A stretch of DNA of 28,478 bases from a virus: IMG/VR virus record IMGVR_UViG_3300042305_001169, positions 1-28,478 of that record; one strand, given 5' to 3'. A program made the translations under genes and the position numbers. Below, piece after piece: positions 1 to 28,478 of the stretch. Within the stretch, counting starts at the first letter, position 1, and each line of letters starts with the position of its first letter. The notes under the pieces are model-generated. The model had not been told where the DNA came from. It saw only the letters and a program-made list of their open reading frames with translations, and did not search any database.

Positions 1-71
1 AAACGGATGCCAGCGAAGAAGATGAGGATGTGGATAGCTTGATGAATTTCGGAAAATCTATATTCCGCTAA
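1..71 (+). CDS. C-terminal end of an acidic protein, truncated by window start
   Basis: An open frame (third frame of the window) runs from the window edge to a TAA at 69-71 and gives only 22 residues. They begin with an acidic stretch (DASEEDEDVDS) and end LMNFGKSIFR. A short acidic protein just before a capsid gene is what one expects of a scaffolding or protease/scaffold protein, but 22 residues cannot establish that; it could equally be the end of a portal or a small hypothetical protein. It is a real coding end rather than noise only in so far as the next 205 bases carry no gene and begin with a promoter-like site. Confidence 0.5.
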   Translation, partial: TDASEEDEDVDSLMNFGKSIFR

Positions 72-80
72 ATTCTGCTA

Positions 81-109
81 TTGACAATTTGGCGTAAATG
101 TAATAGTTT
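81..109 (+). promoter_or_regulatory. sigma70-like promoter upstream of the capsid gene
   Basis: A perfect -35 box TTGACA (81-86) is followed after 17 bases by TAGTTT (104-109), which keeps the important first, second and last positions of TATAAT. It lies 10 bases after the stop of the preceding gene. It would start a transcript near 116 and give the capsid gene a leader of about 160 bases. The -10 box is weak (3 of 6), so this is a candidate. Confidence 0.4.
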
Positions 110-116
110 GCGCTCA

Positions 117-232
117 AGACTTAAGTCTGAGTTGGTCGCAGACGCCTCGCTGGCTGGTTAGCCTTCAAAATTTGTAGCCGTAAATCTCTGGTCGCGGCCC
201 AGAACTCAACCGATAGACGGGCATCCTATGCC
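117..232 (+). promoter_or_regulatory. structured leader with palindrome and small hairpins before the capsid gene
   Basis: The stretch between the acidic protein and the capsid gene holds no ORF but several inverted repeats. There is a perfect 12-base palindrome AGACTTAAGTCT (117-128), GGCT/AGCC with a four-base loop (152-163), TCTGG/CCAGA with a seven-base loop (187-203), and GGCAT/ATGCC with a three-base loop (220-232). After 232 the leader becomes A-rich and unstructured up to the ATG at 277, with no Shine-Dalgarno sequence. The hairpins could stabilise a heavily used capsid mRNA or expose the A-rich start region; the palindrome could be a protein-binding site. The individual stems are short, so function is inferred. 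Confidence 0.35.
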
Positions 233-276
233 TTGATATCAAAACTAACCCTAAAACCAAATAGAAATAAACTAAT

Positions 277-1503
277 ATGTCAGCACAAACTGCTACTACT
301 TGTGAGGCCATCAATGATAATTTCCAGCGCGAGACTGGACGTATCGCTCTTGGTACTCATCGCTTGGGTCTGTACAAAGACCCCTATCTGCGTTTTGTCA
401 CCCAGTCGGCTTTCCCCGACAACATGGGCAAAACGATCACCAACACCATCGCCCAGCGCACGGTTGCCACTGGCAGCGGCTGGGAAGCTATTGGCGTCAC
501 TGGCGAAGCTGGTCAGGACAACTCCTGCTTGGCTCCCGTCAAGAAAGTTGGCTATGCCTTCGATCAAAAAACCTTTTCGCTCCGCCATCAGGCGATTGAG
601 TCGGATTGGATCTGCTTGGAAGACGTTCGCACTTCGGCTTTCCCGATTGATGATGTCAACAACTACATCAAGATCCTTGCCGACAACGTCAACAAGGAGT
701 GGATTGAGCGTTACGACAACGACTACTACGAGGCTGTTACCAAAGTTTCCGTTGAGGCTGGCCTCGCTGAGACCACGGGAAGCTCGTTTGGTTCTTTGCC
801 GAATCCGACCTCCGTCCTTACGGTTGGTGTCCTTCGCGAACTCTATGACCGCCTCTACCAGAACAACGCTGGTGATGACGGTGATGCGGTGACCGATGAC
901 GGCTCGCCTGTGTTCAACGTGTTTGCCGAACGCGCCACGATTGAAAACCTGATCAAACTCAACGAAGATGTCCGTCAGGACATTCGCTGGAGTGATCGCG
1001 TCAACGATCTGCTTGGTGCTAACGGCTCCTCGCTCCTGCCCAAGAAGGCTTACGGTGGATTCGTCTTCCATAGCCGCCCGTTCCCGAAGCGTTTCAACGA
1101 TGACGGTTCTGGTGGTTACACCGAAGTTGCTCCTTATGTCTCCACGACTGGCGCGACCAAGGGAACCAAGTTCATCATCAACCCCGCCTACAAGGCTGCG
1201 AAGTACACCTCCACGGTGATCTTCCATCCGAAGGCAGTTGAGTGGCTTGTGCCGAATCCGAACCTCAAGGTTGGCAAACTTGTCTATGATGCTCAGAACT
1301 ATCGCGGAGACTTCCGCTGGATCAACGAGTACGACAAGAACTGCAACCCTGACAAAAACAGCGGTTACTGGCGCGCTAAGATGGCTGTCGCGGCGAAGCA
1401 GATTTTCCCCGAATTCGGGTTCTATATTCTGCACCTCCGTTGCAACCTCGCGAATGACCTCGTCGCCTGCCCTAGCGGCTCTGGCTACGGTTACTTGGTC
1501 TAA
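277..1503 (+). CDS. probable major capsid protein
   Basis: A 408-residue protein, best read as the major capsid protein that forms the icosahedral head shell. The evidence is indirect: its length is typical of HK97-fold capsid proteins, it follows an acidic scaffold-like end and its own promoter and leader, and it is followed by a small acidic protein. Its codon use is that of a very highly expressed gene: third positions are mostly C or G, and arginine appears to be encoded only by CGC and CGT, whereas nearby genes use AGA and AGG freely. A helical stretch around residues 128-160 (DDVNNYIKILADNVNKEW and following) would fit the long spine helix of the HK97 fold. There is no signal peptide or membrane segment. 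The ATG start has no Shine-Dalgarno sequence but a very A-rich context. I recognise no diagnostic motif, so another abundant virion protein is possible. Confidence 0.6.
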   Translation: MSAQTATTCEAINDNFQRETGRIALGTHRLGLYKDPYLRFVTQSAFPDNMGKTITNTIAQRTVATGSGWEAIGVTGEAGQDNSCLAPVKKVGYAFDQKTFSLRHQAIESDWICLEDVRTSAFPIDDVNNYIKILADNVNKEWIERYDNDYYEAVTKVSVEAGLAETTGSSFGSLPNPTSVLTVGVLRELYDRLYQNNAGDDGDAVTDDGSPVFNVFAERATIENLIKLNEDVRQDIRWSDRVNDLLGANGSSLLPKKAYGGFVFHSRPFPKRFNDDGSGGYTEVAPYVSTTGATKGTKFIINPAYKAAKYTSTVIFHPKAVEWLVPNPNLKVGKLVYDAQNYRGDFRWINEYDKNCNPDKNSGYWRAKMAVAAKQIFPEFGFYILHLRCNLANDLVACPSGSGYGYLV

Positions 1504-1525
1504 TAGCTAGTCTCTATTCATCAAG

Positions 1526-1555
1526 GCTTGCCTTGGAGTAAAATCTAAGGCAAGC
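1526..1555 (+). terminator. hairpin after the capsid gene, possible attenuator or processing site
   Basis: A perfect nine-base stem GCTTGCCTT (1526-1534) pairs with AAGGCAAGC (1547-1555) around a 12-base loop, 23 bases after the capsid stop. No T-tract follows, so it is not a standard intrinsic terminator. Such hairpins after capsid genes commonly protect the 3' end or reduce read-through. The next gene begins 23 bases downstream with its own GAGGAG ribosome-binding site (1560-1565). Confidence 0.45.
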
Positions 1556-1578
1556 TCTATGAGGAGAGAATAACTATT

Positions 1579-1818
1579 ATGAAAATCAAAATACCTACCG
1601 ATTATACTTTGCCCGAAGACGTTGCTGACGGGGACTCATTTGAGGAGCTTGTCAGTTTCCGCGTCGAAGGCGACTCGCTGGTTCCTACCATGATTGCTGG
1701 CGTTGAGATCGCCGCAGACGAGTCCGACGAAGACGAGATGGAGGACGAGGCTGCTGACGAAATGGAAGCAGCTTCCCCTATGGCTGGCATGGGTGAGCGT
1801 ATTATGGGCATGGCTTAA
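1579..1818 (+). CDS. small acidic hypothetical protein
   Basis: A 79-residue protein with a run of Asp and Glu from about residue 48 to 63 and a Met/Gly-rich tail (MAGMGERIMGMA). It is one of few genes here with a clear Shine-Dalgarno sequence (GAGGAG, 13 bases before the ATG). It follows the capsid gene after a strong hairpin and precedes the LamG-domain protein by 19 bases. An acidic protein next to the capsid gene may be a head-decoration or assembly helper, but no family is recognised and the role is unknown. Confidence 0.65.
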   Translation: MKIKIPTDYTLPEDVADGDSFEELVSFRVEGDSLVPTMIAGVEIAADESDEDEMEDEAADEMEAASPMAGMGERIMGMA

Positions 1819-1837
1819 AGGACGGAGACCATAGGCT

Positions 1838-3013
1838 ATGGCTCTCCCTACTTTAGATGCGGTGTTTGCTTCGGCGGCGGATCTGCCCCGAAGGATGATG
1901 CTGGCCCAATGGCTAGTCAATATCCAGTATTCGGGGTCGGTTGTCGATTGCGTTACCCTCCCAGAGCAATATCTTTGGGCCAAGATTGCCGTAGCTACGG
2001 GCGCACCTAGAAGCGAAGCTGATTATATTTCTCTTCCTAAGAACTATGTCTGGAAGGCAATTTATGATGCTGTTTCGGGAACGGGGGCGGGACTCATCCA
2101 ATGGAATGAAAGACAAGCTTTGGGCCATATTGCAGCCGCCTATCGCGAAGACACGGCCAACCCCGCAAACCTAGCCACCTACATTAATTGGCCTTGGCGG
2201 TATCAAGTGGCTTCTATCATCACTAATACCGCAGTAGATACAGATGCCCAAACATTTATCACAACCAGTGGAGCTACCGACATTGAAGGAATAGATCAAT
2301 TTGTAAAAGAAGTAAAACTATTAGGATTGTGGAATTCAATGGTTGCTTGGCCGCTTCGTAGTAGCCAAAACGCAGGAACAGGAGCCACTGCATATTCTCT
2401 AGGGGGATTGGGCGCTTATAATGGAACATTGTTTAATTCTCCTTCTTGGACAATAAGTGGTATCAATTTTGATGGAGTTAATGACTACATCAATACTTCT
2501 ATTGAGCCCTCAAATTATGCAGATGGTCTTTCTGAGTTGATTGTTTTTAACGCACCATCAGACGCTGGAAATTTTGCAATGTTTTTTGGAGACGAAGATT
2601 GGACTGTGAATGATACGACAGCTCATAAATGCATGATAAGAAGACAATCAACCAATAATGTTATTCAAATAAATAGCAATTTTGGAGGAAATCCAGAAAC
2701 GACTTCTTCTCAAAACATTACATTTGGTCAATGGAATATGGTTCATGCTAGAGTTGTGGCTCCTTCAAACTTTATTTCTGTTAACTCAGCCGAAGAAACA
2801 TCAAATACTGGGAGTGGATCTTTTTCTACTTCTGCACCAAATAATGATCGAATTGGATTCGGAGCAAGAGAAAAACTAGGCACTCCAAATCTTTTTGCAA
2901 AAATGACAGCTTCATTTGGCGCTTTTTGGGCAAATGGAACAAGTGCTTCACAAATGCAATCAATTAAAGCCATATACAAACAAACGCTTGGTGCGGGTTT
3001 AACATTACCATGA
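1838..3013 (+). CDS. chimeric virion protein with C-terminal LamG/concanavalin-A-like lectin domain
   Basis: 391 residues in two parts. Residues 1-130 have three imperfect copies of a [LW]P..Y motif (LPEQY at 41, LPKNY at 66, WPWRY at 118), each followed by a short amphipathic helix. Residues about 165-391 resemble a Laminin-G/concanavalin-A-like jelly roll: a WPL start near 171, then SGINFDGVNDYINT near 207-220, a typical LamG strand pair, and later beta-rich segments with GQWNMVHAR, the usual LamG 'W..V...' strand. LamG domains bind glycans, so the product is probably a virion-surface or tail protein for carbohydrate recognition. The DNA changes character inside the gene: the first 400 bases are GC-balanced with C-ending codons, while from about 2270 on it is AT-rich with A/T-ending codons, suggesting a recently acquired receptor-binding domain. 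It overlaps the next gene by four bases (ATGA). Confidence 0.7.
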   Translation: MALPTLDAVFASAADLPRRMMLAQWLVNIQYSGSVVDCVTLPEQYLWAKIAVATGAPRSEADYISLPKNYVWKAIYDAVSGTGAGLIQWNERQALGHIAAAYREDTANPANLATYINWPWRYQVASIITNTAVDTDAQTFITTSGATDIEGIDQFVKEVKLLGLWNSMVAWPLRSSQNAGTGATAYSLGGLGAYNGTLFNSPSWTISGINFDGVNDYINTSIEPSNYADGLSELIVFNAPSDAGNFAMFFGDEDWTVNDTTAHKCMIRRQSTNNVIQINSNFGGNPETTSSQNITFGQWNMVHARVVAPSNFISVNSAEETSNTGSGSFSTSAPNNDRIGFGAREKLGTPNLFAKMTASFGAFWANGTSASQMQSIKAIYKQTLGAGLTLP

Positions 3014-3294
3014 GTATCGAAAAAATACCAAGAAGGAGAGGGCTGGAGCGGGGAGTAAAGCTCACGATGAGTGAGTTGATTGCGGGGATTGCCCTAATGG
3101 TCACTTTGTTTTCGGCCCTCAATGGATGGGTTGTCTTGCCCGAACAGATGAGATCTATCCAAGCCAATGATGCTAAACAGGATGCGCGAATTGAGATGAT
3201 CAATCAAGAGAACCAAGCCCGATCCGAGACGTTGGCCCGAATTGACGAACGCACAAAAAGAATCGAAGATTACTTGAAATCCAAGGGATTCTAG
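3010..3294 (+). CDS. membrane-anchored coiled-coil protein, lysis module
   Basis: 94 residues: a basic N-terminus (RRRGLERG), one membrane-spanning segment at about 22-44 (ELIAGIALMVTLFSALNG), then a charged helix with coiled-coil character (about 48-90). Topology and position at the head of a holin/endolysin cluster suggest an accessory lysis protein such as an inner-membrane spanin-like or holin-like factor. The start overlaps the LamG gene stop (ATGA), so translation is probably coupled. No family-specific motif is visible, so a structural role (for example a membrane-associated virion protein) is possible. Confidence 0.6.
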   Translation: MSIEKIPRRRGLERGVKLTMSELIAGIALMVTLFSALNGWVVLPEQMRSIQANDAKQDARIEMINQENQARSETLARIDERTKRIEDYLKSKGF

Positions 3295-3312
3295 CCTAGC
3301 CTTACTTCTACT

Positions 3313-3597
3313 ATGAAATCATTCTTCACCTATCTATTCGGGGTTCCCGCCAAAATTTGGAGCTTCTATGCTCCGATCCTTCGTGAACTCTTTGTGGATG
3401 CCGCCGCATCCCTCCTTCCCCTCGCCTTGGATATTGTTCGTGAGTTGGCTGATTCCAGCAAAACTGGTTCACAAAAACGCGAAGCTGCCGTAAAAAAACT
3501 TACCCAAGCCGCTCTTCGCAATGGCATTGATGCTTCCGAGTCTCTGATCCGCTTTACCATTGAATCAGCGGTTCAACGTGTGAAGGTGGAGGAATAA
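3313..3597 (+). CDS. holin-like protein (resembles superfamily 6, Holin_LLH type)
   Basis: 94 residues with an amphipathic to hydrophobic N-terminal half (about 5-45) and a C-terminal helical region reading QKREAAVKKLTQAAL, then GIDASESLIRFTIESAVQRV. The pattern of a basic helix, then GI(D).(S)..L(I)...IE(S)AV, recalls phage LLH-type holins, which end in a similar motif. It lies between two other membrane proteins and upstream of the endolysin. The hydrophobic part is weakly membrane-like for a classical holin, so it might be a holin partner. There is no clear Shine-Dalgarno sequence. The following gene starts five bases after its stop, using a GGAGGA site inside its C-terminus. Confidence 0.5.
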   Translation: MKSFFTYLFGVPAKIWSFYAPILRELFVDAAASLLPLALDIVRELADSSKTGSQKREAAVKKLTQAALRNGIDASESLIRFTIESAVQRVKVEE

Positions 3598-3601
3598 TCA
3601 A

Positions 3602-3949
3602 ATGAAAGATAAAATCCTAGCATTCCTAGTCTCCAAATCTGGAGGCGTCATCACCCCGCTTATCGCCATGGCTGTGGCAGCGGTTGTTTCTAAGCTTGCC
3701 ATGATTGACCCCAAGCTGGCTGAATCTGTCGATCAGGTCAGTCTTACGGGATTTGTCGTTGCTCTTATTATCTCCATTGTTAACTACGTTACTAACGAGA
3801 TTAACGTCAAGGGGGTTAAGAAGATCCAAGCCTTGGTTAATACCGATGTAGATGGAGTTGCTGGCCCGATCACATACACCGAAGTCCGTAGGGCTGTTGA
3901 ACTTCAAAAAGCGGTTCATCTTCGTAAGCCCAATCGCAAGAAAAAGTGA
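3602..3949 (+). CDS. putative holin with two membrane segments and peptidoglycan-binding-like tail
   Basis: 115 residues. Two hydrophobic segments (about 15-34 and 48-65) are separated by a short polar loop, a class-II holin layout. The C-terminal part (about 73-100) reads KIQALVNTDVDGVAGPITYTEVRRAV, broken here only by reading order; the core VDGVAGPIT followed by a helix resembles the PG_binding_1 repeat (DG.fGP.T...V). It ends in a highly basic tail (RKPNRKKK), common in holins. A holin carrying a cell-wall-binding-like tail just before the endolysin could help localise lysis. A good Shine-Dalgarno (GGAGGA) lies about eight bases before the ATG. Its TGA overlaps a GTG start of the next small gene (GTGA). 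Confidence 0.6.
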   Translation: MKDKILAFLVSKSGGVITPLIAMAVAAVVSKLAMIDPKLAESVDQVSLTGFVVALIISIVNYVTNEINVKGVKKIQALVNTDVDGVAGPITYTEVRRAVELQKAVHLRKPNRKKK

Positions 3950-4125
3950 AACGTCTTTCCCATGAAACCCTCAAAGCAATATTCGTCCCAGTCCCGCCCA
4001 AAGAAGATCGCAGAAGTTTCCTTGTCCGTCTATTCAGTTCCCTCCGATTCTTTGCCAAAGGCAAGCGGGGCGATGATGGAAAAACTTCCGTCACCATCGG
4101 AGTCCGAGGTGGAACGGATTTCTAG
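3946..4125 (+). CDS. small basic hypothetical protein, GTG start, in frame with the endolysin
   Basis: 59 residues starting at a GTG that overlaps the holin stop (GTGA at 3946-3949), the coupling style used elsewhere in this genome. The protein is basic in its centre (RRSFLVRLFSSLRFFAKGKR) and ends TIGVRGGTDF. It stops at TAG 4123-4125. Its frame is the same as that of the endolysin gene, whose first ATG is only ten codons further on, so the pair could be two genes or one gene interrupted by an amber codon. An overlapping alternative ORF (3962-4162) is less convincing because it is serine-rich with no coupling to its neighbours. Confidence 0.5.
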   Translation: MKRLSHETLKAIFVPVPPKEDRRSFLVRLFSSLRFFAKGKRGDDGKTSVTIGVRGGTDF

Positions 4126-4155
4126 GAACTGGGACATTGGCAAACGAGTCTGCAA

Positions 4156-4842
4156 ATGGTAGATTGGAGAAATGCCGCCGTGTGGCAATTGATCCTGAGA
4201 CTACTTGGACGAGAATCAAAGGCTGGCCCAGCGCCGTCCTTGCCGAACTTGTCATCCGAATCCAAGACGAACTCCGCGCCAGAGTCGAGCGTTTCGGTAG
4301 CGTCAAAAAAGAAAGAAAGCCCCGCAATCGAAAAGCTCGTTGAGATAGCATTGTCTCAAGTCGGAGTCAAAGAGGTTGGTGGGAACAATAAAGGAGCCAA
4401 GATTCGGGAATATCAATCTGCAACCAGCTTAAAACCAGCAGCTTGGCCATGGTGCGCTGCCTTTACATCGTGGATAATCCGCGAATGGCTTAAAGATCCA
4501 GAGGTAGTTAAATGGCTAAACTTGAAAGTCCTTACTCCAGAGAAATGGAGACCAAAGACTGCTGCTGCGTTTGGGTATATTGAGTGGGCTAAATCGCGTC
4601 CAGCGACCACCAAAGTATTTTCTGAAAAGGCCAAGCCACAAGTTGGGGATCTGGTCATTTTTGACTTCTCGCATATCGGGATTGTTGTCAGGGTTGGAGA
4701 AAATAATTTCCAGTGCGTGGAGGGGAATACCAACCAGCGCGGCACAAGGGATAGCAACTCAGGTGATGGCGTTTGGCTTAAAACCAGAACACCTTCACTG
4801 GTAAGAAATTACATCAGAATCAATCCATCGAAAGTGCAATGA
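4156..4842 (+). CDS. endolysin, CHAP-type peptidoglycan hydrolase
   Basis: 228 residues. Residues 1-55 are a linker rich in Ser, Pro and Lys. The catalytic part (about 56-225) is a CHAP (cysteine, histidine-dependent amidohydrolase/peptidase) domain of the TIGR02594-like kind: a leading helix (EIALSQVGVKEVGG), the nucleophile in WPWCAAFTSW (Cys100), the general base in SHIGIVV (His173), and the supporting polar residue in VEGNTN (Glu189/Asn191). It would cleave peptide or amide bonds of peptidoglycan to release progeny. There is no signal peptide, so it needs a holin, and holin candidates lie directly upstream. The ATG at 4156 is the first after an in-frame TAG at 4123; it has no Shine-Dalgarno sequence. 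Its stop overlaps the next start (ATGA). Confidence 0.88.
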   Translation: MVDWRNAAVWQLILRLLGRESKAGPAPSLPNLSSESKTNSAPESSVSVASKKKESPAIEKLVEIALSQVGVKEVGGNNKGAKIREYQSATSLKPAAWPWCAAFTSWIIREWLKDPEVVKWLNLKVLTPEKWRPKTAAAFGYIEWAKSRPATTKVFSEKAKPQVGDLVIFDFSHIGIVVRVGENNFQCVEGNTNQRGTRDSNSGDGVWLKTRTPSLVRNYIRINPSKVQ

Positions 4843-4991
4843 AGGACGAGGCAAAACCCCGCAAGAAAAAAGTCTACCGCAAGCCCGAAATAAAGTCCTG
4901 TTTCTACTGTGGGTCGGAAAAGATTGAACGTTTATGCATGGGCGGCGTCAATATCATCCGATGCAAGAATTGCGGAGAAATCCAAGACTAA
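4839..4991 (+). CDS. tiny zinc-ribbon protein
   Basis: A 50-residue gene starting at the ATGA overlap with the endolysin stop. A basic N-terminus (RKKKVYRKPE) is followed by a treble-clef or zinc-ribbon pattern: C-F-Y-C near residues 21-24 and C-K-N-C near 42-45 (CFYCGS ... RCKNCGE). The four cysteines should bind one zinc ion. Such tiny zinc ribbons in phages often bind nucleic acids or modify host transcription, but no target can be named. The frame is fixed by the overlap and by the cysteine spacing. Confidence 0.7.
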   Translation: MKDEAKPRKKKVYRKPEIKSCFYCGSEKIERLCMGGVNIIRCKNCGEIQD

Positions 4992-4995
4992 ACTC

Positions 4996-5259
4996 ATGGC
5001 CGTCCACGACGAAAGGCTCCAAAAGGTCTTGGACAAGCTATCGAAAGATCTGGTTGAATATTTCGATTCTGGGTTTATTGTGGCCACATTTGAAGAGGGA
5101 CAGGAAACAAAGAACGCCTTCATTAAGTTTGGCAATGACTACGCCATTGAAGGACTGGTCTCTAACATCCATGATATCCTTTACGGGCAATCGGAAGAAG
5201 ATGACGATGATGATGATTTGGATGACGGGGATTTGAAGAAGGTCATTAAAGACTCTTAA
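4996..5259 (+). CDS. small acidic hypothetical protein with poly-Asp stretch
   Basis: 87 residues from ATG 4996, chosen because it lies five bases after the zinc-ribbon stop; the longer in-frame start at 4909 would overlap that gene by 83 bases. The first 65 residues look globular and helical (LQKVLDKLSKDLVEYFDSGF). A run of Glu and Asp follows (EEDDDDDDLDDGDL), encoded by a GAT/GAC near-microsatellite at 5200-5231, then a basic end (KKVIKDS). No family recognised. A long acidic tail can mimic DNA or act as a chaperone-like surface, but that is only a suggestion. Confidence 0.65.
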   Translation: MAVHDERLQKVLDKLSKDLVEYFDSGFIVATFEEGQETKNAFIKFGNDYAIEGLVSNIHDILYGQSEEDDDDDDLDDGDLKKVIKDS

Positions 5260-5283
5260 CAACCAACCACACACATCAACCAC

Positions 5284-5886
5284 ATGACTACAGTCTATAT
5301 CTGTGGGCCTATGCGCTCAATTCCAAACCTCAACCACCCCGCTTTTTTTGAAGCCGAAGAAGCTTTGCTGAAGGCGGGACATAAAGTAATCAACCCCGCA
5401 AGAATGGATCAGGTTCTTGGGCTAGATCCCCACAACTCTCAGATGGACGGCAAGTTCATTGAGGAGGCGGCAAGGCGCGATATCGACGCCGTCTTTGAGT
5501 GCGACGAGTTGGTTCTCCTTCCGAAGTGGGAGAAGTCCAAGGGGGCAAGGGCGGAAGTTGCCGTGGCTCAATGGCTGGAAAAACCCTTGCGTCTTTACCC
5601 ATCTATGGTTAAGTTGGAGAAAGAAGATGTGTGCGACATTGCCAAACGTCTTACTTCCTATGATCGCCAAACCGACTACGGAAGCCCGATTGAAGACTTT
5701 ACCAAACAGGCTAAAATGTGGGGAGCCATCCTTGGGGTGAATGTGACTCCGCAACAAATCGCCATGTGCATGATCGCCGTCAAACTTTCCCGCCTCACCA
5801 ACTCGCCCCGCCATCGTGACTCAGTCGCGGACATCTGCGGGTATGCGCGGTGTTTGGATCTCTGTAACCAAGCAACATCTCTATGA
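5284..5886 (+). CDS. DUF4406 (nucleoside deoxyribosyltransferase-like) fused to DUF6378
   Basis: 200 residues with two domains. Residues 1-110 match the DUF4406 pattern: VYICGPMRS at the N-terminus, PAFFEAEEAL, HKVINPARMD, a central DIDAVFECDELVLLP, and KGARAEVAVAQ containing Glu91. This family has the nucleoside 2-deoxyribosyltransferase-like fold and is thought to act on nucleosides or nucleotides. Residues about 120-195 match the phage family DUF6378: RQTDYGSPIEDF, KMWGAILG, QIAMCMIAVKLSRL, HRDSVADICGYARCL. The fusion suggests a joint role in nucleotide metabolism; the exact reaction is unknown. The leader is strikingly C/A-rich without a Shine-Dalgarno sequence, and the stop overlaps the next start (ATGA). 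Confidence 0.75.
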   Translation: MTTVYICGPMRSIPNLNHPAFFEAEEALLKAGHKVINPARMDQVLGLDPHNSQMDGKFIEEAARRDIDAVFECDELVLLPKWEKSKGARAEVAVAQWLEKPLRLYPSMVKLEKEDVCDIAKRLTSYDRQTDYGSPIEDFTKQAKMWGAILGVNVTPQQIAMCMIAVKLSRLTNSPRHRDSVADICGYARCLDLCNQATSL

Positions 5887-6680
5887 GCAAAAAAATAGCA
5901 GTCCTCTCGGACTTCCACTGCGGCCATCGTGTCGGGCTTACCCCTACAGGCTGGTTGCCCGAAAAAGATGAAAACGGGGAAATCCCGCTCTGGGCGCAAA
6001 TCAACAAAGCCCACTGGACATGGTATGCCCGCGAGATTGCGCGTAATGGCCCCTACGACATCATTTTCGTCAACGGGGATCTGGTGGATGGCAAGGGCAA
6101 GAAAAGCGGGGCTACGGAGCTTCTAGCCCCCGATATGGAGGATCAGGCGGATATGGCCGTAAAGATCATCCGTCAAATCCCGAAAACAAAGAACTGCAAG
6201 ATTTTAATCACCCGTGGAACTCCATTTCATGTATCCTCAAGTGATGGCGAAGACTGGGAGAACGTTATCGCAGAACGAGTGGGAGCCACTATCTCCGACC
6301 AACTCTGGATTGAAGTCGAAGGAATCGTCTTCGATCTCAAACACCACCCAGCAGGAAGCGGGAGTCTACCCCATACGCGCCATACAGCAGTGGCCAAGGA
6401 CAGGCTGTGGAATGTGCTGCTGGCTGAAGATGGCGAGCAACACAAAGCCAACGTCATCCTGCGCTCCCATGTCCACTACCACAACTTCTGCGGAGGCCAT
6501 GATTGGATTGCCATGACCACCCCAGCCCTTCAGGGCGCGGGGAGTAAATTCGGAGCCAGACGTTGTGTCGGCAAGGTGGATTTCGGCTTTATCACCTTCA
6601 TCGTAGACAAAGGCACATTCTCATGGAAACAACACATAGCAAAGCTAATAGAACAAAAAAGCCCGCTCCTAAAATTGTAA
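5883..6680 (+). CDS. calcineurin-like metallophosphoesterase
   Basis: 265 residues with the metal-binding motifs of the metallophosphoesterase superfamily in order: D.H in SDFHCGH (Asp10, His12), GD in VNGDLVDG (Asp66), and H.H in SHVHYH (His196, His198). The usual GNH[DE] motif appears as RGTPFH (Gly112-His116), a variant in which Asn is absent; such GTP.H forms occur in phage members. A dinuclear metal centre hydrolysing a phosphodiester or nucleotide is expected; the substrate is unknown. It overlaps the DUF4406-DUF6378 gene by four bases, suggesting shared nucleotide metabolism or removal of a signalling nucleotide. The last 58 bases overlap the next gene. Confidence 0.82.
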   Translation: MSKKIAVLSDFHCGHRVGLTPTGWLPEKDENGEIPLWAQINKAHWTWYAREIARNGPYDIIFVNGDLVDGKGKKSGATELLAPDMEDQADMAVKIIRQIPKTKNCKILITRGTPFHVSSSDGEDWENVIAERVGATISDQLWIEVEGIVFDLKHHPAGSGSLPHTRHTAVAKDRLWNVLLAEDGEQHKANVILRSHVHYHNFCGGHDWIAMTTPALQGAGSKFGARRCVGKVDFGFITFIVDKGTFSWKQHIAKLIEQKSPLLKL

Positions 6681-6925
6681 TCTCATCATGGGATAAGGTT
6701 TGGGAGTCCGTTGGCAGGGACGCCTCATTTACCACCATTGAGGCCATGAACGCCGAAGGATGGAAAACAGTCAGTCAGGTAATGGAGATTACCAGTCTCT
6801 CAAGCTCTCGCATCCGCAACATGGTTTGCGAGGGAAAGTTTGATCGCGAAAAGAAAAGGGTCAAAGATGGCGGGACAATTAAGACAATAAACTTTGTCAG
6901 GCCAAAAGCTACCACTTCCCAATAG
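6623..6925 (+). CDS. small helix-turn-helix-like DNA-binding protein
   Basis: 100 residues from ATG 6623, preferred to a start at 6563 because it shortens the overlap with the phosphoesterase gene and yields a usual basic N-terminus (ANRTKKPAPK). The region about 48-80 (WKTVSQVMEITSLSSSRIRN, then MVCEGKFDREKKRV) has the shape of a helix-turn-helix with a wing, as in small phage regulators or terminase-small-subunit-like proteins; the ending GTIKTINFVRPK could be the second wing strand. It is the last gene of the forward block and overlaps the end of the convergent reverse-strand gene by 17 bases. Confidence 0.6.
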   Translation: METTHSKANRTKKPAPKIVISSWDKVWESVGRDASFTTIEAMNAEGWKTVSQVMEITSLSSSRIRNMVCEGKFDREKKRVKDGGTIKTINFVRPKATTSQ

Positions 6926-7373
6926 GGCAGGTTTGTGTTCTCCAAGCTGTTTTTATTAAAAGAAAACACCCGCATTTTTTACATCTTTTTGAAGAGTTAT
7001 CAAAGAAAACGCAAGACTCGCAAATTTTCATTCTTTTTTCTTTTTCTTCTTTGGAAATAGATTTATCTCCACGAACAAAAGAAATAAGTTCTTTTATAGA
7101 GGCGTCAGCAAAATTAGACGTTAGTTTTAAAACATTTGGATCTTTTGTGTTTTTTTCATCAAAGGCATTGTCATGTTTATAATTGTTTTCGTAACAAGAA
7201 AATGTTTGCCACTTATTTTTCGGACAACGAGAACATCCATCATTGAAATCTACATTACACGAACAATCACCGCATTTTAATTTCCTGTAACGAAATACTT
7301 CATTTGGAACTTTTTCTTTTTGTGCGTTTTGCATAATTTTTATTATGAATTTGGAGGCATGTTTGTTCCCCAT
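6909..7373 (-). CDS. cysteine-rich zinc-cluster protein, end of the reverse operon
   Basis: 154 residues with two Cys clusters. The first (about 34-60) is C.DC.C ... GC.RCP ... SCY. The second at the C-terminus reads MKICESCVFFDN, then RCKKCGCFLLIKTA, then TCPIGKW. The second pattern (C..C..F ... C..CGCf...K ... CP..KW) is a recurrent phage zinc-ribbon module found near tail-fibre genes, sometimes fused to other proteins. It might help fibre assembly or bind nucleic acid; function unknown. The given start overlaps the upstream gene by 31 bases; Met14 at 7334, just after that gene's stop, is an equally good start. AT-rich like the two genes before it. Confidence 0.7.
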   Translation of the reverse strand: MGNKHASKFIIKIMQNAQKEKVPNEVFRYRKLKCGDCSCNVDFNDGCSRCPKNKWQTFSCYENNYKHDNAFDEKNTKDPNVLKLTSNFADASIKELISFVRGDKSISKEEKEKRMKICESCVFFDNSSKRCKKCGCFLLIKTAWRTQTCPIGKW

Positions 7374-8380
7374 TCTGGTTCATAATCTTTAACAAAAGAA
7401 TATTTGTATTCAAAATAAGCTGTTGCTATTCCTCCTATAAAGGGCGGCCCATCTGTTATCCGTGGCAAGCTTGATCCCCAAGATGTTTCTTCTGAATCTC
7501 CAAGATCTTCTGAAGCTGTTTCATTAAGGGCTGTTGCCCATTCCGCAAAAGCCTCTAACGAATCTTCATTCGGCAAAAAGTTTGTTTCAAATTCTATAAA
7601 CTCACTATCTTCATTTTCAATAAGATTATCTGGATCGTTGAAAATTTTATTTTCATCTTCAAAACATGGGTTTCCAGTCCCGATCCATTCGTATGTATAG
7701 GGTATATCTTCATATGTTATTACTTCTGGGCCATAAATGGGTTCTGTTTTTGAAACAATATTGCGTCTTACTATTCTTTTACGAAACCATATTTTTAAAT
7801 AACATGATATTGTTGGCTGGTGATTTTTTATTCTAAAACGAGAAATGGTTTTTGTCCTGTTATTTCCATAAACAGAAACAGAATGAGAGCTACCAATAGA
7901 GAGCGGGGGCGAGCTTTCCCATTCAGTAAAATCAAGAGCACAGGTATTAACTGGATTGCTATATACTTTCACAGCTGGGCGAGACAGCCCTACGCAACAA
8001 GATGTTCCCCCTACAAATGAAGCTTCACAGCAAGGAGAAGGAAAACTCTCACTGGGATAGCAAGGATTGCAGCTTGAACCAAAATCGCATTCATAAATAA
8101 ACTGTTTTATATGACCTTGAAAACATTCTTCCGTAAATTTTAATCGAGGCGCATAATTGTCTATTAATTTACTAGAACTGTATATTAATTCCGATATTGG
8201 TGCTACATTATAATTGATAGAAAATGTTCCACCTTTTGCACAATCGGTTTCTTCTCTGGTAAAAGTAGTATTTGTGCCACCGCCTCCAACGCCGCATCCA
8301 GAACAAATACCAACCCTACCCTCAATTTCAAATTCTATTACTGGCGTAAGATACTCGCAACAAGTTCCACAAATTATCAT
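7343..8380 (-). CDS. cysteine-rich hypothetical virion-associated protein
   Basis: 345 residues, third gene of the reverse operon. The N-terminal half is rich in Cys (CGTCCEY, CSGCGVGGGG, CDFGSSCNPCYPSESF, CCEASF, SCCVGL), giving many possible disulfides or metal sites; the C-terminal part is acidic and aromatic. Composition is AT-rich with A/T-ending codons, unlike the forward head and lysis genes. There is no recognised domain. Its place directly after a giant fibre-like protein suggests a virion tip or fibre-associated component, possibly exposed outside the cell where disulfides are stable. The start lies a few bases after the preceding gene's stop, so the operon is translated as a unit. 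Confidence 0.65.
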   Translation of the reverse strand: MIICGTCCEYLTPVIEFEIEGRVGICSGCGVGGGGTNTTFTREETDCAKGGTFSINYNVAPISELIYSSSKLIDNYAPRLKFTEECFQGHIKQFIYECDFGSSCNPCYPSESFPSPCCEASFVGGTSCCVGLSRPAVKVYSNPVNTCALDFTEWESSPPLSIGSSHSVSVYGNNRTKTISRFRIKNHQPTISCYLKIWFRKRIVRRNIVSKTEPIYGPEVITYEDIPYTYEWIGTGNPCFEDENKIFNDPDNLIENEDSEFIEFETNFLPNEDSLEAFAEWATALNETASEDLGDSEETSWGSSLPRITDGPPFIGGIATAYFEYKYSFVKDYEPEWGTNMPPNS

Positions 8381-8385
8381 AATGT

Positions 8386-9042
8386 TTAACCTCTATCAAA
8401 AAACACACTATATTTCGGTGGCTCTGCTGCAAACCAATTTCGACATACCGCCACAGAAACAGATCCACAGCCATAATTTGTAAATTGTGGCTTGTTACCA
8501 GAAAATGAATAATATCCAAGTCCATAGTAAAAATTTGTATTTGTATTTTGTGGAATAGATCCTCCATTTTGAACATCTACACTGACAATGCTTCCGCTTG
8601 TTTCATTAATTACAATTAATGCCCACACATATCCAGATCCGCTGCTGGCAATAAATTTTCCTTTTATTGGATCAAAGCCCGAAGGAATTTCTTGAGCAAT
8701 TTGTCCAGCCCCAATCCATATTTGATTTATTCTATTGTCAGGCGGGCCAGTTTGATTCAGATAAAGCCCAAGTCCACAATAGTCAAATTGTATATAATTA
8801 ACAAGTCCAACCTCCTGCATTTCTTCTTCTGTTAAAACCTGTCCCTCAATGGCAAAACCAACCATTTCCCCTTCATACCTTCCAGTGGTTGTATAATTAA
8901 ATTTTGGAAAATTGTTGGTTTCAATTGGTCGAAATCTGCTTTGTTGATCAGAAAAGATGGGGCCACTTCTTCTTTGTCCAGTAATTTGGGTTTCAAGTCT
9001 TCTGGTTTGATTTTCAGATGATTTTATATTTTGATAGCTCAT
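8386..9042 (-). CDS. hypothetical virion protein in the fibre operon
   Basis: 218 residues, second gene of the reverse operon, beginning five bases after the stop of the giant repeat protein. It is rich in Asn, Gly, Tyr, Phe and Ser in its second half (NTNFYYGLGYYSFSGNKPQF), a composition typical of beta-structured fibre or receptor-binding domains. The start is polar and probably disordered (ENQTRRLETQITGQRRSG), possibly the part that attaches to the neighbouring fibre. It has no signal peptide or recognised domain. A fibre tip or receptor-binding accessory role is plausible but inferred from context and composition only. Confidence 0.65.
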   Translation of the reverse strand: MSYQNIKSSENQTRRLETQITGQRRSGPIFSDQQSRFRPIETNNFPKFNYTTTGRYEGEMVGFAIEGQVLTEEEMQEVGLVNYIQFDYCGLGLYLNQTGPPDNRINQIWIGAGQIAQEIPSGFDPIKGKFIASSGSGYVWALIVINETSGSIVSVDVQNGGSIPQNTNTNFYYGLGYYSFSGNKPQFTNYGCGSVSVAVCRNWFAAEPPKYSVFFDRG

Positions 9043-9047
9043 ATGTG

Positions 9048-12000
9048 CTATAAGGTAACAATAGTTGCCTCTACTTTGACAAGACCAAAACGATACAACT
9101 GTGTATTTACAGAATACAAAAATCTACCACTAGGAATAAATTCATATGGCGGGGTTCTTGGTATTGGGTTGGCCCCTTCAATTCTATACTTTGCTTCTGC
9201 TTTTACTTTAACTTCTGTACTTACGTCTGGCCCTTCGGCTTTGGCATTTTTTTCAACGACAAAATTACCACTTGTTTTAGCAAGGGACACATCAGTATTA
9301 ATACAAAAAGGCAGTGTAACAGTTTGTATTCTCACGTTTTTTTCTGAAGATATGCTTTCACTTTTATTGTCTGGCAAAGAAACGGACGCGCTTCCAACAA
9401 CCCTTTCGGATTCAACAATAATATTAAAACTTTGGGATTGAGGGCGAAACAATGGAAATGGGTTCGATTGTGTTCTTTCAATAATAGTTCCTACAGGAAT
9501 AGTGACAGGCGGCTTGTTAATGAATCCAGTGTCAATTGTCTTGAATCCCAGCGCCGTAGAATCTTCTGGGTCAATGAAAAATATATGTTTAGAAGCTGGA
9601 TATGACCCAGAGGCACCGCTCGATATTTTGGGACGAACCGCAATTTCCCAATCAGCAGATGCGGTGCATTGCGCCTGAGAAGAGTTGCCAGTGGCTGTAG
9701 AGTTTTGCCCTCCTTCAATTTGCTCCACTGTAATCTCTATTGATTCCAAAACATCTGGAAGATTAATACTTACAACATCATCTGTGATTACTTCATATTT
9801 TAAATATTCTTTTTTTGCTGCTTGAATGTCTATTGTTCTTTTTTGTGAATGGAAAACGTCTCTTGGTGTGATGCTTGATCCTATTTCACCCTCTTCTCCA
9901 GCCTCAACAAACTGTTGTGTAAAAGGAATCTGTATAGACGTAACTTCATCATAATCTTCCCCAGCAAGTGCGGGAGGTGCCGCTAAGACCAATTCCCTTG
10001 AGACGGTTGCTCCTCCGCCTATTGATGTTTCTTCTGCCGATATTGTTCCAAAGCTTGGTGCAATTGGACTGTTTAATTTTTGGGTAAGATTGGCAAGCCC
10101 GCCGCCAAGCTCTTGAGTGAAAACCTTGGTTGTTACCGTTTGTCCAGAAACATCAATTCCTGTTCTTGATCTTCTTACTTTGTTTTCAGTTATCCTTTGA
10201 GCAGAGGTTTCAACAATACCATATCCATTTTCAGAAAGTTCTTCTGGCTCATCGTTTGTCCCCTCTTCAATTCTTGTAAACGTATTTTGTCCGTCAACAA
10301 AGGCTTGTGGGATTTGTGCTCCTTGTCTTCGGGTTCTTGTGGTTTCTGGAAAAACCGAATCAACAACACCGACTTCCTTGACATATTTACCGCCACCTAT
10401 GGCTTGCGTTCTGGCAAATTCAGTTTTGGCGGAAGGTTCTACTTCGGGATCGTCAACAATAGAAGATGTTACCGTTATCCTTTGATTAAAGTTGTTGGTT
10501 TGTTGTTCCGTGAGAGATGTTGTGCCCTCTTGTTCTCTTTGGGTTTGACGGCGCAAAAACGCATTGACTCTTTGTGACGAGGATTGGACAACCCCGAATC
10601 CATCCGAGCCAACTTCCTCGGGTTCTTCAGTTGTTCCCTCTTCAATAAAGTTTGTTTCGGTTATCTTTCCATCAAGGAATTTGGCTGGAATTTGAGCAGC
10701 TTGAGTGAAGGTTCTTTGCTTGGAATTAAAAACCTCTTCAACTTTTCCAATTTCCTTGAGAAACTTACCGCCTCCGATGGCCTGAGTTCTGGCAATCTCA
10801 ACTTTGGCACCAGTTTCAATTGATGAATCATCAGATATTTCGGATTCAATGGTTATCTCTTGGCCGCTGTTGCTGAGTTGTTTTTCGGTTGTGGAGGTTG
10901 TTCCATCAACCGTTCTCGTTGTTTTTCTGACAGTAAATGCCGTTACTCGCTGGGCTGTAGATTGGACAATGCCAGTTCCGTTATCGCCCAATTCTTCAGG
11001 TTCGGCATTCTTGGACTCTTCAATAAAAGACTCTTCTTCGGTCTCTCCAGTGACAAACTTTGCTGGAAGCTGAAATGCCTGCTGGCGCGTCAGGGTTCTT
11101 GCATTAAAGACTTCAGATTTCTCAAGTTCTGTTTTGATTGTCTTCCCACCACCGATGGCCTCAACCTGACCGCTCGTTGTTGCGCTTGGTGCTATTGATT
11201 GCGTTCCATCTTGAAGGCTTCTTGTGACGGTTACCTTAATCCCGTCTTGGTCTATTTGCTCGCCCTCAAGTGTAACCCCGCCAATAATGTCTCTTGTGGC
11301 CGTTCTGGTGCGTTTAAGGAATTCTGTGACCTGTTGTTCTGACTTGGATATTTCATCATCTGCAAGGCTGACTTCTTGTACATCACCCTCCTCGGTAAAC
11401 TCTTCAATGGTAACGGGTTTTTCGGCGCGGAATTCAACGGGGATATTGTCTGGTTTTTCTTGGGAAAAAGATTTTCCTTCAAAGAATTTTTCCTTGGTGT
11501 CTTCAGTTTTGAGCGTGTATCCATCTCCCAAGGCCTCCACACTTCCGCTTACCGTGGCGCTAGGTGTAATAGTTTGACCTCCCTTGGCAACCGTTCTGGT
11601 GCGAGTTACTTTGATTTGATCATTGTCAACCAGTTCGCCTGTAAGTTTTGGATAGTCATCAGAGGGTCTGGTAACCTTGGTCTCGCGAATCTTGTGTTCG
11701 GTAACCCTTTGAATGGTTTTGGAAAGCTCTTCCTGAGAAAGGCTCGGCAGGCTAATGGCCTGCCCCGTCTTTATTTCTGAGATTGTTCTGTTTTGCAGTG
11801 AAGCCCGAAATTCAGGAGGAATAACTTCTGGCTTCTCCAAGGACTCTTGTTTTCCGTCAAACACCTCATCAACCCTGACTTCTGTTTTGACCGTGCGCCC
11901 ATCACCAAGTTCTTCCACGTTACCATCAATAACTGTAGCTGATGGGACAAGTGTTTGCGCTGATTTTGAAAGCGTGATTGTCCTAGTGGCAAGCTGGCCT

Positions 12001-13796
12001 TCTGGCGTAATTACAGATTCATCCAGTGTATCACTAATCTCCGTGGTTCTGGTGTTTGTAGTAACCCTCTTTACAAATTCATTGATCTGTTGTTCCGACT
12101 TTAAAAATTGATTTTCACCAAGAGTTGGTTGCGCGGCTGTTCCTTCAATGTTTTCTTCGGTGGTTAAATCAGACTGTTTAGCTCTGAACTTTTGCGGGGT
12201 AAGATCTGCTTTTTCGGCGCGGAATGTTTTGGCGGAAAATACTTTTGGGCTTTCGGTGACGCGAACCACATACGTCCCATCCCCAAGGGCTTCTGATTCA
12301 ACTGTTTTTTTTGATGTTGGTACTGCCGTAGTATCTCCATTCTGTAGAGTTTCGGTAACGGTGGCCAGCAACCCTTCATTGGTTGTTAGCTTTTGAGTCA
12401 GTGACTTAGGAAGCTGGGCGGCATCTCTGGCCGTAGTAGATATCCGTTTAACGAACTGGTTGACCTGTTGTTCGCTCTTGACAATTTCTCCTGCAACTAA
12501 AGTGGGTTCTTCGGCTTCACCTTCCAAGTTTTCTTGGCGGGTCAACGAGGGAATGGCTGTGCGGAACTTGGGAGGAACGGGGTCTGGTCGTTCTTTGGAA
12601 AATGTGATGGCCGAAAACACCTCATCCACTTGCGTCTTAGTAATGACGTAGTTCCCATCACCCAAAGCTTCAGATTCAACGGTCTTGGTGGCTGTCGGGG
12701 TTTCGTCGGTGTTGCCTAGCTGAAGAGTCTCGGTGACAGTGACTTCCTGTCTTTCGTTGTTGGTGGACTTTCCCGTAAGTGTTTGAGGTAGAACAGCTTG
12801 ATCTCGCGAAGTAGAAGACACGCGCTTGATAAACTTATTACGTTGTTCCTCGCTCTTAGAGAGTTCTCCTTCGTCTAGGCTGACATTGGGGTCAGCATCG
12901 CCTTCGACAATTTCTTGAGAAGATTGAATCGGAACAGCTACGCGAAACTTTTGCGGAATGGGGTCGGGACGTTCTACAGAAAACGTATTGGCCTTGAAGA
13001 TTTCGGGAGTGTCAACAATCCGCTCAACCAAGGATTCGGCATCCTCGCGAGAAACCTCTACTGTGCGCGTGGCGGTGGGATTGGGCGGAATATAGTTTAG
13101 TGCCCCCCTGCGCTGAGTTGTTACGGTAATTAACTGACCATCATTGTCTGTGGCCCTTCCGATCAATTGGGGGCCATCTACCTTGTAGGTTTGGACAATC
13201 TTGACTGAAAGAAATTCGTTGTATGGTTCGTAACTGGTTTGAGTAATAACTCCGTTGACATTCTCTAAAGAGCCAACCTCTTCTCCTGTGGGGACAAAAA
13301 GTTGGCGGCGTTCTTGGACTGCCCCGCGAGAGGCATCGTAAAAATCCCGATCCTTGATAGGAAAAAGAGAATTGCCATCTTCGTCAACTTTGATTGACCA
13401 AGTCTCTTCAATCTCTAAAGAAACAATGGCAGAGCCTTCGCGTCCCTCATAAGATATCTTCCTATCAGAAGCCAAATCAGCTTGTTGTCCCTCGTTTTTA
13501 ACTGCCCTGCGCCGACCTTGAATCGGGCCTAAATCATCATCATAGCGGGTAAATGGAACCCAAGGGGCGGGTAAAATCTCATAGATATGGGTGACAATCT
13601 GATCTCCAGAAGAAGGTTGAGCACCAGTAAAAACATGGTTGGGGTAGCGTTTTGAATCAGGATGCGGGCTTAGATCTTCTGGAACTTTGTAGCCAGCAAC
13701 CCTTGGATCAAGGCGTATTGCGACTACTGGATAATCACGGTCATTGGCCGCATATGAAGCGACATAGAAACGATTTAGCGGTGGATAATCAGCCAT
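9048..13796 (-). CDS. giant repetitive tail-fibre-like protein, eight to nine 126-residue repeats
   Basis: 1582 residues, first gene of the reverse operon. Residues 1-150 form a unique N-terminal domain, likely for virion attachment. From residue 267 to about 1271 the chain consists of eight tandem repeats with a period of 126 residues, beginning at 267, 394, 520, 646, 771, 897, 1023 and 1149; a degenerate copy seems to occupy about 152-266. Repeat landmarks are IP.KFR near the start, KSEQQ.N.FVKR in the middle and E.[LI]G[DG]G....K near the end, followed by [DE].VF. Residues 1272-1582 are a unique C-terminal region, probably the distal domain. Alternating Thr/Val/Ile strands suggest beta-sandwich repeats, so a long fibre-like adhesin is likely. 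No collagen-like or enzymatic motif is visible. A probable promoter lies just upstream (13810-13838). Confidence 0.75.
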   Translation of the reverse strand: MADYPPLNRFYVASYAANDRDYPVVAIRLDPRVAGYKVPEDLSPHPDSKRYPNHVFTGAQPSSGDQIVTHIYEILPAPWVPFTRYDDDLGPIQGRRRAVKNEGQQADLASDRKISYEGREGSAIVSLEIEETWSIKVDEDGNSLFPIKDRDFYDASRGAVQERRQLFVPTGEEVGSLENVNGVITQTSYEPYNEFLSVKIVQTYKVDGPQLIGRATDNDGQLITVTTQRRGALNYIPPNPTATRTVEVSREDAESLVERIVDTPEIFKANTFSVERPDPIPQKFRVAVPIQSSQEIVEGDADPNVSLDEGELSKSEEQRNKFIKRVSSTSRDQAVLPQTLTGKSTNNERQEVTVTETLQLGNTDETPTATKTVESEALGDGNYVITKTQVDEVFSAITFSKERPDPVPPKFRTAIPSLTRQENLEGEAEEPTLVAGEIVKSEQQVNQFVKRISTTARDAAQLPKSLTQKLTTNEGLLATVTETLQNGDTTAVPTSKKTVESEALGDGTYVVRVTESPKVFSAKTFRAEKADLTPQKFRAKQSDLTTEENIEGTAAQPTLGENQFLKSEQQINEFVKRVTTNTRTTEISDTLDESVITPEGQLATRTITLSKSAQTLVPSATVIDGNVEELGDGRTVKTEVRVDEVFDGKQESLEKPEVIPPEFRASLQNRTISEIKTGQAISLPSLSQEELSKTIQRVTEHKIRETKVTRPSDDYPKLTGELVDNDQIKVTRTRTVAKGGQTITPSATVSGSVEALGDGYTLKTEDTKEKFFEGKSFSQEKPDNIPVEFRAEKPVTIEEFTEEGDVQEVSLADDEISKSEQQVTEFLKRTRTATRDIIGGVTLEGEQIDQDGIKVTVTRSLQDGTQSIAPSATTSGQVEAIGGGKTIKTELEKSEVFNARTLTRQQAFQLPAKFVTGETEEESFIEESKNAEPEELGDNGTGIVQSTAQRVTAFTVRKTTRTVDGTTSTTEKQLSNSGQEITIESEISDDSSIETGAKVEIARTQAIGGGKFLKEIGKVEEVFNSKQRTFTQAAQIPAKFLDGKITETNFIEEGTTEEPEEVGSDGFGVVQSSSQRVNAFLRRQTQREQEGTTSLTEQQTNNFNQRITVTSSIVDDPEVEPSAKTEFARTQAIGGGKYVKEVGVVDSVFPETTRTRRQGAQIPQAFVDGQNTFTRIEEGTNDEPEELSENGYGIVETSAQRITENKVRRSRTGIDVSGQTVTTKVFTQELGGGLANLTQKLNSPIAPSFGTISAEETSIGGGATVSRELVLAAPPALAGEDYDEVTSIQIPFTQQFVEAGEEGEIGSSITPRDVFHSQKRTIDIQAAKKEYLKYEVITDDVVSINLPDVLESIEITVEQIEGGQNSTATGNSSQAQCTASADWEIAVRPKISSGASGSYPASKHIFFIDPEDSTALGFKTIDTGFINKPPVTIPVGTIIERTQSNPFPLFRPQSQSFNIIVESERVVGSASVSLPDNKSESISSEKNVRIQTVTLPFCINTDVSLAKTSGNFVVEKNAKAEGPDVSTEVKVKAEAKYRIEGANPIPRTPPYEFIPSGRFLYSVNTQLYRFGLVKVEATIVTL
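9984..12998 (-). repeat. eight diverged tandem repeats of about 378 bases inside the fibre gene
   Basis: Coding repeats of 126 residues. In reading order the units occupy 12998-12618, 12617-12240, 12239-11862, 11861-11487, 11486-11109, 11108-10731, 10730-10353 and 10352-9984. The first five carry KSEQQ.[NT].F.KR-type cores and E[AE][LI]G[DG]G ends; units six to eight share another subtype with Q[SR].[SA]QR[IV].[AE] cores and [QS][AS]IGGG ends. The nucleotide sequences have diverged enough that the repeat is clearest in protein, so the array is old or under diversifying selection. The fixed length of 125-127 residues shows strong structural constraint. Confidence 0.85.
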
Positions 13797-13809
13797 GGAG
13801 AATCCCGAA

Positions 13810-13838
13810 AATCTAACTCAAAAAGAAGGTGGCGGCAA
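13810..13838 (-). promoter_or_regulatory. candidate promoter for the reverse fibre operon
   Basis: On the minus strand TTGCCG (13838-13833) is followed after 17 bases by TAGATT (13815-13810). The -35 is poor and the -10 fair (4 of 6). Transcription would begin near 13803, leaving a leader of only about seven bases before the ATG at 13796. The site lies in the only gap upstream of the operon, which makes some promoter here likely; these exact boxes are less certain. Confidence 0.3.
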
Positions 13839-13851
13839 GATGATTTTTTGC

Positions 13852-13879
13852 TTGCATGATTCCGTGTCTTTGCTAGATT
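13852..13879 (+). promoter_or_regulatory. candidate promoter for an intergenic small RNA
   Basis: TTGCAT (13852-13857) and TAGATT (13874-13879) are separated by 16 bases; each box matches four of six consensus positions. The expected start point, about 13886, falls exactly at the base of a hairpin that is followed by a strong terminator, with no ORF between. The promoter alone would be weak evidence; its position relative to the two hairpins raises its value. Confidence 0.35.
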
Positions 13880-13883
13880 GCAG

Positions 13884-13963
13884 ATTGGAGGGCATTCGTC
13901 TTCCAGTTATCATGTGTGTGGGGCGGGGTCGGGGGCTTGAAATCCTCGGCCCCGCTTTTTTTT
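13884..13963 (+). ncRNA. candidate small RNA with a 5' hairpin and 3' intrinsic terminator
   Basis: About 80 bases without an ORF form two hairpins. The first (13884-13907) has an eight-pair core TGGAGGGC/GTCTTCCA closed by a four-base loop ATTC and two G-U pairs, extendable by two more pairs. A 15-base single-stranded linker containing TCATGTGTGTG follows. The second hairpin (13923-13955) is GC-rich with an eight-T tail. A promoter-like pair of boxes places the start at the first hairpin. This is the plan of a stand-alone bacterial or phage small RNA. It matches no RNA family I can name. It may instead be only a terminator that blocks read-through between divergent operons. Confidence 0.45.
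13923..13963 (+). terminator. strong rho-independent terminator
   Basis: Twelve pairs between 13923-13934 (starting GCGGGG) and 13944-13955 (ending GGCCCCGC), including two G-U pairs, enclose a nine-base loop and are followed directly by eight T residues (13956-13963). The T-tract shows it works on the plus strand. No plus-strand gene lies upstream for 6.8 kb, since that stretch is the reverse operon, so it either ends a small RNA or stops antisense transcription before the forward promoter that starts six bases further on. Confidence 0.88.
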
Positions 13964-13969
13964 GAACGC

Positions 13970-13996
13970 TTGACAAGATCGGTTGTCGGATATAAC
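13970..13996 (+). promoter_or_regulatory. strong promoter of the forward 14013-17852 operon
   Basis: A perfect -35 TTGACA (13970-13975) and a near-perfect -10 TATAAC (13991-13996), separated by 15 bases, slightly below the optimum of 17. The start point would be near 14003, so the first ATG (14013) has a leader of only about ten bases and no Shine-Dalgarno sequence. The promoter begins six bases after a terminator T-tract, giving a clean insulated start. Confidence 0.65.
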
Positions 13997-14012
13997 GAAC
14001 ACATCTACCTAT

Positions 14013-14639
14013 ATGGCATATCAATCAAACCAACCCAAAGCACCAGTCCTATCACATTTTACTTTGGCCAAAAATGGGCCGAAGCTCGTATCAGTTAAAT
14101 CGCCCCCTAAATGGGTGAAGAACAATTCGTTGTGCGTTATCGAATTGATTGTTGATGGCGTAGCCCATGTGTATTTTACTGAGAATAAGGACATTGCATC
14201 GAAATTCCAACAATATGTCGGTAAGTCGGTAGTCATTATTGCCTCTGGCAATTCCAAACAGAAGACCGATTCCATGGAGATCCAGCCTGCTGGGGTGCCC
14301 GCTTCCAGCTTGCCCGCAGCCCAGAGTGCCCCGCAATCGCTCCAGAAGCCCGTAGAAAAGGTTATTACAGCCCCATCCCATCCAGACAAGGATGCCAAGC
14401 AATTCCTCTGTCAGGCGGCAAATCTGATGCGTTTGTGCGTCAAGAAGGCCAATGACATTGCGGTGGAGTTGAACCTTCCCGAACAGCACCGTCAGGGGAT
14501 AGCAACGACGATGTTTATCCAAGCGGATAGACAGGGCTTCATTCAAGTTATGCCGATCACTGCGTACACCCCCGAACAACTTGGTTTCGGTGCGAGCAAG
14601 GCCGAATCCCTCAAAAACCCCGAACCAAACAATGACTGA
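14013..14639 (+). CDS. hypothetical protein, first gene of the forward accessory operon
   Basis: 208 residues from ATG 14013; an upstream in-frame TTG at 13983 is rejected because it lies inside the promoter. The N-terminal 75 residues are beta-rich and basic (FTLAKNGPKLVSVKSP, CVIELIVDGVAHVYFTE, KSVVIIASGN) and could form a small OB-like barrel. A Pro/Ala/Gln/Ser linker (about 88-112) joins a helical C-terminal domain (KQFLCQAANLMRLCVKKAND, then EQHRQGIATTMFIQADRQGF). A barrel-linker-helix layout ahead of a SWIM zinc-finger protein and a RecB-like nuclease hints at a nucleic-acid-binding protein in replication or recombination, but I recognise no family. It overlaps the next gene by eight bases. 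Confidence 0.6.
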   Translation: MAYQSNQPKAPVLSHFTLAKNGPKLVSVKSPPKWVKNNSLCVIELIVDGVAHVYFTENKDIASKFQQYVGKSVVIIASGNSKQKTDSMEIQPAGVPASSLPAAQSAPQSLQKPVEKVITAPSHPDKDAKQFLCQAANLMRLCVKKANDIAVELNLPEQHRQGIATTMFIQADRQGFIQVMPITAYTPEQLGFGASKAESLKNPEPNND

Positions 14640-14913
14640 TGAGCGAGAGCGCGGAGATTCCAGCCGAAACCACGGCATCGAAATTCTGTCGCATGATAAG
14701 GGATCATTCCTCGTTCAAAGTCGGACGAATCGCGAAGACTACTACATGGTGGAGTTCACTACCGATGAAGCGGGAGACATCACAGGATGTTCCTGCACTT
14801 GTTCAGGCTATCACTTCCGCAAAGAGTGCTTCCACATCCGATACCTTTGTAAACTCTTGGGCGTCGAAACGCCGAAGTCAACAACAAACAACCAACTAGA
14901 AATAGCAGCATAG
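14632..14913 (+). CDS. small SWIM zinc-finger protein
   Basis: 93 residues starting at ATG 14632, which overlaps the previous stop. The centre has the SWIM signature C.C-x8-C.H: Cys55, Cys57, Cys66 and His68 in CTCSGYHFRKECFH, preceded by strands (SFLVQSRTNREDYYMVEF) and followed by a helix (IRYLCKLLG). SWIM domains bind DNA or mediate protein contacts and occur in recombination-related proteins such as the Sws1/Shu group and in transposases. Here the domain stands alone, so it probably acts as a DNA-binding or adaptor protein with its neighbours. A longer in-frame start at 14581 would overlap the previous gene by 59 bases. Confidence 0.78.
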   Translation: MTDERERGDSSRNHGIEILSHDKGSFLVQSRTNREDYYMVEFTTDEAGDITGCSCTCSGYHFRKECFHIRYLCKLLGVETPKSTTNNQLEIAA

Positions 14914-14916
14914 TAT

Positions 14917-15078
14917 ATGAAGAAATCCAAAGCAGAAAAGAAAATCGGAAAAGTCATGGGCGAATATAAAGCTGGCAAACTCAAAAGTAGTTCGGGCCAG
15001 AAAGTCACCTCGCGCAAGCAGGCCCAAGCAATTGCCTTGAGTTCTGCTGGTATGAGCAAGAAGAATAAAAAGAAATAA
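14917..15078 (+). CDS. small basic phage protein, DUF6496-like
   Basis: 53 residues, very basic: it begins MKKSKAEKKIGKVMGEYKAG, contains KVTSRKQAQAIALSSAG and ends in KKNKKK. The order (KAEKKIGKVM.E.K.GKLKS ... GKKVTSRKQAiAIALS.AG) matches the DUF6496 family of small phage proteins of unknown function. Its charge suggests DNA binding or virion-DNA packing. The stop at 15078 directly abuts the stop of the convergent HNH gene at 15079, which marks the edge of an insertion. Confidence 0.75.
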   Translation: MKKSKAEKKIGKVMGEYKAGKLKSSSGQKVTSRKQAQAIALSSAGMSKKNKKK

Positions 15079-15594
15079 CTAGCGTTTGCTGAATGCTAAA
15101 AGTTCCAACCTTTGGTGTTCAGCATTGCTCAAAACTTGCAAGTTCTCAATCCTGTTGTCCATTCCATCTCCGTTGATATGATGAACATGCTCCCATCTTT
15201 CCAGCTTTCTTCCAAGATGAAGTTGCATAATGTGGCGATGTTCTCTAATTTGTTTGCCATCAACAACTATCGATTTGTATTTCCTTGGAGCGCACTTTCC
15301 AGCGCGAGCAATAACAGGACTGGCAAGTTGAGCCCTTTTTGTGATCTCTGGATGAGCCAATACGATGCAACGGCGCGAGCAATACAATGCAGTCTTAAGC
15401 CTGTATTTCGGCGCATAAAAAGATTTGCCACAAATTTTGCATTCCAACGTTTTTCCGTTTCGGCGTTTAAGGCCGCGCTGTTTTCCAAATCTTTTGGCAA
15501 TGTCGTAAGACTGGCAACTCCGACAGCAATACTTGTGGCTGGTTCGTCTTGGTTTAAATTCGTTTTTGCAATGAGGACATTCTTTAAGTTTCAT
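15079..15594 (-). CDS. HNH homing endonuclease with two N-terminal zinc ribbons
   Basis: 171 residues from Met at 15594 (15603 is an alternative; the longer frame to 15846 runs through an antisense region and is unlikely). Two Cys4 zinc ribbons come first: Cys6/Cys9/Cys23/Cys27 (CPHC ... CCRSC) and Cys52/Cys55/Cys72/Cys76 (CKIC ... CSRRC). They are followed by a C-terminal HNH domain (about 115-165): [33 protein letters not shown], ending with EH. His138/His139, Asn147 and His160 are the likely catalytic and zinc residues. This is the layout of free-standing phage homing endonucleases, which cut at a recognition site and spread by recombination. It is on the opposite strand to the surrounding operon and abuts the previous stop, consistent with insertion. 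Confidence 0.87.
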
Positions 15595-15685
15595 ACTGGA
15601 CATCATAGCTATTGCGATGTCTGAGTCAAATAAAAAGTGAGATATTTTCTTTGAACGAATCAACCACACATCTGTCAAAGCACAC

Positions 15686-16318
15686 ATGATCACACATACA
15701 GCCAAAATGCCAATCTTTGGTCGAGGCGTTCCAGAGATGGAAGAAAAAAGACTCGCCAATCTTAGGATAGCCAATGCCAAACCAAGGTCTCCAGAACACG
15801 TTGCTAAACTGAAAGCGGCTTTCAAAACAAGCTGGGCTTCTGGCAAGCGAAAAAAACAGTCTCCTGAAGCTTGGAAAAAACGGGCTGAAAGCGTCAGAAA
15901 AACCTATGCTCTTGGTAATTATAAAAAGCGGAGCTTTGAAGAAATGAGCAAGATTGGCAAGGAGAACAGAAAAAACGTTGATTATGGCAAGCTCTGTCTA
16001 GCCAATCGCATACTTGCAGAGAAACGGCGCGGAACAGAAATGCCAAAAACAAACAAAAGTGGATTACCGTCTAGGGGGTGCAAATCGCCCAATCATTGGA
16101 AATCAAAATATTGGAGCGTTGAGAGGCATGACGGGATTGTTCTTGAGGGAAAGAATCTCAACGATCTTATAAGAAAGAATTCACATTATTTTAATCCAGA
16201 GGATGTGGAATGGAAAAAATCTGCTTGCCGCGCATCGGCTGGATTGCGTCAGCTTTTTGCTGGGCGTGTCAATGGCCCCAAAATTTGGAAGGGTTGGAGC
16301 GCAAGATATCTTCCGTAA
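15686..16318 (+). CDS. NUMOD3-like DNA-binding protein, homing-endonuclease relative without visible nuclease domain
   Basis: 210 residues, very basic. Three short helix-turn motifs recur: [15 protein letters not shown] (near 33-47), [17 protein letters not shown] (near 58-74) and [14 protein letters not shown] (near 82-95). They resemble the NUMOD3 modules that homing endonucleases use to grip DNA. The C-terminal 75 residues ([26 protein letters not shown], then [17 protein letters not shown]) resemble the sequence-specific end of intron-encoded endonucleases. No HNH or GIY-YIG centre is seen, so it may be a degenerate endonuclease, or a DNA-binding partner of the divergent HNH gene. ATG 15707 is a possible start. 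It ends ten bases before the next gene. Confidence 0.65.
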
Positions 16319-16328
16319 GAATATAACA

Positions 16329-17195
16329 ATGCAAATCACCAACAATTTTTCGCTTCCGCAACCCTTTGTTGACCTAGTCAGCGAGTCTTCGTATTCGTCA
16401 GGGGAGGCGGACATCACTACAACCAGCCTCTTCCAGCCTCCGAAGATTCGGGAGTTGATGCGGCGTCATGCCGATACCATCACCGAGGACGCTTCGGATC
16501 GCGTATGGACAATGCTTGGAACAGCCAATCACTACGTTCTGGAACAGATCGCCAAGCGCAACCCCGAACGCTACGTCTGCGAGGAGAGGTTCTATATGGA
16601 TGTTGACGGGGTGAAGCTTGGTGGGCAAATCGACCTCTATGACAAACAGGATCAAGTCCTTTATGACTATAAGGTAAGCAGTGTCTACAAGGCTATGAGC
16701 GATGATCGCTTTGAGTGGACGGCGCAGGCGGCGGTCAACCGACTCCTACTGGAACACAGCGGACATCCAGTAAAACGCGCAGCCATCATCTTAGTAATGA
16801 AAGATTGGAGAATGCGGGACTCCAAGATTAAAGCTGACTATCCAAAATGTGCAATTGTGGAAATTAGGTTGGATGCATGGAAGCCCGAAGAAACGTTTGC
16901 ATATATCAAAAGTCGGATTAATCTCCACCAGCAAGCAAAAGACCTTCCCGATGACCAGATACCGATCTGCACCGAATCCGAACGCTGGCGCGTCCCAGAC
17001 CTCTATGCCGTCCTCCCGAAAAAAGGAGCAAAGCGAGCGGTTAACAATGGGACTTACGAAGACCGACTACAGGCTGAGTCTCACGCCAAGAGTATCGGAG
17101 GTATTGTTGAGGAACGGCTTGGGGAAGATAAACGTTGCGCGGACTACTGCCGTGTTAGAGGCCATTGCAACTACTGGAGAAACCTAAAAAAATGA
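16329..17195 (+). CDS. PD-(D/E)XK exonuclease, Cas4/RecB-like with iron-sulfur cluster
   Basis: 288 residues from ATG 16329; a longer frame to 16203 would overlap the previous gene. Nuclease motifs are in order: the H motif GTANHYVLEQ (His68), the first acid in GGQIDLYD (Asp102), the D-x-K pair in YDYKVS (Asp113, Lys115) and Gln133 in WTAQAAVNRL. Four cysteines at 214 (PICTESERW), 270, 274 and 280 (CADYCRVRGHC) are placed like the [4Fe-4S] ligands of Cas4- and AddB-type nucleases. It is expected to be a metal-dependent DNA exonuclease for phage recombination or DNA end processing. It overlaps the DUF6321 gene by four bases and sits in the operon of the SWIM protein. Confidence 0.83.
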   Translation: MQITNNFSLPQPFVDLVSESSYSSGEADITTTSLFQPPKIRELMRRHADTITEDASDRVWTMLGTANHYVLEQIAKRNPERYVCEERFYMDVDGVKLGGQIDLYDKQDQVLYDYKVSSVYKAMSDDRFEWTAQAAVNRLLLEHSGHPVKRAAIILVMKDWRMRDSKIKADYPKCAIVEIRLDAWKPEETFAYIKSRINLHQQAKDLPDDQIPICTESERWRVPDLYAVLPKKGAKRAVNNGTYEDRLQAESHAKSIGGIVEERLGEDKRCADYCRVRGHCNYWRNLKK

Positions 17196-17428
17196 AAAAG
17201 AAATTCAGCAAAACTGTGACCAACCCCGACACGGGGCGTAAAAAAACCGTTAAATACGGACAAAGCGGAAGCAAGATTGGGCCCATTGGTAGTGATCGCG
17301 CCGATGCCTACTGTGCCCGTAGTAACAAAATCAAGGGAGATTGGCGCAAAGACCGCAACTCCCCCAACAGCCTTTCCCGCAAAAAGTGGGGATGCAGTGG
17401 AAGCAAATCAGTAAAGAAAGGAAAATAA
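17192..17428 (+). CDS. small basic phage protein, DUF6321-like
   Basis: 78 residues beginning at the ATGA overlap with the nuclease stop. It contains KTVTNPDTGRKKTVKYGQSG, then DRADAYCARSNKIKGDWRKD, then NSPNSLSRKKWGCSGSKS. The order NP.TGRKKTV.YGQ ... GDAYCARS.KIKGDW ... SPN.LSR.KW.C matches the small phage family DUF6321, whose function is unknown. Two conserved Cys and many Lys/Arg suggest nucleic-acid or metal binding. Its steady presence among aquatic phages argues that it is useful rather than incidental. Confidence 0.75.
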   Translation: MKKKFSKTVTNPDTGRKKTVKYGQSGSKIGPIGSDRADAYCARSNKIKGDWRKDRNSPNSLSRKKWGCSGSKSVKKGK

Positions 17429-17432
17429 TACT

Positions 17433-17570
17433 ATGAAAAAACGAGGACTATACGACAATATCAATGCAAGGAAAAAGGCTGGCACCAGCCGCCCAAAATC
17501 CAAATCCACCATCGATCCCAAGGTCTACAAGAAAATGAAGGCCAAGAGGGGTGGATTCAAAGAGAAATAG
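17433..17570 (+). CDS. small basic phage protein of the 'GLYDNINARKKAG' kind
   Basis: A 45-residue, strongly basic protein (MKKRGLYDNINARKKAGTSR at the start, then a Lys-rich remainder ending GGFKEK). The opening GLY.NI..RKKAG is common to very small phage proteins found beside structural genes in many environmental phages; its function is unknown to me. A weak AAAGGA ribosome-binding site lies before the ATG. It starts four bases after the DUF6321 stop, so the two are co-transcribed. Confidence 0.72.
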   Translation: MKKRGLYDNINARKKAGTSRPKSKSTIDPKVYKKMKAKRGGFKEK

Positions 17571-17624
17571 GCTTTCACGCCATTACCCCGAAAAGATCTC
17601 AAAAGAACATTATTAAGAAATCAT

Positions 17625-17852
17625 ATGAAACCACATCCAGACGATAGCATCTTCAAGGTCAAAGACTTCATCAACGAACTCTCGCGGGTTCAAGATGCCT
17701 ATTTTGAGTCCTTGTGCTTTGAGCTTGGATTAGATAGCGAAGATCGACTCAGAGATCATCTATTCGACTATATCTATAACGAAGAACAGCTAATTACCTT
17801 CGGAGAATATCTAGATAAGTTGGGTCAGGGAGATCTTTGGGACGGGTTGTGA
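17625..17852 (+). CDS. small acidic hypothetical protein
   Basis: 75 residues, acidic and helical (IFKVKDFINELSRVQDAYFE, then LDSEDRLRDHLFDYIYNEEQ). No family recognised. It follows a 54-base gap with no visible signal and overlaps the start of the next gene by four bases (GTGA), so it is probably translated together with the glycosyltransferase-like protein. Confidence 0.65.
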   Translation: MKPHPDDSIFKVKDFINELSRVQDAYFESLCFELGLDSEDRLRDHLFDYIYNEEQLITFGEYLDKLGQGDLWDGL

Positions 17853-18634
17853 CCCTCAACATATTTACAATTGTTCTTGATGGTTCTCCGTGGATCGGGG
17901 CGCAGTTTGCTGAGTTGTGTCGATTAAAGGATGCGGACTGGCATTGGTCGATTGTTGAGGGGGCGGCGATGCCTGTAAAAGATACGGGCTGGATGGGCAA
18001 TCAGAGTGGGAAAGTTTCCCATGATGGCACCCATCAATTCCTGCAAGCCCTAGCGACTCATCCCCGAGTCACGGTTAACTCCAAAGCGGAATGGGGCGGA
18101 AAGACAGAGATGATTAATGCTGCATTGACTGCATTTAAGAAAGACGGCGTCTTACTTCAAATGGATAGTGATGAGTTGTGGACTGAGGAACAAATGCGGA
18201 GATTGGTCGAGCTATTCGCCGCAAACCCCGAAGCAAATACCGCTCAGTTTGAAATGGATTATATGCTTGGCCCTAACGTAAAGTCCACATCTACAGATGG
18301 TTATGGCAATAGGAAGAATGAGTGGGTTCGGGCTTGGAGGTATAGTGTCGGGCTTTGGATGGAGCGCCATGAACCTCCCGTATTCAATGGCAATCGTGGA
18401 CAACTACTGGATCGCAGTAAGACCTTAATGACTGTCGGCAAGATCCTGCACATGGCATGGGTGACCCCGCAACAGGTGGCTCAGAAGCAACGTATATACA
18501 AAGGTGGATACGAGAATGCCTGTGAAGATTGGGAGAGACTACAAAATAATACGGAGTGGCCCGTAAAGGATCTTAAACAGTTTTTGCCTTGGGTGGGAAA
18601 TAATGCTTCCGCCGATCTTCTTTTTAGGGTATAA
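17849..18634 (+). CDS. glycosyltransferase family 2-like protein
   Basis: 261 residues from GTG 17849, preferred to TTG 17837 because it forms a GTGA overlap with the preceding stop, as elsewhere in this genome. The N-terminal strand LNIFTIVLDG, the conserved helix GGKTEMINAAL, and the DxD-type motif in LLQMDSDELWT (Asp106, Asp108) follow the GT-A fold of family 2 glycosyltransferases, where DxD binds the sugar nucleotide through a metal. Later W.R.W.Y and HMAW segments could form the acceptor side. It may modify a virion protein, phage DNA base or host glycan. The acceptor is unknown. It directly precedes the virion-protein block. Confidence 0.7.
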   Translation: MTLNIFTIVLDGSPWIGAQFAELCRLKDADWHWSIVEGAAMPVKDTGWMGNQSGKVSHDGTHQFLQALATHPRVTVNSKAEWGGKTEMINAALTAFKKDGVLLQMDSDELWTEEQMRRLVELFAANPEANTAQFEMDYMLGPNVKSTSTDGYGNRKNEWVRAWRYSVGLWMERHEPPVFNGNRGQLLDRSKTLMTVGKILHMAWVTPQQVAQKQRIYKGGYENACEDWERLQNNTEWPVKDLKQFLPWVGNNASADLLFRV

Positions 18635-18642
18635 GTTCTCAA

Positions 18643-19338
18643 ATGGCCGAGAAAGTAAAGATCAAAACAAAATACGGAACCATCTCTGCTACACCAGAAC
18701 AGGCTAAAAATTGGAAAGCTAGAGAAGAAGGGGATAGGGTTAAAAAAGAACGGATCTCTGCCGTTAAGGAAAATGCGCGTTCCTTAAATCGATATCGTCA
18801 ACAGGCTCAAACATACAAGCAGCAAACAAAGGCTAGGGAACGGCGAGCCGCAGGCGGATATGATGCCACCCCAACTAACATGTATGGACAGCCAATTGAG
18901 TCTTTTTGGCAATCTGCCCCAACAATGCCAGAAATGAGGCCAGTTCCTCAAATGCCAGAAGCTCCAACATTTCCTGCTGAAGCTTCATATCGTCCTCCGA
19001 ATCCTCTTGTTAATTCAATGTTATATCCAAAAACAAATAACTATGGAACAATGGATGCGTGGCTTGGAAATTCGCGTTATGGCCCATTTGACTCTAGCTC
19101 TTGGTCGGACACAAGTTATATAACACAACATCCAGTAGATGACGAATATCAAAATATCGAAAAAGAAAAAATGTATCGAAATTTGCCTTACGACGAAAAC
19201 ATGGTAAGATCTATAGGAATTCCAATGGGCTATAGTAAGTCTCTTCCAGAATTTTCTAATCGTTTTGGCGCAAGTTTGTATACAGTTCCTGCTGGATTAA
19301 GGGCATTAACAAGAAATCCATACCTGAATTACTATTGA
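18643..19338 (+). CDS. hypothetical, proline- and tyrosine-rich probable virion protein
   Basis: 231 residues. The N-terminus is basic and helical (VKIKTKYGTISATPEQAKNW, then a coiled stretch to about residue 67). The rest is rich in Pro, Tyr, Asn and Met, low in predicted order, and ends LNYY. The C-terminal half is AT-richer than the N-terminal half. No family is recognised. Position between the glycosyltransferase and a chain of internal-virion-like proteins suggests a packaged protein. It may use its aromatic C-terminus for assembly, as the next proteins end in similar aromatic motifs. Confidence 0.6.
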   Translation: MAEKVKIKTKYGTISATPEQAKNWKAREEGDRVKKERISAVKENARSLNRYRQQAQTYKQQTKARERRAAGGYDATPTNMYGQPIESFWQSAPTMPEMRPVPQMPEAPTFPAEASYRPPNPLVNSMLYPKTNNYGTMDAWLGNSRYGPFDSSSWSDTSYITQHPVDDEYQNIEKEKMYRNLPYDENMVRSIGIPMGYSKSLPEFSNRFGASLYTVPAGLRALTRNPYLNYY

Positions 19339-19374
19339 CCTTCTCTTTGGAGGGTGGTAGCTTTGCGGGCAACT

Positions 19375-20349
19375 ATGTCCTCATTGACCCTTGGCCTTGC
19401 CGTAGAAAGACTTCCTACCTCCGTAGTTCCCCAGCCCGATCCTCCCGATCTGGAGGGTTTTGACGCACAGGCAGAACTCCGTAGCAATATCAATCGTGTT
19501 CTAGAGCGATTCCATGCCGAGGGCAAATGGGAGGGGCTTATTGCTCAAGCCACAGTTACGGCCTACGAGGACGCCAATGACAATAAGTTCATTACTCTCC
19601 CTCGCCATTTAGAGACCTGTATTCGTGCAGGAAAATCAGGGTATAAGACTATCGCAGTTCAGAGTGAGTGGTATCAGTATTTGCCCCAAGGGCGCGGCAT
19701 TCGTAAGACTGACGAGAAATACTATGGCCCGATCCAAGATATGGGTGAAGGCTTTGTTACCTTTCGGGACATTGAGACCGCATCACAACTTACCCTATCT
19801 AGCAGCGAGACCGAATGTGCAGGAAGCTACATTTGGATTCGCGGAAAGGACTCAAATGGGAATAAAATTTATTCTACAGTGGATGGAGAACGAGTGGAGG
19901 GAATTCGTCTTGACCTTGGAGACGGAACACAAACCACATCTCAGACATTCAAAGAGATCTATTCTGTCGAGAAAACCCCTACCACGGGCGTTATCTCCCT
20001 ATCAGCGGGAGCTACCACATTGGCCAAGTATGAGTCGGGCGAGCGGGCAATAAGCTACCGCCGCTATCTGGTGGATCGCAATTGGGATAGCGTCCAAGGC
20101 ATCTTCAAGCGCAAGCATTGCTGGGCAATCAGCGACAACGACCCGCTTTATCCTGATTCCCTTGAGGCTATCAAGTTGGGTCTTATGGCCCTGAACGCCG
20201 AAGAAAAATCTGACGTTGAGCGCGGACAATATTATATGGATAGAGCTATTTTGCTTCTCAATGCAGAACTAAAAGAGTATAACGCAGGGCAAGAAGGAGT
20301 TATGCAAATAGCCCCTTGGCTTACCCGCCGACTCGTAAACATGACTTAA
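19375..20349 (+). CDS. probable structural protein, possible head-tail adaptor
   Basis: 324 residues from ATG 19375; GTG 19354 in the same frame is an alternative. The N-terminal helix (RSNINRVLERFHAEGKWEGL) is followed by beta-rich sequence and a C-terminal helical part, DSLEAIKLGLMALNAEEKSD then GQYYMDRAILLLNAELKEYN. This order, with 'AIKLGLMALNAEEKSD...A..Y...A..LLN.E', resembles the C-terminal helices of adaptor or tail tubular proteins of podovirus-type phages, which dock on the portal, but my match is by memory of pattern only. It lies at the head of the internal-virion-like block, as such adaptors often do. Confidence 0.55.
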   Translation: MSSLTLGLAVERLPTSVVPQPDPPDLEGFDAQAELRSNINRVLERFHAEGKWEGLIAQATVTAYEDANDNKFITLPRHLETCIRAGKSGYKTIAVQSEWYQYLPQGRGIRKTDEKYYGPIQDMGEGFVTFRDIETASQLTLSSSETECAGSYIWIRGKDSNGNKIYSTVDGERVEGIRLDLGDGTQTTSQTFKEIYSVEKTPTTGVISLSAGATTLAKYESGERAISYRRYLVDRNWDSVQGIFKRKHCWAISDNDPLYPDSLEAIKLGLMALNAEEKSDVERGQYYMDRAILLLNAELKEYNAGQEGVMQIAPWLTRRLVNMT

Positions 20350-20353
20350 TACT

Positions 20354-20782
20354 ATGGCATACGCATCAACATCAACAACCATGGCAAGCCCGTTTGAGCA
20401 AATGCAACGTCAGGCCATGGAGGGTTTGTATGGCATGGGACTTACTGGAGAAATGGATATCAATGAGATTCGTCGCAGGCAAAGAGAAATAGAGCAATTT
20501 AGCAGGCGGGCTGGTCGCGGGCAGCTTGGCCGCATGTTTGGTGGTTCTATGTTCGACGCCCCAACATCTACATCTACATTTAATGACGGTAGTTATTCTG
20601 GGTCTATGGGATCTCCGTCTATGCCCTACTCTTCAACTATGATGGGAGGATCATCAATGATGGGAAAGCGTCCAACATCTTCTTTTGGTGGGTCTTCTAC
20701 AGGGAACCCCTATTCTTCTACTTCTAATTGGTCTTCGATGGGGGCAGCGCCAAGGTTCCCGTATGGCGGAATGATGTATTAA
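20354..20782 (+). CDS. low-complexity Ser/Gly/Met-rich probable virion protein with APRFPYGG C-terminus
   Basis: 142 residues. A helical segment (about 13-60, EMDINEIRRRQREIEQFSRR) is followed by a Ser/Thr/Gly/Met-rich, presumably disordered tail. It ends with MGAAPRFPYGGMMY. The short motif APRFPYGG recurs twice in the next protein (GAPRYPFAG and GVPRFPFAG), so it is probably functional, for instance an assembly or docking peptide. No family recognised. The gene starts four bases after the preceding stop and ends four bases before the next. Confidence 0.6.
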   Translation: MAYASTSTTMASPFEQMQRQAMEGLYGMGLTGEMDINEIRRRQREIEQFSRRAGRGQLGRMFGGSMFDAPTSTSTFNDGSYSGSMGSPSMPYSSTMMGGSSMMGKRPTSSFGGSSTGNPYSSTSNWSSMGAAPRFPYGGMMY

Positions 20783-20786
20783 TCCA

Positions 20787-21731
20787 ATGGCCTTATTCTC
20801 AGACAATCCATTTGTTGGTGTTTTTCGGGCTCAGAAAAGGCGCGAGGAGGAAGACGCTATGGCCCAGCAACAGGCAAAGCAACAGGCAAAGGCAGAACGG
20901 GCGCAGCAAGCACAGCAACTTGCAGGAAAAAGACTAGAGCAGCTACAATCTATTCCTTCCGATATTCGCGGCCTTGAGGCTATGCGTAGATCTAATGTCG
21001 CTTACGGTTTTGGATTGGGTGGATCAACTCCTTGGACATATAAAACAACCACAAATCCTCAAACTGGAGCGATTACAAGAGTTCCAACACTTAAACAAGG
21101 ATATACACAAGTTGGACAGGGAGCGTCATTGGATAGTCGCCCAATTATGGCGAAAGGCCCAACACTTGCGCCAGCGGGGAAGAAAGTTGGAGTAATGGGC
21201 GCTGGGACAGCGTTCAAGCAGGAGTACAGAGGAATAAGAGAGGGGCTTGAGCGCGGCGGGGCGACTGTTATTGAGGGGCCAGAGAAGTTCGTTCGCGGAA
21301 AAGGAACCAGTCAAAAAGATAGAGCAAGTCAATTTTATTCCGAGGTAACAGGAAGACCAATGGGATCATTGATGGGGCGTGGGGCCTATGGTGGATTTGG
21401 CAAGGGAGCACAACCGCAACCAACACAACTTTCTCAAGGATTTGGCAATCTTTCTCCAAGACAATATCCCGCGCTAACAGAAGCCACAAAAATCACACAA
21501 GGAGAAATGGGTGTTTCTGGAAATCCGATTGGTTTTACTGGATTTGGTCAAGCCGCCAGAACACAAGCCGCCGAACAAACTGTATCACCAATTGGAGAAG
21601 GTTTTGGATCAATCGGAAGCAATCTTTTCGGAGCGCCAAGATACCCGTTTGCTGGTTCTAGATCGGCTTTTGAGCGCGGAGCAGAATATACCACACTCGG
21701 AGTTCCCAGATTTCCTTTTGCTGGATATTAA
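20787..21731 (+). CDS. probable internal virion protein, Gln/Ala coiled coil plus two [AV]PR[FY]PFAG motifs
   Basis: 314 residues. Residues about 15-55 form a Gln/Ala/Arg-rich coiled coil (QQQAKQQAKAERAQQAQQLA). The centre is Gly-, Thr- and Pro-rich with no recognised domain. The motif GAPRYPFAG lies near residue 282, and the protein ends GVPRFPFAGY; both resemble the end of the preceding protein. Such loosely structured Gln/Ala proteins are common among internal or ejection proteins of podovirus-type phages. The role is inferred from composition and neighbourhood. Confidence 0.6.
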   Translation: MALFSDNPFVGVFRAQKRREEEDAMAQQQAKQQAKAERAQQAQQLAGKRLEQLQSIPSDIRGLEAMRRSNVAYGFGLGGSTPWTYKTTTNPQTGAITRVPTLKQGYTQVGQGASLDSRPIMAKGPTLAPAGKKVGVMGAGTAFKQEYRGIREGLERGGATVIEGPEKFVRGKGTSQKDRASQFYSEVTGRPMGSLMGRGAYGGFGKGAQPQPTQLSQGFGNLSPRQYPALTEATKITQGEMGVSGNPIGFTGFGQAARTQAAEQTVSPIGEGFGSIGSNLFGAPRYPFAGSRSAFERGAEYTTLGVPRFPFAGY

Positions 21732-21734
21732 TCA

Positions 21735-22928
21735 ATGAATGATATAGCCAAAAAAAACGCTCAAGAAATGCTTAGAAGGGCTGAGAGTTCTCCTCGCAGG
21801 CAATGGGGGTGGGGAACTCCAGAAATTGGAACTACTTCTCCAGAAGAAAGGGAGGCTTACGAATATCTAGAAAAGAAACCTCTGGTAGAGTCTGGTCAAT
21901 TATCGCCCGCTGAATTGCCAGAGCAATACGGTGGTCGCCCACAAGGAACTACCCGCAGGGCTATTAGGTCACAAGTTGCTTGGGATGCGGGGTATGCTGC
22001 TGAGTTGGAACGACAGAGGCAAATAAGAGAGATGGAGATGGAACAAAAAAGATTCAATCTTCAACTTGATCAAGAGAAAAGGATGCAGGGTCAATACCAA
22101 CTTGAATTGGATGCGGCATTGAAACGCAGCGCCAGAGAAAACCGAATTCAAGATGAAGCAAGGGCAATTCAAGATTCTATTATTGGTGGAAAGTATCTTG
22201 GAGATCAGGATGGAGTTCCGCAATTTTCACAACCAATTAGGCCAGATGATGATGATGCGGTTGATCGGCTTAGAGAGATAGCAAGAAACCGACTTGGAAT
22301 GGAAAATCCCGCAGCACTGGCGATGTGGAAAGATTTGTATGAAGACGCCCAAAAATATCAAGAGGCAAAAGCAGAAAGCGCCATTGAGACACGCGACAAA
22401 AACCTTTCATTTATTGTAGATCAACAGAAAGAAGCGTCCTCTCTTGGTGTTGATGTTTCTCCGTATTTTACTCAGGATGAACAAACTGGAGAGGTGACCG
22501 CCGTGGATCAGATTGGACTTTCAGAGGCCATTGGAAAAGCAAAGAAAGAAGATATCGAAAGAAAGAAGCAAGAGATTGTTGGATCAAAACTTGATGAAGA
22601 AAGCCGCAAGCAGGCTGTTTCAATCATTGGTCAGATTGAAGATACGGATAAGCTAATCCGAGAGGCAAATTTTAAGGCACAAAGAGAGACCAGCAAAAAG
22701 ATTATAGATGAGTATTTGTCTCAATCTGAATTTCTTAGAAGTGAGCGGGCATTGCTTGAACAAAGATTTAATAATGTTGTTCCTCAAAAACAACAGACAC
22801 AACAGGCACCGCAGGCACAGCCACAAAAAGAACTTAGCCAACAAGACCAAGCTGCGCTAAACTGGGCCAATGCAAACCCAGACGATCCTAGAGCAAAAAA
22901 AATTAAAGACAAACTTGGAGTTCAATAA
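21735..22928 (+). CDS. probable internal virion (ejection) protein, long coiled coil
   Basis: 397 residues, strongly helical: Glu/Arg/Gln-rich coiled coil around 90-150 (LERQRQIREMEMEQKRFNLQ and after) and again around 265-345. A Gln/Pro-rich linker (QKQQTQQAPQAQPQKE) is followed by a short terminal segment, AALNWANANPDDPRAKKIKD, ending KLGVQ. The WA.ANPDDPRA..I...LG ending is a recurrent tail of phage virion proteins. An ejection protein that helps bring DNA and the following giant protein into the cell is a reasonable reading. The stop overlaps the next start by one base (TAATG). Confidence 0.62.
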   Translation: MNDIAKKNAQEMLRRAESSPRRQWGWGTPEIGTTSPEEREAYEYLEKKPLVESGQLSPAELPEQYGGRPQGTTRRAIRSQVAWDAGYAAELERQRQIREMEMEQKRFNLQLDQEKRMQGQYQLELDAALKRSARENRIQDEARAIQDSIIGGKYLGDQDGVPQFSQPIRPDDDDAVDRLREIARNRLGMENPAALAMWKDLYEDAQKYQEAKAESAIETRDKNLSFIVDQQKEASSLGVDVSPYFTQDEQTGEVTAVDQIGLSEAIGKAKKEDIERKKQEIVGSKLDEESRKQAVSIIGQIEDTDKLIREANFKAQRETSKKIIDEYLSQSEFLRSERALLEQRFNNVVPQKQQTQQAPQAQPQKELSQQDQAALNWANANPDDPRAKKIKDKLGVQ

Positions 22929-25900
22929 TGGCCTTTGATCCAGATGAATATCTGAACGAGAAAGGCTCGCCATTTACCGCCACAACGGAATTTGATCCAG
23001 ATGCCTATCTCAGTGAGTTGGACTCAGAAAAAGAAACTGAGTTTGATCCTGATGCCTATTTAGAAGAACCTTCTCCTGTTGCTGGTCTCAGGGTTCCAGA
23101 GGCTCCCCCAATAGTTGAGCGTCCAGTAGAGAAAACTGAAGAGGGGATTCTTCGCAAGGCGGCAGATGTTCCCGTTCGCTTTCTTGGCGGAACGGCTGGC
23201 GTCCTTAAATCTGTTGCCGATGTTTTCGGGGCAGACAGTCCAGCTTCTCAGGACTTTGCCGAAAGACAGAGGTTTTTCCAGAACCTTGTTTCTGAAAGCG
23301 GAAAAGAAAAAGACAAGCGAGCGGCAGAGATTATCAAATCTACAGAAGACGCTGGTCTTTGGGAGCGGGCAAAGTCGGCAGGAAAAGCATTTCTTGAATC
23401 CCCTAGCTCTATGCTTGCCACTGGTGCTGGGAGCTTGGCTCCCTTTATTGCTACTGCTGGAGTTGGAACAGCAGCAAGATTAGGAGCGGCTGGTGTTCGC
23501 GGACTTCAAGTTGCGGCTGGTGCTATTTCTGGTGCTGGAACGGTTAAGGGGGAAATTTACGATGCAGTAAAACAAGCAGCTATTGATGCTGGAAAGACCC
23601 CAGAAGAGGCCGAAACACTCGCTTCCGAAGCTCAATCTTATGGCGAAAACCCAGAACAGATTTTAGCTGGCGGGGCTATTGGAGCACTAGCCGCATCTAC
23701 TGGTATTGAAGCCACTGCTGGTAGGGCTATTTCTGGAGCGGCAAGAAAGCTGGCCACTGGAGCGCAAATCGTCGGTAAAAACGTAGCACAAGAGGTTGTT
23801 ACAGAAGTTCCGCAAGAAGCCCAAACCGCACTTGCTAAAAACTTTGCTTTGCAAAAAGCAGGATTTGATGTGCCTACACTTCAGGGTGTGGTCGAGGCGG
23901 GAACTACGGCTGGTATTGTGGCGGCAGCATTGGGTGGTGCGGCTGGAGGGATTGATGCCATAGCAGCAGCGTCCGAAAACGCACAAAAAGTTAAACTGGC
24001 CGTTAACACACAGAGTGCAGCACAGCAAGTTAGCGATGTGGCCCCGTTTACGGCTTCTGTTGTTTCAGACCAAGCGGAAGTTGTTGGACGCGAAGGTGCA
24101 GAAGATCTTCAGACGGAAGCCGATCAAAAGATTACTGAAATTACTCAAGAAACCCCCGAACAGCGAGTAGCCCGTCTCCAAGAAGAAGCTGCCGCAGCAG
24201 CAGGAATAGAACTAGAAGAAGAGGGAGTCGGGGTCGAGCCGCCTGTTGCCGTCACTCCTCCCGTAGCCCCCACTCCCGAAGGCGCAGTAGCCCCTGTAGA
24301 GCCAGTAGTTGAGCCAATAGTAGCAGAGCCGCAGCCAGAGCCAGAAACGCTCGTCTCGCCCGATGTGGTGGCAGAAACTGTCTCGCCGCAAGCCGTAGTC
24401 CCAGAGACCGAGCCAGCCGACATCCCCGACACCAGAGGACAGGGCAAACAATTTCATGGAGCCAGAGGGCCGATAGAAGGACTCACCGAAGGCTACTATA
24501 GTTCCGACAATATCTACGGAGGAGAGTCTACTTTCTACACAACGGATGCGGTGGACATTGCGGCGGGCTACCAGCGCAAAAAGCCCAATGCCGTCATCTA
24601 CCAAACAACCGAGAAAAAACCAGTTAACTTCTTTGACATGGAAGAGCGGCGTCCCGCCTCTGAATGGGAACAGATGTTCGCGCCCACTGAGGCTACTGGA
24701 ATTCCGTCAGAAGGGTTTGTTCCATTTGGCATAGAGTTGGCTGCTGAAAAAGCAAACGGCACCCCGAACCTCCGCGAGGTCATGGACGAGATGAGGGCTG
24801 AATCCGCGAATGAAGGCTACTCGCGGGATACGCTTCAAGAGTTTTTTGCAGGGATGACGGGGACGCTGGAAAAGATGGGCTTTGGTGGAATGCAGCATAT
24901 CGGTGGACTCCAAACCAACAGACCGCAACACAATGTAAAGATCTACTTCAAGCCATCCGAGCAGCTAGACATTACGCCCGTGGATGTGCGCGGCAATCCC
25001 GTAACTCCCGTAACGCCTGTAGCCCCGACTCCAGAGGGAGTAACCCCGACCCCCGAAACCCCGAATCTTGAACCTCTACGCCGAGTAGCAAGAGCAGAAC
25101 AAACAGAAGAGGATGTTTCGGGGTTGGTCGGTCAAGGACTAGTCGAGCTATACAATGGGCAACCAGTGATCACGCAAGCGGGTCTAGAGGCGTTGCCAGA
25201 GGCCGAACGCCCAAGGCTGAACCCCGAAGCCCGAAAGATCCAAATCGACACAGGATCAAACGAAGTAGTAGCCGAAGCCATCGCGAAGAATCTTCGTATC
25301 GGGGTGGATCAGGTTGGAACAGGTGTGCGTATGCCCGCAGGATGGACACTGGTAGAGGATATCTATGTTCCGCCGAAACCCATCGAAAGAATAACACCTT
25401 CCGAAATTGAAACCGCTGTAATCCCCGAAGAAGCAGGAGATGTGTTTGCCAACTTGGTTAGAAGGAAGCAAGAGGTTCAGCCTACTGTCTTGCAGAAACC
25501 AGCAGGATCTCAGTTCCAAAATCCAGAAGAATTTCGTTCGGCGTTTGATCTTCGTGGCCAAGGACATACACGTTTTGCCATCAGGCTGGATTTAATGCAG
25601 GAGGACGGCGCAATCACAGAAGATGGAAAGAGCCTCATCCTTGCCACAATTTGGGATAACAACACAAATGACGAATTCCTCGCCAACATGGAGATGGGTA
25701 GCGCCCGCAAGAACGTCAAAAGCTACGGGTATGGCGGAAGAACAAGGCAGACAGTCGAAGGCGGAAGAGTCGAGCAAAAGCCACTTCTTGAACTAATTCG
25801 CCAAACTCGTAGAGGTGGAGCCGAGGTCGATAAAAAAACGGCACTAACACTTAATACTTTTTGGCATGAATATGGTCATGCTGGTTACTATTCTTTGCTG

Positions 25901-28478
25901 GATGCCAAGCAAAAGAAGTCAGTAGATGATGCATATAATAAAACCACAAGGTCTGGTCGCAGGGCGTTTTTTGCCGAAGGAAAATCCGATGCTGAAAACA
26001 CTCCTTGGTTCTCAAAGTATTACGCCAAAAACCAATCAGAGTGGTTTGCTCAATCATTTGCCGAGTATGTAATAACGCAAAAGTCTGATCAGAAAAAGTT
26101 GGTTCCAATCTTTGAGCAGATTTTGGATAAGGTCAAAGCCGTCTTTACTAAGCTTTTCAACAGGAAAGAACAGGTCAATCTCAATGACATCTTTGACTTC
26201 ATCCTTCGCGGCGAAGCCTATGGTCAGAAGCCAACTTGGCAGGGATACACGATGTCTACCAAGCCAGCGGTCTACGGAACGCCTAGAGGACAGGCGATAT
26301 CTCCAGAATTTACAAAGAGGGCTTTAGAGCGAGGAGAGGAAGTCTCGTTTGCGGATGAACGCCGTCAACAAATCATTGATGGGATAAGTCTAAAGTTTAA
26401 AAGATCCAAGAATGAATACGGGAACAATGAGTTTAAGACAGAATACGATTTCGGTGGCCGTAGTACTATAGTGGATAAAATATCATTTAGCCTTGAACAA
26501 TTTGATGATTCTACTGTTGCCATGTCCTACTTGCCCTCCAAGGGTGGTAAATATGTAAATATCAAGCTTGGAGAGTTAGAGCAACAGTTTAAGGGGAGAG
26601 CCGCCGCCGAAAGAGCTATCAAGCGGGCTATTGCAGAAATCGAAATGGACGAACGTGTTGGTGGCGCGGAAGAGGCCGCTCCAATAACAGATGTTTGGCA
26701 AGCTCCCGAACAAGAGATTACTTCGGCAAAAACCTCCATCAATGAAAAGAAACTCCCAGCAGTTTTTAACAAGGTTAAAGAATGGGTTTCTGGAACAGTC
26801 AACGCCGACATTGGGGGCGGAAGATTTGATAACGCTACAGATTGGTTACGGGATCGCGGCGTAACTAATCTTATTATTGATTGGTTCAACAGGGATCGCG
26901 CCTTCAACGAAGCAAACATTAATCGTGTTCGTGGAGGTCAGGCAGACACGGCAACAGCCTCCAATGTTCTAAATGTAATTCAAGAGTCAGATGCTAGGGA
27001 TCTTGTTATTCGTCAGGCGGCGGATGCTATCAAAGAAGATGGGGCGGCATACTTCTATATTTACGAGGGAGATAAATCTGGAACTGGAAAACAAACCACA
27101 TCTGGATGGCAAGAGAATCGCAGGACACAAGACTACATTGATGAGATTTCTCAGCACTTTGGAGATGTAACCCGTCAGGGGCAAATGATCGTTGCGAGGA
27201 ATCCAATTAAAGAGGGTGCAGAACCGACAATGCCACCAGAAATTCCCGAAACCATCCCCACCTTCTCCGATGGAAGCCCCGAAGCATCTACTCTTTCTAC
27301 TATGGCGGCGTCTATGGCCAAGGTGGATGCGGCGTCCGAGGCAAAAGGCCCGACAGCCCTAAAGATTGGCGAGATAGCTTCTATCTGGATGGATCAAGGT
27401 GGAGACACCCGCCAACTCCAAGATCTTATTACGGAGAACACTAACCTCACCCCAGCCAATGCCAAGAAGGTGGCCAATGCCATTGCCAAGCAATACGATA
27501 TCCAACAATCTATTAAGACAGCATTCCTTGAAACTCCTGCTGGTGTTTCGGTGGAAGCCTTGCCCGAAGGTGTAACACTTCCCAAGGAAGTTGATCCTGA
27601 TCGGCCCCGCCCCGTCATGCAGCGTCTCTTTGATGTATTCATGGGTGTGAGGGTTCCCCCCGTCAAGATTACGGTCAACGAGAAGACGGCACTCAAGCAA
27701 CAAATCCGACTCAAGGCCGCAGCCAATCGTGCGGCAAAGCAGGAACAGCAACGCATAGCAGATGAGGTGGTCGAAGTAATTAAGGCCATGGAGCTTCGCG
27801 GCCCCGTGCGCCCAAAACAAGCCCAAGCCCTAGCTAAACGCGCAGCTAAAGTAATCTGGACGAGCGAGAAGTCCATGGAGAGCTTTGTCGAATACGCTGC
27901 CAAGGTGGTAGAGAACGCCAACTATGATGCCGATCTTCGCGAGGCCAAGGCAGCACAGAAACGCGCCAAGGAACTTTCCAAACAGAAGAAAGTCGCCATG
28001 AGTCCGCAGCGTCTAATTCTCCAGCAGATCGGCAATGTCGCAGCAAACAAGCTGGAAGATCCCCGCATGTTTGCCGAGATGATCAACTACTACTTGCGTG
28101 GATTCAAGGATGTGCGTTCTCCTGATTATGTAGTTGTTCCTGATGAAGAAATCACGGGCTACATTTCTCAACTTGAAACAGAGTCTGTTAATGATCAAGC
28201 CGAGGTAGAGCGCGAGACCAACGAAAGATTGGCCCGCAAATACGATCTTGATCCAAATGCCATTCCAGAATTGATGAGCCTTATCAACATCATTGAAGAG
28301 ATTGAAGGCAGGGAGAACCGAGAAGCTTTGGAGTCGATCCTTACCGATAAGGCAATCGAAACCCAAGACGGGTTGCGAGGATACGACACAACCGCGCTTA
28401 CTAATACTCAGAAGAATCTTGTTGAATCAATGTTAAATGTGGATTTGAAATCCATTAATACACAAGAGAGGCAAATGT
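22928..28478 (+). CDS. giant polyvalent virion protein with ADP-ribosyltransferase-like, zincin and SAM-methyltransferase domains, truncated by window end
   Basis: At least 1850 codons open to the window end. Order: three FDPD[AE]YL repeats (3-45); Ala/Gly-rich, membrane-like helices (about 160-350); a Pro/Glu/Val-rich linker (about 425-500); an ADP-ribosyltransferase-like or associated region (about 505-690) with QFHGARG (His510), STFYTTD (Tyr537) and DIAAGYQRK (Tyr548); a second Pro/Thr linker; a zincin protease around 850-1090 with HEYGH (His980, Glu981, His984) and a downstream SEWFAQSFAEY that supplies the third ligand; a Rossmann methyltransferase about 1270-1430 with DIGGGRFD (1294-1301), LIIDWFNRDR and NVLNVI (1346-1351); then long helical regions. 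This matches the polyvalent proteins of phages and conjugative elements, which enter the cell with the DNA and act on host defences or chromatin. Frame is confirmed because all motifs fall in one frame from ATG 22928. Confidence 0.85.
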   Translation, partial: MAFDPDEYLNEKGSPFTATTEFDPDAYLSELDSEKETEFDPDAYLEEPSPVAGLRVPEAPPIVERPVEKTEEGILRKAADVPVRFLGGTAGVLKSVADVFGADSPASQDFAERQRFFQNLVSESGKEKDKRAAEIIKSTEDAGLWERAKSAGKAFLESPSSMLATGAGSLAPFIATAGVGTAARLGAAGVRGLQVAAGAISGAGTVKGEIYDAVKQAAIDAGKTPEEAETLASEAQSYGENPEQILAGGAIGALAASTGIEATAGRAISGAARKLATGAQIVGKNVAQEVVTEVPQEAQTALAKNFALQKAGFDVPTLQGVVEAGTTAGIVAAALGGAAGGIDAIAAASENAQKVKLAVNTQSAAQQVSDVAPFTASVVSDQAEVVGREGAEDLQTEADQKITEITQETPEQRVARLQEEAAAAAGIELEEEGVGVEPPVAVTPPVAPTPEGAVAPVEPVVEPIVAEPQPEPETLVSPDVVAETVSPQAVVPETEPADIPDTRGQGKQFHGARGPIEGLTEGYYSSDNIYGGESTFYTTDAVDIAAGYQRKKPNAVIYQTTEKKPVNFFDMEERRPASEWEQMFAPTEATGIPSEGFVPFGIELAAEKANGTPNLREVMDEMRAESANEGYSRDTLQEFFAGMTGTLEKMGFGGMQHIGGLQTNRPQHNVKIYFKPSEQLDITPVDVRGNPVTPVTPVAPTPEGVTPTPETPNLEPLRRVARAEQTEEDVSGLVGQGLVELYNGQPVITQAGLEALPEAERPRLNPEARKIQIDTGSNEVVAEAIAKNLRIGVDQVGTGVRMPAGWTLVEDIYVPPKPIERITPSEIETAVIPEEAGDVFANLVRRKQEVQPTVLQKPAGSQFQNPEEFRSAFDLRGQGHTRFAIRLDLMQEDGAITEDGKSLILATIWDNNTNDEFLANMEMGSARKNVKSYGYGGRTRQTVEGGRVEQKPLLELIRQTRRGGAEVDKKTALTLNTFWHEYGHAGYYSLLDAKQKKSVDDAYNKTTRSGRRAFFAEGKSDAENTPWFSKYYAKNQSEWFAQSFAEYVITQKSDQKKLVPIFEQILDKVKAVFTKLFNRKEQVNLNDIFDFILRGEAYGQKPTWQGYTMSTKPAVYGTPRGQAISPEFTKRALERGEEVSFADERRQQIIDGISLKFKRSKNEYGNNEFKTEYDFGGRSTIVDKISFSLEQFDDSTVAMSYLPSKGGKYVNIKLGELEQQFKGRAAAERAIKRAIAEIEMDERVGGAEEAAPITDVWQAPEQEITSAKTSINEKKLPAVFNKVKEWVSGTVNADIGGGRFDNATDWLRDRGVTNLIIDWFNRDRAFNEANINRVRGGQADTATASNVLNVIQESDARDLVIRQAADAIKEDGAAYFYIYEGDKSGTGKQTTSGWQENRRTQDYIDEISQHFGDVTRQGQMIVARNPIKEGAEPTMPPEIPETIPTFSDGSPEASTLSTMAASMAKVDAASEAKGPTALKIGEIASIWMDQGGDTRQLQDLITENTNLTPANAKKVANAIAKQYDIQQSIKTAFLETPAGVSVEALPEGVTLPKEVDPDRPRPVMQRLFDVFMGVRVPPVKITVNEKTALKQQIRLKAAANRAAKQEQQRIADEVVEVIKAMELRGPVRPKQAQALAKRAAKVIWTSEKSMESFVEYAAKVVENANYDADLREAKAAQKRAKELSKQKKVAMSPQRLILQQIGNVAANKLEDPRMFAEMINYYLRGFKDVRSPDYVVVPDEEITGYISQLETESVNDQAEVERETNERLARKYDLDPNAIPELMSLINIIEEIEGRENREALESILTDKAIETQDGLRGYDTTALTNTQKNLVESMLNVDLKSINTQERQM
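22934..23062 (+). repeat. three FDPD[AE]YL repeats at the N-terminus of the giant protein
   Basis: Residues 3-9, 22-28 and 39-45 read FDPDEYL, FDPDAYL and FDPDAYL, separated by 12 and 10 acidic, flexible residues. The spacing and the identity of the motif suggest short linear binding peptides, possibly for packing the protein into the capsid or for docking to a portal or core protein. The repeat is visible in DNA as TTTGATCC[AT]GATG. Confidence 0.8.

Follow-up and report, generated by a model that had tools for sequence, protein, structure and literature searches.

The gap between two divergent operons of an uncultivated virus holds what is, judged from its sequence and conservation, a stand-alone small RNA (sRNA) unit with its own promoter and terminator, without a conserved ORF and independent of its neighbours. 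The window analysed here is the whole 28,478-nt stretch of IMG/VR record IMGVR_UViG_3300042305_001169, and the unit occupies positions 13852–13963 on its plus strand. Its presence in 66 of 66 relatives, together with exposed, conserved letters that match the start of a phage message encoding a DUF4406-DUF6378 protein, suggests that the sRNA probably controls the timing of that message's translation. On balance, we consider it somewhat more likely than not that this phage RNA of about 78 nt pairs with CA-repeat translation starts, that of DUF4406-DUF6378 first, and lowers ribosome binding there. Among uncultivated phages, hardly any trans-acting sRNAs have been mapped. An sRNA that is present in every relative examined, and for which a seed can be defined and a target ranked, offers a directly testable case of a phage sRNA acting on the phage's own messages.

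Organization of the transcription unit

Promoter, 5′ hairpin, unpaired linker and intrinsic terminator together make up a complete small transcription unit (Table 1), set between the minus-strand start at 13796 and the plus-strand start at 14013. The promoter (TTGCAT-16-TAGATT), the first hairpin and the eight-T terminator lie where the original prediction had placed them. The −10 box is preceded by TG one base upstream, and a terminator scan detected the terminator with 16 pairs, 10 of which are G-C. Folding of the 79-nt transcript gave −38.8 kcal/mol, compared with −24.7 ± 3.2 for shuffled sequences (z −4.45). A strict promoter scan did not list the sRNA promoter, whose boxes match 8 of 12 positions; thus, the promoter call rests on conservation. 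Rfam returned no match at gathering score for the sRNA region and no GcvB match at E values up to 5, and a phage collection contained no near match to it.

The element had also been described as free of any ORF, which does not stand as worded, since a 41-codon frame (ATG 13840 to TGA 13965) overlaps it in the window. This frame runs open across the entire element and could be taken for the gene of a 41-aa small protein, a reading to which we give practically no weight because comparison refutes it: the ATG is missing in 29 of 63 loci, indels are not multiples of three, and many loci have early stops.

Table 1. Features of the sRNA locus and of its predicted targets (window coordinates)
Feature	Position	Strand	Details
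Predicted target site, leader of ORF 5284	5267..5276	+	CCACACACAT; 10/10 complementary to linker
Predicted target gene, DUF4406 + DUF6378 protein	5284..5886	+	200 aa; Pfam E 4e-18, 1e-23
Divergent promoter-like boxes of 1582-aa gene	13810..13838	-	TTGCCG-17-TAGATT; same place and spacing in 58/67 loci
Inverted repeat joining both −35 boxes	13834..13855	.	GGCAAG..ATTTT..CTTGC; in at least 61/67 loci
sRNA promoter	13852..13879	+	−35 TTGCAT 13852-13857; 16-nt spacer ending TGC; −10 TAGATT 13874-13879
5′ hairpin at predicted transcript start	13885..13906	+	9 bp, AUUC loop; fold prediction
Unpaired linker, predicted seed	13907..13919	+	UUAUCAUGUGUGU; conservation across lineages
Intrinsic terminator	13920..13963	+	16-bp stem 13920-13958, T-run (8 T) to 13963; all variants fold
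Plus-operon promoter-like motif	13962..13987	+	TTGAACG-N15-TGTC; −35 begins within sRNA T-run
Second possible site, over ATG of ORF 15686-16318	15681..15690	+	CACACATGAT; 10/10 complementary

Conservation among relatives

An IMG/VR search with the 208-aa plus-strand protein yielded the 66 relatives, at about 97 to 50% identity, and all conservation data come from metagenomic contigs. Counting the window, the unit is present at 67 of 67 loci; it lies directly upstream of the plus gene in 64 of the 66 relatives and beyond an inserted gene in L036 and L056. Pairwise identity over 24 aligned representatives was 0.91 for the −35 box, 0.39 for the spacer, 0.81 for the −10 box, 0.33 for the discriminator and 0.81 for the linker. 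Over the 67 loci the promoter boxes are invariant or nearly so, and the spacer, discriminator and loop drift. Conserved boxes and linker with a drifting spacer and discriminator form the pattern expected where a promoter precedes a functional RNA. The contrast between constant boxes and seed and a drifting spacer also provides a search route for sRNAs in viral metagenomes.

The terminator occurs as 27 distinct sequences in the 67 loci, almost wholly different between lineages, and every one of them folds. The 5′ hairpin is maintained within lineages and replaced or lost between them, and the CAUGUGUGUG-type linker stays. The original prediction had put forward compensatory changes in this hairpin as a check. 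In lineage A, pairing survives G-U, A-U and G-C changes and one member gains a pair; lineage B has a different stem (TGAGGG..CCCTCG), and lineages C to F have no 5′ hairpin and retain the UG repeat, which in lineage D is placed within a small hairpin. Relatives that keep only the terminator, an outcome named as contrary to an sRNA, were not found, as boxes and linker are kept; the accompanying expectation about the first hairpin did come true in part, with its loss in several lineages.

The linker CAUGUGUGUG is GU-rich and single-stranded in most folds, and its GTGT is invariant in alignment A3. Across lineages no other part of the RNA is as well conserved, and the earlier choice of this linker as the putative seed is supported. 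Scanning IMG/VR with a pattern made of the linker and the terminator returned only contigs already known from the sRNA locus.

Insertions and promoter context

Mobile genes inserted around the unit in six relatives leave it intact. These endonuclease genes of HNH type, a label that comes from a reading of the protein letters, are inserted upstream of the sRNA in L005, L026, L054 and L055, with everything from promoter to terminator preserved. In L036, another HNH-type gene, whose protein has no match in Pfam, stands between the sRNA terminator and the plus gene, and in L056 an insertion of this type is in the plus gene; loss of the sRNA in these two relatives was considered and ruled out, the unit being intact upstream of the insertions. 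The stand-alone regulatory RNA that had been proposed is supported by this tolerance on either side and by the presence of the unit at every locus. The inserted frame of L005 extends into the sRNA promoter, and its stop codon falls in the −10 box.

It is highly improbable that the terminator alone matters, as an insulator blocking stray transcripts that start at the two divergent promoters. Conservation of the linker and of the −35, TG and −10 boxes equals that of the terminator, and the sRNA promoter is retained even in the four relatives where an insertion has parted it from the minus-strand promoter; what speaks for an insulator is the position between divergent operons with promoters set back to back.

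The sRNA promoter and the divergent minus-strand boxes share the box type TTGC..TAnnTT, and the central ATTTT of the inverted repeat is fixed between the two −35 boxes. The repeat is plausibly a shared activator site, through which both promoters may be activated jointly. The idea that TTGC..TAnnTT marks a class of late-gene promoters, common to this locus and capsid-type genes, was considered and dropped: the motif occurs 68 times versus 41 expected, and its matches near a 443-aa gene appear inside upstream coding sequence, leaving the late-class idea unsupported.

The flanking operons, which the original prediction saw as possibly of different temporal classes, do differ in their boxes, with TTGC..TAnnTT at the minus-strand gene and TTGAACG-N15-TGTC at the plus operon. 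The latter motif has 45 occurrences in 12 contigs versus 0.6 expected, with a spacing of exactly 15 in 41 of 46 cases, and it resembles ECF-sigma promoters (GAAC-N16-TGTC). Within the window it is found at the site in Table 1 and at 15651–15676 (+), with 43 more sites in related contigs, frequently about 10–15 nt ahead of an ATG. A search of the contigs for a phage sigma factor serving these promoters found none; one weak sigma-factor match proved to be a terminase-small-subunit-like protein.

The sRNA lies on the strand of the plus operon, 50 nt upstream of its ATG, and might accordingly be an attenuated leader whose terminator lets polymerase pass under certain conditions. The plus operon's own promoter-like motif, right after the terminator, and the integrity of the unit despite insertions, including the gene in L036 that parts terminator from plus gene, make attenuation quite unlikely. 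Moreover, the folds show no alternative antiterminator pairing, and the hairpins vary by lineage.

Predicted targets of the linker

The DUF4406-DUF6378 gene is the best candidate target of the linker. Conserved phage gene families from 11 contigs, with genes called by a simple longest-ORF rule, were ranked by duplex energy without site accessibility, and on this scale the gene ranked top among 101 families and again among the 82 whose median length is 60 aa or more. Its mean percentile was 0.019 across six genomes of three lineages, in which genomes of the same lineage are not independent. Shuffled seeds reached the best family score in 2 of 60 sets in a first run and in 0 of 418 when restricted to the 82 families. 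Additionally, a CA-rich run stands immediately 5′ of the ATG in nearly all listed DUF4406 orthologues; in G009 the leader CAACACACACATGAAAA faces the linker UUUUCAUGGUGUGUGUUG, and in L245 the leader TCCCACACA faces UGUGUGGGA from the same contig. An orthologue of the gene with the second possible site was seen in L031 only. The sRNA is separated by 8.6 kb from its best conserved predicted target, and control of an adjacent operon, as first suggested, is not favoured.

The signal does not extend to translation starts at large. Complementarity averaged over all phage translation starts was no higher than for internal ATGs or for shuffled seeds, and a seed matching such starts in general was rejected. 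Compared with the phage start-site profile, the complement of the linker fell in the ordinary range, its letter order not being special. In a swap test of seed-leader co-variation, own-lineage pairs were no better than others (rank 1257 of 5040 permutations, not significant), as expected if UG and CA repeats pair regardless of lineage. A counterpoint to the target reading is that the CA-richness of the leader may be kept merely as a translation enhancer.

The DUF4406 gene was not seen in the incomplete lineage B contigs G007, G008 and G011, which retain the sRNA. Thus, other targets probably exist, and further targets in phage or host are likely. The same persistence would suit a genuine stand-alone sRNA aimed mainly at host mRNAs or a host sRNA, with the DUF4406 leader match arising incidentally from the UG and CA repeats, and phage sRNAs such as VpdS, PreS and AgvB do act on RNAs of the host (PMC12197685). 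We hold such a host-directed role to be a serious but rather unlikely explanation, given that DUF4406 stood first among the 82 phage families and was equalled by none of the 418 shuffled seeds, in a ranking that scored only phage genes. A scan of genome contigs for relatives, as a clue to the host, found none.

Comparison with known RNAs

The R1 region of GcvB is a GU-rich unstructured seed that silences CA-rich translation enhancers (PMC3879156). The phage sRNA is similar in its conserved, unstructured GU-rich seed and in its predicted targets, CA/ACA-rich translation starts (PMC3879156). It differs from GcvB in being phage-encoded and about 78 nt long, with a single short linker, no Rfam match and a target by prediction only. 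Pairing with CA-rich starts in the GcvB manner is clearly best for one family here, with no enrichment over all starts and no significant co-variation. We read the RNA as a new sRNA family of phages that works like the R1 region of GcvB and is not itself a GcvB member. That it is a functional analogue of GcvB aimed at the phage's own genes, timing infection by silencing CA-leader mRNAs with a seed that spans the start codon, is possible but doubtful.

AgvB is an anti-sRNA from an EHEC prophage that mimics CA-rich targets and traps GcvB. It shares with our sRNA a phage origin and the same GU/CA pairing system (PMC12197685); however, AgvB has the CA-rich side and the sRNA at 13852–13963 the GU-rich side. 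Lambda OOP, P22 sar and P1 c4 are short phage RNAs controlling the phage's own genes (PMC12197685), each antisense to one particular gene of the phage (cII, ant). In contrast, our sRNA overlaps no conserved gene and has its best predicted target at a distance; a cis-antisense overlap of the OOP type, with the target on the opposite strand, is absent at its site between the two operon starts. In its predicted trans action it resembles VpdS of phage VP882 and PreS of lambda, both trans-acting phage sRNAs (PMC12197685). Those two belong to temperate phages with known hosts and have demonstrated Hfq binding, and by Rfam they bear no relation to the sRNA described here.

Proposed mode of action

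From sequence and conservation, the following course may be proposed. RNA polymerase would start near 13885 from a sigma-70-like promoter set back to back with that of the minus-strand operon, and transcription would end at the terminator, at 13963. The UG-repeat linker would then pair with the CA-repeat starts of the phage's own mRNAs, foremost that of DUF4406-DUF6378 (5284–5886). Such pairing is predicted to cover the leader and, in many of the relatives, the AUG as well; ribosome binding would fall, as with GcvB R1. The 5′ hairpin may protect or space the RNA and appears to be replaceable.

Other observations

A giant ORF begins within the window (22928–28477, +), where it exceeds 1850 aa; it reaches 2700–4200 aa in relatives. 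Its first 600 aa weakly match an N4-type virion RNA polymerase family (PHROG 2206, E 2.6e-7), a match that was not seen with the orthologue in G003. In G002 (IMGVR_UViG_3300032322_001107, 72.8 kb), the DUF4406 gene spans both contig ends, which makes it probable that this record represents a complete genome, circular or circularly permuted. Finally, a GACGGGCATCCTATGCC-like hairpin lies upstream of ORF 277-1503 (about 215–235, +), a 408-aa gene, and several relatives preserve it ahead of their copy.

Follow-up and report, generated by a model that had tools for sequence, protein, structure and literature searches.

Why do two neighbouring proteins of an uncultured phage, the products of P0001 and P0002, carry the same short peptide of prolines and aromatic residues, and what might such a peptide do? 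The window, by which we mean the whole stretch of DNA analysed here, is an entire IMG/VR record of 28,478 bases and represents a fragment from such a phage. The first-pass annotation had pointed out the peptide in both proteins and proposed that it was copied at the DNA level and might serve for docking or as a cleavage signal. The motif is real, and it extends beyond what that annotation saw.

Motif copies in the window

The features of the region are listed in Table 1. As originally read, P0001 ends with APRFPYGGMMY, whereas P0002 contains GAPRYPFAG, whose core begins at residue 283, and has GVPRFPFAGY as its last residues. Three copies of the pattern PR[FY]P[FY][AG]G are thus present in the two proteins, compared with 20,000 shuffles of their composition in which at least one copy was found once and at least two copies never. 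The exact form [AV]PR[FY]P[FY][AG]G is rare among the 51 proteins examined, with three copies in the window, one in L020, and none elsewhere.

Table 1. Coordinates of genes and motif copies in and around slot A of the window
Feature	Positions	Strand	Remarks
Glycosyltransferase-like gene	17837..18634	+	Upstream neighbour; Pfam PF00535, 26.2 bits vs cut-off 23.3
P0003, variable protein	18643..19338	+	Upstream of the anchor gene; contains APTFP as well as IKTKYGTISAT, a module that recurs
Motif copy APTFP in P0003	18961..18975	+	Residue 107; aligned residues of L020_U1 are VPQLP, i.e., not kept
Anchor gene, conserved	19354..20349	+	Putative neck/tail adaptor by position only
P0001, slot-A gene 1	20354..20782	+	142 aa; rich in G, S and M; C-terminus APRFPYGGMMY
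Motif copy APRFPYGG, P0001 C-terminus	20747..20770	+	Five-residue core from 20747
P0002, slot-A gene 2	20787..21731	+	314 aa; mosaic protein with two motif copies
PIGFTGFG in P0002	21525..21548	+	First half of a C-terminal module that recurs, NPxxFTxFG ... VPRFP
Motif copy APRYP within GAPRYPFAG, P0002	21633..21647	+	Core from 21633
Motif copy VPRFP within GVPRFPFAGY, P0002 C-terminus	21702..21716	+	Core from 21702
Gene B (P0004)	21735..22928	+	Block LPEQYGGRPQGTTRRAIRSQ conserved (21915-21974), C-terminal part exchangeable
Giant protein	22928..28478	+	Extends past the contig end; N-terminal region matches phrog_2206

P0003 had been drawn into the comparison by its last residues, LNYY. Its end is indeed aromatic, but the motif is absent from that end and is represented instead by the internal APTFP, whereas the related proteins L020_U1 and L025_U1 terminate with LPVFPYYPRVI and PPMFPYWPRVY, respectively. 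When the final 12 residues of 45 slot proteins are pooled, 103 of the 540 positions are aromatic, compared with 44 ± 6 in random windows; the aromatic tail is therefore a broader theme, in which LNYY is included. P0003 also carries IKTKYGTISATPEQA, akin to the TPYG module described below.

The proposal that the motif was copied as DNA is not supported. Pairwise comparison of the three copies, each 27 bases long, gives 20, 17, and 20 shared bases. When the peptides are back-translated at random according to local codon usage, these values are reached with P = 0.05, 0.63, and 0.38, respectively. All four proline codons are used for both motif prolines, and this variation leaves recent copying of DNA unsupported.

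Several other genes of the window can be described. Positions 16203-17195, upstream of the slot region, encode a PD-(D/E)XK-type exonuclease (phrog_2139, E 1.9e-41), preceded on the minus strand by an ORF at 15079-15846 that we take to resemble an HNH homing endonuclease. A protein of 1582 residues encoded on the minus strand at 9048-13796 contains repeated EKPDxIPxxFRA-like units and appears fibre-like by eye.

Related loci and the proteins of slot A

No relative in IMG/VR was confirmed when P0001 and P0002 were used as single query sequences (nor any in INPHARED for P0002), and scans with two slot-A proteins re-found contigs of the same group and nothing beyond. Searching IMG/VR with the anchor gene yielded 35 loci with 77-96% identity, and L141 and L142 were added by a second scan; the resulting set of 38 loci consists of the window and 37 related phage contigs, near-identical loci included. 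The anchor was also sought in 46 records, 45 of them reached via the capsid-like gene and L151 via the anchor scan; L151 alone was positive, with an incomplete anchor, and it was left out of the set. At the limits used, tblastn searches of INPHARED gave no match to the anchor, capsid-like, or portal-by-position proteins, and blastn gave none to 3.8 kb of the DNA of the giant.

Wherever a record is long enough, the order of genes is the same: the anchor gene is followed by slot A, which contains one or two genes, then by gene B and a long frame, with a giant frame exceeding 1200 amino acids seen in 26 of the 38 loci, although cut at the locus end. A homologue of the glycosyltransferase-like protein, with the string NIFTI, is found in 31 of the 38 loci. 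The window, L020, L025, and L141 have an extra variable gene ahead of the anchor, and a doubtful ORF takes this place in L023 and L024 (L023_U1 and L024_U1, both possibly non-genes and free of the motif). The anchor gene starts in many relatives at the codon corresponding to position 19375. Genes were called mechanically; L030, L031, and L141 end at contig ends, and the protein called as gene B in L141 is in fact a slot-A2 protein, a relative of L142_A2.

The anchor protein has no significant match in PHROG, PDB-sequence, or fold searches. The AF2 models were too poor for use, with a pLDDT of 46 for the anchor and 39 for the portal-by-position protein, and a search of PDB folds with the anchor model, which gave nothing at E 0.001, was disregarded. 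The 70-kb record behind L028 (G003) encodes the terminase large subunit (phrog_2, E 6e-15) and a DnaB-like helicase, and its portal, scaffold, and capsid genes are assigned by position only.

A total of 51 slot and upstream proteins were reduced to 46 by dropping the near-identical L011_A1, L019_A1, L027_A1, L031_A1, and L033_A1. By full-length similarity (70% coverage in both directions) these 46 proteins fall into as many as 29 families, yet local similarity joins 37 of them in a single component, so that pieces are shared among slot proteins. P0002, for example, is approximately 44% identical to L025_A1 (residues 226-310), L020_A1 (230-310), and L142_A2 (131-207). Two further shared modules are GGPQP, present in 18 of the 46 proteins, and TPYG (e.g., QTPYGTIYAT), present in 10 of them, both absent from gene B and from the giants searched. 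The slot proteins abound in Ala, Gly, Pro, Ser, Gln, Arg, and Thr and are nearly devoid of Cys and His, and they are probably disordered. In a set of 43 of the 46 (L030_A1, L023_U1, and L024_U1 left out), no protein matches Pfam at E 0.001, and the PHROGs gave two single-member matches with E of 0.004-0.005 and no function named; neither database relates the scanned proteins to known ejection proteins.

Recurrence, position and conservation of the core

Across the relatives, the core of the motif takes the form [VIL]PxFP, as in VPAFPS, NVPRFPV, SVPSFPS, IPRFPYL, LPRFPFGG, and others, and the residue before it is usually Gly, Asn, Ala, or Ser. Because this core was generalised only after the relatives had been read, it was put through four tests. 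The strict motif, [VILAM]P.[FY]P, is found in 27 copies in 22 of the 46 non-redundant proteins. These represent 16 separate contexts, defined by a flank identity below a threshold of 35%, compared with 1.9 expected and a maximum of 8 in 1000 shuffles. Among the 400 three-residue patterns with the most contexts, V..FP and VP.F lead the z-ranking against shuffles, although by the number of contexts alone other patterns exceed the motif (PQP with 23, and the four-residue PQPA with 14 vs 9 for VP.FP). When the elements of the motif are arranged in all 36 orders, the 35 others reach at most five contexts, vs 16 for the actual one. With the window excluded, 23 copies remain in 19 of 43 proteins, and 2000 shuffles give a mean of 1.9 and a maximum of 9.

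Counted by locus, 21 of the 38 have the strict form in a slot or upstream protein and 17 lack it. The looser P.[FY]P is found in 28 (10 being without it), vs 7.1 in shuffles with a maximum of 16 in 300, and P-x(1-3)-[FY]-P is found in 33, vs 16.4 with a maximum of 25. In L024, FP is missing from both the slot and the upstream protein, and the slots of G003 and G005, two of the four long relatives, are free of strict copies. Outside these proteins the strict motif is absent from the other genes of the window, from 57,544 residues of giant sequence, and, with one exception, from 13,696 residues of gene B. What is shown is that the motif recurs far above chance in differing slot contexts, whereas gene B and the giant are almost free of it. 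In the long relatives, the remaining called frames, comprising about 84,600 residues, contain one strict copy in G001, none in G003, three in G004, and none in G005. The copy in G001 (30631) and two of those in G004 (19801) lie in frames that look like non-genes by eye, and the third in G004 (51382), likewise by eye, belongs to a glycosyltransferase-like protein. A DNA pattern written for G[VILMF]PRFP[FY][AG]G, which also allows Ser at the position of Arg, has six matches in IMG/VR, three of them on contigs of the group (L013, L014, and L020). Frames were translated for L179-L182, and the other three matches (L179-L181), located in open frames of 30, 54, and 39 residues, were taken as chance.

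Such recurrence could in principle be generated without any function, if recombination had carried a few modules rich in proline and aromatic residues from one low-complexity protein to another, leaving the motif as their visible remnant. Candidates for such modules are at hand (NPxxFTxFG...VPRFP, VPAFPS, GGPQPA, TPYGTIYAT), the single component of 37 proteins described above is a mosaic, and the patterns that recur in even more contexts than the motif would fit as well. In homologous pairs, which were counted in both directions and hence are not independent, the motif prolines are kept in 115 of 134 cases (86%) vs 2431 of 3762 (65%) for other prolines, and the motif phenylalanine in 47 of 64 (73%) vs 955 of 1831 (52%), so that retention is only moderately above that of the same residues elsewhere. 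The first-pass annotation had named homologues without the motif as the observation that would speak against it, and such homologues exist in part, since the motif is retained in 33 of 51 aligned instances and lost in the other 18. Passive spread of modules stays a contender because the proteins are mosaic and the conservation of the motif is only moderate. We nevertheless consider it quite unlikely in view of the 16 contexts of low flank identity, the differing codons, the rarity of the other residue orders, and the clustering of copies at C-termini.

That clustering also bears on the earlier description of the motif as a feature of protein ends, which is true for 9 of the 27 non-redundant copies, ending within 15 residues of the C-terminus vs 1.5 expected, whereas the other copies are N-terminal or internal. 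Several proteins (L003, L008, L009, L020, L023, and P0002) have in common a two-part C-terminal module in which NPxxFTxFG or ESPxAFTxFG is followed by the motif 35-42 residues after the start of the module. Paired copies are separated by 23 residues in P0002 and by 24 in L020_A1. Of the 29 copies in total, 11 have their end within the first fifth of the protein and 13 within its last eighth (at 89% of the length or beyond), a distribution that would suit a maturation signal marking a cut by a prohead protease. The remaining five lie at 31%-78%, four of them at 31-48%, and with ends ranging from 4% to 99% of protein length there is no fixed position, terminal or otherwise. Moreover, a cut at two of the window copies would remove just a few residues, and two prolines around the scissile bond are unfavourable for most proteases. 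A cleavage signal, the second function suggested at the outset, is therefore unlikely, and we see a very slight chance for a cut by a prohead protease.

Possible partners of the motif

What the motif might bind can be approached through the genes next to the slot. Residues 104-424 of the giant of the window match the N-terminal part of a virion RNA polymerase family (phrog_2206, E 3.2e-6), whereas three pieces of the giants of relatives have no PHROG match at E 0.001, phrog_2206 included. The Pfam domain ART-PolyVal is found above its cut-off in one of four pieces of relatives' giants (L013, 39.2 bits vs 31.2), and the Pfam match of the window's own giant is below the cut-off. The giant of four long relatives comprises 2728 to 3556 residues. 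By eye, zincin-like (HEYGH), methyltransferase-like, and ADP-ribosyltransferase-like stretches can be recognised in the giant of the window. Polyvalent proteins are predicted to be packaged and injected (PMC5512222). From the matches to phrog_2206 and ART-PolyVal and from the gene order, we infer that slot A, gene B, and the giant resemble an ejection module; the location of the slot proteins in the virion and their ejection would thus follow from gene order and from two weak-to-moderate family matches of the giant.

The explanation that we prefer, tentatively and as one that falls somewhat short of probable, is that [VIL]-P-x-F-P is a short linear docking motif, displayed by interchangeable and perhaps ejected virion proteins and recognised by one conserved putative partner. 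Of the functions proposed by the first-pass annotation, a docking peptide is thus the best supported, with the core recurring in 21 of the 38 loci, in contrast to the copying of DNA and the cleavage signal. The carriers of the motif would be hypervariable mosaic proteins held in a fixed slot, with the anchor gene on one side and gene B and the polyvalent-type giant on the other. They could be loaded into the head as virion-internal proteins and ejected together with the DNA, their motif fitting a groove on a single conserved partner, for which the scaffold is the first candidate, followed by the portal or the anchor protein. Recombination would swap the bodies of the proteins while the plug for the conserved partner is retained, in a mode of action that may be likened to that of a cargo-loading peptide. 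A more specific form of this explanation, in which one conserved socket in the head or neck serves a pool of recombining, disordered ejection proteins, each qualified for delivery by [VIL]PxFP as a portable cargo tag, is possible but doubtful.

The main rival to docking on a phage partner is a partner in the host. If ejection delivers the slot proteins into the cell, [VIL]PxFP might bind a conserved host protein, and the variability of the protein bodies would reflect an arms race. The slot adjoins a giant with polyvalent and virion-polymerase signatures, the prediction that polyvalent proteins are injected (PMC5512222) applies here as well, and it is the bare short motif that recurs. All of this evidence fits a host and a virion partner alike, and a scan of genome contigs with the anchor confirmed no relative; we regard a host-directed role as unlikely.

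A different role for a phage partner would be that of non-ejected assembly helpers or tail-associated proteins that aid neck assembly beside the anchor, the motif being a peptide that binds the anchor. In the loci listed, the slot starts a few bases from the anchor stop codon or overlaps it, which suits such a role; however, the slot is equally near to gene B and the giant. We know of no assembly helper of this kind and consider this possibility improbable.

Docking on a conserved phage partner can be compared with known systems for loading proteins into phage heads and related shells. The capsid targeting sequence of T4 is a short N-terminal signal, cleaved in the process, that loads diverse internal proteins into the phage head. 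The motif resembles it as a short signal on diverse proteins, but it is found at either end of the slot proteins or inside them (the copies in the window are C-terminal or internal), and cleavage is unlikely here. The cargo-loading peptide of encapsulins, described as short, often C-terminal, and common to unrelated cargo of an HK97-type shell (PMC8346489), would be similar in being shared by otherwise unrelated carriers. The slot carriers are, however, variable mosaic proteins rather than enzymes, many copies of the motif are non-terminal, and binding to a shell is hypothetical in our case.

In P22, the scaffolding protein, but not the portal, is required for the incorporation of ejection proteins, N-terminal regions of both gp7 and gp20 have been implicated in the loading process, and the site of the ejection proteins in the virion is not accurately known (PMC8402733). 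Ejection proteins are more variable than other virion proteins (PMC8954989). The slot proteins share this strong variability with the ejection (pilot, internal virion) proteins of P22 and T7, and may share an internal, co-ejected role as judged from the giant. They differ from them in having no family match and in carrying a common short tag, which the available portions of PMC8402733 and PMC8954989 do not mention, and the often C-terminal position of the tag differs from the N-terminal parts implicated in P22. With the phage polyvalent proteins (PMC5512222) the link is the giant neighbour in L013 with its ART-PolyVal domain, whereas the slot proteins scanned have no Pfam domain. Open-access literature on short linear motifs of ejection proteins, disorder, hypervariable phage motifs, motif strings, and C-termini of internal proteins contains, in the parts available and among the matches listed, no description of the motif.

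The way in which short-tailed phages select and load their ejection proteins is understood only in part, and a motif found again and again in unrelated slot proteins whose bodies turn over offers a testable handle on this question. If the idea of a portable tag were true, [VIL]PxFP would be a cargo tag for the delivery of phage proteins and an analogue, on the hypervariable proteins of a tailed phage, of the encapsulin peptide. In addition, hypervariable phage genes that look like orphans can be linked by short motifs missed in homology searches with single sequences.

Gene B, located between slot A and the giant, combines constancy and exchange within one protein. The gene-B set comprised 32 of 36 proteins, with L019, L027, L033, and L141 left out. 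A block near the N-terminus, LPExYGGRPxGTSRRAIRMQ, is kept across the relatives, and a few modules replace one another at the C-terminus, including WANANPDDPRAKKIKDKLG, GTIVEIGGRRARID-like sequences, TTGQRPxLxDIFGG, and others. Such a module may represent a second docking signal.
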